Part shown: positions 1-40,368 of the stretch, in pieces
How positions within the stretch are numbered: the stretch's first letter is position 1
Layout: every line of letters begins with the position of its first letter
Assembly (NCBI GenBank): GCA_013214355.1
Contig: JABSSL010000111.1
Coordinates: 1-40,368, forward strand
Reading direction: 5' to 3'
Source: Saprospiraceae bacterium
GTDB lineage: Bacteria > Bacteroidota > Bacteroidia > Chitinophagales > Saprospiraceae
DNA: 40,368 nt
Notes under the pieces: model-generated
Database searches by the model: none
Told to the model about the DNA's origin: nothing
What the model saw: only the letters and a program-made list of their open reading frames with translations
Translations under genes and position numbers: made by a program

Positions 1-392
1 ATAATCGGCATGGGCCCTTTGGCCTCCGTTTCGCTACGCTCCACTACGGCCAAAGGGCCGATGAAAGAGAGAGAAAACTCTCAATTTAAACTGTCCGGCT
101 AAAGCGGACCACCTCAGGCTTCATCCATTGAGCAAATAGCAATGACAATACAAGTACACTAATACTAAAGTAGGTGTGGTTGGGAACAGAGGCTTTGGAT
201 TTCATATTTCTCTTATTTACTTTTATTAGAACATAACTCCACAGAAAGGAATTAAATTCATTTTAGGGGTTGCTAGCAGTACCTGATACAAATGTAGATG
301 TATAGGGGTGGCAGTACAAGCAGAAAAAATCCAGAGTGTTCGGCTTTTATTTGGGGATTTGGGGTTTAATGTTCTGATTATTAAGTATTTAA
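1..392. other. Gene-free left edge with GC-rich hairpin
   Basis: No convincing gene is seen here. Bases 13-24 (GGCCCTTTGGCC) and 48-59 (GGCCAAAGGGCC) form a perfect 12-bp inverted repeat around a loop that itself carries a smaller repeat of the type CCGT...ACGG. This is the style of short GC-rich palindromes scattered between genes in many genomes, and could be a terminator-like or repetitive element belonging to a gene to the left. The rest is AT-rich with no clear promoter. Confidence 0.5.
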
Positions 393-1871
393 ATGGAAAG
401 AGAAACAAGCGAAAAACATGAGCTTTTCAGCTTTTTAGTTCAATTAGAAAAGAAGGAACTAGTGGGGTTCCAACGTTTTCTGGATGCAGGGATGGTCAAG
501 AAGCATCAAAAAGCAAGTGACTTTATAAAGATTGTATTGCGTGTATATCCGAACTGGGATCATAGAGACTTGAAAGATGCGGGTTTGGTTAAGCACCTTT
601 TTTCGGGGACTGGTACCCTAAAAAGTCTACGGCGACTTAGATCAGAAATACTCGCCCTCCTAAGGGAATACCTAATATACCTAGAATTAAGGGAGCAGGA
701 GTCTCAAAAGAATATCCTTTGGCTACAAGCTCTGTTAAAAAGACAACATTTCCAGCGTTTTGTAAAAGATAGAGGTAAGGCAGCAGAACGGTTGGCAAAA
801 ATCAAGGGGATAGAAAGTATGATTTACTGGGAAGGGTTCCAGTTGCTCGATCTACACCGTCGATTTTTAGCCTATCAAGTAGCTCCAAAGGAGGCAGTCG
901 ACTTTCATCCCTATTTCGATAGCTTAGATCAGTACTGGCTCATCGAGAAATTAAGGTATGCCTGCTTATCAGCATTACAATCAAATGTAAAAGAATCGAC
1001 GGTTAATAACAGATCTATATTCCTCCTGGAGGCTGTTGAGCAGCAGCTATCTTCCTCTGAAATATACCAACGAACCCCTCTAATACAGTTGTATTTTATC
1101 CTTTGGCTGGTTTTCCAGCAGGACCGAATCGAACTACTGTTTTCCTCTCTTATTCCTCTTTTAAAAAAGGAAGCTCAGCAAATCTCGTTGGAGGACAGGA
1201 AGGATGTAAGCATTATGGCGCAATCTTTAATCATAAAGAGAATTAATGTAGGTCACAAAGCAGACTATTATCGAGCAGAGCTCTTCAAGTGGTACCAAGC
1301 GATGGTTGAACTCAAACTCATATACGAGGGAGAACATTTACCCCATCAACGCTTCAAAAATATAGCCAGTATCGCTCTCCAAGTCGGCGAATTTGAATGG
1401 GTAGATAGCTTCATAAAGGATCATTTGAGTGCCGTCCCATTGGAAGAGCGGGCATCGGTGAAAGATTTTATACTGGGAGCAAAATTCTATTATCAGGAAC
1501 AGTATGAAGCCTGTGTAAATCTATTGGAAGGCCGCATCCATCTGCCAAACGATTTTTATCTGTATGATATCTATACCTTATTGGCCAGATCCTATTACTA
1601 TTTGACAGATTATGAAGGCCTAGAAAAAGTGGCGAGCAGGGTAAGGAATAAGCTAGCAAACGATCGTCGAACTTCATTAGCACATAAAGAAGGGTACCGG
1701 AATTTCTTCAGTCATTTCGTCAAGCTGATGCGGCTGAAAGAAGAATATGACCAACCGAGAGGAAGCTTCAACCCGTCCAAAACAAAGGAATTAATCACTG
1801 GGGTGGAGGAGAATACACAAGTTATTCACCGGAATTGGTTAGTGCAGGAGCTCACTAAGCTAGGATCCTGA
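393..1871 (+). CDS. Unrecognised helical protein, first gene of protease/WD40 island
   Basis: A 492-residue protein of no family I can name with confidence. It has no signal peptide or membrane segment, so it is probably cytoplasmic. It is rich in Leu, Lys, Glu and Tyr and looks alpha-helical throughout. The last third (about residues 360-470, including the stretch around LLARSYYYLTDYEGL) resembles TPR-like helical pairs, which would suggest a protein-binding scaffold. The start is the ATG at 393, preceded by an A-rich leader, normal for Bacteroidota. It lies 381 bp upstream of, and in the same direction as, the WD40-caspase gene. That association suggests, but does not prove, a shared role. 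The coding call is secure from length and amino-acid composition; the function is unknown. Confidence 0.8.
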   Translation: MERETSEKHELFSFLVQLEKKELVGFQRFLDAGMVKKHQKASDFIKIVLRVYPNWDHRDLKDAGLVKHLFSGTGTLKSLRRLRSEILALLREYLIYLELREQESQKNILWLQALLKRQHFQRFVKDRGKAAERLAKIKGIESMIYWEGFQLLDLHRRFLAYQVAPKEAVDFHPYFDSLDQYWLIEKLRYACLSALQSNVKESTVNNRSIFLLEAVEQQLSSSEIYQRTPLIQLYFILWLVFQQDRIELLFSSLIPLLKKEAQQISLEDRKDVSIMAQSLIIKRINVGHKADYYRAELFKWYQAMVELKLIYEGEHLPHQRFKNIASIALQVGEFEWVDSFIKDHLSAVPLEERASVKDFILGAKFYYQEQYEACVNLLEGRIHLPNDFYLYDIYTLLARSYYYLTDYEGLEKVASRVRNKLANDRRTSLAHKEGYRNFFSHFVKLMRLKEEYDQPRGSFNPSKTKELITGVEENTQVIHRNWLVQELTKLGS

Positions 1872-2252
1872 CTTTAAGTAAATGCGGGAAAGGTAAGGAT
1901 TGTCTGTTTTGAGCATAAATGGTTGCCATTATCCTACAGGAAATCAAGGCTTTTGCTCGGTCATACTTCTTATGACCAAATGTCTTCAAATTGTGGAATT
2001 AATTGAACTAAAGTTTTCATCCTTACTGCTTGAATCGAAACCCTTCGTCTCCCAGATTTTAATTTATTGATCCGGTACCTCCCAATTCAGCTTCCAAAAA
2101 GTACTTTACCTGATGAATTATTAGTGCAATAAACTCAATTATTTCTCGAGATCCTACTTAGACTCTTTTTTTGCCGTAGTTTTAGACTGAAAAGCATTTT
2201 ATCTCGTTTTAAATAGACAAATTTCTAGTTAAAGAAAGCCTCAAACGATAAT
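1872..2252. other. Intergenic region with small palindrome
   Basis: No gene is visible in these 381 bp. A perfect 7-bp inverted repeat (GGTCATA at 1959-1965, TATGACC at 1971-1977, spacer 5) lies about 90 bp after the first gene; it could be an operator or a weak hairpin. No full TTTG/TAnnTTTG promoter was found before the caspase gene; TAGTTTTA near 2175 is a partial match only. Confidence 0.35.
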
Positions 2253-5200
2253 ATGTTAAGTAAATTCATTTCGAGTCTCATCTGTCTATTATTCTTCAGC
2301 CAGTTACTGAGCCAAAATACTCCAGAACTCATCTTACAGCGTTCGCCTCCTGGCCACATCTCTGATCTTAAAATCACCAAGGACGGCCGCTATCTTTCGT
2401 CGATAGGAGCTTCCAACCAACTTAAGGTTTGGGATTTAAAAACTTATAAGCTTCTATACAATTTCCAAGATCACAGACAGCGGATTCAATCCCTAGATAT
2501 CTCTGAAGACGGTCAATATGCTGTGACAGGGGGAGAGGACAATTGGGTAGTGCTTACTAATTTGAATGAAGGTAGAGTTGTTGAAAAATATGAAATAGGC
2601 GAGCCCGTTTGTCGAGTTGCATTTGCGGATTTGACTACTATATATGTATTGACACGGAAGTGCACCTTGTACAAGGTAGACTTAGCTAGTGGAAAAAAAG
2701 AACGTATGTGGTCAAGAGGTGTTAAGCTCTGGGCCGCTGCCTTTGATATAGGCCGAAAGCAAATTCTATTGATGCCTAGCTACCTTCGCAATAAAAACGT
2801 GAAAGGGTTTGAACAAGTTCATTTGAAAACTGGCAAGCTGATTTCTCAAGTTGAATATAATCAGGGGGATAATTTCAACACCCGTTGGGTGAAATACTTG
2901 CCTAGTCTTCAGCGGCTAGTTGCTTGTGAGGTGAAGATGAAAGGTCAAAGGAGACCCATACCGGCACGTTCTCAATTGTGGATTTTCGAGCCCGAATCCA
3001 AGACTTGGCAGCGCATATCTATTCCTATGCAGGTAGAGGACGTCTCTGTTTACAAAAAGAATCAATTTCTCCTTTCTGGGCCTGATGAAGGCTTGGCTGT
3101 TTATGATCTGCACCAGCAAAAAATCACTCGGAGGATCAAAACGATTCTTTTAAGTCCTTATGCTCGTACCTATCTAAAGGGACATAGGATCGCATATCTA
3201 CCTAAGGAGAATGTAGTGGCAATAGCTATGCATGACATTCGCTTCGTTGATCTAGGAGAAGAACGATTGTTACGAACATTCTCTAATAACATCTACAGTA
3301 CGCGAGATGCCCGCCTTACTACCGATGGAAAGTATTGGTATTGTGCTAGTTACAATAAAGCGATGTTAATCAGTACCAGAGATGCCTCTGTGGCATTTGA
3401 GTGCTCTCGGTTTAAAGTTGGAATACTCTCTCCGGATGGAACACATCGAGTAGTTACTACCCGTGAACCGAAGATCCATCTGCTGGATATTTTTGCCAAG
3501 GATACGATCTGGTCATCGCCAAGACTTTCAAGAACTAGTGTTGGAGCCTCCATTTCACAAGATAACCGTTATGTCGCCACTATCCAGGTTGGGAGGTCGC
3601 CAGCACCCGAAATTCAAATTTGGGATACCAAAAGTAAGCGTCTTTTGGACCAGCTGCCTGGAAGTAGCCACAACGGACTCAAGCCAACCCTAAGCAAGAC
3701 CGGTCGCTTCTTGGGAGTTGGTATGGACTCTGAAGGTACACGTATTTACAAACGTAATGAAGATGGGAAGTATAAGCTCATCATTAACCATCCGTCACAG
3801 CAGGTCATTGCTCTGGCCTTCGATCCACTCGAACGGATGGCAGCAGTGGTCACTTCCAATGGTCGAGTTCTTTGTTTTGATCTTAAGCAAGGAAAGCTAC
3901 AGTGGGAAAAAAACTTGAAGGAGAGTCAGCAGGAACCCTCGCAATTGGTCTTTAGCCGAGATTATTTATACATTGGGACCTTTTACACTGGGCAGATATT
4001 GCGCCTTCGGACTGACGATGGAAAGGTATTGCAGCAGGAGACCATTCATGCCGACAACATTCGAGCCATTTCTATCACGGAAGATGATCGCTACCTGATG
4101 ACTAATGGGCAAGACGATCTGATCCTGATACACAAAGTAGATGAGCTAAAGCCGAAGTTAGGTATGATGTTTTATACACCCAGCGAGAGCCCAGATTGGA
4201 CCGATACGAAAGACGACTACGTCCTATTTACCCCAGAAGGATTTTATTGGTCCTTTGGTCAGGCCTATGAAGGAATAGGATTTAGGGTAGGGAAGAATGC
4301 ATATCCAGTAGAGAATTTCGATTTGTGGTATAGTAGACCAGATAAGGTGGTTGAAGCCCTTCCATATTCAGCTGATAGTCTCGCTCAGGCCTATCTAAGA
4401 GCTTACCAAGAGCGATTACACAATTATCAGGTGGCAGAAAGGCTCGATTATCAAGAGATAAGATTGCCACAATTGGAACTAACTACGCAGAATATTCCTA
4501 AGACCGTCCGAGAAAGAAGCATCTCTGTTCCAATTCGAGCCGTTTCTGCTCCGAATAGCTACCTACGACGTATACAGGTCTATATCAATGATGTACCCAT
4601 ATATGGTAGGACAGGGATAGTTCTAGCATCACAGCAACTTAAAACATATCGAGATACCTTGGATATACGGTTAATGAGTGGTGTCAACAAGATTCAGATT
4701 TCTGTCATAGATCAGCAGGAATTGGAATCAATGCGTGAAACTTTTTATATCAATTATGAGCCTTCAACAGTCAGGCGACCCAAACTTTATTTCCTGTCGA
4801 TCACCGTTTCCAAATTTCAAAATGAAGATGATAATCTTCCCTTTGCGGCAGCCGATCTCGATAGTCTAAAATTACTTTTTTCTAAGCCAGAACATCCCGT
4901 ATATGATGAAGTTCAGTTCCACTCACTGTTGGATAAGGAGGTAAATGAAGACGGTATACAACATCTCCGAAATATTTTGAAAAATACGCATATCGAAGAC
5001 AGAGTAATATTGCACGTAGCTACCCATGGATTGAGAGATGTGAAGAACCGACTTTTCTTGGCCACACCCCAAACAGATTTCTACAAGCCCGAAGAAAACA
5101 GCATCTCCTACGAGCAAATCGAAAAGTTAATGGATGGGATTCCTGCCCGTCGGAAACTCATCCTATTAGATGCATGTCGGGCAGGAGAATTTGATGAGCG

Positions 5201-5576
5201 AGCATTTGATTATCGCAATGAACAAAATACGCCCGAAAACATAATGAATGGTACCACGTATTCGGATTGGGATAACCCCTATGAATTAGCAAGGGAATTA
5301 TTTACAGATCTCCGTCGAAGGGATGGATCAACTATAATTGTGGGGGCGCAAGCGGATGAGGCCTCACGAGAGGGCGGGCAATGGAATATGAGTGTGCTGA
5401 TGCATTTTTTTGTGAAGGCCTTGAAAGAAAAAGCGGCGGATCTGATAACTGACGGACAGATAACGGTCAGTGAGTTACAACAATATCTGATATCGCAGGT
5501 ATCGGCAGCCACAAATGGTCGCCAGAATCCGGCCGCAAGGATGAGTAATTTATCAAATGATTGGCAAATATGGTAA
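2253..5576 (+). CDS. Secreted WD40 repeat protein with C-terminal caspase-like (C14) peptidase
   Basis: An 1107-residue protein. Residues 1-20 form a signal peptide (hydrophobic core then LLSQ), so the protein is predicted to be exported. About residues 30-640 are degenerate WD40 repeats, for example the DGRYLSSIGASNQLKVWDL blade and the DDRYLMTNGQDD blade. Residues of about 750-850 look like an Ig-like beta domain. Residues of about 855-1107 are a caspase/metacaspase-like domain with the His-Cys pair: His925 in HVATHG and Cys975 in LLDACRAGE. The 50-residue spacing is normal for clan CD peptidases. C14 caspase homologues cleave after Arg/Lys or Asp and drive programmed death or immunity in several bacteria; the substrate here is unknown. 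The next gene overlaps its 3' end. WD40 blades presumably sense or bind a partner (inference). Confidence 0.88.
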   Translation: MLSKFISSLICLLFFSQLLSQNTPELILQRSPPGHISDLKITKDGRYLSSIGASNQLKVWDLKTYKLLYNFQDHRQRIQSLDISEDGQYAVTGGEDNWVVLTNLNEGRVVEKYEIGEPVCRVAFADLTTIYVLTRKCTLYKVDLASGKKERMWSRGVKLWAAAFDIGRKQILLMPSYLRNKNVKGFEQVHLKTGKLISQVEYNQGDNFNTRWVKYLPSLQRLVACEVKMKGQRRPIPARSQLWIFEPESKTWQRISIPMQVEDVSVYKKNQFLLSGPDEGLAVYDLHQQKITRRIKTILLSPYARTYLKGHRIAYLPKENVVAIAMHDIRFVDLGEERLLRTFSNNIYSTRDARLTTDGKYWYCASYNKAMLISTRDASVAFECSRFKVGILSPDGTHRVVTTREPKIHLLDIFAKDTIWSSPRLSRTSVGASISQDNRYVATIQVGRSPAPEIQIWDTKSKRLLDQLPGSSHNGLKPTLSKTGRFLGVGMDSEGTRIYKRNEDGKYKLIINHPSQQVIALAFDPLERMAAVVTSNGRVLCFDLKQGKLQWEKNLKESQQEPSQLVFSRDYLYIGTFYTGQILRLRTDDGKVLQQETIHADNIRAISITEDDRYLMTNGQDDLILIHKVDELKPKLGMMFYTPSESPDWTDTKDDYVLFTPEGFYWSFGQAYEGIGFRVGKNAYPVENFDLWYSRPDKVVEALPYSADSLAQAYLRAYQERLHNYQVAERLDYQEIRLPQLELTTQNIPKTVRERSISVPIRAVSAPNSYLRRIQVYINDVPIYGRTGIVLASQQLKTYRDTLDIRLMSGVNKIQISVIDQQELESMRETFYINYEPSTVRRPKLYFLSITVSKFQNEDDNLPFAAADLDSLKLLFSKPEHPVYDEVQFHSLLDKEVNEDGIQHLRNILKNTHIEDRVILHVATHGLRDVKNRLFLATPQTDFYKPEENSISYEQIEKLMDGIPARRKLILLDACRAGEFDERAFDYRNEQNTPENIMNGTTYSDWDNPYELARELFTDLRRRDGSTIIVGAQADEASREGGQWNMSVLMHFFVKALKEKAADLITDGQITVSELQQYLISQVSAATNGRQNPAARMSNLSNDWQIW

Positions 5577-6403
5577 GGATCTTCTGTCTTCTAAGCCCAG
5601 CAATAATTTCCCTTCTTATATTACCGAACTTACCTTTGTCCCCATGCAAAGGTGAGATGACAGTAGTAAAGGTACGAGCCTTAAATGGGGCCATTAGAAA
5701 CATGTCCAAGGACAATCAACAACTATTGGAAAAAGCCATTTTTGATTGTCAAGATACTTTGCTTTTTGCGAGCCCGACAGATCGATTAATAACGCTGGGC
5801 AAAGATAAGATCAATTATCTGATTAAACCTGATGCCTCACTAAGAAGCTATACCCTAAAGGTCTTGCCTTATTTCATTGGCACCCGTCCAGGCCGTTTAC
5901 TTACTCCTTTGGATTTTCAGGTATACTTCAAAGAAATACGTCCCCTCGCCTTGGGAAAAGAACTTAAGATTCCATTCGATCCGACAAGATTTCCGGTTAC
6001 TTCGGACAGCTATTTTATTGCTTACTATAAAGACCTTAATACGTCAAAGCTAGTAGAAGTTAAAATCCCTGTGATCAATGGTAAGTTAATTTTTCACCAG
6101 GATTCAGTAGCCACCGCTGGTCAAACAAGTCAAAATGAGGTTGCTAAGTTGTTGCTGTATTATCGGACCGTAAAAGACGAAGGGGAAATTCACCGCGAAC
6201 CCTTAGGGAGTCCAGTGATTACCTATGCGGAGACTAGTATACTTAAGCAAGAAATTGGAATGCTGTTAGCCAGTGAACCAGATAACGGAATCAGTAGAAT
6301 AAAGCAATTAGAACAATATCTATTCATGATGTACGAAGGCGCAAGACCAAGTCGCAGCGATCTACGACAGTGGATCAAGCATCACTTTGGTCTGGAAATT
6401 TAG
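5570..6403 (+). CDS. Small envelope protein translationally coupled to the caspase gene
   Basis: A 277-residue protein of unknown family. I choose the ATG at 5570 rather than the TTG at 5561: it gives a normal exported N-terminus (short basic start, hydrophobic stretch to about residue 20, then LPLSPCKGE, which could be a loose lipobox). The ATG lies inside the last codons of the WD40-caspase gene, a 7-nt overlap, so translation is probably coupled and the two proteins are made together. The mid-part is mixed beta/alpha and the C-terminus (about 225-277) looks helical. It could be an inhibitor, chaperone or membrane anchor of the caspase, but no motif decides this. The gene ends 24 bp from the stop of the convergent CHAT gene. 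Confidence 0.75.
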   Translation: MVRIFCLLSPAIISLLILPNLPLSPCKGEMTVVKVRALNGAIRNMSKDNQQLLEKAIFDCQDTLLFASPTDRLITLGKDKINYLIKPDASLRSYTLKVLPYFIGTRPGRLLTPLDFQVYFKEIRPLALGKELKIPFDPTRFPVTSDSYFIAYYKDLNTSKLVEVKIPVINGKLIFHQDSVATAGQTSQNEVAKLLLYYRTVKDEGEIHREPLGSPVITYAETSILKQEIGMLLASEPDNGISRIKQLEQYLFMMYEGARPSRSDLRQWIKHHFGLEI

Positions 6404-6427
6404 TCCGTCGAATTCTTGAGCACTCCC

Positions 6428-9400
6428 TTAGCGCAACAAGGGGAACAACCGAAGTCGACCATCACTCGTGGCGATAATGACCTTGTTATTGTCTGGAGCA
6501 TGAAGGGCATGAATAGAAGAACCATTGCAGTCATCATTGGTTTGAATTGGTTTACCAAGATGGGTGAATACTTTCAATAAACCACCTTCCCCTCCGGCTA
6601 TGATTTTTTCTCCATTCGGAGTGAACGCTACAGCGCGAACCCCCTTTGCGCCTGTGGAGTTCTCTATCGAAATGGCCGTAGCATAAAGCAATTGTCCATT
6701 AAGATTCCAAAGCTTGAGCGAATCGGAAACACCTCCGTGACCAGTCACTATTCGTTTACGATCAGGCGAGAGCGTCATGACCGTGATAGGGCCTGCCGAT
6801 CCAGTCGACCAAGTTTGTAGCAAATCTCCCTCTAAAGACCACTTACGTATATTGCCATCATAACTAGTTGTCAAGATAGCCTGTTCATTAGCCAAAAAAT
6901 CTATATCACTTACGGCCTGTGGATGTTCTAGTGTAAGTAATGAATCGCCATCAGAAGTCCAAAGGATTGCAGTCTCATCAGCACTGGCCGAAGCAAGGTA
7001 GTGTCCCTGAGGTGAAAAACTAATGGCTAAAATGGAACCATTATGAGCATCCAGAGTCTTAGACCTTTCGCCAGCCGCATTCCATATAATGATTTTACCA
7101 TCATCATCACCAGTTATGAAACCACCATCAACTGGATTTACCTTAGCAGTGCTAACCGGTTTTAAGTGTCCAATCAACTCTTGCTGTTGCTGCCAATCCA
7201 AGTCGAGTACAAAAGCAGATCGCTCATTCTCTTCAAACTGGTCAAAAAAATCAATATCAAGAGCGTTCAATTGATTAGCATCCTGCACGGCGGGGGCATC
7301 CAGTCCAATTAAGACCTGATCTAAGTCTTCCGAAATATCTAGCGATCTGATGCTACCAGGGAAAGTGAAACTTTCGCGTGCTACTTTCGACTTCACCTTC
7401 CACCATTTCGCGCTGCCATCATTAGCGGCACTTACAAAAAACTGGCCATCTCCCGAAAACTGTACAGTCGAAACAATGTCATGATGACCGCGGTAAGTTC
7501 TCAGTTGAGTCATACTGGTATCCCAAAGAATAATATTTCGGTCATCGCTGGCAGAAAGAAAGCTTGAACCATCAGGAGAAAAACTGAGGCTATTTATTCT
7601 TTTCTGATGACCAGAAAAATAACCCATAAATTGACCAGACTTGGACCATTTTACAAGAGTTCCATTTCGTAATCCTACAAATATCGTCTTTCCAGCCGGG
7701 CCAAAATGGACCGAAGTAATTTTGGCTCGTTGTTGGCGAGTCCATAATCTCGTCCCTTTCGAATCATGTAGCATCAATTGCCCAACTGCATCACCAGAGA
7801 CAAAGAACTCACCACTTGAAGAAAAGGACAATGCTGTAATCTCGCTAGAATGATCGTGCTTAGGCAGCATTGAGCTATCACGCGATCTATCCCAGAGGTT
7901 CAGGGAGCCATTTAAGTCTCCACTCAATATCAGTTGTCCGTTTGGAGAAACAGCAAGTGCGGTGATTGGATAAGCATGGGGTTTCCTAAGCATTAACTCT
8001 TGATCTGCACTAAAGATTAGGCGTAGTTGACCATCCTCGCCACCGATACAAAGGAATTGCCCTTCCTTGCTGAAAGAAGCGGAGTTCATTTTGACACCTA
8101 AAGCTAAAGAATCAATAGGGGTTCCACTAGCTCCCCACCATTTGATATTTCGTTCCTGACCAGAGATTAGTATACTATCGCCGGGCCCAAGAACAGCCCA
8201 ATTTAGGGGTATTTCGTTTCGGTTGCTGATTGTTTGAAAATAGAATTCGTTATTAAGGTAGATATCGTGCCTTGCCTGAATAGCAATATGATGATTCGGC
8301 AAAATAGATAAAGCTTCTTCAAGTAAGGCAAGGCTTTGGGTAGCATCTTCATCCTCTATTTGAAAAGCTAAGCTAACCAGTCTATTAACTTTAGCCTCTT
8401 TGATAGAGGCTTGCCAGAGGAGCGTAGCGATAATCAGCAGAAAGCTAATGATCACGATACCGGCGATGCCAATGTTCTTCCGCCTCTTGCGTTCTGCTTG
8501 GAGTTGAGCTCTTCTGCGCTTACTTTTGTCAATCAATTCCTGTTCCTTGATCGTCCACATTCGCATCCCCCCGGCACCCTTCTCCACCAGAGCCAGATCT
8601 TCTTCATCAATTATTGTCTTTTGGGGATTTTGAAGATAGTCAATCATTTTAGAATTGAGAATCCGTACCGCACGTTGTCCAGGTCTCCCTGAGCTGTACA
8701 CCTCAGTAGTAATGATAGGTCCCAAGGTGTCGTGAGCAAGAATAGTGCGATTCGAATCGCTCCTAGAGAGCAGATATAATTGCTCAAATTTTGAGATTAG
8801 GCCATCGAGAATGTCCTTGGCATGCCCGTATTGTGTTCGCAATTCGTGCAGATCACGGGCTCCTGCCGTTTGGTATTCTGTGGTATGATAGTGCAGAATA
8901 TCTAATGCCAATCCAGAGCTTTCAACCTGGAGTCCAATCTGTGTCTCCCAAGCTTTCACCTTAAGCATTTGCTCCTGAAAAAAATCTTCTAGAAGAATAC
9001 CATTTTTGCGAAGCGCCTGATAAGACTCCACTTGGAATAAGCGCAGGTCATTTACTTTTTGTTCCCTCCACATTTTAGTGAGAATAATCTGCAGAACCGG
9101 TGAAATAGGGGAGTTCTTATCTGCCAGCAGATTTTTAGCAAGAAGTGGTGCAAGCCCCTCTTCCACCTGTAAGCGGTATCTATTGGAAAGGACAGTAGAA
9201 TTTGTAAGGCCATTAACTACTTCTTCTATCCCCTCTTCATCTAATTTACGCAGAAATACCTTTTCATAAACGAGGTGATTAAGACGTAGCGCTTGCTCTA
9301 TTTCCTGGTCAAACTCTTTACGGTAGCTGAAAATAAACTTGGTGCTTGCCAGTTCAGGCCTGCTGATGACATCTCGGAGCTTTTTCAAAAAAGGTGTAAG

Positions 9401-10669
9401 AATTTGCTCTGGGGCGGCAATTGAGCGTGTATAGACCTCTTCCAACTGATCGATTACAATAAGCCGTCTACCTACTACTCTGGGTTTCTGTAATATAGCA
9501 GAAGAAGACTCACCTGAACCGTCCGACAATTGCATGATCACTCGATCAATATGTTGGCTTTCTGTCTCGCTGAGCTGATCACGCATTCCACGCAAGTAGT
9601 GCAAAATCATCATGAAGTTGGAACTTGGCGTATTATCGACTTTCTGTCCAGCAGGCGTTTCTATCACATTTTTGATGAGCTCCCACAAGTCCAATTGAGG
9701 ATCATATCTCAGGTGCACAATAGTAAAAGCAGTTTCTAAACGAGGAAATAAACCTGCCTCTAAGAGAGAGGACTTACCGACGCCAGACTGTCCAGATAAT
9801 AGTATGATGGGCGCTGCATGTGGACTCTGTAAGCGGTGGTAAAGATCTCGAATATAGGCGCCACGCCCAAAAAAGACCCGTGCTTCTGCTTTAGTGTACC
9901 GACTTAGAAATCGGAACGGTTCATCCGGGAAATCATAATGTGGGGGAATTTCTGGCAGACCAAAATATGGACTTCTAGCAGCATCGGGGAGGTTCCAGTT
10001 TCGGATATTTTCGTAACCCGGACGAAACTGAATTTCCCAGGGAAAGCGAACCCCATGCTTTTTGACACCAATCCCTCTATCATCTCGGTAAAGAAAAGTA
10101 ATTTCGTCGTCACTCTGTTGAGCTTGCACGTGGAAAGTAGCTTCTTTCCAGGCTTGCTCAAGAGTAGCTCCTTCCGCTAGTGCACGATAGAAACTACTCG
10201 AAAGTTCTGTTGCCACGTGATCGCTAACTGCGGCGATAGTTCCGATCACAGCTGGGATACCTGCATCAATCAGAGCCTGAGCCTGTTGGATCGAGAAACA
10301 ACCGTTCAAGAAAACTAACTTCAGGCCTTTTTGTTCGGCTAGGAATGGGATCAATCCCTTTGCCTTAGCACCGCTCAGACCAGATTCGGGAGTAGATAAT
10401 AACAATTCATCCGTATTGGCGTGTCCGCCATAATGAAATATTGCTATCTGGTTACGAAACCGTTTCCGCTGAAAGACATGAATAAGTTGGTCAAGATCGG
10501 CATTCGGTAAAAGCTGTAGCTGACATAGCCCCTCATCCTCAGCGTGGTCCAGGGACTGCTTGATCTCGTTCAACTCTCTAGCAAGGTTTCGGAGATGAGC
10601 TTTGCTATCAATTTGATCATTTGCAAAAGCAAGTAGGATGACTGGGGGATTAACCTTTGGCGTTGTCAA
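6428..10669 (-). CDS. CHAT protease - STAND NTPase - TM - WD40 protein
   Basis: A 1413-residue multidomain protein. Residues of about 10-180 are a CHAT (caspase-like) domain with the expected His83 (HYGGHA) and Cys124 (LNGC). Residues of about 265-690 are a STAND-type P-loop NTPase: Walker A GQSGVGKSS at 293-301 (Lys299), Walker B LIVIDQLEE at 403-411, and an FSYR sensor-like motif near 447-450. A basic stretch then precedes one membrane helix at about 732-753. Residues of about 810-1413 are WD40 repeats, many with clear SFSPDG...LASASADETAILW patterns. There is no signal peptide, so the protease and NTPase should be cytoplasmic and the WD40 propeller periplasmic. STAND proteins typically oligomerise when a sensor binds its trigger; CHAT proteases then cleave targets. 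It is convergent with the caspase pair. The domain calls are strong; the biological trigger is unknown. Confidence 0.92.
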   Translation of the reverse strand: MTTPKVNPPVILLAFANDQIDSKAHLRNLARELNEIKQSLDHAEDEGLCQLQLLPNADLDQLIHVFQRKRFRNQIAIFHYGGHANTDELLLSTPESGLSGAKAKGLIPFLAEQKGLKLVFLNGCFSIQQAQALIDAGIPAVIGTIAAVSDHVATELSSSFYRALAEGATLEQAWKEATFHVQAQQSDDEITFLYRDDRGIGVKKHGVRFPWEIQFRPGYENIRNWNLPDAARSPYFGLPEIPPHYDFPDEPFRFLSRYTKAEARVFFGRGAYIRDLYHRLQSPHAAPIILLSGQSGVGKSSLLEAGLFPRLETAFTIVHLRYDPQLDLWELIKNVIETPAGQKVDNTPSSNFMMILHYLRGMRDQLSETESQHIDRVIMQLSDGSGESSSAILQKPRVVGRRLIVIDQLEEVYTRSIAAPEQILTPFLKKLRDVISRPELASTKFIFSYRKEFDQEIEQALRLNHLVYEKVFLRKLDEEGIEEVVNGLTNSTVLSNRYRLQVEEGLAPLLAKNLLADKNSPISPVLQIILTKMWREQKVNDLRLFQVESYQALRKNGILLEDFFQEQMLKVKAWETQIGLQVESSGLALDILHYHTTEYQTAGARDLHELRTQYGHAKDILDGLISKFEQLYLLSRSDSNRTILAHDTLGPIITTEVYSSGRPGQRAVRILNSKMIDYLQNPQKTIIDEEDLALVEKGAGGMRMWTIKEQELIDKSKRRRAQLQAERKRRKNIGIAGIVIISFLLIIATLLWQASIKEAKVNRLVSLAFQIEDEDATQSLALLEEALSILPNHHIAIQARHDIYLNNEFYFQTISNRNEIPLNWAVLGPGDSILISGQERNIKWWGASGTPIDSLALGVKMNSASFSKEGQFLCIGGEDGQLRLIFSADQELMLRKPHAYPITALAVSPNGQLILSGDLNGSLNLWDRSRDSSMLPKHDHSSEITALSFSSSGEFFVSGDAVGQLMLHDSKGTRLWTRQQRAKITSVHFGPAGKTIFVGLRNGTLVKWSKSGQFMGYFSGHQKRINSLSFSPDGSSFLSASDDRNIILWDTSMTQLRTYRGHHDIVSTVQFSGDGQFFVSAANDGSAKWWKVKSKVARESFTFPGSIRSLDISEDLDQVLIGLDAPAVQDANQLNALDIDFFDQFEENERSAFVLDLDWQQQQELIGHLKPVSTAKVNPVDGGFITGDDDGKIIIWNAAGERSKTLDAHNGSILAISFSPQGHYLASASADETAILWTSDGDSLLTLEHPQAVSDIDFLANEQAILTTSYDGNIRKWSLEGDLLQTWSTGSAGPITVMTLSPDRKRIVTGHGGVSDSLKLWNLNGQLLYATAISIENSTGAKGVRAVAFTPNGEKIIAGGEGGLLKVFTHLGKPIQTNDDCNGSSIHALHAPDNNKVIIATSDGRLRLFPLLR

Positions 10670-11253
10670 TCTATTATTTTATGATGATGATTCAAAAATG
10701 GACAGAATTTAGCTCGACATAGATTATCCGATTGTAATTTAACTCCAGCTCCAAACTATTTCCCGTAAACAAATTGACTAAAATCGTGTAGTTGATCTGA
10801 TATCGAAAGCGTACCGGTTTTCCTTCCATCTACATCTGAGGGAAATCAACCGATCTACAGTTCAAAAGTCCATTGCGTATAAGCCTAAATATAAACTATA
10901 TCTTTCATTACTTGGATTATCTAAAATTCTCTCAATGGAATGGACCTAGATCAACTTTCATAATAGTGAAGCATAAAAGAGAGATGGTCTTTACTTAGAA
11001 AACAAAAACTCCTGGTGATTGGGAGTTTTCGTTGATTGGACGGGATAGAGACACCGTAACTTGTGACGTCAGGCTAAGAAGTAAAAATAGAGATCAAGTT
11101 ACCGATCTGCCTGGTAGGGGCTTAAGACCCTCCTATGACAAACGAAGATTTATTTCTGAAAATTTTCTAAGTTTCTTAAGTGTGGCTTGTAAGTGTTTGA
11201 TAATGAGTTGTATGTGGGTTAAATTATAATCCTGTTGGGATCACTAAAGGCAA
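10670..11253. other. Gene-free structured region, possible ncRNA
   Basis: No convincing protein gene. The region holds a series of inverted repeats: AAAACTCC/GGAGTTTT at 11005-11012 and 11022-11029; GTAACTTG/CAAGTTAC at 11056-11063 and 11095-11102; and a short AGGG...CCCT repeat around 11116-11131. It runs directly into the strong plus-strand terminator at 11254. A 65-codon frame at 11032-11229 has no ribosome site or recognisable product and I do not accept it. A structured non-coding RNA on the plus strand is possible. It does not match the conserved starts of tmRNA or RNase P RNA that I know. Confidence 0.35.
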
Positions 11254-11295
11254 AAGCCGTAAATCACTCAGAGAGAGTGATTTGCGGCTTTTTTT
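11254..11295 (+). terminator. Strong rho-independent terminator
   Basis: Arms at 11254-11269 and 11275-11290 pair over 16 bp with one wobble pair around a 5-nt loop, followed by a run of seven T at 11289-11295. The T run favours plus-strand transcripts, yet there is no accepted plus-strand gene upstream. On the minus strand the same hairpin has only a short T run and could terminate the S9 peptidase gene, which ends 85 bp away. Confidence 0.75.
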
Positions 11296-11374
11296 GTTTA
11301 TAATCAGGGCGTTATGGAGTGTTTATCAAACTTTGATCTCTACAACCAGTTTCTCGGAATCCCCAGGGCATACC

Positions 11375-13885
11375 CTACTTCTTCCGCTGCCGTGCATTAT
11401 TCATTTGCTTAATATCCGCGGTTTGATCCGACTGCCCCAGGAGGTGTTCGCAAAAATAATCTCCCCGTAGCCAGAAAAAATATTCATTCATGTTTCCGTA
11501 GCCGTGCCGCTGTCCTGGGAAAACGAAGTAGTCGAATCGTTTGTTGGCTTTGATCAATGCCTGCGCCATCCGCACCGTGGCCGCCGGATGCACATTATTG
11601 TCAATATCTCCGGTAGTGATGAGGAGTTTCCCTTTCAGATTAGCGGCGATATCCGGATTTTTATCGATGGCGTATTTGAAGACAATCTCTCCTTTATCAT
11701 TTACTTCTTCTTTAACGCCGTGATGTTTTTCACTCCACCATCGGTTGTAGATGTTGTTTTCATGATTACCGGAAGAGGAGACGGCCACTTTGAAGAAATC
11801 CGGATAGACTAACATGGCTGCGGTGGACATGAAGCCTCCCCCAGAGTGGCCGAAGATCCCGACCTTATTCAGATCGATGAAAGAATGCCGGTCGGCGAGT
11901 TGTTCGGCGGCATATTTTTTATCGGCCAGGCCATAATCACGAAGATTGCCGTAGCCGTAGTTGTGGTACCATTTGGAGCGGGCGGGGTGCCCCCCTCGAT
12001 TGCCGATCGTGACGACGATGAAGCCGAACTGTGCTAGCCGGTCGAGGCGGTCCAAGCGGCTAGAAAAAGATTTGTTGACGGCTTCTGTTTGTGGTCCAGG
12101 ATATACGTATTCGATCAGCGGGTATTGCAAGGTAGAATCAAAGTTAAAGGGCTTATACATCACACCGTACAGGTCAGTAATCCCATCGTCGGCTTTGACG
12201 GTGTAGGGCTCGGGGAATCGGTAGCCTGCGGCTAGGAGCAGGGACAGGTCAGCCGTTTCTAGGTCCATGACCTTCTCCCCACGACTGTTGTACAAGACTG
12301 AGGCCGGCACAGTATTGACACGGCTATAGTTATCTACCATAAAAGTCATGGGGTCATTGAGATTCGATTCATGGTTGTAGTCACCTGGATTGAGTAATTG
12401 AAGACCGCTGCCGTCAAAATTGATACGATAGAGGTGGTAATAGTAGGGATCTTCGCTCTCTTCCCGTCCATTGGCCCGAAAATATAGGACCCGATTCTTG
12501 CTGTCGATGCCCTCGATGCTTTCACAATGAAAAGGGCCGGAAGTGATCTGAGTTTTCAGGTTTCCTTCCGCGTCATAGAGGTAGAAATGGGCCCAGCCGT
12601 CCCGTTCTGACCAATGGATGAATTCCTTCCCACCGTTGATCAGTCCAAGGGGGCGAGTCTCGATGTAAGTGTTGAGGCGCTCTTCAATGAGCACATTTAC
12701 TTCACCGGTAGTCGTATTAGCGTAGCAGATGTCGATGCGTTTAAGATCACGACTGGTACGGGTGAAATATAGGCGCGAAGTATCCGGCGCCAGCCAGTAG
12801 CGCCAGTTCATATCATTGTCTCGATCTACCTTTTTTCGAGGCGCCGACAGGATAGATAGGCTTTGGTCTTTGAAGGTGTCGACCTCAATCTTCATCCGAT
12901 TTTTACTGGGGAAATCAAAGATGAACATTTCCTGCCGTGAGGCTTCTTTTTCCCCTGCCATATGGTATTTGTAGGTTTCCAGGCGCGGCCGAGGTTGGGC
13001 AGTATTATCAAGTACCCAAAGGTTTTTGACTTTTCGCAGATCGGATCTTGTCATGGCAAATTTCTGTCCGCCCGGCGCCCAGGTCACTCTTACCTGCTTG
13101 CGTTTATCCTTATTTTCTTCACGTTCTACATTATCCACACCACGATTACTGCCGCCAAAGGCATAGTGCACTTCACCGTCGGTAGTCCACTGGTGTTCCA
13201 CAATGGTGGAGTCTTTTTCATCTTTTTGGGCCTTGAGGTAGTTGTCCCAATCCATCCAGTAGAGGTTGTGTTCACGGGAGAACAGCACGTAGGAAGAATC
13301 GGGGGCGATGGAGGCCCACTTCGGTTCTTCTTTTTTCTTTTTGAAATCTTCGATTAGGGTCAATTCCTGGCTGCGGAGATTATACTCGAAGTGCCAGACC
13401 TTGGGCACCATCTTTTTCTTTTTCTTCTTGTCCTGGCTGTCTTTTTCCTCCTCCATATCATCTTCTTCCTTGTCTTCCTCTTCTACTTCAACCAGTTTAC
13501 TGGTGACCTCCCACTGCAGGGTCGTTTCGTTTTTAATGAATTTTAGTTTTTGAATATTTAGATGCTTAGCATCAAAAGGATCACCGGTAAGACGAGACAT
13601 ATCGGCGGCGATCTTGACCACGTCAAAGAGATCCGTTTTGGTACGGCGTGAGGGATCTACCAGGTACCAGTTCTTACCCTGTGAGGTTTCGTAGGTATAC
13701 CAGAAGCGATCGCTATTTTTTAGCCAATGTGGATTGACTTTGGTAGAGAAGACCATCTTTCTGATATGGTCCGGGGAGAAGCGGGCGGCGAGTTCGTAGT
13801 TCGGTTTCGGTATGTTTTGTGCCGGTAAAATCGTGGTAAAAGCTGCGGACAGCAGCAGGCCAAGCAATAGGAGCTTTCTGTTCAT
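11375..13885 (-). CDS. Secreted S9 family prolyl oligopeptidase / dipeptidyl peptidase
   Basis: An 836-residue peptidase. I set the start at the ATG at 13885, 26 codons inside the longest frame, because it gives a clean signal peptide (MNRKLLLLGLLLSA, then ILPAQ). The N-terminal part is an eight-bladed DPP-IV-like propeller; the C-terminal third is an alpha/beta hydrolase with nucleophile Ser681 in GHSGGG, the acid in TTGDIDNNVHP, and the His in GQRHGYG. Members cleave dipeptides, often after Pro, from peptides in the periplasm. An odd feature is a highly charged low-complexity insert at about residues 131-159, acidic then a run of six Lys, within the propeller. It is the third gene of a minus-strand series, 164 bp after the DUF819 gene. 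DPP-IV versus acylaminoacyl peptidase specificity cannot be fixed. Confidence 0.92.
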   Translation of the reverse strand: MNRKLLLLGLLLSAAFTTILPAQNIPKPNYELAARFSPDHIRKMVFSTKVNPHWLKNSDRFWYTYETSQGKNWYLVDPSRRTKTDLFDVVKIAADMSRLTGDPFDAKHLNIQKLKFIKNETTLQWEVTSKLVEVEEEDKEEDDMEEEKDSQDKKKKKKMVPKVWHFEYNLRSQELTLIEDFKKKKEEPKWASIAPDSSYVLFSREHNLYWMDWDNYLKAQKDEKDSTIVEHQWTTDGEVHYAFGGSNRGVDNVEREENKDKRKQVRVTWAPGGQKFAMTRSDLRKVKNLWVLDNTAQPRPRLETYKYHMAGEKEASRQEMFIFDFPSKNRMKIEVDTFKDQSLSILSAPRKKVDRDNDMNWRYWLAPDTSRLYFTRTSRDLKRIDICYANTTTGEVNVLIEERLNTYIETRPLGLINGGKEFIHWSERDGWAHFYLYDAEGNLKTQITSGPFHCESIEGIDSKNRVLYFRANGREESEDPYYYHLYRINFDGSGLQLLNPGDYNHESNLNDPMTFMVDNYSRVNTVPASVLYNSRGEKVMDLETADLSLLLAAGYRFPEPYTVKADDGITDLYGVMYKPFNFDSTLQYPLIEYVYPGPQTEAVNKSFSSRLDRLDRLAQFGFIVVTIGNRGGHPARSKWYHNYGYGNLRDYGLADKKYAAEQLADRHSFIDLNKVGIFGHSGGGFMSTAAMLVYPDFFKVAVSSSGNHENNIYNRWWSEKHHGVKEEVNDKGEIVFKYAIDKNPDIAANLKGKLLITTGDIDNNVHPAATVRMAQALIKANKRFDYFVFPGQRHGYGNMNEYFFWLRGDYFCEHLLGQSDQTADIKQMNNARQRKK

Positions 13886-13931
13886 CAGTGAGTAGTTTTT
13901 TTCAGTAGCAGTAAGATAAGAGTTTTGTGGA

Positions 13932-13991
13932 AAACGGATGCTTAAGTTAAGCATAAGAGCCACTGGGTTTAGCCCAAGGTTTTATCCGTTT
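13932..13991. repeat. Nested inverted repeats before the S9 peptidase gene
   Basis: AAACGGAT at 13932-13939 pairs with ATCCGTTT at 13984-13991. Inside lies a perfect 17-bp palindrome, ATGCTTAAGTTAAGCAT (13938-13954), and a small TGGG/CCCA hairpin. A third copy of AAACGGAT stands at 14012-14019. The elements fill the 164-bp gap between the DUF819 and S9 genes and could be an operator for the peptidase or a hairpin ending DUF819 transcripts. No long T run follows on the minus strand. Confidence 0.45.
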
Positions 13992-14049
13992 GATTTTTTA
14001 TCCATAATCCTAAACGGATTGAATTTCCTGCTCCAAAGTCCAAAAGCTC

Positions 14050-15258
14050 CTACAACCCCAATATCCACGCCACAAAGATTCCTATGTAATTTCCTAAAGC
14101 CAACCCTAAAATGGATAGGGAAATGGCCACCGGTAATAGTTCTTGGTTCTTGATAGAACTAGCCATTTGCACCACAAAGGGAGGTCCCATCGTGGCTGCG
14201 GTACTGCTCAAGATAAAGCTATCGGAGTCAATTCGGAAAAGTACGGCAAGCAGGTAATGTATTCCCACGATACCAACCAACACTAAGGCATTGAAGGCTA
14301 AATAGCTACTTCCCATTGAAATGAGTTCTGTGAAATCTGCTAGGAAGCCGGCTGCCAATCCAAAAGTTAGTAAGAGATACTGGGCATAATTGAAAACCCC
14401 CTTTAATTGCCTAATGCTGGGGATAAAAGATAAGCCAATACCCAGGGTCGTTAGTGTCAACATCAAAATGGTTTGATTCGGTTCTCCCTTGCTATCCGGA
14501 AAGAGCGAAGCCAATCCAGCAGCTATAATAACTGCCCCTAAGCCTAGCAAGGTGGCGAAGAGCAAAGGTCGGATCCTAGTCCATTGCCATTGCTTAGGAG
14601 GAAATGGTAAATAGGCTAATTGACTGCTTCCCTCACTGAGTTGTTTGGTAGTTTGTTTAGCTTGAAAATTGGGTAATAGTCGACCTAAAATCGGTTTGCC
14701 CAGGGAGAGCAAAAACAAAAAATATAGCCCACTGCAAAGGGCATCCGTTGCATTGAGTAAAAGAAAAAGCTGGTCATCGGCCGCCAATGCTTTGCTGATC
14801 GCGACCATGTTTGGCGTTCCGCCAACATATACCCCCGCCATCATACCCGCCGTCGTTTCTACTTGTTCTAAGCTACCTTGGTATATGTAACCCATTGTAA
14901 TCGTCACCCCTACAACAGCCAAAACGCCCAGCAGGAAGGCTTTCGTAATCTTACCCGTATATTGCAACCATTCCGTCACATCGCATAACATTAGCAGTAA
15001 GGGAATAGCCAGCAATACGGATGCGAATGCCGTTATTTGCGAGGTAGTGGCTATAGTACCCGCTAGGGCTTCCGCTGATTCGCCCGGTAACCAAGACCAA
15101 AGCCAAAGTGATTTGGTGTTTCCCAATAACATACCGATACCATAGCAAAGAACAATATCACTCAAAAACCGATTTATTTTCAGCTGCCGACTCAACTTCA
15201 TTAACCATATGGGCAGCAAAAGAAAAAGCAGCATTTGAATGACAATCGTAACACCCAT
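14050..15258 (-). CDS. DUF819 family integral membrane protein
   Basis: A 402-residue polytopic inner-membrane protein with about ten to eleven hydrophobic helices. The motif GGTPNMVAISKAL near residues 146-158 and a late small-residue motif SSTAATMGPPFV near 351-362 are typical of the DUF819 (YjcL-like) family. The fold resembles transporters of the bile-acid/anion symporter type, with two related halves, so a transport role is plausible, but no substrate is established for the family. Start ATG at 15258. It lies 168 bp downstream of the PLP decarboxylase on the same strand, so the enzyme and the membrane protein may share a transcript; a link such as uptake of its amino substrate is inference. 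Confidence 0.85.
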   Translation of the reverse strand: MGVTIVIQMLLFLLLPIWLMKLSRQLKINRFLSDIVLCYGIGMLLGNTKSLWLWSWLPGESAEALAGTIATTSQITAFASVLLAIPLLLMLCDVTEWLQYTGKITKAFLLGVLAVVGVTITMGYIYQGSLEQVETTAGMMAGVYVGGTPNMVAISKALAADDQLFLLLNATDALCSGLYFLFLLSLGKPILGRLLPNFQAKQTTKQLSEGSSQLAYLPFPPKQWQWTRIRPLLFATLLGLGAVIIAAGLASLFPDSKGEPNQTILMLTLTTLGIGLSFIPSIRQLKGVFNYAQYLLLTFGLAAGFLADFTELISMGSSYLAFNALVLVGIVGIHYLLAVLFRIDSDSFILSSTAATMGPPFVVQMASSIKNQELLPVAISLSILGLALGNYIGIFVAWILGL

Positions 15259-15426
15259 AAGTTTAACCTACTTGCGAGACCTATCGACCTTTAGTACCTC
15301 AAGGCCTCCAACTAATGATTCATATCTATCCTAATTCCTTCTCAAGAACATTTGGAAGGCATCATTGGGCATAGCCCCCCTTTGTTCACACGGTCTAGCA
15401 CCGAAAAAAATGCCAGATTTGAACGC

Positions 15427-16887
15427 TTATGCACCGGAAAACATCTTGTTCACAAAGGCCACTAGTAGTTTGTCTCTTTGCGCAGGTTCTAGTGTATTCA
15501 GGATATTATTGATAACTAGAAAATTATCAGGTATACCTTTATCATCCGTGCCCAATAGTTGTTCCAAGCTATCCAGCGTGTCTGGTGTGAAATTGGCAAG
15601 CAATCCTTGAAGCATCTCTGGGGTTAGCATAGCCAGCATGGGATGAGGTGCTTTTGTTTCCTGCTTTAATGCTGTTACCGATGCTTTCAAGTCTTCCATC
15701 ATCGGTCCCATGTGCGGTACATTGAAATGCGTAATGGAAAGATGAATACTCGCTTCAGATACGGCCGATTTTAACTGCGCTTGAATGAACCATCCCTTTT
15801 CTTTCATCCGTTCTACCAGCTCAAAGACGTTGATCGCCTCTGAATTAGAGGCAAAACACAACAGGCTGATGTCAGGACTTCCTAATAAGTACAACTCAGG
15901 AATGTCCTTTAAGGCTTCGATTACTACATCGCGACCATCCATACAAGCCTTTACGGCCTCTTTATAGCCTTCCACACCCAAAAACTTGAAGAGACTCCAA
16001 GCGGCTGCCATCGGTCCCCCCGTTTTACTGGACAATACAGTGGGGTTAATAATGGAATAGCCTGGCCAATCGGACCAACTGAAAAGCTGATACTGCCTGA
16101 GCTCTTTGTTTCTGTACATAACAGAAGAGCACCCTTTGGGGACATAACCAAACTTATGTAAGTCACAGGAGATAGAAGTGACCCCAGGCACACTAAAATC
16201 AAAGGCAGGTATTGGGTAATCCAGCATTTTTGCAAAAGGCAGGAACATCCCACCTACACAAGCATCTACATGACAGAGTAAGTTGTTGGCTGCTGCCAAA
16301 GCTGCAATGGCTTCAATATCATCCATGACACCATGTGCATAAGAAGGGGCAGAACCCGCTAGCAAAATGGTTTCATCGGTAATAGCTGCTTCCATCGCCT
16401 CCACATCGGCCTTGAAGGTGGTCTTATCCACTGGCGTCATCTTCACCTTCACATTTAAATAATGACCCGCTTTTTGAAAGCAAGGATGAGCCGTTTCTGG
16501 AATTATGATTTCAGGTTGAGTAATATGTGGAAACAGATGACGAGCTCGATCTCGGGCCGTTTTTACGATCAACATAACACTTTCCGTACCTCCGCTGGTG
16601 CAATTGCCAACCGTTTCTGCATCTCCATTCAACAAATCAGCAACCATCCCAATGACTTCCTTTTCCAATTGTAATAGACTTTGAAATTGAGTGGGGTCTA
16701 AACCATTTTCCGTAAAATAGAGCTTATAAGCTTCTTCCGCCAGCTCATGAGCTTCAGGTATGGTATGATAGACATAAGCCATCACCTTCCCCGATTGCCA
16801 GGGTAAGTCATCTTTTTTCAATTCTTGTAATGCCTCGTATACGGTCTCTTTACTTTCCGATTTAGTAGGGAATTTCAAACTGCTCAT
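15427..16887 (-). CDS. PLP-dependent decarboxylase/lyase, sphingosine-phosphate-lyase-like
   Basis: A 486-residue fold-type I PLP enzyme. Residues SGGTES (98-103) bind the PLP phosphate, HVDACVGG (206-213) holds the Asp208 that contacts the pyridine ring, and Lys245 in SCDLHKFGY should form the internal aldimine. The sequence around DLHKFGYVPKG, the WPGYSIINPT motif and STGGP-like SSKTGGPMAAAW are closer to sphingosine-1-phosphate lyase than to classic glutamate decarboxylase. S1P lyase splits phosphorylated long-chain amino alcohols to an aldehyde and phosphoethanolamine. Many Bacteroidota make sphingoid lipids, so that is a reasonable substrate class, but an amino-acid decarboxylase is possible. 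There is an extra C-terminal tail of about 90 residues after position 395. It is the first gene of the minus-strand series with DUF819. Confidence 0.85.
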   Translation of the reverse strand: MSSLKFPTKSESKETVYEALQELKKDDLPWQSGKVMAYVYHTIPEAHELAEEAYKLYFTENGLDPTQFQSLLQLEKEVIGMVADLLNGDAETVGNCTSGGTESVMLIVKTARDRARHLFPHITQPEIIIPETAHPCFQKAGHYLNVKVKMTPVDKTTFKADVEAMEAAITDETILLAGSAPSYAHGVMDDIEAIAALAAANNLLCHVDACVGGMFLPFAKMLDYPIPAFDFSVPGVTSISCDLHKFGYVPKGCSSVMYRNKELRQYQLFSWSDWPGYSIINPTVLSSKTGGPMAAAWSLFKFLGVEGYKEAVKACMDGRDVVIEALKDIPELYLLGSPDISLLCFASNSEAINVFELVERMKEKGWFIQAQLKSAVSEASIHLSITHFNVPHMGPMMEDLKASVTALKQETKAPHPMLAMLTPEMLQGLLANFTPDTLDSLEQLLGTDDKGIPDNFLVINNILNTLEPAQRDKLLVAFVNKMFSGA

Positions 16888-17447
16888 TGTTGTATTTTAT
16901 TTTGTGATGGCCTCCAAACACAGGATTTGTCTGAGAACCCCAAAGATGCCGAGTAATAACAAAGAAAACGGGTTCTCTTCATGACACTAGAAAAAATGAT
17001 ACCAACTACTTAACTGATTCATTACGGAGCTAACAAGTGTCCTTCAGCTGCCAGTGTGGTTCACAATATCTTAATAATTGATGATGAATTATATGGGTAG
17101 GATATGATTGGAGAGATTCTGGTGGGGGATAAGGAGGAATTCCTTGATTGTGTGGTTCACTATGGACAGATAACTACGAGATGAAAATCAAATATATCCA
17201 GCCTGGCAAGCACGGGTATTCTCATCCTCCCAATTAAAACAGCCTCCCGTTTCCCACCCGCTTGCCATCCTCCCCATTTCTCCCTACCTTTAAGCACCTC
17301 TCGTTCTAACCTAACCGTTTCCCTGGTCCAGTTTTCATAACGGAAGGCATGGGAAAAACTGCCAAGACAACCTCCTAAAACTAAAATGCGGACGGAAAAG
17401 AACTGACCGAGAATCGGTCGATTGACCAATGTTTAAACAACAACAAA
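16888..17447. other. Divergent intergenic region with two palindromes
   Basis: No gene is seen between the divergent PLP-enzyme and ThuA genes. GAGAACCC (16933-16940) and GGGTTCTC (16970-16977) form an 8-bp inverted repeat just upstream of the PLP-enzyme start. GACCGA-GAA-TCGGTC (17405-17419) is a perfect 15-bp palindrome 28 bp before the ThuA start. Both are possible operators. An 11-bp direct repeat GTGTGGTTCAC stands at 17054 and 17150. A 89-codon minus frame at 17160-17429 is not accepted. Confidence 0.4.
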
Positions 17448-18485
17448 ATGTCGAAATTTTACTCGATTATCGTGCTCCTATTGTTGATTACTGCCTGCGG
17501 CGGTAACTCGACACAGCCGGAAGAGGCTCCCGCTACGAAGTTGAAAGCCTTGATTATTGATGGCCAGAACAACCACTATGTATGGCCGAAGACGACGATG
17601 ATGATGCGGGATTATTTGACCGAAACGGGATTGTTTGAGGTGAGCGTGCACCGGATGGATTCGGTTTGGTTGGGCATTAAGTACAACAAAACTAGGCCAG
17701 AGGGGTACACTTCTTTTATTGAGACTTATCCCTTAGATAGTACGGCTTATGGCATTTCGAAGGATCCAGTGAAGACATCGCGGTTTTCGATCGACTTCAC
17801 GGAATATGATCTTGTGCTCACTAACCTCGGAGATAGTGCTCCACGTTGGCCGGAGGAGACGGAAGCCAATTTTCAAAAGTATATACAGGATGGCGGTGGA
17901 TTCATCGTCGTGCATGCGGCCAATAATGCTTGGGGGGATTGGCCGGAATTCAATCAGATGATTGGATTGGGCGCTTGGGGTGGTCGAGATAGTACCTCAG
18001 GCCCTTATGTGTATTATACGGATGCTGGGGTGTTAGAAAAGGACCACGGGGCCGGCATTTGTGGATCGCATGGACCTGAGTTTGAGTATGTTGTTACTTC
18101 GCGTGCACCTGAACATCCGATCATGAAGGGATTGCCAGAGAAGTGGTTACATACACAAGATGAATTGTATGAGCGAATGAGAGGTCCATTTGAAAACGCC
18201 ACGGTTTTGGCTACGGCTTACTCAGATGTGGAGGGCAATGCACCACCCTGGAATCCGGACGTCAAAGGTATGGGGCAACATGTTCCTTCCTTGATGGCGA
18301 TCCGATATGGCGAAGGACGTATCTTTCATACCACGCTGGGACACTTCGATTACTCCATGGAGTGTGCAGGTTTCATCACTACGCTGCAAAGAGGAGCGGA
18401 ATGGGTCGCTACTGGTGAGGTGACGCAGGAGGTTCCAGCGGATTTCCCGACGGAAGGAAAGAGTGTGACCCGAAAATGGCAATAA
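17448..18485 (+). CDS. ThuA-domain lipoprotein
   Basis: A 345-residue protein with a lipoprotein signal: hydrophobic residues 7-14 then LITAC, acylated Cys17, followed by GGNS. The remainder is a ThuA-like (trehalose utilisation, glutamine-amidotransferase-like fold) domain: the LKALIIDGQNNHYVWPKT start, the YDLVLTNLGD strand, GGGFIVVHAANNAW with the conserved His, and the C-terminal GRIFHTTLGHFDYS motif. ThuA proteins are linked to sugar catabolism and are common in Bacteroidota envelopes; the exact reaction is unsettled. The protein is probably anchored in the outer or inner membrane facing the periplasm. It is convergent with the T9SS cargo gene that ends 51 bp away. The family call is firm; the substrate is unknown. 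Confidence 0.9.
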   Translation: MSKFYSIIVLLLLITACGGNSTQPEEAPATKLKALIIDGQNNHYVWPKTTMMMRDYLTETGLFEVSVHRMDSVWLGIKYNKTRPEGYTSFIETYPLDSTAYGISKDPVKTSRFSIDFTEYDLVLTNLGDSAPRWPEETEANFQKYIQDGGGFIVVHAANNAWGDWPEFNQMIGLGAWGGRDSTSGPYVYYTDAGVLEKDHGAGICGSHGPEFEYVVTSRAPEHPIMKGLPEKWLHTQDELYERMRGPFENATVLATAYSDVEGNAPPWNPDVKGMGQHVPSLMAIRYGEGRIFHTTLGHFDYSMECAGFITTLQRGAEWVATGEVTQEVPADFPTEGKSVTRKWQ

Positions 18486-18536
18486 GCGAATGGGGATGGG
18501 ATTGGGCCCATGCTTAGGGTGGCTAGACTAGTAGCT

Positions 18537-19511
18537 TCATCGCACTATGACCCTTCTAATCCCACCTTGCATGCCCTTTTGTACCTTTATAAAATAGATA
18601 CCGGCTTCGAGCAAATCTGTCGAAATCAATTGCCTGGGTTCGGAGGTTTGATAGATCTTGATGGGCTGACCCAGGGCGTTCATCAGGGTGATTTTCTTGG
18701 GGGATAGGTCGCCTAGTTCAACCCAGAATTGATCTTGTGCTGGATTGGGGTAAACCCGGAAGTCAATGTGGATGGTGTGATCGTGTGTTTTGGTAATATT
18801 GCCCAGGCAACTGGAGGGAGGATGGAATAGCTTTTGGGCGTCGACGCTTCGCTGTTCCGTGGTATGCCAGAGGATCAATCGGTCTATGGCTTGGAAGGAG
18901 GAGCGGGCATTGATTTCTATGGCATAGACACCGATGGTATCGAAGCGGGCGGCAATATCATGGGCATCGTGATCGCTTGTTTTAGCTTTCCACTGGAATT
19001 CGCCGACTCGGCCCCCGAAGATCTTAAAGAAACCATTGGAGCTGGATCCATTTGGACATCCATAATTGGGATCAGTATGGCATTGAGGCTTGGGTTTAAG
19101 GCGTGAGGTGGTATGTACGCCGCCTTGCTTGGCATAGAAGTTATCGCCATTGATCTTTAGCCAGGTGTCGTTGTGTAAGGTCCCATCATCACCACTCCCG
19201 ACCGCCACTCGCCAGTTGAAGATGTAGGTTCCCGGGGTGTTGATCTTGACCTGAAAGCTAATTGGGCCATTTCCGGTTTGATTGAAGAACTGATTCCCTG
19301 CCCACTGAATATAGCCACTCCCTGTATAGCCGTCGATATGCTGGGCCACTTCCCAGCTGTCGGATAGGGGGAGATTTTCCAACTCGACTACCAGTAGACC
19401 GTTTTCTTCCTCAAAAAAGTCACAGGATTCTAGTATTGGTTGTGCATATCCGATGCCGCTCAAGAATAAGGAGAAGAATAGCAATAGGCTTTGGATCGTG
19501 GAATACTTCAT
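18537..19511 (-). CDS. T9SS-secreted protein with carbohydrate-binding-like domain
   Basis: A 324-residue protein with a signal peptide (hydrophobic residues 7-18, cleavage after GYAQ). The body, about residues 25-215, contains GYTGSGYIQWAG, GTYIFNWRVAVG and an IEINARSSFQAIDRLILW motif. This is the layout of CBM6/CBM35-like or related sandwich domains seen beside glycoside-active proteins, so glycan binding is likely but not proven. The last 75 residues are a type A T9SS sorting domain: FRVYPNPAQDQFWVEL, then ITLMNALGQPI and LEAGIYFIKVQ. The domain directs export across the outer membrane and attachment or release at the surface. It is convergent with the ThuA lipoprotein, and a joint role in sugar handling is inference. 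Confidence 0.85.
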   Translation of the reverse strand: MKYSTIQSLLLFFSLFLSGIGYAQPILESCDFFEEENGLLVVELENLPLSDSWEVAQHIDGYTGSGYIQWAGNQFFNQTGNGPISFQVKINTPGTYIFNWRVAVGSGDDGTLHNDTWLKINGDNFYAKQGGVHTTSRLKPKPQCHTDPNYGCPNGSSSNGFFKIFGGRVGEFQWKAKTSDHDAHDIAARFDTIGVYAIEINARSSFQAIDRLILWHTTEQRSVDAQKLFHPPSSCLGNITKTHDHTIHIDFRVYPNPAQDQFWVELGDLSPKKITLMNALGQPIKIYQTSEPRQLISTDLLEAGIYFIKVQKGMQGGIRRVIVR

Positions 19512-20163
19512 GGCTGGAGAGATTGGTTCTAGTAAATGAATGTAAGTAATCCTGCCGGCCCCTGCCTAAGCCTTGTCGTTAAGAAGATGTTCTTCCCCCT
19601 TCTTTCAGACGATATTCGACATGATGTTTTGCGTCACTGCATCTAAATATATGCGTTATAGCCGGAGCCATTTGCTACCGATAGGAAGCATAAGATGTAG
19701 AAAAACCTATGTGATTGGCAACTGAGTCGATTATTGAACAAAAAATTTAGCTCAATGGATACGCTTTGTTGTTCAATTTTTGTGGTAGATTACATTTTGT
19801 AAGTTGTTTATGTATAGGTTTTTATGTATTTTTTTGTGTTAATTTAGATTTATTTTTTATGGTAATGGCCTAAAAATGTCTTTGGCGGGATATTGCTATT
19901 TGTGGCATCTTTAGGGCATTGAGGGGAAAGGTAGCTGGTACCATTTCAAGCTGAACCCTACCTAAAGCTCATCTTGCATCAAGCATACGCAGGTTATTCC
20001 TCCCCTGTGTGTTTCGTGTCTCCAGAAATAAGTTTCGGTACTATCATGTATCAAGACCAGCAGGGCTGATCTTGAACAGAAGGTCCGTTCCTTGAAGACG
20101 AATTTATTTAACCTACGTACACCGTTGTTTACCGGCAGTGTATGACAAGTAAACCCAATATAT
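19512..20163. other. Long AT-rich divergent region upstream of a T9SS cargo gene
   Basis: No gene is seen in 652 bp. ATTGAACAA (19733-19741) and TTGTTCAAT (19769-19777) form a perfect 9-bp inverted repeat. It overlaps a possible promoter for the plus-strand gene: TTTG at 19765-19768 and TACATTTT at 19791-19798 (22-bp spacer), which would leave a leader of about 360 nt. The stretch 19780-19880 is extremely T-rich. The promoter call is weak. Confidence 0.3.
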
Positions 20164-23100
20164 ATGCAGCGTTTTTTACTCTTATTTCTGGCACTAGTCC
20201 TAACTTATGAGAGTGGACTAATTGCTCAGTCCTGTGATTTTAAAAGTGATATCATTAGCCTTGGGGGGGATAGTCATGATGCTGGATTTGGTAGGAATGA
20301 CAACAATGATGCCGTAGCTACCCTAAGCAATGGTAATTTTGTCATTGGCTGGTCGACCGATGACGGTATTGACGGTGATCAGGCTGGGGCTTATTTTCAG
20401 GTTTTCAGTGAAAATGGCACAGCCGTTACTACTCCTACTGTTCCCTATGCGAGTATTAATCCCATGGGAACAGGGGATCAAGGTGTATTCGGACCTAAAA
20501 TTGTCGCCCTAAATGAGGGCTTTGTGATAGCTTGGACCTCGGAAGATGGCCCTGGGGATACTGGCCCTATGGAGGATGATCAACAGGATGTATTTGTTCG
20601 GACCTATGACAATGCCGGTACGGCTGTTTCGGATCCGATCAGGATTAGCGTGACTGGAGAAGAAGATTTGTTACGCACGGTACTCGCTTTGGATAATGGT
20701 AATTTTGTCATCATCACGGGTACCGATGAGGATGAGTCTGGCAATAAGGATGACTACTATTTCCAAGTTTTCAATGCATCTGGTACTTCTATGTCTGGCG
20801 GCTTGGTCAATATCAGTGGCGGTGCTCATGATGCAGCCTATCAGACCGTGGACGCAGATCAGCCTATCATCGACTTGGGAGGGGGCAACTTTGCCATTGC
20901 CTGGGATACCTGGGATGACATAGATAGTGACGACAAAGGCTCGTTCTTACGGATTTTTAAATCTGACGGATCGGCTGTGACGGGTATCATCACTCCCTAT
21001 GCGGACATTAATCCAGATGGAACAGGTGATCAGGGGGTGCCAGAGCCCCGGCTCCTTAAACTAAAGAATGGCGATTTCGTAATGGCATGGGTCTCAGAAC
21101 AAGGCCCTGGTGATGTAGGCCCAGGAGGAGACTTTAATGATGATCAGGATGTATACTTTAGAATCTACAAAGCCGATGGTACACCGGTTACTGGTTCATT
21201 GAAAGCCAATAGTGATAATGCGGCTGATGAAGAATCTTTGGATGGCTTAATAGCCCTGGAAGGCGGTAATTTTTCTATGATTTACCGGCGAGATGAGGAT
21301 CAAGCGGGAAATACCGATGACTATTTTGTACGGACTTTTTCTCCTACTGGCATGGCACTAGGCGCTAGTATAGAGTTGAGTGCCGGAGCTCATGTAAATT
21401 CTTTTGTACGCACTAGGGGTAATCGTAGTTATGCTGCCCTTAGCAATGGCAACTTTGTACTGGGCTGGTCACCAGACCGCAGTGCAGATGGAGATAGTAC
21501 CTCTTCCTACTTCAGAGTCTTTGATGCCTCCGGAAATCCATTGACTGCTATTGCCGCTCCTTATGCTGATATCAATCCCGGGGGTACGGGACCACAATCT
21601 ACCAACGGACCTTTAATCGAAGCACTTCCTAATGGTTTTGCAATAGTCTGGGAATCGGCGGATGGCCCTACCGATGTGGGACCTGGCAATAATCGAGATT
21701 ACGACACTTATCACCGGGTGTATGACAATACAGGTATGGCGCTTTGCGGGACTAAGAAGACCAATATGGGAAGTGATGGAGAAGAGGAGCGTCCCGTATT
21801 TGTGCAAGCGCTCGACAATGGGGACTTTGTGGTCATGTATCGGGATGAGGAGACCAATGGCAATAAAGATGATTTCTTTGCGCGGGTGATTGGTGGGGCA
21901 CCAGCGATATGTCCTACGATCGGCGAGATTACTGTCTCCTCCACTTGCGAGGGACAGCCCTTTTCCATCACCGTAAATGGCTTGGAAAATATGGCCCAGG
22001 CAGATAATGGGGAGCAGGATTATGGCATACGTTTCTTTGCATTTTTAAGTGCTGATCCTGAAAGCGTGTATGATGATCTAGAATTCGGTAACATAGGAAC
22101 TGTACCCTTCGCGGAACTGAGTGCTGATGGGGCGAGTGCGACCCTAAACATTACCGATGCCAACTTCTTAGCTTTTGTAGAGAACAATCCTCTAATTGTT
22201 GCTACTCTTGATATGAAACCAACAGCTACGGAATGCCGTCCTTTTGCTACTACCACAAGGCAAGTCAATTTTAAACCCTTTGTGGATCTAACGGCGCCAA
22301 GCAGCTTCTGTGCAGATGCAGGTGTGCAAACAGGCTTGGGAAATGTAATGCCAGCAGGTGGTGTCTTTTCCGGCCCGGGCGTGACGGATGATGGCAATGG
22401 CTCTACCTATAGCTTTGATCCAGCTACGGCTGGTGTAGGGAGCTTTGAGTTGACGTATTCCTTTACTACAAGTGAGTCCTGCACCTTCACCGAGATTCGC
22501 ACCTTTGAAGTCTTTGCTGCACCTACAGTAACCTTCACTGCTCCTGAGGATCTAAATGTGGATGCTGGCGCACAAGCTGGCCTAGGTGGTGGTACGCCTG
22601 CCCAAGGCACTGCAGCTGGGGATATGGGTGTCTATAGCGGCCCGGGCGTGACGGATGATGGCAATGGCATGACCTATAGCTTTGATCCGGCTGCTGCAGG
22701 TGTCGGTGTGCACACCATTACTTATAGGTATACGGATGCCAACGGTTGCTCGGCTTCCGCTTCGGATGATATCGAGGTGAAAATGCAGATACCTCCTGGC
22801 AATGCCTGCTCGGATGCCAATGATATCAATAGTCTGTTTGGGCAAGCCATTGATGAAGCGCAACTTTCGGAGGTATTCGACAATTCTAGTTATACTGTTG
22901 ATCCTAGTGATCCCGAAGAAGGTACAGACTGTTTCTTTGACGGTCGTACGGCTCCAATTTGGTTTACCTTTACTGGTGATGGCAATCGTTATCGAATAGA
23001 GACCAATACTACGGGTTCAGAAAACCCCATCCCTGGTGGCGATACCCAGATGGCGATCTATTCGGGAGACTGTGGTAGCCTTACTGCCTTAGCTTGTAAT

Positions 23101-23496
23101 GAAGATGAAGATGAGGGACAAGCATTGTTTAATGCCTCTTTAGAGCTGGACACAGAGGACGGTGTAGAATACAGCATTATGATTGACGGAGTAGAAAGTT
23201 CTTTCGGCAACGGGCGGGGTGGTTATAGAGTGGAGGTTACTCAACTCATGGTGGTAAATGTGACAAATATTGAAGAAACGCCAATTCAACTTTTTCCAAA
23301 TCCAACAACAGGTCTCTTAAATTGGCAGAATATTACCCCTGATGAAGTACAAGTTTTTGACTACACTGGGAAATTGGTACTGTCAGTGCAACAACCGACT
23401 ACAAACTTGAATATCTCAGCTTTACCAAGTGGTTTTTATTTGTTGAGAATCAGAGAAGATAAGCAGTTGTATTCTGCTAAGGTGATTAAGGAATAA
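20164..23496 (+). CDS. Large T9SS-secreted repeat protein
   Basis: An 1110-residue surface or secreted protein. It has a signal peptide (residues 1-22, ending LIAQ). About residues 33-580 are three copies of a roughly 185-residue unit, each built from short LSNGNFVIGW...YFQVF...GTAV strands, probably a beta-propeller or stacked sheets, with many Asp/Asn-rich loops that could bind calcium. About residues 580-700 are Ig-like. Two SGPGVTDDGNG...YSFDPA...GVG units follow at about 710-875, then a PPC-like region (CSDANDINSL..., TAPIWFTFTGDG) to about 1030. The last 75 residues are a type A T9SS sorting signal: IQLFPNPTTGLLNW...LPSGFYLLRI. No catalytic motif is seen, so a binding or structural role is likely. 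A strong terminator follows directly. Confidence 0.88.
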   Translation: MQRFLLLFLALVLTYESGLIAQSCDFKSDIISLGGDSHDAGFGRNDNNDAVATLSNGNFVIGWSTDDGIDGDQAGAYFQVFSENGTAVTTPTVPYASINPMGTGDQGVFGPKIVALNEGFVIAWTSEDGPGDTGPMEDDQQDVFVRTYDNAGTAVSDPIRISVTGEEDLLRTVLALDNGNFVIITGTDEDESGNKDDYYFQVFNASGTSMSGGLVNISGGAHDAAYQTVDADQPIIDLGGGNFAIAWDTWDDIDSDDKGSFLRIFKSDGSAVTGIITPYADINPDGTGDQGVPEPRLLKLKNGDFVMAWVSEQGPGDVGPGGDFNDDQDVYFRIYKADGTPVTGSLKANSDNAADEESLDGLIALEGGNFSMIYRRDEDQAGNTDDYFVRTFSPTGMALGASIELSAGAHVNSFVRTRGNRSYAALSNGNFVLGWSPDRSADGDSTSSYFRVFDASGNPLTAIAAPYADINPGGTGPQSTNGPLIEALPNGFAIVWESADGPTDVGPGNNRDYDTYHRVYDNTGMALCGTKKTNMGSDGEEERPVFVQALDNGDFVVMYRDEETNGNKDDFFARVIGGAPAICPTIGEITVSSTCEGQPFSITVNGLENMAQADNGEQDYGIRFFAFLSADPESVYDDLEFGNIGTVPFAELSADGASATLNITDANFLAFVENNPLIVATLDMKPTATECRPFATTTRQVNFKPFVDLTAPSSFCADAGVQTGLGNVMPAGGVFSGPGVTDDGNGSTYSFDPATAGVGSFELTYSFTTSESCTFTEIRTFEVFAAPTVTFTAPEDLNVDAGAQAGLGGGTPAQGTAAGDMGVYSGPGVTDDGNGMTYSFDPAAAGVGVHTITYRYTDANGCSASASDDIEVKMQIPPGNACSDANDINSLFGQAIDEAQLSEVFDNSSYTVDPSDPEEGTDCFFDGRTAPIWFTFTGDGNRYRIETNTTGSENPIPGGDTQMAIYSGDCGSLTALACNEDEDEGQALFNASLELDTEDGVEYSIMIDGVESSFGNGRGGYRVEVTQLMVVNVTNIEETPIQLFPNPTTGLLNWQNITPDEVQVFDYTGKLVLSVQQPTTNLNISALPSGFYLLRIREDKQLYSAKVIKE
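22371..22668 (+). repeat. 31-nt exact direct repeat inside T9SS cargo gene
   Basis: Bases 22371-22401 and 22638-22668 are identical over 31 nt, starting CGGCCCGGGCGTGACGG, and encode the repeated GPGVTDDGNG motif; the following YSFDP codons are also nearly the same. Identity at synonymous positions points to recent duplication or gene conversion of the domain. Confidence 0.7.
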
Positions 23497-23527
23497 TGAT
23501 TTAAAGTATTTGTATCCAGCTTTTGAA

Positions 23528-23576
23528 ACAGGCGGAGGCACTCTATTCTAGTGGGCGGCCTCCGTCTGTTTTTTTT
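23528..23576 (+). terminator. Rho-independent terminator of the T9SS cargo gene
   Basis: ACAGGCGGAGGC at 23528-23539 pairs with GCCTCCGTCTGT at 23558-23569 (12 bp, one G-U type pair), followed by eight T at 23569-23576. It begins 32 bp after the stop codon at 23496. Confidence 0.85.
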
Positions 23577-24071
23577 GGCTATTCCCTGCTGGTGATGTTA
23601 TGGGCTGTCCCTATGGCACAGGCTTCTCGCCTGATCGTGGCTAGGGAGGCTTGGGGGCTAGTGTGTTGTTTTTCGTCGGGATCTATCTGTTCAGCTATAC
23701 AGGTACGCAACAACGGCTTTGGGGCTCATACAAGCTAGAAATGGCCATTAATTTTAGAAATGTCGTCGGAAAGTATAAATGAACGCTAGCAACTTTTGTT
23801 AAAAATTGTATTTTCCAAGCACTCTTGACAACCTACCTAGTGCAACCCAAATTTCTCTCTTCTTGAAGGCGATTATCTATTACAATTTGCGATTCATTCT
23901 GCAGCGCCCAAATGCGTCAGATATTTACGGCAAAACCCAGTTTGGCTGTATGTTGCCGGAAAATCCTCCTTTTTTGCGCGCATTCATCGCAACTTGGAGT
24001 ATCTAGATTATTTTTCTCAACCTATTTCATTTTTAATCTCCTCCACCTAACCTCCTTTCTAACCTAGCTAG
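23577..24071. other. Gene-free stretch before azoR-like gene
   Basis: No supported gene. Two short plus frames (23523-23738 and 23806-24006) lack ribosome sites and recognisable products. A 6-bp inverted repeat GCTAGA/TCTAGC at 24067-24082 overlaps the upstream part of the predicted promoter that follows. Confidence 0.4.
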
Positions 24072-24102
24072 ATTGCTCTAGCATGGCCAGGTCCTACCTT
24101 TG
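24072..24102 (+). promoter_or_regulatory. Predicted Bacteroidota promoter for azoR-like gene
   Basis: TACCTTTG at 24095-24102 matches the Bacteroidota -7 consensus TAnnTTTG exactly, and ATTG at 24072-24075 (one mismatch to TTTG) stands 19 bp upstream. Transcription would start near 24109, giving a leader of about 100 nt. Confidence 0.45.
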
Positions 24103-24211
24103 ATTTTTCATACGGTAGATAATGGCCTCCGCAGTTTCGGACTCAATGAGTAGTAGACCTACCTCATTGGGATGCAATTTCTATTGCATTTTTTACCATA
24201 ATTCATATATA

Positions 24212-24853
24212 ATGAAGCTATTGCATATCATTGCTACCACCCGAGGGGAAGAATCTCGGACCCTTAGTATTTCCAAAGAATTCTTGAAAACTTTACATGA
24301 AAAGCATCCACACGTTGAGGTGGACGAACTGGATTTAAGCACGACAGAACTACCTCCCGTTTTAGACACTAACGTTAAAGCAAAATACCTCCTAATGATG
24401 GGAGGGCAACTGGATGAAGCCACCCAAGCATCCTGGAAGAAAGTCTCTGACCTGGCCGAAAAGTTTATTTCCTATGATTTGTATTTAGTTACTGCTCCGA
24501 TGTGGAACTTCAGCGTGCCCTACATGCTAAAGCACTACATCGATGTGATTATGCAAGCAGGCATTCTATTCAGTTTCACTGCCAATGGGCCAGAAGGTTT
24601 TGCAAAGTATGAGCAAATGGTTTGTATCACTTCCCGAGGAAGTGATTATAGCCCAGGGAGCCCCATGCACGCCCTCGATCACCAAGAACCTTATATGCGA
24701 ACAGTATTTGGGTTAGCGGGGATCGAAGATATCCATTTCGTGCACGCTCAGCCCCTAGATGTAGCTCCAGGCCTTACGCAGACGGCGCTGGAAAAAGCTA
24801 AAGAAGAGGCTCGGCAAATGGTAGATAAGTTAAATATAACGACGGCAGTTTAA
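24212..24853 (+). CDS. azoR: FMN-dependent NAD(P)H azoreductase/quinone reductase
   Basis: A 213-residue flavodoxin-fold protein. I place the start at the ATG at 24212, 30 codons inside the longest frame, because MKLLHIIATTRGEESRT is the standard first strand and FMN phosphate-binding loop; the preceding codons are not conserved-looking and would lie in the leader. The motif APMWNFSVPYMLKHYID at about residues 90-106 is diagnostic for AzoR/AcpD-type enzymes and contacts the isoalloxazine ring, and ITSRGSDY near 140 is the second flavin loop. AzoR enzymes reduce quinones and azo compounds with NADH by two-electron transfer in the cytoplasm, often as protection from electrophiles. The gene has its own predicted promoter and is convergent with the aminotransferase fusion. 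Confidence 0.9.
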   Translation: MKLLHIIATTRGEESRTLSISKEFLKTLHEKHPHVEVDELDLSTTELPPVLDTNVKAKYLLMMGGQLDEATQASWKKVSDLAEKFISYDLYLVTAPMWNFSVPYMLKHYIDVIMQAGILFSFTANGPEGFAKYEQMVCITSRGSDYSPGSPMHALDHQEPYMRTVFGLAGIEDIHFVHAQPLDVAPGLTQTALEKAKEEARQMVDKLNITTAV

Positions 24854-24859
24854 AGACTT

Positions 24860-24892
24860 GAGGCTAGTCGGTCCCTAGGGCAGGCTAGCCTC
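24860..24892. terminator. Hairpin between convergent genes
   Basis: GAGGCTAG (24860-24867) and CTAGCCTC (24885-24892) form a perfect 8-bp stem in the 56-bp gap between two convergent genes, with a TCCCTAGGG palindrome in the loop. There is no T run on either side, so it may be a transcript 3'-end hairpin for both genes rather than a classic terminator. Confidence 0.5.
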
Positions 24893-24909
24893 TCTAAGTA
24901 CCCTATCTT

Positions 24910-27324
24910 CTAGTAGGAACGTTCTTCCTTAAATAGCCCCAATTCAAATCCGAATCCATCGGCTAGCCCTAAGGTCAAATGTACATCGTCAGGCTGAACC
25001 GCACCCACAGAGCCGGTAAAGTGCCTACACTCATCCAAGCCCATCACCAAGGTTTCTCCCATACAAGCAAATATATGACCGCTTGGTAGTGGGATGCCGC
25101 CCACAATAAATCGATTCGGTTCGGGGAGCCTAACGATACCGCCCATAATCTGCTTTAGATCAGGGTAGATGAGTCTGACGTTCTTATCTACATCCGCCGG
25201 GACAGCGAGGTCGCATATGATTTTTGAATCAGTGGACAGATGTTCTGGTAGAATAATCGGTTGGATAGAATTCGAAGAGGTTACGACAATCGGACAGTGC
25301 TTGATCGCCTCCATTTGATCCGTGATCTTGATTCGCAGGTCTGGGTTAAGCTGAAGTAGATCCTTTTTTAACTGCACGATCTTTGGACTACCCAATACGC
25401 GTGGAATTAGAATCATTTCTTCAACTTGACTCGCCAACAACTCGGCATAAGTGTTGGCAATGTTGCCCCCTGCTCCGACGATCGCTACACTCGCATCCTC
25501 CAGTACCACTTTTTTCAGCTTTGCTGCCTCGTAAATGGCTTTTAGCCCAAAACCAACGGTTAGTGAGTTTCCTGTAGTCACTTTCATGTTCTTGGTCTTA
25601 ACCCATCGAGCATTTCGGGTCAAGATAGAGGTGAATCCACCCAAGCCCAGAACTTGGCAGCCATTTGCCTCGGCTAGATTAGCCGCATGTTGAATTTTGT
25701 CGACAATCCATTGGAAATCTCCCGAACGGTAGGCATTTCCGATTTCGCGAGAGTCTAAGAATAGACCAATAAAATTCAAGTGCACGCTTCGTCCTCCACT
25801 AGCCTTTACATTAACCTGGTCGAAGATGACTGGCTCCAGGAATCTCGCCGTACGACTGATTAATCTTTCTAATTCCTTTACAGACCAATTTTCAAAAGAT
25901 TGATCCCAAAGCACTAGATCTTTTGCTTTGATGAAATGTCCCAGAAAGGCTACTTTTCTCTGGCCGATAGGTGGCTGATGTTCAAAGACATCAACTTCTT
26001 GATAATCTGTGATTTTACCAACGGGTCGCTCCACCAAGTAGCTTAATAAACTACCAGCATCGGCTTTTGCGATGATCTCTGCCACCGTTCTCAAGGCATT
26101 CAGGAACTTATAGATATATTCTGTAGAGATGTAGGCAGAAGGTTGAATGCGGAGCGTATTCGGGTTGCTTAAAGTAGGCATGATTCGAATCTGGTATTCA
26201 TGAAGTAAATGCCCAGCAATAACATATCCATAGTAACCAGAGTCGAAAAGAATACGGAGCAAGTTCGAGGAGGAGTTCTTTTGGGTTTGAAAATCGACCC
26301 CTATCATTAATCCCTTCCCTCTCACTTCCTTGATGACGGAGGGAAATTCCGCCCTTATCTTCATTAATTCTGCTTTCAACAAAACTCCCTTATCTGCGCA
26401 TTGCCTGGGTAGATCTTCTGCCACGATCGTATGGAGTACCTCTTCGGCAATGGCAGCACTGAGACCATCGTCGGAAAAGGTCGTGGTATTAATGATCGAA
26501 AAATCTTCAACAAAACGATCTTCTGCCACCAACAAGGCGCCAATTTTCGCCACACCCCCTCCTAAAGCCTTCGATAGACAGATGTAGTCCTTTCGGAGCC
26601 CCATCTGATCAGCAGCTAGCAAGCTACCGGTCCGTCCGAGTCCAGTTTGGATTTCATCTATAATGAGAGGAATGTTATGTTTGGAAGTGATATCATTGAT
26701 CCAGTCCACGAAATTGGAAGGCAATGGAATTATTCCCGCTTCGCCTCGAATGGGCTCTATGATGGCGAAAGAAACGGCTTCGATGTTTTCCAGCGCTGCT
26801 TCCCAACTAGCCGGATCATTAGGATCTAAAAAATCTACTTGTAGATCGTTGCGATTGAAGGGCTCATTATGAACCTTGGAAAAAGACAAGGTGCCCAAGG
26901 ATTTACCGTGATAGGCATTGGTGAGGGCCCAGCAGCGGGATTTGCCGTTCTCAAGGATGGCATGTTTGACTGCCGTTTCTACTGTTTCTGCTCCGGTATT
27001 GGTCAAAACTACTCGGTAGTCACCAAACACTGTCTGTAAGCTCTGATTTAGGCCCTCCACTGCAGATCCCATCGAACCTTGGGTAAAAATGGGCTGCTGA
27101 CTTTGTAGAAAACGAGTAGCAACGGCACTGATACCCGCATGAGCGTGGCCTAAAAAATTGGCTCCATAACCGCCAACTAGATCAAGAATCTTCAGCTCGC
27201 CAGATTCGGTTTGTTGATACAAAATATCGCCTTGTCCTTTGGTGTAGGTAACGTTCAAGCCGAGTGCTTGTAATTTTTCTTGCAGCTTGCTGCGGTAAGC
27301 CTGCTTAGGGTTTTTCTTGTACAT
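24910..27324 (-). CDS. Class III aminotransferase fused to acyl-ACP-reductase-like domain
   Basis: An 804-residue fusion. Residues of about 20-415 are a class III (ornithine/GABA-type) PLP aminotransferase: NTGAETVETAVK at 109-120, the AYHGKSLGTLSFS loop, IIDEIQTGLGRTG with Asp223, and the Schiff-base Lys252 in LSKALGGG. Residues of about 440-804 resemble cyanobacterial long-chain acyl-ACP reductase (AAR): LGLGGFTSI at about 559-567, VTTGNS at about 582-587, a Rossmann motif GAGGNI at 617-622, and HIFACMGETL with Cys754 at the place of the catalytic Cys294 of Synechococcus AAR. AAR makes a fatty aldehyde from acyl-ACP/CoA; the aminotransferase could convert it to an amine. That reaction is inference. 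It lies 254 bp downstream of the CaiB gene on the same strand. Confidence 0.85.
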   Translation of the reverse strand: MYKKNPKQAYRSKLQEKLQALGLNVTYTKGQGDILYQQTESGELKILDLVGGYGANFLGHAHAGISAVATRFLQSQQPIFTQGSMGSAVEGLNQSLQTVFGDYRVVLTNTGAETVETAVKHAILENGKSRCWALTNAYHGKSLGTLSFSKVHNEPFNRNDLQVDFLDPNDPASWEAALENIEAVSFAIIEPIRGEAGIIPLPSNFVDWINDITSKHNIPLIIDEIQTGLGRTGSLLAADQMGLRKDYICLSKALGGGVAKIGALLVAEDRFVEDFSIINTTTFSDDGLSAAIAEEVLHTIVAEDLPRQCADKGVLLKAELMKIRAEFPSVIKEVRGKGLMIGVDFQTQKNSSSNLLRILFDSGYYGYVIAGHLLHEYQIRIMPTLSNPNTLRIQPSAYISTEYIYKFLNALRTVAEIIAKADAGSLLSYLVERPVGKITDYQEVDVFEHQPPIGQRKVAFLGHFIKAKDLVLWDQSFENWSVKELERLISRTARFLEPVIFDQVNVKASGGRSVHLNFIGLFLDSREIGNAYRSGDFQWIVDKIQHAANLAEANGCQVLGLGGFTSILTRNARWVKTKNMKVTTGNSLTVGFGLKAIYEAAKLKKVVLEDASVAIVGAGGNIANTYAELLASQVEEMILIPRVLGSPKIVQLKKDLLQLNPDLRIKITDQMEAIKHCPIVVTSSNSIQPIILPEHLSTDSKIICDLAVPADVDKNVRLIYPDLKQIMGGIVRLPEPNRFIVGGIPLPSGHIFACMGETLVMGLDECRHFTGSVGAVQPDDVHLTLGLADGFGFELGLFKEERSY

Positions 27325-27558
27325 AAAACTTGGTTTTCTAGGGGTTGATAATGGATTACCCTACAAGTTTATGCAGCGGGAATTTCAGTTGAAAAGACTC
27401 TTGATTGGATGCCCTACTTGAATGAGCGATTGGACAGGGGGGGTGATTTAGGAATAGTGGATCACTCTTTTTGGATGGATGGGCGCTGTTTGGGAGGCTT
27501 AGTAAAGGAAGAGCGTGTTTTGCTCATTGAGCGGGAGCAATTACTCATCTAGGGTTTC

Positions 27559-27601
27559 ACCGTACCTCATCCGATGAATCACTCATCGGATGAAGTACGG
27601 T
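27559..27601 (-). other. Near-perfect 19-bp hairpin spanning the CaiB-family stop codon
   Basis: Arms 27559-27577 and 27583-27601 pair over 19 bp with one non-Watson-Crick position, which is a stable G-U pair only in the minus-strand RNA, so the structure is suited to the minus-strand transcript. The 5-nt loop (27578-27582) holds the stop codon of the racemase gene; the last codons form one arm. No T run follows, so it is more likely an mRNA 3'-end stabiliser or attenuator than a normal terminator. Confidence 0.65.
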
Positions 27602-28685
27602 CAATCCCCCAGTCTTTAAAAACTTCCTCGGTATCTTCCCCAGCTGCTCGGGATCCAAAGCGCACGGCGGAGGGGGTTCTGCTAAAGCGAGGAGCAGGGG
27701 CAGGTTGCTTAATGCCATCGAGATCCATATAGGTACCTCTTGCGACATTGTGTGGATGAGATTGTGCTTCTATGAAATTCAATACCGGGGCAAAACAGAC
27801 ATCGGTTCCTTCCATAATCTCACACCATTCGTCTCGTGTCTTGGTTTTGAAAACTTTGATTAGTTTCTCCTTGAAATTAGGCCATTGACTGGGATCGTAC
27901 TGGGCTGAAAATTCTTCAGGGTCCAGCTGTGCTTTCTGTACCAATAAGGCATAAAATTGGGGCTCGATGGAGCCGATGGAGATGTATTTGCCGTCTTTGG
28001 TTTCATACACATCGTAAAAGTGCGCCCCAGAATCTAACAAATTGGATCCGATCCGGGTACTCCATTGGCCCATGCCATGCAGCGTGTTGAAGACGGACAT
28101 CAAAACGGCAGAACCATCCGTCATGGCGGCATCAATTACTTGTCCCTTGCCAGATCGCTGCGTTTCTAGCAAGGCTGCGAGTATGCCCATGACTAAAAAC
28201 ATACCTCCCCCTCCATAATCTCCTACAAGATTCAAAGGAGGAACAGGTCGTTCACCTTTCCTACCGATGGCATGCAGTGCACCAGTCAGGGAAATATAGT
28301 TGATATCATGTCCGGCGGCCTTTGACAAGGGGCCGGTTTGCCCCCATCCGGTCATTCGCCCGATCACTAGCCGGGGATTGCGTTGGTGTAACACCTCCGG
28401 TCCCAAACCTAGCCGCTCCATCACGCCTGGCCTAAATCCTTCGAAAAGGACATCCGCTTTTTCTACCAGCTGTAATAGGCACTCAATATCTTCAGCTTGC
28501 TTCAAATTAAGGGCAATGGAACGCTTGCCTCGGCGATTGCAATCGGGGATCCGCGTTTTGCTCGTGGAGGCCTTCCTTTCTATCAGGATAACATCTGCTC
28601 CCATATCCGCCAATAGCATACCTGCAAATGGACCAGGCCCAAGCCCAGCCATTTCAATAATCTTGATACCTTGTAAGGGACCCAT
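27579..28685 (-). CDS. CaiB/BaiF family alpha-methylacyl-CoA racemase-like protein
   Basis: A 368-residue member of the family III CoA-transferase/racemase superfamily. The start MGPLQGIKIIEMAGLGPGPFAGMLLADMGAD is typical of alpha-methylacyl-CoA racemase (AMACR). His126 in AAGHDINY and Asp156 in NLVGDYGGGGM fall at the same numbers as the catalytic pair of the Mycobacterium racemase MCR, which supports racemase over CoA-transferase activity. The enzyme inverts the 2-methyl centre of branched acyl-CoAs so that they can enter beta-oxidation. Branched fatty acids are abundant in Bacteroidota, so the role fits. It is the fourth gene of the fatty-acid operon, 241 bp after fadJ across a heptanucleotide repeat. 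Its stop codon lies in a strong hairpin. Confidence 0.88.
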   Translation of the reverse strand: MGPLQGIKIIEMAGLGPGPFAGMLLADMGADVILIERKASTSKTRIPDCNRRGKRSIALNLKQAEDIECLLQLVEKADVLFEGFRPGVMERLGLGPEVLHQRNPRLVIGRMTGWGQTGPLSKAAGHDINYISLTGALHAIGRKGERPVPPLNLVGDYGGGGMFLVMGILAALLETQRSGKGQVIDAAMTDGSAVLMSVFNTLHGMGQWSTRIGSNLLDSGAHFYDVYETKDGKYISIGSIEPQFYALLVQKAQLDPEEFSAQYDPSQWPNFKEKLIKVFKTKTRDEWCEIMEGTDVCFAPVLNFIEAQSHPHNVARGTYMDLDGIKQPAPAPRFSRTPSAVRFGSRAAGEDTEEVFKDWGIDRTSSDE

Positions 28686-28731
28686 AGGGGTGAGTTTTGA
28701 GGCGGGTGCTGCGCCTTATGGAGTTATTCGG

Positions 28732-28752
28732 TCGATGGTCGATAGTCCATAG
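28732..28752. repeat. Inverted heptamer units, partner of the main array
   Basis: Three 7-bp units, TCGATGG TCGATAG TCCATAG, are the reverse complement of units in the array at 28814-28925. About 61 bp separates the two, so a stem of about 21 bp could form in DNA or RNA. Confidence 0.6.
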
Positions 28753-28813
28753 CATGCATCTTAGCCTGTAGCGATCCAAACCAATACAATTGCTAAAAGC
28801 TATACACTTTGCG

Positions 28814-28925
<112 letters not shown>

Positions 28926-28926
28926 T

Positions 28927-31098
28927 CTAGCCAACCGTGGCGGTAGCTTTTCCAAACTCATGAATGGAACTTCCAGCGGCAGCCATGGCTCTCAGACTAT
29001 CTGGCACTGCCCAACGAGGCCCGAAAGCCTCCGCAAAGGCGTCACAATCCTGGATGAATTGATCCATGCCAACAAAGTCGATGTATGAAAGGGCTCCACC
29101 GGTGTAGATCGGGAATCCCCAACCCAGTACAGATCCAATGTCTCCATCCGTAGTAGATCTCAACACCCCTTCTTCCAAACATCTATAAGCCTCCAGTGCT
29201 TGACGGTGTAGGATGCGTTTCCCAACGGTCTCTTTGTCTAGTGTATCAACATTTGAGTTGTACAACTCCTTTAAACCTGGCCACAATTTCTTTTTGCCAC
29301 CTTCTGGATAATCGTAGAAGCCTTTACCCCACTTCTTCCCTTTCCGCTCATGGTTGTTAACCAGATTCTTTTGAATCTCATACATACGGGTTTGATAAGG
29401 CGCCTTGTTTGGAGAAGGATCACTTTCGTATACGTGCATACCCAAGGTTAGGGTAACTTCATCCGTAACGGCTAGTGGTCCCACAGGCATTCCTTTAGCT
29501 TTGGCTACATTCTCCACCATAGCCGCTGGCACGCCTTCTTCCAACATGAAGATACCTTCGCTAGCAAAGGTGCCAAAGCAACGGGAAGTATAGAAACCGC
29601 GGCTGTCATTCACAACGATGGGCACCTTTCCGATTGCTACCGTATAGTCGACCGCTGCAGCGATGGCTTTTGCCTCCGTCTTTTCTCCCACAATAATTTC
29701 TACCAGTGGCATTTTATCTACTGGGGAAAAGAAGTGGATACCGATAAACTGCTCTGGTCTTTGGGAAGATTGAGCCAACAAGGTAATTGGAATGGTAGAG
29801 GTGTTAGAAGCGTAAACCTTGTCTTCCGCTAGCACGGCCTCGGTTTCCTTGGTTACTTTATCCTTCAAGTTAGGATCCTCAAATACGGCCTCGATCACCA
29901 AATCGCAACCTTCCATTGCCTTCGGATCATCTGTAGGAGTGATACGAGATAGTAAGGCTTGCTTTTTTTCTTCGGTAGATCGACCTCGTTTGATGGCTTT
30001 ATCTAGCAGTTTGGTAGAATAGGCTTTTCCTTTCTCCGCACCTTCTAAGGTAACGTCTTTGAGGACCACTTCCATTCCTGCTTTCGCAGAAACATAAGCG
30101 ATTCCAGCGCCCATCATCCCTGCGCCAAGAATACCTAACTTCTTGATCTCGTATTTTGGCTCATCCTTAGGTCTAGCTTTTCCTTTCTTAGCGGCTTGGA
30201 TACCCATAAATCCAGTTCGGATCATGTTTTTGGCTTCCTTACTATCTACTAGTTTGGTAAAGTAACGAGCCTCAATTTCCAGGGCACGATCAATCGGTAC
30301 CTGTAGCCCATCATGCACTACTTTTAGGATGTAGCGTTGGGCAGGATAGTTGCCGTGGGTCATTTTGGTCAGGTTACCCGCTGCTCCCATCATTACCTGC
30401 ATGCCATTGGGCGTCCAGATATTGCCACCGGGGATTCTATGTTTCTTGTTGTCCCAAGGCTGCACAGGCTTAGGATTATTCTTAATCCAATCCTTGGCCT
30501 TGGCAATCAACTCCTCTTGATTCTCTGCTAACTCATCAATCAAGCCATCCTTCAAGGCTTTCGGAGGACGCACCTCTAGGCCTTGTAGCAGGTACATCAA
30601 AGCATTTTGGATACCGAGTAGGTAAGGCGCTTTTACCGTTCCGCCGCCACCAGGCAATAAGCCTACCTTTGACTCAGGGAAACCCAGCTTAATTTTGATG
30701 TTATTCAATACAATCCGGTGATGGCACGCCAAGCAAAGCTCGAGTCCACCGCCCATGGCCGTTCCATTAATGGCCGCAACAAATGGCTTTCCGGAAGTCT
30801 CAATCTCTCTGAAGGTCGTATGCATTTCTAGCATTCCTTGCAGCTGCCCACCAGGATCACCGCCCATCTTATTCAACTCACGAAGATCTGCACCGGGCAT
30901 GAACATACTACGTCCAGAAGTCACAATGACCCCCGCGATATTATCATCAGCTATAGCTTTTTGCGCTACTTCTAAGTAAGCATTAATGAAAGCCGAGCTA
31001 AATAGATTCGTTGGATTGTTGACCTGATTGATGGTGAAAATGCCGATGCCATCTTCACCCACCACAAATTCGAACAGGTCATTCTTTATGTTTTGCAT
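28927..31098 (-). CDS. fadJ: Bifunctional enoyl-CoA hydratase / 3-hydroxyacyl-CoA dehydrogenase (FadJ type)
   Basis: A 723-residue beta-oxidation enzyme. Residues of about 10-200 are a crotonase domain with both catalytic glutamates, Glu120 (GGGLELCLACHHRI) and Glu142 (GFPESKVGLLPG). A linker follows to about 315. Residues of about 318-500 are the NAD-binding part of 3-hydroxyacyl-CoA dehydrogenase (GAGMMGAG at 325-332; IHFFSPVDKMPLVEI with the catalytic His), and two C-terminal dehydrogenase domains reach the end (GFPIYTGGALSYID). It hydrates trans-2-enoyl-CoA and oxidises the product to 3-ketoacyl-CoA in the cytoplasm. The length matches FadB/FadJ. The partner thiolase lies 59 bp upstream. 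FadB versus FadJ cannot be separated by eye; an acyl-CoA-anchored complex with the thiolase is expected. Confidence 0.93.
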   Translation of the reverse strand: MQNIKNDLFEFVVGEDGIGIFTINQVNNPTNLFSSAFINAYLEVAQKAIADDNIAGVIVTSGRSMFMPGADLRELNKMGGDPGGQLQGMLEMHTTFREIETSGKPFVAAINGTAMGGGLELCLACHHRIVLNNIKIKLGFPESKVGLLPGGGGTVKAPYLLGIQNALMYLLQGLEVRPPKALKDGLIDELAENQEELIAKAKDWIKNNPKPVQPWDNKKHRIPGGNIWTPNGMQVMMGAAGNLTKMTHGNYPAQRYILKVVHDGLQVPIDRALEIEARYFTKLVDSKEAKNMIRTGFMGIQAAKKGKARPKDEPKYEIKKLGILGAGMMGAGIAYVSAKAGMEVVLKDVTLEGAEKGKAYSTKLLDKAIKRGRSTEEKKQALLSRITPTDDPKAMEGCDLVIEAVFEDPNLKDKVTKETEAVLAEDKVYASNTSTIPITLLAQSSQRPEQFIGIHFFSPVDKMPLVEIIVGEKTEAKAIAAAVDYTVAIGKVPIVVNDSRGFYTSRCFGTFASEGIFMLEEGVPAAMVENVAKAKGMPVGPLAVTDEVTLTLGMHVYESDPSPNKAPYQTRMYEIQKNLVNNHERKGKKWGKGFYDYPEGGKKKLWPGLKELYNSNVDTLDKETVGKRILHRQALEAYRCLEEGVLRSTTDGDIGSVLGWGFPIYTGGALSYIDFVGMDQFIQDCDAFAEAFGPRWAVPDSLRAMAAAGSSIHEFGKATATVG

Positions 31099-31157
31099 GA
31101 TTTTCTTTTTTGGTCAATTCGAGAATGAAAGTCTTTGGCAAAAAATACCTGCTTGGT

Positions 31158-32360
31158 CTAGATGCGCTCAATGATGGTAGCAATACCCATACCGCCACCG
31201 ATGCAAAGGGTAACAAGACCCGTACTTAGGTCTCTGCGCTCTAGTTCATCCATCAAGGTGCCCGTTAGCATGCAACCGGTAGAACCTAGTGGGTGTCCCA
31301 GTGCAATGGCTCCACCATTCACATTTACGATAGAGTGGTCTACGCCCATTTCTTCCATGAAGTACATAGGTACTGCCGCGAAAGCTTCGTTCACTTCGAA
31401 TAAGTCAATATCGCTGGCTTGCATACCTGCTTGCTTCAGTGCTTTCTTAGAGGCAGGAGCAGGTCCGATTAGCATGATGGTTGGATCCGTTCCTACCACA
31501 GCTGCAGCACGGATCTTGAAGCGAGGTTTCAATCCCATTTTTTCGCCCACTGCTTTGTTTCCAATTAATGCAACTGAAGCCCCATCTACGATAGCAGAGG
31601 AATTACCTGCATGGTGTACGTGGTTGATTTCTTCAATCTCAGGGTATTTGTCGATGGCTACGGCATCGTACCCACCCATCTGCCCCATCATGGCAAAAGA
31701 GGGTTGTAGGTTACCCAAGCCCTCTAAGGTGGTGGAAGGACGGATATTTTCATCTGTATTCAGGACGGCCAATCCATTCACATCTTGTACCGCTATTCTG
31801 GACTTGAAACGACCTTCACTTTCAGCTTTGCTGGCTCTCATTTGAGATTCAAAGGCGAATTTGTCTACATCATCTCTAGAATAGCCAAACTTGGAAGCAA
31901 TCAAATCAGCAGAAATCCCTTGTGGTACCATTTTACCAGGAATGGCCTGCTCTGGATCTAAAAGGAAACCACCTCCGTCAGATCCCATGGGCACACGAGA
32001 CATACTTTCTACACCACCGGCCACTAGCAAATCAGTAAAGCCAGCTCGTACATAGGCAGCGGCTTGGTTGATCGCCTCCAATCCAGAACCACAGAAACGG
32101 TTCAAGGTAACTCCGCACAGGTGATCACCATATCCCGACTGCTGAGCAGCTGATTTGGCAATATTCACACCTTGATCTTTCACTTGACTTACACAGCCCA
32201 AAATCACATCTTCGACTAGATCTGTATCTAAGTCATTTCTATCTTTCAATGCTTTCAGCACTTGTGTAGATAGCTCGGTAGGCGTCACGCTCATGAGCGC
32301 TCCTTTTTTGTTGCCTTTTCCTCTCACGGTGCGAACCGCATCGTAGATATATGCTTCCAT
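31158..32360 (-). CDS. fadA: Acetyl-CoA C-acyltransferase (3-ketoacyl-CoA thiolase)
   Basis: A 400-residue thiolase. Cys90 in NRFCGSG is the acylated nucleophile, His356 in GGAIALGHPLGSTG and Cys386 in TLCIGGGMG complete the active site, all at normal spacing. It splits 3-ketoacyl-CoA with CoA to acetyl-CoA and a shortened acyl-CoA, the last step of the cycle that the downstream bifunctional enzyme catalyses. It is 55 bp after the isomerase-like gene and 59 bp before fadJ on the same strand, so the three are clearly one operon. FadA versus FadI naming is uncertain; a biosynthetic acetoacetyl-CoA thiolase is less likely given the neighbours. Confidence 0.93.
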   Translation of the reverse strand: MEAYIYDAVRTVRGKGNKKGALMSVTPTELSTQVLKALKDRNDLDTDLVEDVILGCVSQVKDQGVNIAKSAAQQSGYGDHLCGVTLNRFCGSGLEAINQAAAYVRAGFTDLLVAGGVESMSRVPMGSDGGGFLLDPEQAIPGKMVPQGISADLIASKFGYSRDDVDKFAFESQMRASKAESEGRFKSRIAVQDVNGLAVLNTDENIRPSTTLEGLGNLQPSFAMMGQMGGYDAVAIDKYPEIEEINHVHHAGNSSAIVDGASVALIGNKAVGEKMGLKPRFKIRAAAVVGTDPTIMLIGPAPASKKALKQAGMQASDIDLFEVNEAFAAVPMYFMEEMGVDHSIVNVNGGAIALGHPLGSTGCMLTGTLMDELERRDLSTGLVTLCIGGGMGIATIIERI

Positions 32361-32415
32361 AATTTTGTTGATTTATGTTTTTATATTTTTAGACACCAAT
32401 AGGTGCCTGTAGGAT

Positions 32416-33189
32416 TTACTTTTTCTTCAATTGTTCTACAAACATCTTCACCATCATCTGGGCCTCCGGGGTATTGGAGGCTTCAATATGTTCGGCAATC
32501 ATTTCTTCCATTCGTTCTTCGCTCAGATCAACGATCTGATGCAGCTGCTGGGTCAAGTAACGCTTTGAGTCGGCATATACTCTGGGGGTAACGTACATCA
32601 ATTTTTGCAGATAGGCTTCCGCCTTAGGTAACACTTCATCTACTTCAGCCGCTTCATTAACCAAGCCAGCTGCCACGGCCTCATCCGCGTGAAATAGCTT
32701 TGCCTGTTGGACAGCTAACCAAGCATTTTGTTCACCTGCGTAATAAGCATAGATGTGGCACAGTAATTCTGGAATTTGCAAATTCATCTTGAATTCATGC
32801 ATACCAAAAACATGCTTCGGCCCTCGTGCCATAATCTTATAATCGGTCATCAAGGCTAAAATCGTGGCTCCCGCGGGAGCATAGCCAGTGATGGCCCCGA
32901 CCAATGGTTTGGGAAATCTCACCATTTTCTGGCACAGCTGATAATAAGCTCTCCAAAAAGGCCCTGCCAATTCAACCCCGCCCATGGCTAGACTTACAAT
33001 ATCCAAGCCGGCACTAAAGCAATTTGGCCTACCAGATAAGATTACTCCTTTAACCGCATCGTCGTCCAAGAGTTTTGAAAAGGCCTCATTGAGGTCCAGT
33101 AATAAGGGGAGATTAATGGCATTTACCTTGCCATTATCGATCTCGAGGATCGCATAATTTTTCTTTTGGTGGATTTGAACAGTCTCCAT
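32416..33189 (-). CDS. Enoyl-CoA hydratase/isomerase family, delta3-delta2-enoyl-CoA isomerase-like
   Basis: A 257-residue crotonase-fold protein and the first gene of the beta-oxidation operon. The oxyanion-hole sequence AITGYAPAGATILALMTDYKIMA has Ile where hydratases have the first catalytic Glu, while Glu132 (FGMHEFKM) matches the second. Having only the second Glu, together with the PAG and TDYKIMA pattern, resembles mitochondrial delta3,delta2-enoyl-CoA isomerase. That enzyme shifts double bonds so that unsaturated fatty acids can be degraded, which fits the operon; the bifunctional enzyme supplies the hydratase. Start ATG at 33189; predicted operator and promoter lie immediately upstream. 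The general family is certain, the isomerase activity likely. Confidence 0.85.
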   Translation of the reverse strand: METVQIHQKKNYAILEIDNGKVNAINLPLLLDLNEAFSKLLDDDAVKGVILSGRPNCFSAGLDIVSLAMGGVELAGPFWRAYYQLCQKMVRFPKPLVGAITGYAPAGATILALMTDYKIMARGPKHVFGMHEFKMNLQIPELLCHIYAYYAGEQNAWLAVQQAKLFHADEAVAAGLVNEAAEVDEVLPKAEAYLQKLMYVTPRVYADSKRYLTQQLHQIVDLSEERMEEMIAEHIEASNTPEAQMMVKMFVEQLKKK

Positions 33190-33191
33190 TT

Positions 33192-33217
33192 TTTTATTAA
33201 GTTACTGCTTAATAAAA
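33192..33217. promoter_or_regulatory. Candidate TetR operator at the beta-oxidation start site
   Basis: Perfect 10-bp arms TTTTATTAAG (33192-33201) and CTTAATAAAA (33208-33217) flank a 6-bp spacer. The site lies between the -7 box of the minus-strand promoter and the ATG, where a bound repressor would block transcription. CTTAATAA recurs in the site at 33342-33354 in front of the tetR gene. Confidence 0.6.
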
Positions 33218-33218
33218 G

Positions 33219-33241
33219 CAAATATAGTCAAAAAAGACTAT
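33219..33241 (-). promoter_or_regulatory. Promoter -7 element of beta-oxidation operon, with overlapping inverted repeat
   Basis: On the minus strand TATATTTG (33226 to 33219) is an exact match to the Bacteroidota -7 consensus TAnnTTTG. No good TTTG is seen at the -33 distance. ATAGTC-AAAAAA-GACTAT (33224-33241) overlaps it and could be a second protein site. Transcription should start near 33212, inside the operator. Confidence 0.5.
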
Positions 33242-33248
33242 TGTTTTA

Positions 33249-33293
33249 AGGAGTTTATGAAAGTTTGCAATTAATTAAACTCCTATAATTTTC
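33249..33293 (+). promoter_or_regulatory. Predicted tetR promoter with inverted repeat across -33
   Basis: TTTG at 33264-33267 and TAATTTTC at 33286-33293 (seven of eight to TAnnTTTG counting n positions) are 18 bp apart, a normal Bacteroidota spacing. AGGAGTTTA (33249-33257) and TAAACTCCT (33276-33284) form a 9-bp inverted repeat that encloses the TTTG. Transcription would start near 33300, about 55 bp before the ATG. Confidence 0.45.
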
Positions 33294-33341
33294 TGGACGA
33301 ATACCGAACGATTTTGAACGTTTAGTGTTTTATTCAGTGGT

Positions 33342-33354
33342 TTCTTAATAAGAA
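33342..33354. promoter_or_regulatory. Candidate TetR autoregulatory operator
   Basis: TTCTTAATAAGAA is a perfect 6-1-6 palindrome ending on the first base of the tetR ATG. It shares CTTAATAA with the operator at the beta-oxidation start, which suggests one protein binds both sites. Confidence 0.5.
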
Positions 33355-34043
33355 TGGCAGAAGGTGAAATTGGAGATATGAAAGATGAAATGAAAACGCC
33401 AGCCAGGCGTAGAAGAGGGCGACCCAGTAAGGCTAATACTTTAGATCAGGATCTATTGTTGGAACTGACACTCAAGGCTTTTGCTGAAAATGGTTTTGAA
33501 GGGACTAGCTTGAAAACGATCTCTGACCAACTGCATATCGATGACTCGCTCATTTACTACCACTATAAGAACAAGCAAAATCTCTGGAAGCAGGCTATGT
33601 GGCAAGTCATTACGGAGTATGAACGACAGGCCAAGGAAACCGTAAGACTCTGTAAAGATCAAAGTACCATCGATCTCGGAAAATCACTTACCCGGCATCT
33701 CGTCTATTTCATGGCTGATCATATCGAGGTATATAAGATTATGAACCACGAGCTCACCCGCCCATCAGAACGATCAGATTGGATTATAGACAATATGCTG
33801 AAACCGCTGGCAGATCGCTTGTCTCCCATTTTTCAAGCGTATAAGCGGGATGGCTATGAAGTGAATATGCCCATCAATAATTATATAGCCTTGATCTTTG
33901 GTATACTGAGTCAATTCTTTTTCATGGACACCATGAGTAAGCGACTTTATGAGGTCGATGTCTACCAACGAGCCGAAGTTGATCGGCACGCAGATCTTGC
34001 CGTTGAAATTATTTTCTCCTCTATTTTCCGTAAAGTGGAGTAA
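33354..34043 (+). CDS. TetR/AcrR family transcriptional regulator of fatty-acid operon
   Basis: A 229-residue one-domain-plus-ligand-domain regulator. Residues of about 17-24 are a basic arm (RRRRGRP), and residues 30-80 are the TetR helix-turn-helix with the typical FEGTSLKTISDQLHIDDSLIYYHYKNKQNLW pattern. The remainder is a helical ligand-binding domain of unassigned subtype. It is divergent from the enoyl-CoA isomerase/thiolase/fadJ genes and separated from them by 164 bp with shared palindromes, the usual layout for local control. By analogy with FadR- and PsrA-type TetR repressors the ligand is probably an acyl-CoA. I use the ATG at 33354; an ATG at 33378 or 33387 is possible and would drop a few unconserved residues. 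Confidence 0.88.
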   Translation: MAEGEIGDMKDEMKTPARRRRGRPSKANTLDQDLLLELTLKAFAENGFEGTSLKTISDQLHIDDSLIYYHYKNKQNLWKQAMWQVITEYERQAKETVRLCKDQSTIDLGKSLTRHLVYFMADHIEVYKIMNHELTRPSERSDWIIDNMLKPLADRLSPIFQAYKRDGYEVNMPINNYIALIFGILSQFFFMDTMSKRLYEVDVYQRAEVDRHADLAVEIIFSSIFRKVE

Positions 34044-34504
34044 GTCCAAGGTGATATTTTAGGAACTATTCCGTGCAATAAATTTAATTTTACTGCTTGG
34101 GGAAATTAAATTTAATTAAGTATTGCGTGAATGGTTTTGTTGTTTTATTTTTACAGGGCTTACTTAGGCGCATGAAGTTATTACAAACCCTAATATAGGG
34201 TCTAGCTGGTTCTAATGCATCTTACTGATGTAGTATACAGGGCCAGGGAATAGCTCATAGTGCTTGCTAAAGAAACGCTGATCGTTTTATTCTCCTTTAC
34301 ATTCAGCGTTTCCGCGTAATCTCTGAGATTTATTCTACTCTAGATAATCAGTCTTTACAAGTCTGTTGGCAAAATACTAGCCATTATTCTTTTTATCCCA
34401 ATACTGCAACTAGAACTCACTAATCAATTCAATTACATTGTTTTATGAAATTGAATTTATTGTACTTGTAATTGTTTATTTCAATATTCCGCAATCTCAC
34501 ACGT
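34044..34504. other. Intergenic region with two strong inverted repeats
   Basis: No gene is seen. TAAATTTAATTT (34079-34090) and AAATTAAATTTA (34103-34114) form a 12-bp stem, extended by GCAATA/TATTGC (34075-34080 and 34121-34126) across a bulge. GAAACGCTGA (34272-34281) and TCAGCGTTTC (34303-34312) form a perfect 10-bp stem with a 21-nt loop. Neither is followed by a T run on the plus strand. The first may end tetR transcripts; the second may be a leader structure or operator for the PorP gene. No clear -33/-7 pair was found. Confidence 0.45.
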
Positions 34505-35683
34505 ATGAAGTGTTTACTCGTTCTATTGTCATTCATAGTCTGCCAATTTTTGTATGGGCAAGATCCTGTCTTTTCCCAGTTCTATGCTACTCGTACCTAT
34601 CTTAATCCTGCTTACGCTGGCTTTGACCCTGGAGGCAACTTCAACCTAAACTATCGAGATCAATGGTTTGGTTTGCCAGATGGAAGTGGGGGACCCTTTT
34701 CTCCTTCTTATCGCACCTTCAACGCTAATTTAGAATGGCAGTTCCCCTGCTTTCTTCAGCTGGATGAACTTAATCTAGGTATGGCCCTTAATCTATTCCG
34801 GGATGATGCGGGGGATGCTCCTTTCTCCACTTCCGGCGTAGGTCTTGCTTTTAGCTATGAATACAATCTCTTACAAGGCAATGGTAAATTGAAGCGCTTG
34901 GATGTGCGAATCGGAGCACAACTCTCCTACATGCGCAAGACGCTGGATTCAGATTATCTAGTATACTCCTATCAGCTGGATCCGGTGGTTGGCCTGCTTG
35001 GAGATCCCAGCGGTATGCGTTTTCAATCTGATATCTACTCCAATACGAATGTAGGAGCGATGGTTAGGGGGCAATGGGGTAAGAAGAGCACAGCTACGTA
35101 CTTCACTTTTGGCGTGACCTTGTCCAATGTCAATGAGCCAAATGTTTCTTTGCAGGAAGCGGCCTCGGACCTTCGCTTGCCCAGACGCTTGACGGTCCAT
35201 CTAGGGACGACACATCGAATACCGATTTATATTGGAACGAGAAACCCTTGGTACTTGTCTCCTCAGTTCCGTTGGGATACCCAGTTAGGCGGAAAACTAA
35301 ATGTGCAAACGGTGGGACTATTTGCTTTGCAACGTTCTTTCTATTTGGGAACTTTTCTACAATACAACTTTCCTAACGATCCAGTTACTAATACAGGCAT
35401 TATTGGACCTTGGCGAAGCCGCAATACCACTTCCCTTATTCTAAATGCCGGCTTTGACCTTCGATCCACCTGGGATAACTATCGCCGTGGCAATCGCAAT
35501 GATAAGGGGATTATTCTAGGCTTAAGCTATGATATCAACTTCGGTGGACTAGAATTGAGTGACACCTATGGAGTAGTGGAATTAAATCTACAATTCCGTT
35601 TGGGTGGCTCCAGGAATAAAGCCTGCCGTATTGTGGCTCCTTTTGATCTATATAAAGGAGGGGAGTGCCCCGTCAGATTCTAA
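34505..35683 (+). CDS. PorP/SprF family type IX secretion membrane protein
   Basis: A 392-residue outer-membrane protein. The start is ATG 34505, 11 codons inside the longest frame, because it begins a clean signal peptide (MKCLLVLLSFIVCQF, cleaved before QDPVFSQFYA). QDPVFSQFYATRTYLNPAYAG is the hallmark of PorP/SprF proteins; the rest is a series of amphipathic strands for a beta-barrel, ending in an aromatic-rich strand (VVELNLQFRLGG). In Flavobacterium, SprF is needed to export or anchor the SprB adhesin; PorP has a like role in Porphyromonas. Here the large repeat adhesin starts 47 bp downstream, so the two very likely form such a pair. Confidence 0.93.
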   Translation: MKCLLVLLSFIVCQFLYGQDPVFSQFYATRTYLNPAYAGFDPGGNFNLNYRDQWFGLPDGSGGPFSPSYRTFNANLEWQFPCFLQLDELNLGMALNLFRDDAGDAPFSTSGVGLAFSYEYNLLQGNGKLKRLDVRIGAQLSYMRKTLDSDYLVYSYQLDPVVGLLGDPSGMRFQSDIYSNTNVGAMVRGQWGKKSTATYFTFGVTLSNVNEPNVSLQEAASDLRLPRRLTVHLGTTHRIPIYIGTRNPWYLSPQFRWDTQLGGKLNVQTVGLFALQRSFYLGTFLQYNFPNDPVTNTGIIGPWRSRNTTSLILNAGFDLRSTWDNYRRGNRNDKGIILGLSYDINFGGLELSDTYGVVELNLQFRLGGSRNKACRIVAPFDLYKGGECPVRF

Positions 35684-35730
35684 TCCAATCATCTAAACCT
35701 ACGCGTTTTACCTCAATAAACAGCTACAAC

Positions 35731-38700
35731 ATGATGCTACCCCGCCCCTATACTTTAACCCTGATGCCTCTATTGATGGTTTTGTCAATACCATTAGTTG
35801 GCCAGGACTGCAACGCTAACTTTACAACTGGTACCCCCGGAGGATGTAATGTGGTTTCTTTTACACCGGCAACTAACGATAATGATATTTCTTTTCAGTG
35901 GAACTTTGGAGATGGGGAGACGTCTACGGAGAGGAATCCTGAACATGTCTATTTTGTTGATGAATCAGGAAGCTATTCCTATGATGTGACCCTAATTGTA
36001 ATTGGATCCTGTGTGCCAGATACGGTTACTAATCGGATAAGTATTAATGTGGGAGTTTTGCCAGACCCATCTATTGATCCGATTAATGCTCCGCTACCCG
36101 ATTTTAAGAATTGTGGGGCTACTAATGATGATCCAAATTTTCTCTTGCGAATAAATGACGCATCAGCCACTGCAGCTACGAATGCTGAATACATTATCGA
36201 TTGGGGAGATGGAACGACACCTTATCAGGGTGTAACACTTCCAAATTTGACAAGTCATGAGTATACCAGTGTGGGGTTATTTGATGTCGTAGTGACAGTT
36301 ATTGGTAACAATGGTTGTCAGGCTCGCCGGATTTATGAATTCTTTAATGGTAGTAACCCTGGGGGGAATGTTACGACATTGGGTAATACCACCGCTTGCA
36401 TACCAGAAACAGTTTCATTTCCGATCCGAGATTGGGAAGAGAACGTAACCGGAACGAAGTATCGCCTTTGGGTTGGGGATGGGCTTAGTGACACAACTGT
36501 GTTTCCACATCCACCACCACTAACAGATGGTGAATTTTCGTATCAATACACTTTTACAACTAGTTCTTGTGATTCCAACACCGTATCAACTGATGGTAGT
36601 TTCACCGTGTTTTTTGAAGCAGAAAACAAATGTAGAACTCAAAAAGGTGAAACATCCATTGTTATGAATAGGCCTCCTGAATCCGATTTTACCATTGATG
36701 ATGATGAACAATGCTCAGGATCTGTGTTTACCTTTACCAATGTTTCTACACCTGGTGTCTACTCTCTCAGTGACGGTTCCTGCAGTAGTGATATGCTAAC
36801 ACTTTGGACTATCTCCCCAAATCGTGGTTATACTTTAGAACCAGGCGAAAGTCTTAGCAATGAAGGTGGTTTTTCTGCACAATTTAATGAGCCTGGAACC
36901 TACGAGATTACAATGTTATACGAGACCCTGCTGAGTTCAGGTTGCGAACCAGATATGGTAACCAAAACCATCTGTGTGCTTCCCATACCAGAAAGTAGTT
37001 TCAATGTAAATAGGATGTCTGGTTGTGCCACCTTTACCATTGAAACCACCAATACTTCCAACACCTTGAACAGTTGTCGTGAAGGCACCGATTATACTTG
37101 GATCATGCGCTACGATCCAGGGGAATGTGCAGTTGGACCTGCTTTTGAGTACGTCAATATGACCAACGAAAATGACATTAATGTAGAGATTCAATTTGAT
37201 TCAGCAGGGATCTACGAATTAGGGCTCATCGTCAGTAATGAGTGCCTCCCACCGGATACCTCGTTTCAGACGATTGTAGTTTCCTCCCGACCTATCACTA
37301 CACTAGCAATGATCCCAGATACCTGCTTTACTGGGCCAATTACCATCGAACCTAGTGTGACTAGCACCACTGGATGCTCGGATGATCCCAACTATAGCTG
37401 GAATTTTCCTGGCGCCAATCAAACTTCAGGTAGCGGTGCCAATCCAGGACCAGTGACTTATGATGAACCGGGGGTATATACGATTACGGTAAACACCAGC
37501 AATGATTGTGGTAATCGTAGTACTTCACGGACCTTTGAAATTTTTGCCCCACCCACCATACCGAATATCACCTTTAACAGTCCCATCTGTATTGGGACCA
37601 CTGCCCGCTTCATTAACCCCAATCCAGGTAATTTTATGTATTCTTGGACGGGGCCAGCAGGCTTTACCTCTTCGGTGCCGGCCCCCGAAATTGCGGATGT
37701 CACAGCCGCACAGAGTGGTACTTATGAGTTAGTTATAACCGATCCGCAGACGGGCTGTACCAATACGCGGAGTTTTCCCTTGCAAGTTACCACTACTGCT
37801 CCTTTGACCGTCACGCCCAATCCCGCTAACATTTGTGTCGGAGAATCAGTCGTGTTAACTGTCTCTGGACCGAGTACGGTGACTTGGCGTCCAGGAGACC
37901 ACCTCAGTAGTACGATGGGAACTTCGGTGACGGTCAGTCCTCCGACTGTCGGTACATACGAATATATTGTGGAAGGAACAGACCCGAACGAATCTTGTAA
38001 TGGTTTGGATACCGTAGTCGTGATCGTCAATCCTTTGCCCGTGGTTGAAGCTGGTGAACGGCAAGTAGCTTGCGTAGATACTGATTTTCAGTTGACGGGC
38101 TCACCAGCAAATGGAGAAGGAGGAACGGGGACTTGGGGTGGACCCAATGTCGCGGCCAATGGCACTTTCAATAGCAGTGATGCTGGGGTCTTCACGGTCG
38201 GCTACAGATTCGTAGATGACAATGGGTGTGAAGCGGTGGATAGTACACAGGTCTGTGTGATTCCTGATCCGGTTGCGAGTTTTTCTCTTAATAATACAAC
38301 AGGTTGCCTAAATCTACAGGTAGCTGCATCGAATACTTCCAATACAATCGGGGGATGTGAAGCAGCGGTATACGAATGGTCGGCTTCTTTGTTAGATGCG
38401 GAATGTCATGAAAATGATGGGGGTGTGCAGTTTGTGGAAGGAACCAATGCTACCTCCGAAAATGCCGTTTTCCGTTTTCCGCAGTCGGGGATCTATGAGA
38501 TCAGTTTGATGGTCATGAACGATTGTAATACAGTGACCAGTACACAACAAGTTACTGTTGGAGAGACTCCTCAAGTAAGTCTGGATCCCATTGGAGATGC
38601 CTGTGGGAATGCCAATATTACCCCCACCTTTACGGCGCTTAACTGTAATTCGACGATTACGACTTACGAATGGGAATTTGTGGGGGGAAATCCGAGTACT

Positions 38701-40368
38701 TTTTCTGGGATGAATCCGCCAGCGGTAAGTTATGTCACGCCAGATTGTTATACGGTGAAATTGACGGTTACCAACGACTGTGGCTCCGACGTAGACATGA
38801 TTGAATTTTGTGTTTTGGAGGGTCCAACTTTGGATGCAGATTTAAGTGCCGACTTTGTATGTCAGGACGGGACGATCAACGCCATTAATAATTCACAAGG
38901 CGATAATCTCACCTATCAGTGGTCGGCTAGTTCGACTCAGATCGGCATTAGCGCCGAAACTGCCGCCGCTCCCACCTTTTCCTTTACTGATGTCCCTCAA
39001 GGAGACTACCAGATTACCTTAGAAGTTGCTAATGCTGCCTGTGCAGGGTTAACAGAACAATTTGATATTCGAGTTATAGAAGATCCCAGTGTGGCGATGA
39101 ATCCGATTGAGGATTTCTGTGAAAGTGCTCGGATTACTCCTTCTGCTACCTTTAGCGATGAAGATTTCATCGACTCTGTTCGTTGGACCTTCCCGCCAGA
39201 AGCCGATATTCAGACCTCCGATCAATTGTCTCCTGGAGATGTCAATATCAATGAAGCTGGTGATTACACCTTTAGTGTCACGGTTTACAATGCCTGTAAT
39301 GAGCAAACATCTTCGCAATCTTTTAGAGTGCTGGAGGGACCGAATCTAGACATCTCCTTAGACACCACATTTGTTTGTGTAGGTGCTGGTACGATTTCGG
39401 TGATGAATAACTCCAGTGGAGATGACTTGGCCTATACTTGGACGGAAAGCAGCGGGGGGCAGATTCAGATTTCAGATGCAAGTGCCGACAGTCCTACCTT
39501 CAGTTTTGCCAATACCCCCATTGGAGATTATCAAATTATGGTTAGCGTTGCCAATCCCGTTTGTGATGGATTGACGCAAACATTTGATATTCGAGTGAGT
39601 GAAACACCTACGGTGACGCTAGCTGCGATAGATAATTTCTGCGAAACTGCCCGTATCCAACCAGTCCCTACCTATAGCGATGAAAATTTCATTGATTCCG
39701 TTCGTTGGATTTTCCCAGCAGAAGCCAATGTTCAGACCTCTGATGCGCTAGATCCTGGGGAAATAGAGATCAACCAGCCGGGAGATTATACGATTCAGGT
39801 GACGGTATATAATGCTTGTGGACCCAACAGAGCTGAGCAAGCCTTCCGTATCTTAGAGGGACCAAATCTGGACATTGCGCTGGACACTGCTTTTGTATGT
39901 GCGGGTTCCGGTACGATTTCGGTGATGAACAACTCTAGTGGCGACGACCTTGCTTATACTTGGACAGAAAGTAGCGGTGGGCAGATTCAAATTTCAGATG
40001 AAAATGCGGCCAGTCCCACCTTTAGTTTTACCAATACCCCCATTGGGGATTATCAAATTACGGTTACGGTGGCTAACCCCGTCTGTGATGGCTTAACGCA
40101 GACCTTTGATATTCGCGTGAGCGAGACGCCCACGGTTACCTTGGGTACGATTGAGGATTTTTGTGAAACAGCTCGTATCCAACCTTCACCTTCTTACAGC
40201 GATGAGGACTTTATCGATTCTGTTCGTTGGACCTTCCCGGTGGAAGCAAACGTGCAGACTTCAACGGCATTAGATCCTGGAGAAATAGCGATTGATCAGC
40301 CTGGCGATTATACCTTTTCCGTTACCGTATACAATGCTTGTGGACAAAATAATGCGCAACAATCTTTT
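35731..40368 (+). CDS. Giant PKD/Ig-repeat surface adhesin, 3' end beyond window
   Basis: The frame is open from ATG 35731 to the window edge: 1546 codons without a stop, incomplete at the C-terminus. A signal peptide (residues 1-29, ending VGQ) is followed by PKD domains, seen most clearly at FQWNFGDGETS and IIDWGDGTTPYQG, and then many degenerate PKD/Ig-like domains with paired Cys. From residue 1031 onward a larger unit repeats every 172-174 residues, and the last copies are nearly identical. It should be exported by T9SS and act as a filamentous adhesin or gliding adhesin like SprB; a C-terminal T9SS domain of type B is expected beyond the window. The preceding SprF-like gene is its likely partner. 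No catalytic domain is seen in the visible part. Confidence 0.9.
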   Translation, partial: MMLPRPYTLTLMPLLMVLSIPLVGQDCNANFTTGTPGGCNVVSFTPATNDNDISFQWNFGDGETSTERNPEHVYFVDESGSYSYDVTLIVIGSCVPDTVTNRISINVGVLPDPSIDPINAPLPDFKNCGATNDDPNFLLRINDASATAATNAEYIIDWGDGTTPYQGVTLPNLTSHEYTSVGLFDVVVTVIGNNGCQARRIYEFFNGSNPGGNVTTLGNTTACIPETVSFPIRDWEENVTGTKYRLWVGDGLSDTTVFPHPPPLTDGEFSYQYTFTTSSCDSNTVSTDGSFTVFFEAENKCRTQKGETSIVMNRPPESDFTIDDDEQCSGSVFTFTNVSTPGVYSLSDGSCSSDMLTLWTISPNRGYTLEPGESLSNEGGFSAQFNEPGTYEITMLYETLLSSGCEPDMVTKTICVLPIPESSFNVNRMSGCATFTIETTNTSNTLNSCREGTDYTWIMRYDPGECAVGPAFEYVNMTNENDINVEIQFDSAGIYELGLIVSNECLPPDTSFQTIVVSSRPITTLAMIPDTCFTGPITIEPSVTSTTGCSDDPNYSWNFPGANQTSGSGANPGPVTYDEPGVYTITVNTSNDCGNRSTSRTFEIFAPPTIPNITFNSPICIGTTARFINPNPGNFMYSWTGPAGFTSSVPAPEIADVTAAQSGTYELVITDPQTGCTNTRSFPLQVTTTAPLTVTPNPANICVGESVVLTVSGPSTVTWRPGDHLSSTMGTSVTVSPPTVGTYEYIVEGTDPNESCNGLDTVVVIVNPLPVVEAGERQVACVDTDFQLTGSPANGEGGTGTWGGPNVAANGTFNSSDAGVFTVGYRFVDDNGCEAVDSTQVCVIPDPVASFSLNNTTGCLNLQVAASNTSNTIGGCEAAVYEWSASLLDAECHENDGGVQFVEGTNATSENAVFRFPQSGIYEISLMVMNDCNTVTSTQQVTVGETPQVSLDPIGDACGNANITPTFTALNCNSTITTYEWEFVGGNPSTFSGMNPPAVSYVTPDCYTVKLTVTNDCGSDVDMIEFCVLEGPTLDADLSADFVCQDGTINAINNSQGDNLTYQWSASSTQIGISAETAAAPTFSFTDVPQGDYQITLEVANAACAGLTEQFDIRVIEDPSVAMNPIEDFCESARITPSATFSDEDFIDSVRWTFPPEADIQTSDQLSPGDVNINEAGDYTFSVTVYNACNEQTSSQSFRVLEGPNLDISLDTTFVCVGAGTISVMNNSSGDDLAYTWTESSGGQIQISDASADSPTFSFANTPIGDYQIMVSVANPVCDGLTQTFDIRVSETPTVTLAAIDNFCETARIQPVPTYSDENFIDSVRWIFPAEANVQTSDALDPGEIEINQPGDYTIQVTVYNACGPNRAEQAFRILEGPNLDIALDTAFVCAGSGTISVMNNSSGDDLAYTWTESSGGQIQISDENAASPTFSFTNTPIGDYQITVTVANPVCDGLTQTFDIRVSETPTVTLGTIEDFCETARIQPSPSYSDEDFIDSVRWTFPVEANVQTSTALDPGEIAIDQPGDYTFSVTVYNACGQNNAQQSF
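38821..40368 (+). repeat. Tandem 522-nt repeats in the adhesin gene
   Basis: The motif encoding GPNLDI or GPTLDA starts at 38821, 39337 and 39859 (steps of 516 and 522 nt), and DEDFIDSVRW-like codons start at 39157, 39679 and 40201 (exactly 522 nt apart twice). Each 174-residue unit holds two Ig/PKD-like domains. DNA similarity increases to the right, and the array continues out of the window. Confidence 0.88.

Follow-up and report, generated by a model that had tools for sequence, protein, structure and literature searches.

An aminotransferase-acyl-ACP reductase fusion in a Saprospiraceae bacterium: a probable thioester reductase/transaminase of the TamH/KecF kind

Results

Genes and features of the locus

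The window, by which we mean the whole stretch of 40,368 nucleotides analysed here, carries an intact open reading frame with an ATG start, in which a class III aminotransferase is followed by a reductase domain related to cyanobacterial acyl-ACP reductase (AAR). Genes for an alpha-methylacyl-CoA racemase and for enzymes of beta-oxidation lie upstream of it on the same strand, followed by a divergent gene for a TetR-type regulator (Table 1). The fusion is the only one of its kind in its genome, where the 11 other matches all fall in the aminotransferase half. A Pfam scan of the 18 large ORFs of the window (80 aa and longer) found no carrier, adenylation or ketosynthase gene, and neither the Rfam scan nor the tRNA scan of the window found anything. 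The type IX secretion system (T9SS) genes that Pfam recognizes among the window ORFs indicate a member of Bacteroidota. Two further observations concern the more distant parts of the window: a WD40 protein with a caspase-like domain (Peptidase_C14) and an nSTAND1/WD40 protein, possibly of the signalling or cell-death type, are encoded close together (2253-5576 and 6428-10669), and a PorP/SprF gene is followed by a very long repetitive ORF (35665-40368) of at least 1568 aa that runs off the end of the window and looks like a secreted surface protein.

Table 1 Features of the fusion gene and its surroundings, in window positions
Feature	Position	Strand	Evidence
Fusion ORF, 804 aa, AAR-type thioester reductase following a class III aminotransferase	24910..27324	-	NCBIfam/Pfam; AlphaFold2
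Aminotransferase domain, residues 25-385	26170..27252	-	Pfam Aminotran_3, E 1.7e-60
Lys252 codon, expected PLP lysine	26569..26571	-	Conserved in 28/28 rows; role assigned from family
AAR-type reductase domain, about residues 455-799 (approximate limits)	24928..25962	-	NCBIfam, profile alignment, domain model
Cys754 codon, expected acyl-transfer cysteine	25063..25065	-	Aligns with SeAAR residue 294
Block immediately 5' of the fusion start, identical in part among three congeners	27356..27395	-	Alignment of three intergenic regions
18-bp hairpin that includes the racemase stop codon	27560..27600	-	-34.7 kcal/mol, z -8.0
Alpha-methylacyl-CoA racemase	27579..28685	-	PDB 9i2t, 1x74, E ~4e-121
FadJ-type multifunctional enzyme, thiolase, crotonase	28927..33189	-	Pfam/NCBIfam
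TetR-type regulator, transcribed away from the beta-oxidation genes	33354..34043	+	Pfam/NCBIfam

Domain assignment of the C-terminal half

The sole Pfam match in the C-terminal half of the fusion is Shikimate_DH (residues 603-717, E 6.4e-10), which covers the Rossmann part only. When the C-terminal 365 aa were searched alone against NCBIfam, the best model was PigE (E 2.9e-27), followed by AAR TIGR04058 (E 3.5e-17, profile positions 38-307 of 339) and the glutamyl-tRNA reductase HemA (E 8e-9). A profile built from 17 fusion-type reductase domains matched PigE (PDB 4ppm) at 7.7e-59 and the cyanobacterial SeAAR (6jzq) at 2.8e-48 in the PDB, and the Cys754 column of this profile corresponds to Cys294 of SeAAR, the position being counted from the printed alignment. 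With the whole fusion as well as with its C-terminal half, PigE is both the best NCBIfam model and the best PDB sequence match. Both scores, however, lie far below the curated cut-offs, at 316 bits against 850 for the whole fusion with the PigE equivalog NF053554 and 62.8 bits against 449.7 for the C-terminal half with the acyl-ACP reductase equivalog TIGR04058, so that close functional equivalence to either enzyme does not follow.

Structure prediction agrees with this assignment. AlphaFold2 modelled the full-length fusion with a pLDDT of 87.5 and a pTM of 0.87, and the reductase domain alone with 88.5 and 0.88. The 50 PDB matches listed for the full-length model all have the class III aminotransferase fold, with CrmG first and PigE second. 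The closest PDB structure to the reductase-domain model is SeAAR 6jzy (E 1.8e-22, TM 0.77/0.82, 21% identity over the structural match). The next closest fold after AAR is the TAD domain of the carmabin pathway (PDB 9e4s, 9e4u, 9e4x), which is another AAR-like domain from a natural-product enzyme. Identity of the C-terminal domain as a shikimate dehydrogenase was considered and rejected, given an NCBIfam E-value of 0.015 for that family against 3.5e-17 for AAR, and a TM score of 0.37 for the closest shikimate dehydrogenase (3o8q, E 5.9e-6) against 0.77. An earlier note, made from the sequence alone, had proposed that an aminotransferase and an AAR-like domain are joined in this chain and that Cys754 is the counterpart of Cys294, and had named two outcomes that would speak against it, namely a mismatch of these cysteines and a grouping with dehydrogenases such as shikimate dehydrogenase. 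The domain matches and the fold bear out the first proposal and the 17-domain alignment the second; because Cys754 aligns with Cys294 in the profile and AAR is the best fold, neither of those two outcomes was seen.

The motifs GGFTSI and TTGN and the Rossmann glycine motif, which the earlier note had listed, are all found in the C-terminal half together with Cys754. The nucleotide-binding motif, reported as GxxGxxG for PtTamH, reads GAGGNIA in the fusion, with the first two glycines kept and the third replaced by Ala, a substitution that the alignment also places in Streptomyces and G685 relatives having the same layout.

Known enzymes of the same layout and the proposed reaction

The earlier note had held that no characterised enzyme has this domain order, a statement that two published systems show to be wrong. 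PtTamH, from the tambjamine YP1 pathway of Pseudoalteromonas tunicata, has an N-terminal class III aminotransferase, a C-terminal AAR-type reductase and a catalytic Cys, as does the fusion when compared by description, and was assayed in vitro in 2022, where it converted C12 acyl-ACP via the aldehyde into the amine with NADH and L-Glu (PMC9594044). It differs in length and numbering (941 aa and Lys340, against 804 aa and Lys252 in the fusion; PMC9594044), and, judging from its length, it probably has insertions in the aminotransferase similar to those of relatives of 940-995 aa. A further difference is that the TamA-like adenylation-ACP gene of the PtTamH system has no counterpart among the scanned window genes. 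KecF, from the koreenceine pathway of Pseudomonas koreensis, was described in 2019 with the same domain order, and the same chemistry was proposed for it, so that the likeness to the fusion is again one of description; a transposon screen in that study hit the gene of a PLP-dependent aminotransferase, here taken to be kecF (PMC6498172). KecF is encoded in a cluster rich in ketosynthases, together with KecA-E, G and H, whereas no genes of this sort were recognized among the scanned window genes.

PigE of prodigiosin biosynthesis (PDB 4ppm) consists of the same two domain families in reversed order, with the reductase first, and acts on a 3-acetyloctanoyl thioester; there is evidence for both of its steps, with conversion seen in lysate and no product detected with the purified enzyme (PMC8341465). 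SeAAR (6jzy, TIGR04058) shares with the fusion the fold, the position of Cys294 and the GGFTS and TGN motifs, but it stands alone and hands its aldehyde to ADO, and the low identity and the score far under the equivalog cut-off set the two apart. Because the layout has already been described in other bacteria, the window gene is an uncharacterised addition to a known kind of enzyme and not a new kind.

Taken together, the domains, the catalytic residues and the analogy with PtTamH make the conversion of a thioester via an aldehyde into an amine, as the earlier note had suggested, the best-supported reading, and the fusion probably belongs with TamH and KecF as a bifunctional thioester reductase/transaminase, with both reactions and their direction assigned by homology. 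The AAR-type domain would accept the acyl group of a carrier thioester to form an acyl-enzyme at Cys754, which would be reduced by hydride from NAD(P)H to release the aldehyde, and the N-terminal PLP domain, through Lys252, would then convert the aldehyde into a primary amine, an amino acid supplying the amino group. ACP is more likely than CoA to be the carrier.

The neighbouring beta-oxidation genes

The vicinity of the racemase, FadJ, thiolase and crotonase genes raises the possibility that the fusion is instead part of a beta-oxidation operon and turns a 2-methyl-branched or chain-shortened acyl-CoA, supplied by the racemase, FadJ and the thiolase, into a branched amine. All of these genes lie on the same strand, and the order racemase, FadJ, thiolase, crotonase, TetR beside the fusion is kept in the congener G574 and, as far as its contig reaches, in the congener G575. 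The racemase, however, adjoins the fusion only within the genus. In the more distant fusion-bearing genomes of the family (G617, G698, G685, G609 and G621), the 7 to 11 kb retrieved on the upstream side of the fusion contain no match to any of the five neighbour genes, and none had a match at E 1e-8 around 20 fusion loci from outside the family, whose flanking stretches differ in length. Orthologues of FadJ and thiolase occur in G591, together with a TetR match, and in G164, where a racemase-like match of 33% lies nearby, and neither genome has a match to the C-terminal half of the fusion; in G609, these orthologues lie on contigs other than that of the fusion. In addition, C12-CoA was not converted by PtTamH in vitro (PMC9594044), and the fusion is separated from the racemase by a gap of 254 bases containing a strong hairpin. 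Membership in such an operon is thus unlikely, and the FadJ, thiolase and crotonase genes probably form a separate beta-oxidation unit. The linkage was therefore rejected as weak functional evidence, and the earlier remark that the neighbouring acyl-CoA genes fit the proposed function loses its footing, given a neighbourhood confined to the genus, orthologues in relatives with no match to the fusion's C-terminal half and the hairpin in between.

The hairpin is likely the 3' end of the upstream transcript. It recurs in G574 at -36.9 kcal/mol (z -8.9; a stretch that cut the hairpin off gave -26.9), and 5 of its 18 pairs are changed on both sides between the window and G574, a number reached by 12 of 500 shuffles, with slid controls giving 0 or 1 pairs; since only two sequences are compared, this support from pair changes is suggestive. 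Termination at this position is what we infer, because the hairpin of G575 is weaker (-21.1 kcal/mol, z -2.2), and the window hairpin lacks a T-run behind it and is absent from the list of the terminator scan. The partly identical block between the hairpin and the fusion may hold the fusion's own promoter. A sigma-70 scan placed no site within this block on the minus strand and found 3 sites in the region against a shuffled mean of 5.9, an uninformative result. Promoters of Bacteroidota differ from the sigma-70 type.

Conservation and selection

An alignment of 28 fusions, comprising the window, 7 rows from the family and 20 others with near-duplicates included (two from Haematobacter and two from Streptomyces), keeps Lys252 in every row and Cys754 in 26, the remaining 2 ending at contig edges before that residue. 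The fusion is under purifying selection, with a dN/dS of about 0.035 against G574 at a dS of 1.45, which is near saturation; in the other pairs of the window, synonymous sites are saturated. These data bear on another alternative, in which the aminotransferase alone is functional and the C-terminal Rossmann domain has lost its activity or taken on another role. The Ala in place of the last glycine in the nucleotide motif and the low score against the AAR equivalog would fit such a loss, as would the tendency of the reductase half to be less conserved than the aminotransferase half against distant rows, for example 30% against 40% identity for the distant row L014. Nevertheless, Cys754 is kept in all 26 rows that reach it, and in comparisons with G574, G575, G617 and G698 it is the aminotransferase half that has diverged more (95% identity in the reductase half against 88% for G574), the reductase half also having the lower pN, so that an idle reductase domain seems very improbable.

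Distribution and phylogeny

The full-length fusion is present in three of the four genomes of the genus, and the fourth, 80% complete, has aminotransferase matches only. The C-terminal half was matched at E 1e-8 or better in 13 of 398 family genomes, 8 of which carry the fusion as judged from identity, frame length and tblastn, two of them cut by contig ends. The other 5 have weaker matches, and in 4 of these, from other genera of the family (L112, L113, L114, L115), the weak AAR-type match lies in a frame of 364-390 aa; the L112 piece matches TIGR04058 at 9.4e-32, which suggests that stand-alone AAR-like proteins exist in Bacteroidota. At strict cut-offs, no genome other than the window's own was found among 198 genomes drawn evenly from the order (1e-60) or among 395 drawn evenly from the phylum (1e-45).

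A contig search across genomes returned at least 591 stretches from at least 576 relatives. Among the best 80 loci, which were kept, both halves lie in one ORF with the aminotransferase first at 14, 3 more are fusions that are cut or frame-broken, 1 has the PigE order (Microbulbifer, L089), and 3 have the two halves as neighbouring genes; at the remaining 59, most of the matching listed falls in the aminotransferase half. In 12 plasmid records a region covers 80% or more of the query, and five of the ten listed were examined. Fusions were seen in Bacteroidota, Planctomycetota, Bdellovibrionota, Bacillota and Actinomycetota, and a search of open-licence articles in PMC, preprints being outside its scope, found no description of such a fusion in Bacteroidota.

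In a midpoint-rooted tree of 27 rows, from which L023 was left out, the window forms one clade with G574, G575, G617, G698 and G609 (support 100/100), which G685 joins as the nearest outgroup (98/98). The copy of G621 is a long branch grouping with a Bacteriovoracaceae MAG (100/100). The window clade shares its half of the tree with the KecF-like Photobacterium and Streptomyces rows, at a fork that is drawn open, and the deeper forks are partly unresolved.

Discussion

The gene contexts of the fusion outside the family are varied. An adenylate-forming gene was detected by phmmer in the flanks of 6 of the 20 fusion loci, and a plasmid of Leisingera is a seventh locus with adenylation, having one such domain fused and another gene, missed by phmmer, annotated nearby. 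Ketosynthases occur at 4 of the 20 loci, and L009, L020 and L033 resemble the koreenceine cluster type, with ketosynthases, an ACP, the fusion and two SDRs. The presence of adenylation or ketosynthase genes beside some homologues and the biosynthetic roles of PtTamH, KecF and PigE (PMC9594044, PMC6498172, PMC8341465) make it extremely unlikely that the fusion runs in the catabolic direction, deaminating a long-chain amine and oxidizing the aldehyde to an acyl thioester that feeds beta-oxidation, even though transaminases are reversible in principle and beta-oxidation genes are adjacent; the reverse reaction for amine breakdown that the earlier note had allowed for thus finds no support.

The two activities of the proposed thioester reductase/transaminase also occur in other arrangements. 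The Leisingera protein (L011:8947-13134) combines an aminotransferase, an AAR-type reductase and an adenylation domain in a single chain of 1395 aa, the first and last being recognized by Pfam and the AAR part by alignment. Separate genes are found as an unfused trio of an aminotransferase, a Polyketide_cyc (SRPBCC-type) protein of about 145 aa and an AAR in Tumebacillus avium (L040:9863-12657), and in the same order in an Actinomycetota MAG (L034:6339-9231) and another MAG (L042:9899-12719), where lipid binding is a possible role of the middle protein. The occurrence of the two activities as separate genes or as an aminotransferase-AAR-adenylation chain is as a shared pathway predicts. At 3 of the 20 loci, two from Planctomycetota and one from a Bacteriovoracaceae MAG, a PPDK_N gene (ATP-grasp phosphotransferase-like) lies directly 3' of the fusion (L014:10614-12488, L015:12819-15551, L022:12766-15093).

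Within the family, mutually homologous FemAB-like genes adjoin the fusion in G685 (L118:7930-12783, fusion 40% identical) and in G621 (L120:2403-9162, fusion 27% identical). Genes for a CDP-alcohol phosphatidyltransferase and GtrA lie upstream at the G685 locus, and two P450 and two radical-SAM genes are found at that of G621. The FemAB/lipid theme does not appear at the scanned fusion neighbours in G617, G698 and G609, and a search with PF04339 in the 8 fusion genomes found matches in 4, namely G621, G685, G617 (on a contig other than that of the fusion) and G698 (below the cut-off), and none in G609. A FemAB-like partner in the genus of the window was rejected, as PF04339 has no match in its own genome, G574 or G575. 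One speculative possibility, which we regard as rather unlikely, is that the fusions of this family of Bacteroidota produce an amine-based lipid not yet described, and that the gene became detached from the FemAB cluster in the genus of the window; the FemAB-like neighbours in G685 and G621 hint that the amine would be acylated further.

If the reading of the fusion as a thioester reductase/transaminase holds, the one-chain conversion of acyl thioesters into amines would extend beyond the pathways of tambjamine, prodigiosin and koreenceine, and the fusions would represent many candidate fatty-amine biocatalysts, with uncharted amine products in prospect.
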